Below, one piece after another: positions 1-16,560 of a stretch of 16,560 nucleotides of DNA. The position numbers and the translations under genes were made by a program. Under the pieces are notes generated by a model. The model did no database searches, was not told the origin of the DNA, and worked only from the letters and a program-made list of their open reading frames with translations. Origin of the DNA: Fibrobacter sp. (lineage in GTDB: Bacteria > Fibrobacterota > Fibrobacteria > Fibrobacterales > Fibrobacteraceae); NCBI GenBank assembly GCA_017550445.1, contig JAFZOV010000152.1, positions 1 to 16,560 of the forward strand. Direction: 5' to 3'. Each line of letters opens with the position of its first letter. Within the stretch, counting starts at the first letter, position 1.

Positions 1-99
1 AAAACGGTGCGCTGGTACTTGGACAACCAGGAATGGCTCGACAACATCACCAGCGGCGACTACGAGAAGTATTACGAAAAAATGTACGGAAACAGATAA
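1..99 (+). CDS. rfbB: dTDP-glucose 4,6-dehydratase, C-terminal fragment (partial)
   Basis: The window opens inside a reading frame that runs 32 codons to a TAA at 97-99. The visible peptide contains TVRWYLDNQEWLDNITSGDY and ends in KMYGNR. A 'T(V)xWYLxNxxWL' segment near the end of the protein is typical of RmlB/RfbB, the NAD-dependent short-chain dehydrogenase/reductase that converts dTDP-glucose to dTDP-4-keto-6-deoxyglucose in rhamnose synthesis. The stop codon overlaps the start of the next gene by one base (TAATG), so the two are translationally coupled, and that next gene is the following pathway step (RfbC), which supports the call. The catalytic and nucleotide-binding parts lie outside the window, so the assignment rests on the tail motif and the neighbour. 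Confidence 0.8.
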   Translation, partial: KTVRWYLDNQEWLDNITSGDYEKYYEKMYGNR

Positions 100-662
100 T
101 GGGCAAGTTTAACTTTATCAAAACCTCTATCGAAGGTGTAACAATCATTGAGCCGACGGTCTTTGGCGACCATCGCGGCTACTTTATGGAAACCTACAAC
201 AAGGCCGAATTCGATGCTGCCGGCTTGAACATGGTTTTTGTACAAGATAACGAATCCAGAAGCAAAAAGGGCGTGCTTCGCGGACTGCATTTCCAGAAGA
301 AGAATCCGCAGGGCAAGCTCGTTCGCGTGATTGAAGGCGAAGTGTTTGACGTCGCTGTAGACCTGCGCAAGGGTAGCCCCACGTTCGGCAAATGGGAAGG
401 TGTTGTGCTTTCTTCCGAAAATAAGAAACAGTTCTACATTCCCGAAGGCTTTGCTCACGGCTTTGTGGTGCTCAGCGAAACGGCGACTTTCGTGTACAAG
501 TGCACCCGCCTCTACGACCCCAAGGACGAAGGAGGCCTGATGTGGAACGATCCCGAAATCGGCATCAAGTGGCCGGTGGGCAATGGTTTCGAACCGCTGC
601 TTTCCGAGAAAGACACGAAGAACCCGGCTCTTAAGGATTTGAACTTCGCGTTTGAATTGTAA
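99..662 (+). CDS. rfbC: dTDP-4-dehydrorhamnose 3,5-epimerase
   Basis: This is a cupin-fold epimerase of 187 residues, the normal length for RmlC/RfbC. It epimerises C3 and C5 of dTDP-4-keto-6-deoxyglucose on the way to dTDP-L-rhamnose in the cytoplasm. Visible hallmarks are GDHRGYFMETY at 23-33, the signature GVLRGLHFQ at 58-66 with the expected catalytic His64, PEGFAHGF at 115-122, and the FVYKCTRLYDP segment at 131-141 carrying the expected active-site Tyr. The ATG at 99 overlaps the upstream stop by one base. An in-frame upstream start at 33 would lie inside rfbB and add an unrelated Arg-rich peptide, so I reject it. A palindromic hairpin follows the stop. The call is very secure. Rhamnose is probably a component of the surface glycan served by the export genes downstream. 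Confidence 0.96.
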   Translation: MGKFNFIKTSIEGVTIIEPTVFGDHRGYFMETYNKAEFDAAGLNMVFVQDNESRSKKGVLRGLHFQKKNPQGKLVRVIEGEVFDVAVDLRKGSPTFGKWEGVVLSSENKKQFYIPEGFAHGFVVLSETATFVYKCTRLYDPKDEGGLMWNDPEIGIKWPVGNGFEPLLSEKDTKNPALKDLNFAFEL

Positions 663-669
663 TTCCAAT

Positions 670-696
670 TGTCATGCCCGCGCAGGCGGGCATCTC
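670..696. repeat. Palindromic repeat, copy 1 (intergenic), possible weak terminator
   Basis: An 8-bp perfect stem (ATGCCCGC at 674-681, GCGGGCAT at 686-693) has a GCAG loop and lies 8-12 bases after the rfbC stop. A second copy of the same 27-base unit occurs at 16076-16102 with 24 of 27 bases identical, there inside a coding region. This marks it as a dispersed repeat family rather than a site evolved for rfbC. The bases after the stem (CTCTTTTG) are only moderately T-rich, so any terminator role is secondary. Confidence 0.7.
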
Positions 697-712
697 TTTT
701 GTAAGAATTTTC

Positions 713-718
713 TATCTT
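713..718 (+). promoter_or_regulatory. Candidate -10 box (TATCTT) close to a start codon
   Basis: TATCTT lies nine bases before the ATG at 727. The phosphatase gene has no Shine-Dalgarno sequence, and transcription from this box would begin at or next to the start codon, giving a leaderless or nearly leaderless mRNA. No convincing -35 hexamer is visible. This is a weak call made mainly because the same arrangement occurs at 4011-4018. Confidence 0.3.
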
Positions 719-726
719 AATTGTTA

Positions 727-1173
727 ATGAAACACATTCTTGTTGTATGTACTGGTAATATATGCCGTAGCCCTACAGGTGAATACCTTTTGAAGAAGGA
801 ACTGGGGGAAGGTTTTGATGTAATGAGTGCTGGCCTTGGGGCCCTGGTGGATCACCCGGCCCATGAACTGAGCCAAAAAATCGCTCTTGAACACGGTGTC
901 GATATGAGCGCACATCGCGCTCGTCAGATAAATCTGGACATTTTGAAGTGGGCCGATCTCATCTTGGTGATGGAAAACGGTCATAAGATGGATTTGCTGC
1001 ACCGTTATCCGTGGCTCGAAGGTAAGGTTTTCCGTTATGGCGAACCGCAGCGGGTGGATGTACCTGACCCGTATCGTCGCCCTGAAAATGCTTTCGTGCT
1101 GGCGTGGAATTTTATCTCTAAACTGACCCCGTACTGGGTAGAAAAAATCAAACAAAGCGAAGGCCAGGCGTAG
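727..1173 (+). CDS. Low-molecular-weight protein-tyrosine phosphatase (Wzb-like)
   Basis: This is a 148-residue cytoplasmic phosphatase of the arsenate-reductase-like LMW-PTP fold, full length for the family. The P-loop signature CTGNICRSP sits at 8-16 (nucleophile Cys8, Arg14, C-x5-R). The general-acid motif DPY is at 114-116. In capsule and exopolysaccharide systems such enzymes (Wzb, Etp) dephosphorylate the Tyr-rich tail of the Wzc-type co-polymerase. The position between rfbC and a Wza-type export gene fits that role. No Wzc or other BY-kinase is visible in the window, so its partner must be elsewhere. I chose ATG at 727 over the in-frame TTG at 721 because ATG is the stronger codon and gives the usual N-terminus (MKHILVVCTGN). 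No Shine-Dalgarno sequence is seen. Confidence 0.93.
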   Translation: MKHILVVCTGNICRSPTGEYLLKKELGEGFDVMSAGLGALVDHPAHELSQKIALEHGVDMSAHRARQINLDILKWADLILVMENGHKMDLLHRYPWLEGKVFRYGEPQRVDVPDPYRRPENAFVLAWNFISKLTPYWVEKIKQSEGQA

Positions 1174-1194
1174 TCTGGCTAAAAGGGTTAATTT

Positions 1195-2448
1195 ATGAAG
1201 AAAATGAGTTTGGGTCTTGGACTTGTTGCCGCCGCTGCTTTGAGCGGTTGCGCTCTCGGACCGCAGATGCAGATGAGTGTGCCGGGCGACGAAGCCGAAT
1301 ATAACGGTAAGATCGTGCGCATCCATGACATTGGTGCCGGTGATTTGGGCACTGCAACGGCTTCTGCCGACAGCAATGATAGTGAATTCGGTGATTTGAA
1401 GGATCTGTTGGTGGATTCCTTGCCTGAACTGGAATACCGTATTGGACCACTGGACATGGTTCAGGTTGTGGTGTGGGAACACCCGGAACTGACTTCTCCG
1501 ATGGGTCAATACCAGCCGGCTGGCCAGAAGGTGACTACCGATGGTAAGCTTTTCTACCCGTATGCAGGCGAACTTCAGGCTGCTGGTCTTACTGCCCAGG
1601 AACTCCGCGCCGAAATCACCAAGCGTCTTTCTGACAAGATCTTGAACGATCCGCAGGTAGATGTCCGCGTGACGGGTTACTATAGCCGTAAGGCATTTGT
1701 GGCGGGTGCCGTTGAAAAACCGGGCATTGTTTCGTTCAATGAAAACCCGATGACTTTGCCCGATGCTATTGCCTATGCTGGTGGCTTTACGGACAAGGCG
1801 GACCCTTCTGCCATGCAGATCCGTCGTGGCGACAAGGTTTACAATATCAATTACCTTAATGCCTTTAATGCGAACTTGCCTCTTGAACGCTTGATGATCA
1901 AGCCTGATGACCAGATCTTGGTGCCGGCCCTTACTGAAACCCAGAAAGACCAGAAGGCCTATGTGATGGGCGAAGTGGGCAGGCCCGGTATTGTCAACAT
2001 CTATAACGGTAATTTGACCCTGGCCGAGGCCCTGGCTACTGCCGGTGGCTTGCAGGCCTTGAACGCTACTGCTCGCGGTATTTATGTTATCCGCAATACT
2101 TCTGAAAATCAGATCGACGTGTTCCAGCTGAATGCAAAGAATGCAATGGCCTTGGCGATGGCTGATCGATTCAAGCTGAATTCTCGCGACATCGTGTACG
2201 TGGATGCTTCTGATCTCGCTACCTGGAACCGCCTCGTGAGCTTGATCTTCCCGTCTGTTAACATGGTTTACTACGGCGCTTTGGCTGCTCATGAAGTCCA
2301 TGTGGTTAAGGATGACTATACTCCGAAGCACAGCTCTAGCAGCAGTAGCAGTTCCACTACGAATAATAATTCGAACACTGGCAATGGTACAGGCACTGGT
2401 ACTGGTACGAATAACAATAATACGACTACTAAATCGCTGTTCTGGTAA
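1195..2448 (+). CDS. Wza-type outer-membrane polysaccharide export lipoprotein
   Basis: This protein has 417 residues and a lipoprotein signal peptide (MKKMSLGLGL, then lipobox LSGC with Cys19). A polysaccharide export domain spans about 79-160 (YRIGPLDMVQVVVWEHPELT). Two SLBB domains follow at about 166-245 (AFVAGAVEKPGIV) and 255-338 (YVMGEVGRPGIV). The segment after 338 (DLATWNRLVSLIFPSV) resembles the amphipathic C-terminal helix that forms the outer-membrane helical barrel in E. coli Wza. The product should be an outer-membrane channel for capsule or exopolysaccharide. Unusually, residues 380-413 form a low-complexity Ser/Thr/Asn/Gly tail ending in SLFW. An AAAAGGG Shine-Dalgarno sequence (1181-1187) precedes the ATG. 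The spacing of 21 bases from the phosphatase suggests co-transcription. Confidence 0.92.
   Translation: MKKMSLGLGLVAAAALSGCALGPQMQMSVPGDEAEYNGKIVRIHDIGAGDLGTATASADSNDSEFGDLKDLLVDSLPELEYRIGPLDMVQVVVWEHPELTSPMGQYQPAGQKVTTDGKLFYPYAGELQAAGLTAQELRAEITKRLSDKILNDPQVDVRVTGYYSRKAFVAGAVEKPGIVSFNENPMTLPDAIAYAGGFTDKADPSAMQIRRGDKVYNINYLNAFNANLPLERLMIKPDDQILVPALTETQKDQKAYVMGEVGRPGIVNIYNGNLTLAEALATAGGLQALNATARGIYVIRNTSENQIDVFQLNAKNAMALAMADRFKLNSRDIVYVDASDLATWNRLVSLIFPSVNMVYYGALAAHEVHVVKDDYTPKHSSSSSSSSTTNNNSNTGNGTGTGTGTNNNNTTTKSLFW
2332..2436 (+). repeat. Low-complexity Ser/Asn/Gly-Thr coding tract
   Basis: The 3' end of the export gene is a run of AGC/AGT serine codons, then AAT-rich asparagine codons, a GGTACx-type Gly-Thr alternation and a second Asn/Thr run. 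It encodes a flexible hydrophilic tail of about 35 residues after the last structured segment. Such tracts are prone to slippage and probably vary in length between strains (inference). Confidence 0.7.
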
Positions 2449-2467
2449 TCGTTAAGGATGGGATATA

Positions 2468-3844
2468 ATGATTAACTTGATTCTTTGTGGTGGTTCGGGT
2501 ACTCGCCTTTGGCCTGTGAGCCGTTCCCTGATGCCCAAGCAGTTTGCCCCGCTCTTTGACGGACAGTCCCTTTTCCGTAAGACGGTGGTCACCAATTCCG
2601 CCGTTTGCGAATCGCAGTTTATCGTGAGCAATGCCGACCAGTTCTTCTTGGCCAAGGATCAGCTCGAAATGGAAGGTATGAAGGGTGCCAAGTTCCTTCT
2701 GGAACCGGTGGGCCGTAACACAGCCCCTGCTATCGCTCTCGCTTGCCTTACCATGGATCCCGAAACCATCGTGCTGGTTTCTCCGTCGGACCACGTAATC
2801 CGCAAGAAAGACGAATACAAGAAGGTTCTGCTCCGCGCCCAGGAACTTGCCGAAGCTGGCAACCTGGTGACCTTCGGCATTACGCCGACTAGCCCTGAAA
2901 CGGGCTATGGCTACATCGAAGCCGATGGCGAAAATGTAAAACGCTTCGTAGAAAAGCCTGACCGCGCTACCGCCGAAAAGTACCTGCTGGCAGGCAACTT
3001 CTATTGGAATAGCGGCATCTTCTGCTTCAAGGCGAAGACGTTCCTCTCTGAACTCGGCAAGTACTCTCCGGAAATGCTCGCTGCTGCAAAGAAGGCTCTT
3101 TCCAATGCGCCTATTGAAGATGGCGAACCCATCCGTATCGATCGCGACGACATGATGGCTATTCCGTCGAACTCCATCGACTACGCTGTCATGGAAAAAT
3201 CTAACAAGGTGAAGGTGGTCCCCAGCGATATCGGTTGGAGTGACCTCGGTAGCTTCGATAGCCTTTATGGCGAATACCCGCACGACGAAAACGGCAACAA
3301 CGTGAACCCGCGCCACATTGCCGTGGACTCCAAGAATTCCTTGGTGATGGGCTCTCAGCGTGCCATTGCTACGATTGATCTCGACAAGATGCTTATCGTC
3401 GATACTCCGGATGCACTTCTGGTCGCTCCGCTCAGCAGCAGCCAGAAGGTGAAGAAGGTGGTGGAAGAACTTAAGGAACGCGGTTCTGACCTCATTAACG
3501 TGCCGCAGACCGTAAGCCGCCCGTGGGGAACTTACTCCGTGCTGGAATCCTCCGAACGCTACAAGATGAAGCGTATCGTGGTGAAGCCGGGCAAGCGTCT
3601 CAGCCTGCAGAAGCATCTGCACCGCTCGGAACACTGGGTGGTTGTAAGCGGTACTGCTACGGTGACTGTCGGCAAGAACGTGTTCTACGTGCGTCCGAAC
3701 GAATCGACTTACATCCCCGTGGGTGAAGTTCACCGCCTGCAGAACGAAGGCAAGCTCCCGCTTGTAATCGTTGAAGTTCAGGTGGGCGAATACACTGGCG
3801 AAGATGACATCATCCGCGTCGAAGACGACTTCCACAGAAACTAA
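2468..3844 (+). CDS. manC: Mannose-1-phosphate guanylyltransferase / mannose-6-phosphate isomerase
   Basis: This is a 458-residue bifunctional type II enzyme (ManC/CpsB/AlgA family, slightly short of the usual ~475-480). The N-terminal nucleotidyltransferase carries GGSGTRLWP at 8-16, the DH pair in SPSDHVI (105-111), the FVEKPDR sugar-binding motif at 160-166 and NSGIF at 181-185. The C-terminal cupin isomerase starts at RPWGTYSVLE (351-360) and contains KRLSLQKHLHRSEHWVVVSG (376-395) and GEYTGEDDIIRVED (440-453), both family hallmarks. It supplies GDP-mannose for surface polysaccharide. The metal-site motif reads HLHRSEHW where many homologues have HHHRAEHW, so one His of the triplet is Leu. 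Start at ATG 2468 follows an AAGGA Shine-Dalgarno sequence. It lies 19 bases after the export gene, so the two are probably one transcript ending at the terminator 3929-3955. Confidence 0.95.
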   Translation: MINLILCGGSGTRLWPVSRSLMPKQFAPLFDGQSLFRKTVVTNSAVCESQFIVSNADQFFLAKDQLEMEGMKGAKFLLEPVGRNTAPAIALACLTMDPETIVLVSPSDHVIRKKDEYKKVLLRAQELAEAGNLVTFGITPTSPETGYGYIEADGENVKRFVEKPDRATAEKYLLAGNFYWNSGIFCFKAKTFLSELGKYSPEMLAAAKKALSNAPIEDGEPIRIDRDDMMAIPSNSIDYAVMEKSNKVKVVPSDIGWSDLGSFDSLYGEYPHDENGNNVNPRHIAVDSKNSLVMGSQRAIATIDLDKMLIVDTPDALLVAPLSSSQKVKKVVEELKERGSDLINVPQTVSRPWGTYSVLESSERYKMKRIVVKPGKRLSLQKHLHRSEHWVVVSGTATVTVGKNVFYVRPNESTYIPVGEVHRLQNEGKLPLVIVEVQVGEYTGEDDIIRVEDDFHRN

Positions 3845-3876
3845 GCGCCAAAGGCGCAGTTTACGCCCTACGGGCG
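3845..3876. repeat. Twin GC-rich mini-hairpins
   Basis: Two perfect 5-bp hairpins lie immediately after the manC stop: GCGCC-AAA-GGCGC (3845-3857) and CGCCC-TAC-GGGCG (3864-3876). They are separated by six bases and have no T-run. The symmetrical pair looks like a small repetitive-element unit or an mRNA 3'-end stabiliser rather than a terminator. Confidence 0.55.
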
Positions 3877-3877
3877 A

Positions 3878-3997
3878 GTTCTAAGTTACTAGTTGCTAGA
3901 ATTTAGAACTTGAACTGTTAGAATTATAGTGCTCGCTTTTGTGCGGGCATTTTTTGATTCTGCTAGTAGCTATAGACTAAGAACTAGTAACTTAGGA
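3878..3997. repeat. Inverted repeat flanking a terminator
   Basis: A perfect 14-bp inverted repeat (CTAAGTTACTAGTT at 3881-3894 and its complement at 3982-3995) flanks 87 bases. The left arm also forms its own hairpin through GTTCTAA (3878-3884) and TTAGAAC (3903-3909), with an inner CTAG-TTG-CTAG. The nested layout suggests a non-coding mobile or repetitive element that has landed around the manC terminator, or a structured spacer. Confidence 0.55.
3929..3955 (+). terminator. Rho-independent terminator after manC
   Basis: The stem GTGCTCGC (3929-3936) pairs with GCGGGCAT (3943-3950), with two G-T wobbles and a TTTTGT loop, and runs straight into T residues to 3955. It is placed 85 bases after the manC stop and before the unrelated hydrolase gene, so it probably ends the polysaccharide transcript. 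Confidence 0.75.
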
Positions 3998-4010
3998 ATT
4001 TCATCCTTAC

Positions 4011-4018
4011 TATATTAT
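4011..4018 (+). promoter_or_regulatory. Candidate -10 element just upstream of the hydrolase start
   Basis: TATATTAT contains two overlapping -10-like hexamers (TATATT, TATTAT) only 5-7 bases before ATG 4024. The gene lacks a Shine-Dalgarno sequence, so a leaderless transcript is plausible. No good -35 box is visible, as that region is occupied by the right arm of the inverted repeat. Confidence 0.35.
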
Positions 4019-4023
4019 AAACC

Positions 4024-4833
4024 ATGAGCGATAATCTTGTACATACGGTTTGTGTGGGCTCCGTTGAAATGGATTATGCCTGCATCGGCTCGGGCCCAAA
4101 GCCCTTGATTGTGATTCCCGGCCTTTCGATAAAAAGTATCGTGAAGTCCGCAGCTTCATTAGAAGGCCCGTTCAAGATTTTTAAAGAGAAATACACGCTT
4201 TACTTTTTTGACCGCAAGAAAGATGCCAAGCCCGGTTATTCCTTGCCCGAAATGGCTGAAGACCAGGTGGCCGCTCTTAAGGCAATCGGTATCGAAAAAG
4301 CGGATGTTTATGGTGTGTCGCAGGGTGGCATGATTGCACAGTATATGGCAATTGCTCACCCCGAAATAGTGGGTAAGCTAGTGTTAGGTTCTTCGACTTC
4401 GAAGGCGGAACCTTTGCAGCTCAAGACGATTTCGAATTGGGCTCGCCTCGCACGCGCCCGAGAAACATCGGCCTTTGTGAATGCATTTATCGATGATTGC
4501 TTTACCGAAAGCTTTGTGGCTCGTTACCGCAGGGCATTGCTTGCATTGTACAAAGAAATCTCGGACGAAGAACTGGACCGATTCGCCATTTTTGCCGATG
4601 CTTGTGATTACGTAGACACTTACAATGACCTCGGTAAAATTAAGGGGCCGGTGCTTGTGCTTGGCGCTGGCAAAGACCATGTGACTACGCCTGAGGCATC
4701 CGTAAAGCTTGCCGAAAAGTTAAAGGCAGAGGGTGTTTCGTGTGAATTCTACATGTACGAAGATCGCGGCCACGCGGTCTTTGATGAATTGCCCGATTAC
4801 AAGAATCGTATTTTTGATTTTCTGGAAAAATAA
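4024..4833 (+). CDS. Alpha/beta-hydrolase family protein
   Basis: This is a 269-residue cytoplasmic enzyme with no signal peptide. The fold is recognisable from the oxyanion-hole region VIPGLS (30-35), the nucleophile elbow YGVSQGG (96-102, Ser99), the acid strand VLVLGAGKDHVTTPEA (210-225, Asp218) and the catalytic His in DRGHAVFDE (247-255, His250). The triad is therefore complete. The cap region between 140 and 190 is helical and rich in charged residues. Substrate cannot be read from the sequence; the family includes esterases, lipases, lactonases and thioesterases. The gene ends nine bases before an acyltransferase, which suggests a shared transcript and possibly linked acyl-group chemistry, but that link is only inferred. 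It follows a terminator, so it begins a new unit. Confidence 0.88.
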   Translation: MSDNLVHTVCVGSVEMDYACIGSGPKPLIVIPGLSIKSIVKSAASLEGPFKIFKEKYTLYFFDRKKDAKPGYSLPEMAEDQVAALKAIGIEKADVYGVSQGGMIAQYMAIAHPEIVGKLVLGSSTSKAEPLQLKTISNWARLARARETSAFVNAFIDDCFTESFVARYRRALLALYKEISDEELDRFAIFADACDYVDTYNDLGKIKGPVLVLGAGKDHVTTPEASVKLAEKLKAEGVSCEFYMYEDRGHAVFDELPDYKNRIFDFLEK

Positions 4834-4842
4834 CGGATTTTT

Positions 4843-5901
4843 ATGGAAACCGCATCTACCATACCCGCCGCAAAACCACGCTATGCCTTTGTGGATCTAG
4901 CCAAGGGTATTTGCATTATGCTGGTGGTGTGGCACCATGTGGTAAGTACCTGGGGGCTTGAAACATACCCACTCAAAGAAACGATTTCTACCTTTAGAAT
5001 GCCGTTGTACTTCTTTTTGTCGGGGTTGTTCTTTAAGGAGTATGCGGGATTTTTTGATTTTTGTCGACGCAAAGTCAACAAGCTTCTGATTCCGTTTGCG
5101 TTCTTTTTCGTGACGCTGTCTTGTTTGCTCCCTTTTATTCTGTATTATTTTCATTTGCGGGCGAATCCCGGTGCGGGCGTGTGGTATTCTTTTGTATGGA
5201 AACAGGCCTTCCCGAATATCCCGGTGTGGTTTTTGCTGAGCCTGTTTTGGACGAACCTGATGTTTTACGGGCTGTACCTAGTTACAAAAAAGTGGGCTGC
5301 CAAAAAGTTCCCGCGTCATACAACAAAGGCCTTGGTGCTGTTTTCTATTGTGCTTGGACTAGCGGGCTTTTTCTTGGGCCGCTACAATATTAAGCTCCCG
5401 CTGTTCTGGGCGTCATCCCTGGCTTCTATTCCTTATTTCTGTGCGGGGCATGTGGCCTATCGCTATACCCCAATTTTGGCCCCGAACCGTTGGGATCGCT
5501 GGAACATTCCCATTGCGTCGCTGTGTTTTGGAGTGACGTTCCTACTTACCTTTAATGCTCCGCCGGATTCCGTAAGCTATGTGAGCAACCGCTATTGGCT
5601 CCCCATATGGAGTGTTTACCTGTGTGGAATTTTGGGCACCCTTGCGGTTTTATTCTTGTCTAAGGCGATCAATAAGATTCCTCTAGTATCTTATTTTGGC
5701 CGCTATTCCATTATGATTTTAGTAACCCATGGGTGGGTTCAGTGGAGTATCATCAAGATTTTGCGGGATTTCCATGTGCATTGGCCGCGTCCGGTGTCGC
5801 TTGCGTTTGTTTTTGTGGTGACCATGCTGCTGTACCTTGGCATTATCCCGCTCATGAAGCGGTTTTTGCCTCACGTGACCGCACAGAAAGACGTGTTTTA
5901 A
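4843..5901 (+). CDS. Acyltransferase 3 family integral membrane protein
   Basis: This protein has 352 residues and about ten hydrophobic segments. The N-terminus holds the family signature: RYAFVDLAKGICIMLVVWHH at 13-32 with the expected catalytic His at 31/32, followed by FRMPLYFFLSGLFFK (51-65). PVWFLLSLF at 127-135 and GRYSIMILVTH at 286-296 match later conserved helices. Members (OafA, NodX, WecH types) transfer acetyl or other acyl groups from the cytoplasm to extracytoplasmic glycans or lipids in the inner membrane. Given the polysaccharide genes upstream, O-acylation of a surface glycan is a reasonable guess. Start at ATG 4843 lies 9 bases after the hydrolase stop with no clear Shine-Dalgarno sequence, suggesting translational coupling. 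The last residues (HVTAQKDVF) are a soluble tail. Confidence 0.88.
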   Translation: METASTIPAAKPRYAFVDLAKGICIMLVVWHHVVSTWGLETYPLKETISTFRMPLYFFLSGLFFKEYAGFFDFCRRKVNKLLIPFAFFFVTLSCLLPFILYYFHLRANPGAGVWYSFVWKQAFPNIPVWFLLSLFWTNLMFYGLYLVTKKWAAKKFPRHTTKALVLFSIVLGLAGFFLGRYNIKLPLFWASSLASIPYFCAGHVAYRYTPILAPNRWDRWNIPIASLCFGVTFLLTFNAPPDSVSYVSNRYWLPIWSVYLCGILGTLAVLFLSKAINKIPLVSYFGRYSIMILVTHGWVQWSIIKILRDFHVHWPRPVSLAFVFVVTMLLYLGIIPLMKRFLPHVTAQKDVF

Positions 5902-5970
5902 TTCGGAATTCAGAATTCGGATTTCGGAGTTATATTTCAGCCTTGGCATTTCTGAATTCTGAACTCCGAA
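5902..5970. repeat. Imperfect inverted repeat between acyltransferase and batA
   Basis: Two 19-base arms (5902-5920 and 5952-5970) are complementary at 17 of 19 positions, separated by 31 bases. Each arm contains GAATTC, so each is also locally palindromic. Related GAACTCTGAAC-like wording continues to 5979. There is no T-run directly after it. The structure could protect the 3' end of the upstream mRNA or be a remnant of a repetitive element. Confidence 0.6.
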
Positions 5971-6008
5971 CTCTGAACTATCGTTTAGCTTTTTCCCTTT
6001 GAATTTTG

Positions 6009-6014
6009 TATATT
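6009..6014 (+). promoter_or_regulatory. Candidate -10 box upstream of batA
   Basis: TATATT, preceded by TTTTG, lies 43 bases before the batA start in an AT-rich spacer. A poor -35-like TTTAGC at 5984-5989 is 19 bases upstream. A promoter here would serve the batA-batB pair. The assignment is weak. Confidence 0.3.
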
Positions 6015-6048
6015 CTTCCTCGAAAAGATTTGATTTTTGCGTTTTTTC

Positions 6049-6052
6049 GGAG
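6049..6052 (+). promoter_or_regulatory. Shine-Dalgarno sequence deciding the batA start
   Basis: GGAG ends five bases before ATG 6058. This favours that ATG over the in-frame TTG at 6037, which has no ribosome-binding sequence. Confidence 0.65.
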
Positions 6053-6057
6053 ATTTT

Positions 6058-7161
6058 ATGGATATTGGTGCGTTGCATTTTCAGAATCCCGAGGCCTTCT
6101 GGCTCCTAATTTTGGTTCCTGTTTTAGTCGGCTGGTACATCTATCGTGAACACCGCCGCAAGAGTACGATTAAATTTCCGGCCCTTTCGATTGCAAAACG
6201 TGCAGTGCCGAGCCGTCGTGTCAAGTTCCGTCATATTGTTCCGATTTTGCGCCTCGCCGCCCTCGTTTGCTTTGTAGTGGCGCTTGCCCGTCCGCAGAAC
6301 GCCATGGAAGTGGAATATACCTCGACCGATGGAGTCGACATTATGCTTGCGCTTGACGTTTCGGGCTCCATGGGAACGCTCGATATGTTGACCCGCATGG
6401 AACAGGCAAAGCTTGGCGTGATGAATGCGGAACGTATTCTCAAATCGGGCGATTATTGGAAGTATAGTCGTTTGGGTTATGCCCAGCAGGTGATTGCGGA
6501 TTTTATTCAGAAGCGTCATAGCGACCGCATCGGTCTTTCGGCTTTTGGTTCCCGCTCGGTGACTCAGTGCCCCTTGACGCTGGATTACGGCTCGCTGCTT
6601 GAAATTTTGAGGGCGTCCGATGACCTTGCCCGCGATTCGATTATGAATAGCCGCACCGCCATTGGCGACGGCCTGATGAATGCTCTTGCGCGTTTGCAAA
6701 AGTCCGAAGCCAAGTCCAAGGTGGTGGTGCTTTTGACGGATGGCCGCGACAATGCGAGCGTGGTGCCGCCGATGCGTGCTGCCGATGTGGCTCAGTCGCT
6801 TGGCGTTAAAGTCTATACGGTGGGCGTGGGCAAAAAGAATGGCAAAATTCTTGCGTTCCAGCAGAATCCCTGGACGGGCGAAATCTCTTGGGGCGAACGA
6901 GACATTACCCCCGAAGAAGGTATTGACGAAGGCGTGCTGAAGTCGGTGGCGCAAAAGACCGGAGGCCGCTTCTACCGCGCCGAAAATAAGGAAGAACTCG
7001 AAAAGATTTATTCCGAAATCGATGAACTCGAAAAGACGGAAATCGAGACGGTGGCTTACGCCCGCTATGCCGAAAAGTTCTACCCGTGGCTTTTGGCAGG
7101 TGCTATCCTCATTTTACTTGAATTGTTGCTTGCGAATACGCGCTTTGTGCGCATCCCGTAA
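6058..7161 (+). CDS. batA: BatA-like membrane-anchored VWA-domain protein
   Basis: This 367-residue protein has the Bat layout: an N-terminal pair of membrane segments (about 13-29 FWLLILVPVLVGWYIY, and 62-77 ending in ALARPQ), a VWA domain from about 92 to 310, and a C-terminal membrane helix (342-360). The metal-ion-dependent adhesion site is complete: DVSGS (Asp100, Ser102, Ser104), Thr200 in NSRTAIGDG, and Asp228 in LLTDGRDN. Bat (Bacteroides aerotolerance) proteins work with MoxR AAA+ ATPases and influence envelope integrity and stress tolerance in Bacteroides, Leptospira and Francisella; their biochemical role is unsettled. About 24 extra residues (roughly 106-138) follow the DxSxS motif compared with the BatB next door. 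It is followed 12 bases later by batB. Confidence 0.9.
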   Translation: MDIGALHFQNPEAFWLLILVPVLVGWYIYREHRRKSTIKFPALSIAKRAVPSRRVKFRHIVPILRLAALVCFVVALARPQNAMEVEYTSTDGVDIMLALDVSGSMGTLDMLTRMEQAKLGVMNAERILKSGDYWKYSRLGYAQQVIADFIQKRHSDRIGLSAFGSRSVTQCPLTLDYGSLLEILRASDDLARDSIMNSRTAIGDGLMNALARLQKSEAKSKVVVLLTDGRDNASVVPPMRAADVAQSLGVKVYTVGVGKKNGKILAFQQNPWTGEISWGERDITPEEGIDEGVLKSVAQKTGGRFYRAENKEELEKIYSEIDELEKTEIETVAYARYAEKFYPWLLAGAILILLELLLANTRFVRIP

Positions 7162-7173
7162 TGGAGGCTTTAG

Positions 7174-8202
7174 ATGCGATTTGCTGAACCGATGTTTTTG
7201 TGGGGCCTTTTGACGCTCCCTCTGTTTGCGCTCCTTTTTGTGTATGCTTACCATCGCCGCAAAAAGCTGGCGGCCCGCTTTGTTTCGCTTTCGATGTTGC
7301 CAAAGCTTTCGACCTCGGTGTCGCCGTGGCGCCGCCTTGCCAAGGTAACGATTTTGCTGTTCGCAATCGCCTTCTTGTTTGTGGCTCTTGCTCGCCCGCA
7401 GTGGGGGCGCAAAATGGAGCATATCGAACGTCGCGGCCTTGATTTGGTATTGTTGCAGGACATTTCGCTCTCGATGCTGGCTGAAGACATCAAGCCGAAC
7501 CGTTTGACACGTAGCCGTCATGAAATTTCTGCGTTCCTGGAATCGCTTTCGGGTGACCGCGTGGGCCTTGTTGCTTTCTCCGGTGAGGCCCAGGTGATGG
7601 TGCCGCTCACTCTTGATTATGGTACCGTGCAGATGATGCTCCGCGAACTTACGCCGGGTTGGCTGATGCCGGGAACGAACCTTGAAAAGGCGATTCGCAA
7701 GGGCATGGACCTTTACAGAAATTCGGGGAGTGCCGGGCAGTACTCCGTGATGATTCTCATGAGCGATGGCGAAGAGCTTGAAGCTGCTGCCGTAAACGCC
7801 GCCAAGGAAGCCGCTGAAATGGGAATCCGCATTTATACAATCGGTATCGGTTCTCGCGAAGGCGTGCCTATTCCCGTGCCCTCTAAGAACGGCGAGGTCG
7901 CCTACAAGAAGGATATGCAGGGCAACATCGTGACGACCCGCTTGGAAGACGGAACGCTGCAAGAAATTGCGAGCGTAACGGGTGGGCTCTATTTCTATGC
8001 AAGCCCTGGCGAATTCCAGCTGCAAAAGGTGCTTACCGAAATTGCAAGCCTCGAAAAGAAGGAACAGGCGTCCGATCGTATGGAAAATTATCAGGACCGT
8101 TACCAGATTTTCCTCGGCCTTGCGGCACTCCTTTTCTTGATAGAAGCGCTGGTGTCTGAACGGGGCCGTCGTCGCCGTGCTGGAGCTGGTCGATTCAATT
8201 AA
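7174..8202 (+). CDS. batB: BatB-like membrane-anchored VWA-domain protein
   Basis: This is a 342-residue paralogue of the preceding gene with the same architecture. Membrane segments lie at about 8-27 and 58-74 (ending ALARPQWGRK), the VWA domain runs from about 88 to 300, and a C-terminal helix spans 309-327 before a basic tail (GRRRRAGAGR). The MIDAS is DISLS (Asp96, Ser98, Ser100), Thr168 in PGTNLEKA, and Asp198 in MSDGEE, so metal-dependent ligand binding is probably retained even though Gly of the usual DxSGS is Leu. PNRLTRSRHEI (108-118) and FSGEAQVMVPLT (135-146) are typical of BatB. A strong GGAGG Shine-Dalgarno sequence (7163-7167) precedes the ATG. No batC, batD or batE follows. The next gene is unrelated and lies beyond a long non-coding stretch. 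Confidence 0.9.
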   Translation: MRFAEPMFLWGLLTLPLFALLFVYAYHRRKKLAARFVSLSMLPKLSTSVSPWRRLAKVTILLFAIAFLFVALARPQWGRKMEHIERRGLDLVLLQDISLSMLAEDIKPNRLTRSRHEISAFLESLSGDRVGLVAFSGEAQVMVPLTLDYGTVQMMLRELTPGWLMPGTNLEKAIRKGMDLYRNSGSAGQYSVMILMSDGEELEAAAVNAAKEAAEMGIRIYTIGIGSREGVPIPVPSKNGEVAYKKDMQGNIVTTRLEDGTLQEIASVTGGLYFYASPGEFQLQKVLTEIASLEKKEQASDRMENYQDRYQIFLGLAALLFLIEALVSERGRRRRAGAGRFN

Positions 8203-8371
8203 AATGGATAATAAAAAAATAAGATTGAAAAATAATTTTTCATTCTTGTTTTGACCTTAGAATTCAGAAAACTGAATTTGTTTACACACTATTTGCACGC
8301 TTGTTTTAAAATGCAAATTTCTTTTTAGGTGTATTTTTTTCCCTTTTTTGCTATTATTCCAATGCGGTGTT

Positions 8372-8409
8372 AAAAATAGGGTGGATTCCCCCCGAATTGC
8401 CCCATTTTT
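8372..8409 (+). terminator. Terminator- or attenuator-like hairpin in the leader
   Basis: AAAAAT (8372-8377) pairs with ATTTTT (8404-8409), then GGG (8379-8381) with CCC (8400-8402), then ATTC (8385-8388) with GAAT (8394-8397) around a CCCCC loop, with one A-C mismatch and one small internal loop. The 3' arm ends in five Ts. It lies about 110 bases before the DUF4956 start, so it could be a terminator for read-through from batAB or an attenuator if transcription starts upstream. Confidence 0.4.
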
Positions 8410-8509
8410 GTAGGAACGTTTGGTTTTTGTTCATCCATTTTTACACAAAAATTCGCTATTTTGCGAGTGATTAAAGTAAATTTTGGCTGAAAAAGAAAAA
8501 GTAAACCAC

Positions 8510-8513
8510 GGAG
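8510..8513 (+). promoter_or_regulatory. Shine-Dalgarno sequence deciding the DUF4956 gene start
   Basis: GGAG lies five bases before ATG 8519. An in-frame TTG at 8483 would add twelve mainly charged residues but has no ribosome-binding sequence, so ATG 8519 is preferred. Confidence 0.65.
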
Positions 8514-8518
8514 TCCCT

Positions 8519-9202
8519 ATGCTCGATCTATTAGCCGTCCAATCCGGCACCGCCAATGCCACTCTTATTACATTGGCGTACACCTTGATCCTCACATTTA
8601 TCCTTTCCTCGGTGATTGCTTGGACCTACGAGAAAACCTTCCTTGGTTTATCGTATTCCAGAAACTTTGTGCAGGCCATTGTGCTGAGTGCCGTGGTCGC
8701 TGCAACGGTGATGCAGGCTATCGGTGATAACGTGGGCCGCGGCTTGGGTATGATGGGTGCTCTTTCGGTGGTTCGCTTTAGAACAAGCTTTAAGGACCCG
8801 CGCGACATCATGTTCGTGTTCGCCTCTTTGGGCGCCGGTATCGGTTGCGGTGTGTATGCCTGGGGCGCTGCCGTGGGCGGAACCATCGCCTTTAGCGCGG
8901 TTGCCTTCCTTCTTTCTCGTACGGGACTCGGTACCAAGCATTTCTTTGACGGCATGCTCCGCTTCGCTTTGCCGAACGAACCCAAGGTTCGCGGCCAGAT
9001 CGAAGATATCATGAAGTCGAACCTCAAGACGTTTATTTTGATTACCATGCGCGAAGTGGATGGCGGTGCCCGTCTCGATGTGGCCTACCAGATTCGCCTG
9101 CGTGCCACTCACCCCGCTGCAGAAATCCTGAGTGAACTTTCGAAGATCGAAGGCATCTCGGACGTGCAGTTCATGATGCAAGACGCCACGACGGAAATGT
9201 AA
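8519..9202 (+). CDS. DUF4956-family inner-membrane protein
   Basis: This is a 227-residue protein with four predicted membrane helices (about 17-37, 50-68, 97-115, 116-134). Between helices 2 and 3 lies the family hallmark GALSVVRFRTSFKDPRDIMF (80-99). The C-terminal part (about 155-225) is soluble and looks like a small alpha/beta (ferredoxin/ACT-like) domain: TFILITMREVDGG and IEGISDVQF. The arrangement of short hydrophobic helices, an RFR motif and an ACT-like tail recalls MgtC-type proteins, although that similarity is only by eye. The function is undetermined. DUF4956 genes are commonly found beside VTC-domain polyphosphate polymerases and CotH-type proteins, as is the case here with VTC three genes downstream. 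It is the only inner-membrane multi-pass protein in this unit, so it is the likely membrane partner of the adaptor protein that follows 10 bases later. Confidence 0.85.
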   Translation: MLDLLAVQSGTANATLITLAYTLILTFILSSVIAWTYEKTFLGLSYSRNFVQAIVLSAVVAATVMQAIGDNVGRGLGMMGALSVVRFRTSFKDPRDIMFVFASLGAGIGCGVYAWGAAVGGTIAFSAVAFLLSRTGLGTKHFFDGMLRFALPNEPKVRGQIEDIMKSNLKTFILITMREVDGGARLDVAYQIRLRATHPAAEILSELSKIEGISDVQFMMQDATTEM

Positions 9203-9212
9203 GGGAGGCGGT

Positions 9213-10277
9213 ATGAACAAGCTTAGCGATATGCTCGAAACTTTTTGGAATACTCATAAGAGTAACGCCGGTGTTGCTTACGTTTACGGTCACAAGCTTT
9301 CTTTGGCCTGGATTCTTTGCGTGATTATCGCCATTATTCTGGGCTACATGTACCAGGGTAAGATTGCGACTTTCCAGGGAATTGCGGAAGCTGCCGAAAC
9401 GACGATTAGTCTTCCGAGCCCGACCGAAGTGGTGAAGGTACACGTGATGCCGGGTCAGTCCATTAATGCGGGCGACACCATTGTGGAACTTAACCGCCCG
9501 GACCTGACGCTCCGCATTGCCGAGGTGACTCGCGAACTTGACGCTAGCGAAGGCCGTAGCAACCTCTCTGCTGCAGACATCGACCAGAAGGTTGCCGCTG
9601 TCAAGGCCGACCTTGCCACGAAGACCCTTACGCTCAAGTCTGAAATCAACAGACTCGAAACGGAATACAAGAAAAACAAGGAAATTGCGGCAAGGCTCAA
9701 GAGCTTAAAGAATTCCAATTCCGAAGCTGATGGCAACGATGCGATGGCCATGCAGATTAAGAGCTTGAAGAATGAACTCGCTGTTGCAAACTCCAATGCC
9801 AACGAACAGATCAAGCTTCTGCGCAGCAGCAACCGCTTGCAGAAGGATGCCGGCAAGAGCGAAGTCGAAAACTTGAAGAAGGAACTCGAAGAACTCAAGA
9901 AGCAGCAAGAAGAATTGACCCAGATTGCCAAGGAAAGCTGGGTGGTGGGTTCTGTGAATGTGCATGACGGCGAAAAGGTGTCTAGCTTCGCTCCGATTGT
10001 AACGCTTACCCACAAGTCTCCGACGCTCGTTCGTGGCTACATTCACGAAAGAATGTACCAGCGCATGGATATTGGCGAAACGGTTAATGTGAAGCCGCTC
10101 GGTGCAACCGGCAAGCCGGTGAAGGGCAAGGTCGTTGGCCTCTCCAGCCGCATCGTGGAATTCCCCGTGCGTATGTGGAAGATGCCTGAAATGCCGATTC
10201 ACGGCCGCGAAGTCATTATCACGATTCCTGCCGAAAACCCGTTCCTCTTGGGTGAAATGGTAACCATATCTGAATAA
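9213..10277 (+). CDS. HlyD-like periplasmic adaptor (membrane fusion protein)
   Basis: This is a 354-residue protein anchored by one N-terminal helix (31-47, LAWILCVIIAIILGYMY) with a short cytoplasmic segment before it. A split lipoyl/barrel-sandwich domain flanks a hairpin: the first half is about 62-100 (SLPSPTEVVKVHVMPGQSIN) and the second about 243-268 (VVGSVNVHDGEKVSSFAPIV). Between them, 101-240 is a long charged coiled coil rich in Lys/Glu/Leu heptads, suited to reach a TolC-type channel. The beta-barrel part (272-353) includes GYIHERMYQRMDIGETVNVK. A strong GGGAGG Shine-Dalgarno sequence (9203-9208) precedes the start. Adaptors of this type bridge an inner-membrane transporter and an outer-membrane channel. 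No ATPase, RND or MFS pump is encoded in this unit, so the upstream DUF4956 protein is the candidate partner. Confidence 0.88.
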   Translation: MNKLSDMLETFWNTHKSNAGVAYVYGHKLSLAWILCVIIAIILGYMYQGKIATFQGIAEAAETTISLPSPTEVVKVHVMPGQSINAGDTIVELNRPDLTLRIAEVTRELDASEGRSNLSAADIDQKVAAVKADLATKTLTLKSEINRLETEYKKNKEIAARLKSLKNSNSEADGNDAMAMQIKSLKNELAVANSNANEQIKLLRSSNRLQKDAGKSEVENLKKELEELKKQQEELTQIAKESWVVGSVNVHDGEKVSSFAPIVTLTHKSPTLVRGYIHERMYQRMDIGETVNVKPLGATGKPVKGKVVGLSSRIVEFPVRMWKMPEMPIHGREVIITIPAENPFLLGEMVTISE

Positions 10278-10282
10278 ATTTT

Positions 10283-11674
10283 ATGAATCGTTTTGCTTTT
10301 ATTTCTTTGTTAGTCGCAGCCCCTTTGATTGCCGCCCCCCTTACCTGGGAGACGCTCATCAAGTCCGCTGACGATGATGTTCGTTATCAGGCTTCTAAGA
10401 AGCGTGCCAACATTGCGACTTCTCGCAGCACAAAATTGTGGGACAAGCTTGAACTGCGTTACAAACTGGATGGCTTTAGCTTCGCTCAGCATGATTTCGA
10501 ACTTCGCATGACTCCGAAGGCTTTTGGTGAAGGTGCTGCTGACCGCGCTCATTACGAAGCGCAGATGGCTTATGCGAATGCCCATTTGGCCGAAGATCGC
10601 GGTGTCCTTCTGTATGACCGTTACGAACGCGCTATTCATTATTTAATGCGCAAGCGTATCAATGCGTTGAACCAGGAACTCTACCAGATTAATGCGGACC
10701 GTATCGAAGTGCTGCACATTAAGTCGGGTTCGGCAGCGTTCAATCCGCAGGACTTGATGTCTGCTCTCGAAAAAGAAGCCTCTATCCGTGCCGCTCTCAT
10801 TAACGATTCGAATTCCCTCCAGAATTCCGAAAGAAAACTGCGTGTGTGGATTCCCGATTTCGACAGCATCGAGCTGGATTCTACCTGGCTTCCGTCGATG
10901 GAAGAAATTGAAGCCCAGCTGAAAGATGGCGTGGAAGTGAGCGACAATTTCCCGCAGCTTGCAATTGCCAAGGGCAAGATGGATTCAGAAAAGGCCCGCG
11001 CCAAGCAGGATGTGGCTAGCCGCCGTGATTACATTTCTCACATCGGTATCGGCTACTCTATGAAGATCGAATCCTTGATGAAAAAGTACAAGGATATGGG
11101 CTATTCTGATCTGTGTACGAAGAATGGTGAGTATTACGACGCTGATGCCTGTGCAGAATGGCTGAAAAATGCTGAGGACGAAGTCACGGGCCTTTTTGAC
11201 AATACTTACGCCATTCAGAAGGAAGTGGCCGACAAGGATAACCGCCTTACTCGCGACAAGTTCTATGCGACGCTGGCGATCAAGCTCCCGTTCTTTGACA
11301 GCAACAAGGATAACGATTTGCGTAACCAGGTGGCAGACCTGGATGCCGAAGGCGACTATATGGAAAAGGTTCGCGATGTGAACGTGAAGGTGTCCCGCAT
11401 CGTGGAACAGATTAACGGGTTCCTTGCCCAGTGGAAGGTGCAGAAGGATTTTGCCGACAAGGTGAAGGCCGGAAACATCTTTGAACAGTTCGCAAAGGAT
11501 GCCGGTTCTGATCCGCTTCTTTTGTTGCGCGCCCGCGAATCCGCTGTGGAAAGCGAACTGAATGCGGCCAAGCTCGAAACCGACATTTACGACCTTTATC
11601 TTGAACTGTTGCAGTATGCAGGCCAGCTTTCTAAGGAAGGCGTGCAGAACCACTTAGTTGGGGGGCTCAAGTAG
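10283..11674 (+). CDS. TolC-like outer-membrane channel protein (divergent)
   Basis: This is a 463-residue protein with a Sec signal peptide (MNRFAFISLLVAAPLIAA, cleavage probably after Ala18). The mature part is mainly long charged helices. Two pairs of amphipathic strands match the two OEP repeats: about 56-78 (LELRYKLDGFSF and DFELRMTPKAF) and about 250-336 (SHIGIGYSMK and FYATLAIKLPFF). This is the TolC/OEP layout, although similarity to classical TolC is low. An expanded loop of about 60 residues between the strands of the second pair carries two cysteines (Cys278, Cys290) that could form a disulfide on the extracellular side. The start lies 5 bases after the adaptor stop. It is likely the outer-membrane exit of the machine encoded by this operon. 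Confidence 0.8.
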   Translation: MNRFAFISLLVAAPLIAAPLTWETLIKSADDDVRYQASKKRANIATSRSTKLWDKLELRYKLDGFSFAQHDFELRMTPKAFGEGAADRAHYEAQMAYANAHLAEDRGVLLYDRYERAIHYLMRKRINALNQELYQINADRIEVLHIKSGSAAFNPQDLMSALEKEASIRAALINDSNSLQNSERKLRVWIPDFDSIELDSTWLPSMEEIEAQLKDGVEVSDNFPQLAIAKGKMDSEKARAKQDVASRRDYISHIGIGYSMKIESLMKKYKDMGYSDLCTKNGEYYDADACAEWLKNAEDEVTGLFDNTYAIQKEVADKDNRLTRDKFYATLAIKLPFFDSNKDNDLRNQVADLDAEGDYMEKVRDVNVKVSRIVEQINGFLAQWKVQKDFADKVKAGNIFEQFAKDAGSDPLLLLRARESAVESELNAAKLETDIYDLYLELLQYAGQLSKEGVQNHLVGGLK

Positions 11675-11675
11675 T

Positions 11676-12506
11676 ATGGCCGAAGCCCGCGGATTTAGCC
11701 TTCTCGAAAGGTTCGAACTCAAGTACCACATTCCTGTGGAATGGGCGGACCGTATCGGCGCATTCCTTGCTCCGTACTGCGAAGAAGACTACTATTCTAA
11801 AATTACCCCGGGCGGATTCTACTGGATTACGAACCTCTACTTGGATTCGCCTTCTTGGACGTTCCTGGGCTGGAAAAAGAAACAGTTGCTGGACCGTTTT
11901 AACATGCGAATTCGCACGTACGGTGAACACCCCGCTCAAGACGGAACATTCCACTTTGAATGCAAGCGCAAGATCAAGAATATTTGCTATAAGAGTCGTG
12001 GAACCATCAAGGGCATTAATCCGGGCGAAGTTTGGAACATGAAGCCCGAAGACTGGCCGTGCAAGGGCGAAAAGGACCGTATGTACGTGAAGGATTTCTT
12101 GTACAAGACGGAACTCTACAATGCGCACCCGCGCCTGTTGACGCAGTACAAGCGTCGCGCTTGGTTCGGGCTTCGCGAAGAATATTCCCGCGTGACCATC
12201 GATACCGGCATGCGATTCCGCGAAGAAAACGGTTTTGACTATACCGTTGACCCGCATTACATGCATTCCACGGGTATTCCCAAGTTCTTTCAGCCGGGTT
12301 GCGATGCTGTACTCGAACTCAAGTGCCCCTGTTCGCAGGTGCCGTACTGGATGTTCGACTTGATTAAGTTCTTGAACCTGAAACACGGTGCATTCTCTAA
12401 ATTCGGCAATGCCGCAGCGGAATGGAAACGTGTTTATGAGAATCCCCGCCGATTCAAGACTCCTTATTGGACGAAACTGGCGGTGGGCGCGGGCGAAAAT
12501 TTTTAA
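11676..12506 (+). CDS. VTC-domain polyphosphate polymerase-like protein
   Basis: This is a 276-residue cytoplasmic protein consisting of a VTC tunnel domain alone; no SPX domain and no membrane helix. Family motifs are visible in order: ERFELKYHIP (11-20), YWITNLYLDS (49-58), FNMRIRTYG (75-83), FHFECKRKI (92-100), CYKSRGTI (104-111), TQYKRRAW (156-163), SRVTIDTGMRFR (171-182), AVLELKC (211-217) and FSKFG (240-244). Compared from memory with yeast Vtc4, Lys16, Arg78/Arg80, Lys97, Lys106, Tyr158/Arg160, Arg172, the metal-binding Glu214 and Ser241-Lys242 fall where the phosphate-binding and catalytic residues are expected. It probably makes polyphosphate from ATP. The ATG at 11676 follows the tolC-like stop by one base; a G-run at 11660-11665 may be its ribosome-binding site. 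An in-frame TTG at 11658 is rejected. Confidence 0.9.
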   Translation: MAEARGFSLLERFELKYHIPVEWADRIGAFLAPYCEEDYYSKITPGGFYWITNLYLDSPSWTFLGWKKKQLLDRFNMRIRTYGEHPAQDGTFHFECKRKIKNICYKSRGTIKGINPGEVWNMKPEDWPCKGEKDRMYVKDFLYKTELYNAHPRLLTQYKRRAWFGLREEYSRVTIDTGMRFREENGFDYTVDPHYMHSTGIPKFFQPGCDAVLELKCPCSQVPYWMFDLIKFLNLKHGAFSKFGNAAAEWKRVYENPRRFKTPYWTKLAVGAGENF

Positions 12507-12536
12507 AATAGAAGTAAGTTTTACGAGGATACCTCT

Positions 12537-14237
12537 ATGGATATCAAAAAAATTCTTTTGGCTGGCTCGGCTGTAACCGCAATGGTCTTGGCCACCTCCT
12601 GTTCCAGCAGCTCGTCGTCGGAACCCGAGCCTGATAATCCGGATACGCCGACATCTTCGTCGGAAGAAGGTGCTGACCCCAATTCTTCGGGTGATGCTAC
12701 GGGTTCGTCCAGTAGTCAAGCCAATAACGGGAATAAAAATACATCGTCATCTTCGGTGGTCGATGAAACGGTGACCCAGATGGCCATCACTGAAATTATG
12801 TACAACGCTCCCGATGGTTCTGAACTGGAATGGGTTGAAGTGGCAATTGCCAGCGGCCCGGATATTCCCAGTATGCTGGCGTCGGGCGTGCGCTTGGATG
12901 GCGCCGTTACCTATCAGTTCCCGAATGATCCTTTGAAGAAGGGTGAATATGTCGTTGTGACCAACAACAGGGATCTCTTCATGCAGGAGTATCCGGATTA
13001 TGCAGGAAAGCTCTATGGCCCTTGGGACAAAGACCCCTCTACGGGTGCTGTGGCAAAGCTTTCTAACGAAGGCGATGTGATTGATGTGAAGATTATGGGT
13101 GAAGGTGACGTGAGCTGCTCTTACAGTATGGAACCGCCTTGGCCGTCGCTGGCTAACGGTAAGGGCCGTACCTTGGTGTACAAGGGTGGAAATGCCGCTC
13201 AGGCTACCTCTTGGGGCGCAAGCAAAACGCTTAAGGGTAACCCGGGTGCCGGTAACGACGAATGGCTTACGACATCGAACATCCGTCTGAATGAGATTAT
13301 GCCGAATCAGACGGGTAAGGCTTCTTGGGTGGAACTCTACAATGCGGGTTCTGCAGAAGTGGATGTGACTGGCTGGATTTTTGAATCTAAGGTCCGTAAG
13401 GAAAAACTCACGATTAAAGCCGGTACTGTTCCCGCAGGTGGTTATCTTGTTCTGAACGGCGATGCAGACTTTGTCAATAGCGAAGGTGAGGCTACGGAGC
13501 TGATTGTAAGTCCTATTGGCGGCTCTTATTACCTGTATGGCGCTACCGAAGGTGACGAATCTAGTTTGCTTTTGCCTTCTAGTGAACTTTCGAGTGGCGT
13601 GGTTGACTTGAGCGATGGCTCTACTGCCCAGGGCGCCTTGAAGGAAGCCACTCCGGGTGCTGCCAATGCGGCTCTTTACATTGGCCCGGTGGTAATCAAC
13701 GAAATTCATTATCACCCCAATGAAGAAGACCTGAACGACGTGGAATTCCTGGAACTCAAGAATACTTCGTCTGAAGCGATTACCATGTACCAGTCGCTTA
13801 GCAATGGCAGCAGGGGCTGGAAGGTTGAAGGCGTTAATTTCGAATTCTCTGCAACGGATGTTATTCCGGCGGGTGGTTTTGCGGTACTCTTCCCTGAATC
13901 GCTCTCGACAGCCGTTGGTGAGACTAAGCTGCGTAATCGTTACGAACTTGCGGCTGATGTCTTGGTGAAGTTCTACAAGGGTAAGCTTTCGAACCGCGGT
14001 GAAACCGTTGCGGTCAAGAAGCCCTATTCCTTGATCAAAGACTCGTCGAATCCCTTAAATGACCAGTGGTTCTATGATTGGTCCGACGCTTCGCTCTATA
14101 GCGATAGCTGGCGCGGTGATGGAGTCGATTACAAGCGCGCGGATGGTTACGGCTACAGCTTGCAGCGTAAGGATGTTTCGACCATGGGTTACGAAGCTTC
14201 TGCCTGGACTGTTGGCGAGCCTACTCCGGGTAAGTAA
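12537..14237 (+). CDS. Lipoprotein with three lamin-tail-like domains
   Basis: This is a 566-residue lipoprotein: signal peptide with lipobox ATSC (Cys22), then a Ser/Pro/Asp-rich linker (23-75) of the kind common in Fibrobacter lipoproteins. Three lamin-tail-like (LTD) immunoglobulin-fold modules follow: about 82-235 (MAITEIMYNAPDGSELEWVE), 248-375 (IRLNEIMPNQ, WVELYNAGSAEVDVTGW) and 384-565 (VVINEIHYHPNEEDLNDVEF). No catalytic motif is seen; LTD modules are regarded as binding domains and often accompany CotH-kinase and VTC genes. The protein probably sits in the outer membrane and may hold or anchor the exported polymer or a partner. The gene has GAGG (12525-12528) before the ATG, lies 30 bases after the VTC gene, and ends with tandem TAA TAA before a strong terminator. 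Confidence 0.85.
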   Translation: MDIKKILLAGSAVTAMVLATSCSSSSSSEPEPDNPDTPTSSSEEGADPNSSGDATGSSSSQANNGNKNTSSSSVVDETVTQMAITEIMYNAPDGSELEWVEVAIASGPDIPSMLASGVRLDGAVTYQFPNDPLKKGEYVVVTNNRDLFMQEYPDYAGKLYGPWDKDPSTGAVAKLSNEGDVIDVKIMGEGDVSCSYSMEPPWPSLANGKGRTLVYKGGNAAQATSWGASKTLKGNPGAGNDEWLTTSNIRLNEIMPNQTGKASWVELYNAGSAEVDVTGWIFESKVRKEKLTIKAGTVPAGGYLVLNGDADFVNSEGEATELIVSPIGGSYYLYGATEGDESSLLLPSSELSSGVVDLSDGSTAQGALKEATPGAANAALYIGPVVINEIHYHPNEEDLNDVEFLELKNTSSEAITMYQSLSNGSRGWKVEGVNFEFSATDVIPAGGFAVLFPESLSTAVGETKLRNRYELAADVLVKFYKGKLSNRGETVAVKKPYSLIKDSSNPLNDQWFYDWSDASLYSDSWRGDGVDYKRADGYGYSLQRKDVSTMGYEASAWTVGEPTPGK

Positions 14238-14270
14238 TAATCCTGTAATAAAATTCTTGAAAAAAGTAAG

Positions 14271-14296
14271 AAAACCGCCCCTAAAAGGCGGTTTTT
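14271..14296 (+). terminator. Rho-independent terminator closing the DUF4956-VTC operon
   Basis: A perfect 9-bp stem, AAAACCGCC (14271-14279) and GGCGGTTTT (14287-14295), encloses a seven-base loop and runs into T residues. It lies 33 bases after the lipoprotein stop codon and 31 before the next gene start, so it clearly separates the two transcription units. Confidence 0.92.
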
Positions 14297-14327
14297 CTGT
14301 ATGGAAAAATTTATTTTTATAGGTGCT

Positions 14328-16136
14328 ATGAAGAAGAGTTTGTTTTTGGGTATTGTTGCAAGTGTTTCTGCTTTTGCGGCGCCGATTTCGCTATCGGATG
14401 CGATTGCAATGGCAAAAGCGAACAATTCGCAAATTAAGGCCGAAAGGGCCAAAGTGGATATGGCCGAAAGTGGGCGAACCGAGGCTCGATCCCGCTTTAT
14501 GCCGCAACTGTCGTTGACGGCGAGCGTCACAAAGATTAACGACCCCATCTATATTGACTTGGGTGAAATTCAGCAGGCCATGAGTGGCCTTGCGGGCGGT
14601 CTTGCAACGGTTGGCCCTGCCGCGGTGTATTCCAAGGCCTACATAGACGCTTATAACAAGGCGCAGGCCGGTTATAAGCAGGCTTATAATGGAGCTTTGG
14701 CGGCTGGTATGACCGAAGAGCAGGCGAACGCCTTTGCCGAAAGCAAAGTGGGCGGTACTGCGCAAGAGATTGCCCAAAAAACGGCTGACAAGTATGCGCT
14801 GGAATCGCAACAGAAGCTTGAAACGGCCCAGTCGCAGATTGATGATGCTGATTTTAGAATGAAGGTGCAGGACGATGTGTTCTTTAATGCACGTCTTACT
14901 GCCATTTGGCCGATTTTTACAGGTCTCAAGATTTATTCTGCCTATGATGCCGCCAAAGAAAATGTGAATGCCAAGAAGGCTGCGTTCGACATGGCGCAGA
15001 ATACCATTTTGATGGATGTGGCGACTAAGTACTTTACGCTTCGCTTGGCCGAAGAATTGACGGTGCTTCGAGAAAGCACCAAGAAAAATTTAGAAGAACA
15101 TTTGGCCCGCTCCAAGAAACTGGAAGAAGGCGGCCAGATTAGTAAGGCAGAACGCCTGCGTGCCGAAGTTGCCTTGGCCGAAGCCGAAAACGCCTTGGAA
15201 GATTCTTATCGCGATCAGACGCTTGCTCGTTTAGCGCTTGCAAGCCTGTTGCATACCGATACGAATATTACAGCCATTACGCCGGTACTCGCTCCGGAAC
15301 AGACCTTTGGCATGGATGAATTTAAGCAGCTTGCGATGGATAGACACCCAGGACTGCGCCAGTTGCGTACCGAGCGCAAGCGTAGCCAAGATGCGGTAAG
15401 CGCCGCCCGCGCGGATTATTTCCCGACGGTTGCGCTCTTTGCCTACAAGGAGCTTTATACTCGCGACTTGACGCTCCTGGAGCCCGATTGGGCGGTGGGA
15501 GCCAAGATGCAGTGGGACTTGTTCAAGGGTGGCGAAACTCGTTCCAAGGTGAGTAATGCCAAGGCTCTCGACCGTTCGCTTTCGAGTATGGAAGAGCAGA
15601 CGATGGATAACATCGGCTTGCTTGTTGAAAAACGTTGGCGTGAAATGGAACATGCCAAGAGCCGCCTGGAAAGTTTGAAGAAAACTCGCGAACTTGCCGA
15701 AGAAGCGCACCGCAGTCAGACGCTTGCTTATGAAGCGGGCCTTGCAACGGGCTTGGATGTGGTGGATGCCGAACTCGCCCTTTCTCGCTTGCAGGTGGCT
15801 GACCTGAAGGCTCATTACGATGCCGTGGTCGCATGGCTTGGACTTTTGGAAGCCAGCGGTGAAGTGGTGAATGCGGGCGAGATGCTGAAAGCAGTGGGCA
15901 GTGAGCAGTCCGCAGTGAGTAGTGAAATGAATAATGAAGAAAAGGTTGCTGCTTCTGTTGAAGCGGCTGCGCCGACAGAAGCGCCCGCAGCAAATGACGC
16001 TTCGAACGTCATTGCGAGCGAAGCGACGCAATCCACAGCAGCAGATTCTGCACAAATCGCCCCCGCGTCCAATGATGTCATCCCCGCGAAGGCGGGAATC
16101 TCCCCTGAACCGGCTGCTGCTACACCTGCAAATTGA
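14328..16136 (+). CDS. TolC-family outer-membrane efflux protein with repeat-derived tail
   Basis: This is a 602-residue protein with a Sec signal peptide (MKKSLFLGIVASVSAFA, cleavage before AP) and two OEP repeats. The first repeat starts at ISLSDAIAMAKANNSQIKAE (20-39); the second lies at about 325-510 and includes KMQWDLFKGGETRSKVSNA (393-411) and the helix ending in LATGLDVVDAELALSRLQVA (472-491). A helical insertion of about 100 residues (75-175, Ala/Gln/Lys-rich) separates the strands of the first repeat. The last 80 residues are disordered, Ala/Glu/Pro-rich, and partly made of nucleotide repeat elements. Together with the adaptor gene 21 bases downstream it forms an efflux or type I secretion set. 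ATG 14328 is chosen because it begins the signal peptide; an in-frame ATG at 14301 almost touches the terminator and has no ribosome-binding site. Confidence 0.9.
   Translation: MKKSLFLGIVASVSAFAAPISLSDAIAMAKANNSQIKAERAKVDMAESGRTEARSRFMPQLSLTASVTKINDPIYIDLGEIQQAMSGLAGGLATVGPAAVYSKAYIDAYNKAQAGYKQAYNGALAAGMTEEQANAFAESKVGGTAQEIAQKTADKYALESQQKLETAQSQIDDADFRMKVQDDVFFNARLTAIWPIFTGLKIYSAYDAAKENVNAKKAAFDMAQNTILMDVATKYFTLRLAEELTVLRESTKKNLEEHLARSKKLEEGGQISKAERLRAEVALAEAENALEDSYRDQTLARLALASLLHTDTNITAITPVLAPEQTFGMDEFKQLAMDRHPGLRQLRTERKRSQDAVSAARADYFPTVALFAYKELYTRDLTLLEPDWAVGAKMQWDLFKGGETRSKVSNAKALDRSLSSMEEQTMDNIGLLVEKRWREMEHAKSRLESLKKTRELAEEAHRSQTLAYEAGLATGLDVVDAELALSRLQVADLKAHYDAVVAWLGLLEASGEVVNAGEMLKAVGSEQSAVSSEMNNEEKVAASVEAAAPTEAPAANDASNVIASEATQSTAADSAQIAPASNDVIPAKAGISPEPAAATPAN
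15891..15925 (+). repeat. Heptanucleotide tandem repeat inside the TolC tail
   Basis: There are five consecutive 7-base units close to GCAGTGA (the variants end GG, GA, CC, GA and the last begins GTAGT). Because seven is not a multiple of three, gain or loss of one unit shifts the frame. It encodes AVGSEQSAVSSE at the point where the conserved OEP fold ends. Confidence 0.75.
16007..16035. repeat. Palindromic repeat (second type), in frame in the TolC tail
   Basis: The outer stem ATTGCG (16011-16016) and CGCAAT (16027-16032) surrounds AGCGAAGCGA. Translated, it reads NVIASEATQS. From general knowledge this wording is a very common palindromic repeat in many bacterial genomes and gives this peptide when read in this frame. 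Confidence 0.7.
16076..16102. repeat. Palindromic repeat, copy 2 (within coding sequence)
   Basis: CCCGC (16083-16087) pairs with GCGGG (16092-16096) around GAAG. The unit matches 24 of 27 bases of the intergenic copy at 670-696 in the same orientation. Translated, it gives DVIPAKAGIS in the TolC C-terminal tail. Confidence 0.75.
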
Positions 16137-16157
16137 TTTTAGAAACGGAGAAAAAGA

Positions 16158-16560
16158 ATGAACGTCTTGAAAGTGATTGGAAAAACTTTGGTCGTCTTGG
16201 CGTTGATTGCCTTGATCGGGCTTGGAATTATCACGTTGCAGAAGTTTGCGACGGAACCCCGTGACGCTTACTTGCAGGGGCAAATGGAAGCTCGCCGCGT
16301 GTTGGTGGCGGGTAAGGTTCCCGGCCGCGTGGAACAGTTGTTCTTCCGCGAAGGCGACATGGTTGAAAAGGATGCCATCGTGGCCATCATTAGCAGCCCC
16401 GAAATCGAGGCGAAAAAGATTCAGGCCCAGGGTGCTTTGGGCGCTGCCCGCGCTCAGGCGAACAAGGCAAAGAACGGCGCCCGCTCCGAAGACATTACGG
16501 CTCTCAAGGCGATGGCTTCGCGTGCTCAAGATGCCGCAAACCTCGCTAAGAATACTTACG
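16158..16560 (+). CDS. HlyD-family efflux adaptor, N-terminal part (cut by window end)
   Basis: The first 134 codons of a periplasmic adaptor are visible. A membrane anchor at about 11-28 (LVVLALIALIGLGIITLQ) is followed by YLQGQMEARRVLVAGKVPGR (38-57), the first half of a barrel-sandwich (lipoyl-like) domain with VEQLFFREGDMVEKDAIVAI, and the start of an Ala-rich coiled coil (from about 83). The QMEARRV and KVPGRV wording resembles YhiI/YbhG-type adaptors that work with ABC-2 exporters, so ABC transporter genes probably follow outside the window. CGGAG at 16146-16150 precedes ATG 16158, and the spacing of 21 bases from the TolC gene indicates one operon. Confidence 0.88.
   Translation, partial: MNVLKVIGKTLVVLALIALIGLGIITLQKFATEPRDAYLQGQMEARRVLVAGKVPGRVEQLFFREGDMVEKDAIVAIISSPEIEAKKIQAQGALGAARAQANKAKNGARSEDITALKAMASRAQDAANLAKNTY

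Follow-up and report, generated by a model that had tools for sequence, protein, structure and literature searches.

The five genes studied here lie on the forward strand of a 16,560-nucleotide stretch of Fibrobacter sp. DNA (contig JAFZOV010000152.1), referred to below as the window. The first gene (8519..9202) encodes a DUF4956 membrane protein of 227 aa, in which predicted helices are followed by an ACT-like domain and which carries an RFR motif (R86, R88). Next come a HlyD-type periplasmic adaptor (9213..10277, 354 aa), with an N-terminal hydrophobic anchor and a likely coiled coil, and a TolC-like outer-membrane channel (10283..11674, 463 aa) with the basic gate motif DPLLLLRARES. The fourth gene (11676..12506) encodes a VTC domain protein with the fold of Vtc4-type polyphosphate polymerases, a complete catalytic set, and no visible signal peptide. 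The last (12537..14237) encodes a lipoprotein with a lipobox-like LATSC and three lamin-tail (LTD) modules, matched by PF00932 in three stretches (E 6e-28); a loose lipobox pattern is found in 69 of 73 relatives of this protein.

The genes are separated by 10, 5, 1 and 30 bases and are followed by a rho-independent terminator (14271..14301) which, judging by its sequence and a minus-strand pattern scan, could work on both strands. In the AT-rich gap upstream (8203..8518), a GGAG precedes the DUF4956 start, and a promoter scan of this gap returned nothing above chance. The initial annotation had taken the short gaps and the terminator as marks of a single five-gene unit, an observation that is confirmed here and proves stronger than was claimed.

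Co-inheritance of the five genes and their surroundings

A profile scan of genome contigs, based on the adaptor alignment, yielded 63 loci, and a further 49 regions were chosen around VTC genes, for a mapped total of 112 loci. An adaptor of the window's family is present in 84 of them (62 and 22, respectively, with at least two contigs counted twice). The genes for DUF4956, adaptor, channel, VTC, and LTD protein follow one another in this order, on one strand, in 71 of the 84 adaptor loci, while 13 depart from it, eight of which run off the contig. Other arrangements include L062, where the LTD part comes first, as a CotH-LTD protein; L125, L126 and L133, where the LTD match is absent and CotH lies upstream; and L142, where VTC is followed by CotH and then by DUF4956. 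The conserved order rules out a chance adjacency of the five genes.

Among 167 Fibrobacterota genomes, the channel is found in 107 and VTC in 136, and no channel-bearing genome is without VTC, whose gene lies directly 3' of the channel in 106 of 111 channel matches. The co-occurrence and order on which the initial annotation had made its reading depend are thus borne out. The same tight co-inheritance, together with the basic gate motif of the channel, argues against the view that the polyphosphate, once made, stays in the periplasm or at the inner membrane, with adaptor and channel as structural elements or parts of an unrelated efflux task. This view, which would account for those VTC-DUF4956 loci of Fibrobacterota and of G005's phylum that lack adaptor and channel (L115, L116, L141, L144, L147, and others), is considered very improbable.

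The genes also occur outside Fibrobacterota, in L061 (Desulfobacterales), L062 (Deltaproteobacteria), and L139 and L142 (from the phylum of L062's genome), and channel homologues are named from Thermodesulfobacteriota and an Anammoxibacter. VTC is a rarity in the phylum to which G005 and L062's genome belong, being present in 10 of 297 genomes, and adaptor and channel adjoin it in three of these ten (L062, L139, L142), which is counted against the export of polyphosphate considered below.

Across the 84 loci, the gaps among the five genes do not exceed 118 bases, except in L127-L129, which hold a propeller gene, and in L142, which holds CotH, so that no pump is hidden inside the operon. No gene for an ABC ATPase or RND pump lies between the five genes in these loci, and the claim that the unit comprises neither holds for the mapped loci, which were the ones searched. 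A separate TolC-HlyD-ABC-2 gene set, missing from the initial annotation, begins directly downstream of the window operon. Its ABC-2 permease possesses its own adaptor and TolC; in L039-like loci some 3 kb separate the set from the operon, it was not seen in L053, L057, L062 and L063, and among the later regions it appears as a cluster only in L138. Being a set of its own, distant or not seen in relatives, it was rejected as the missing pump.

Polymerase, membrane partner and channel gate

The window VTC protein matches PF09359 (E 1e-29). With a profile of 19 VTC proteins, yeast Vtc4 structures come out on top (3g3q, E 1e-18), above Vtc2 and Vtc3; the window protein as a single query matched only Vtc2 (E 0.93). 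Its residues align with K200, R264, R266, K281, R361, R373, E426 and K458, the catalytic set of Vtc4 (the numbering of the first four was confirmed by counting along 8i6v_E), and these residues are kept in 94-96 of the 96 distinct VTC sequences from all locus kinds. Profile and conservation thus identify the active-site motifs noticed earlier as a Vtc4-type site, and the kept residues argue against a dead paralogue. The VTC domain is the sole domain match in the 282-aa frame, which contains neither an SPX domain nor a fused DUF202 membrane pore. An extra clue that may favor the polyphosphate reading comes from gene content: in 14 chosen genomes of unstated completeness, all with VTC (13 Fibrobacterota and G005), PPK1 was found in one, PPK2 in none, and Ppx/GppA in 11. 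Phage records gave two VTC matches, both remote. The literature searched, largely open-access and without preprints, yielded no demonstration of a bacterial VTC protein making polyphosphate.

The DUF4956 protein matches PF16316 (E 9e-12) and has a weak likeness to MgtC/SapB (E 5e-4), far under the cut-off. Its structural model is of low confidence (pLDDT 59), too weak for a solved fold, and is credible only for the ACT-like C-terminus. R86 and R88 do not vary among the 105 aligned relatives. The adaptor matches the HlyD barrel-sandwich domains PF13437 (E 2e-8) and PF16576 (E 3e-7), both above cut-off, and its family alignment shows an N-terminal hydrophobic stretch that points to a membrane anchor. 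The docking pattern of adaptors in TolC pumps, RLS (R-x6-L-x6-S), is rare here, being present in 8 of 84 related adaptors.

An AlphaFold2 model and a fold match support a TolC fold for the channel, as had been predicted. With Pfam OEP, the window channel scores 16.7 bits against a cut-off of 22, and 21 of 34 family members reach E <= 0.01 (best 1.5e-7). In TolC, D371 and D374 ring the periplasmic gate. To compare these positions, 106 channel family members, many of them closely related to each other, were aligned with 13 TolC-type controls (E. coli TolC and 12 proteins from G001, G005 and G021). The acidic gate is absent from the window channel, which has L at the D371 position and R at the D374 position. 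The latter holds K/R in 86 of the 106 family members and an acidic residue in eight; the controls, which are not uniformly acidic, have K/R in none, D/E in six and N in four of 13. The T376 position is K/R in 103 of 106 family members against 2 of 13 controls, and the D371 position is mostly hydrophobic, with D in a single one of the 106 members but D/E in 10 of the 13 controls. A glutamate conserved after the basic residues (94 of 106) means that the gate patch is not purely basic, and since the profiles of the channel and of TolC-type relatives compared poorly (probability 14%), the gate alignment depends on MAFFT. As far as the sequences tell, the charge-swapped gate fits an anionic cargo.

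Related loci and the association with CotH

Three kinds of locus can be distinguished, the first being the window type, with adaptor and channel. The remaining 27 of the 49 VTC regions, fetched by place, are without an adaptor of the window's family, and the Pfam scan covered part of their neighbors. Thirteen of them, from another Fibrobacterota branch, form the second kind, with VTC, DUF4956, and a protein that matches Porin_O_P weakly: all 13 reach E <= 0.01, the best value being 1.4e-5, and of the two members scanned first, one falls under the cut-off. A profile of this protein finds no OprO/OprP structure in the PDB at E <= 1, and it was therefore rejected as one of these by structure. CotH is present in 12 of these 13 regions, as is a Cthe_2159-type carbohydrate-binding protein, called by Pfam scan in two cases and by clustering in the others.

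The other 14 adaptor-less regions are mixed. L115, L116, L141, L144 and L147 have only VTC, DUF4956, and CotH; L117 adds to these a Porin_O_P-like protein that stays below the cut-off; a weak beta-barrel match and a Cthe_2159-cluster gene are found in L145; and CotH is missing beside VTC and DUF4956 in L099, L112 and L134. No DUF4956 was seen in L107, L140, L143 and L146 within the stretch covered, and no outer-membrane partner was recognised in the five loci with VTC, DUF4956, and CotH alone or in L099, L112 and L134, some of whose neighbors were scanned with Pfam. Plasmid records found by DUF4956 added six Gram-positive-type loci, all with VTC-DUF4956 and without adaptor or channel. The mixed regions speak against a fixed need for a neighboring adaptor and channel, and the presence of DUF4956 across differing locus kinds makes it look like the constant membrane partner of the family. 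Adaptor-less and channel-less VTC-DUF4956 loci in the same phyla had not been considered in the initial annotation.

The module is also tied to CotH, a secreted kinase absent from the earlier account. CotH lies near VTC-DUF4956 in four of the six Gram-positive-type loci, in 18 of the 27 adaptor-less regions and, within the flanks fetched, in 12 of the 84 adaptor loci, and all 14 chosen genomes encode it. Because of this tie, the polymer might serve surface phosphorylation instead: VTC-DUF4956 would export high-energy phosphate (short polyphosphate) as a fuel or cofactor, rather than as a product, for CotH-type kinases and LTD proteins that modify surface proteins or glycans. The combination of CotH, polyphosphate polymerase, and DUF4956 in published Gram-positive clusters, as given in the available part of PMC7112168, agrees with such a role. 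However, CotH is beside the operon in some relatives only and elsewhere in the Fibrobacter genomes checked; the window (no match among nine window proteins or five upstream proteins scanned) and most Fibrobacter loci are without it, within reach of the flanks. As the use of polyphosphate by CotH is a supposition and a TolC-like tube seems excessive for a fuel line, this explanation is judged unlikely. A phytase-like propeller is a further neighbor, found in nine adaptor loci and fused to the adaptor in six; the single one scanned matches PF13449 below the cut-off (E 2e-4).

Another cargo is a similarly doubtful prospect. The DUF4956-adaptor-TolC path would then carry some other anionic molecule, such as a phospho-glycan or phosphorylated metabolite, which VTC senses or modifies with no free polymer. 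A Hymenobacter locus, the sole Bacteroidota match, combines an adaptor-like protein, DUF4956, and TolC without VTC in 12.6 kb, suggesting that the conduit may carry another cargo; this adaptor-like protein has weak HlyD matches below NCBIfam cut-offs and none in Pfam, was missed by the adaptor model, and resembles the window adaptor family only weakly in a profile comparison (probability 23%). Glycosyltransferases occur in two of the Gram-positive loci and, according to the portion of PMC7112168 at hand, in published clusters. Capsule-type genes lie upstream in the window, but were set aside as partners, since a ManC relative turned up in just 5 of 64 sequences, though many of the flanks stop short of where it would lie. 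Moreover, the gaps of the five-gene unit are too small for a glycosyltransferase, and full catalytic conservation favors catalysis over sensing.

A candidate route for polyphosphate export

We know of no explanation for how bacteria place polyphosphate on or outside the cell. The conserved operon joins an enzyme of the sort known to produce polyphosphate in yeast to a predicted two-membrane tube, which hints at direct export of the polymer out of the cell. An ATPase-less, polymerase-driven, trans-envelope polyphosphate exporter is the best reading of the operon, held with slightly less than even confidence. In this mechanism, VTC at the cytosolic face would extend the chain with phosphate from ATP, and DUF4956 would receive it, the invariant RFR arginines lining or guarding the inner-membrane path. 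The adaptor would link DUF4956 to the TolC-like channel, replacing an ABC or RND pump, chain elongation would drive the polymer outward, and the LTD lipoprotein, possibly with CotH kinases, would hold or use it at the surface. Three steps are inferred: polymerisation by VTC, passage of the chain through DUF4956, and its exit from the cell. The export interpretation of the initial annotation is therefore supported in part: co-occurrence and order, TolC fold, Vtc4-type site, and the lack of room for a pump speak for it, while the making of polyphosphate, its crossing of the envelope under the drive of polymerisation, and its retention by the lipoprotein are conjectural.

Several results are counted against polyphosphate export: the poor model of DUF4956, a protein distinct from the DUF202 pore that yeast VTC uses; the 27 fetched VTC regions without an adaptor of the window's family; the scarcity of the RLS pattern, the few acidic D374 positions, and the conserved gate glutamate; and the weak Porin_O_P match. 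More tentative still is the broader proposal of a new class of secretion machine, in which a cytosolic Vtc4-type polymerase would spin polyphosphate to the surface by way of DUF4956, an adaptor that works without a pump, and a TolC channel of reversed charge. Polymerisation would be the motor, and DUF4956 a common inner-membrane gate joined to different outer-membrane exits according to lineage. If true, a TolC-type path would be powered by a polymerase rather than a pump. The operon would offer a compact machine for extracellular polyphosphate and a role for bacterial VTC and DUF4956, with enzyme, inner-membrane partner, and outward path.

In the yeast VTC complex, the Vtc4 polymerase carries its own membrane pore. 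The operon resembles it in the VTC domain with its complete catalytic set, in the membrane partner, and in the coupling of synthesis and translocation proposed here. Contrary to yeast, its polymerase lacks both SPX and a fused DUF202 part, the membrane partner DUF4956 is not joined to the polymerase, and the operon further supplies an adaptor, an outer-membrane channel, and a lipoprotein. With type I secretion and RND or ABC efflux it shares a HlyD-type adaptor and a TolC-fold channel, but its inner-membrane member is DUF4956 instead of an ABC ATPase or RND pump, and hydrophobic and basic residues mostly stand where TolC has its gate aspartates. Synthase-dependent secretion exports polysaccharides such as alginate, cellulose, and Pel. 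The idea in common, by analogy, would be a polymerase pushing its product along a dedicated envelope path, whereas the five-gene operon is without glycosyltransferase, TPR scaffold, and beta-barrel exporter.

Neither this operon nor export by a bacterial VTC protein is described in the searched literature (largely open-access, preprints aside), and the consulted portions of these papers assign no role to bacterial VTC or to DUF4956. In the accessible text of PMC7112168, the accessory genes of Gram-positive Pel clusters include CotH, poly-phosphate polymerase, DUF4956, and DUF4832, and it is suggested there that regulation of Pel by CotH via phosphorylation is possible. A C. perfringens locus (NELoc-2) with VTC, a membrane 'tubulin' gene, and CotH appears in the section of PMC2879425 concerned, and the same locus in that of PMC11677781; the 'tubulin' gene is probably DUF4956. 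VTC adjoins DUF4956 in these clusters as in the operon, and CotH is shared with some operon relatives. In contrast, the clusters have polysaccharide genes, with adaptor or TolC not mentioned in the excerpts of the three papers, and the window has LTD and no CotH. Finally, an excerpt of PMC10434189 pairs DUF4956 with DUF2490 in a list of iron-dependent genes of B. thetaiotaomicron.

Genes flanking the operon

Upstream of the five-gene operon, the window carries a tandem pair of BatA/VWA membrane proteins (6037-8202), an arrangement found in 14 of the 64 sequences mapped in the first set. Further upstream, capsule-type genes at 90-3844 encode a dTDP-4-dehydrorhamnose epimerase, a low-molecular-weight tyrosine phosphatase, a Wza-like SLBB export protein, and a ManC-type enzyme. 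Directly downstream, at 14301-16559, lie TolC and HlyD genes separate from those of the operon itself. In the related locus L002, the stretch directly downstream (14125-19061) likewise has separate TolC and HlyD genes, followed by an ABC-2 permease gene according to Pfam. Beyond this permease gene, another membrane frame of similar appearance was observed.

Beta-propellers and an alternative operon

Among the loci with an operon-type adaptor, a phytase-like beta-propeller is fused to the adaptor in L062, L063, L119, L120, L122, and L123, and is encoded by a separate gene adjoining it in L127-L129. An alternative operon, consisting of VTC, DUF4956, and a Porin_O_P-like protein, is found in the Fibrobacterota regions L100-L106, L108-L111, L113, and L114. 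Most of these operons include a Cthe_2159-type protein (the exception being L114), and they also contain the secreted kinase CotH, in tandem copies in several cases, with none seen in L101.

VTC and DUF4956 in other settings

The genome of L063 has a second locus with VTC, DUF4956, and CotH, L115 (G006:C35), which adjoins a PfkB-type kinase. On a plasmid of Hymenobacter volaticus (L148, 4754-7994), an adaptor-like protein, DUF4956, and TolC are encoded consecutively without VTC. Two adjacent VTC matches share a 4.2-kb contig (L140, G204:C113). Two 'Bacteriophage sp.' entries of the phage collection, MT835527.1 and MT837266.1, encode distant VTC relatives (24% and 27%); both entries derive from human faeces and carry no annotation.
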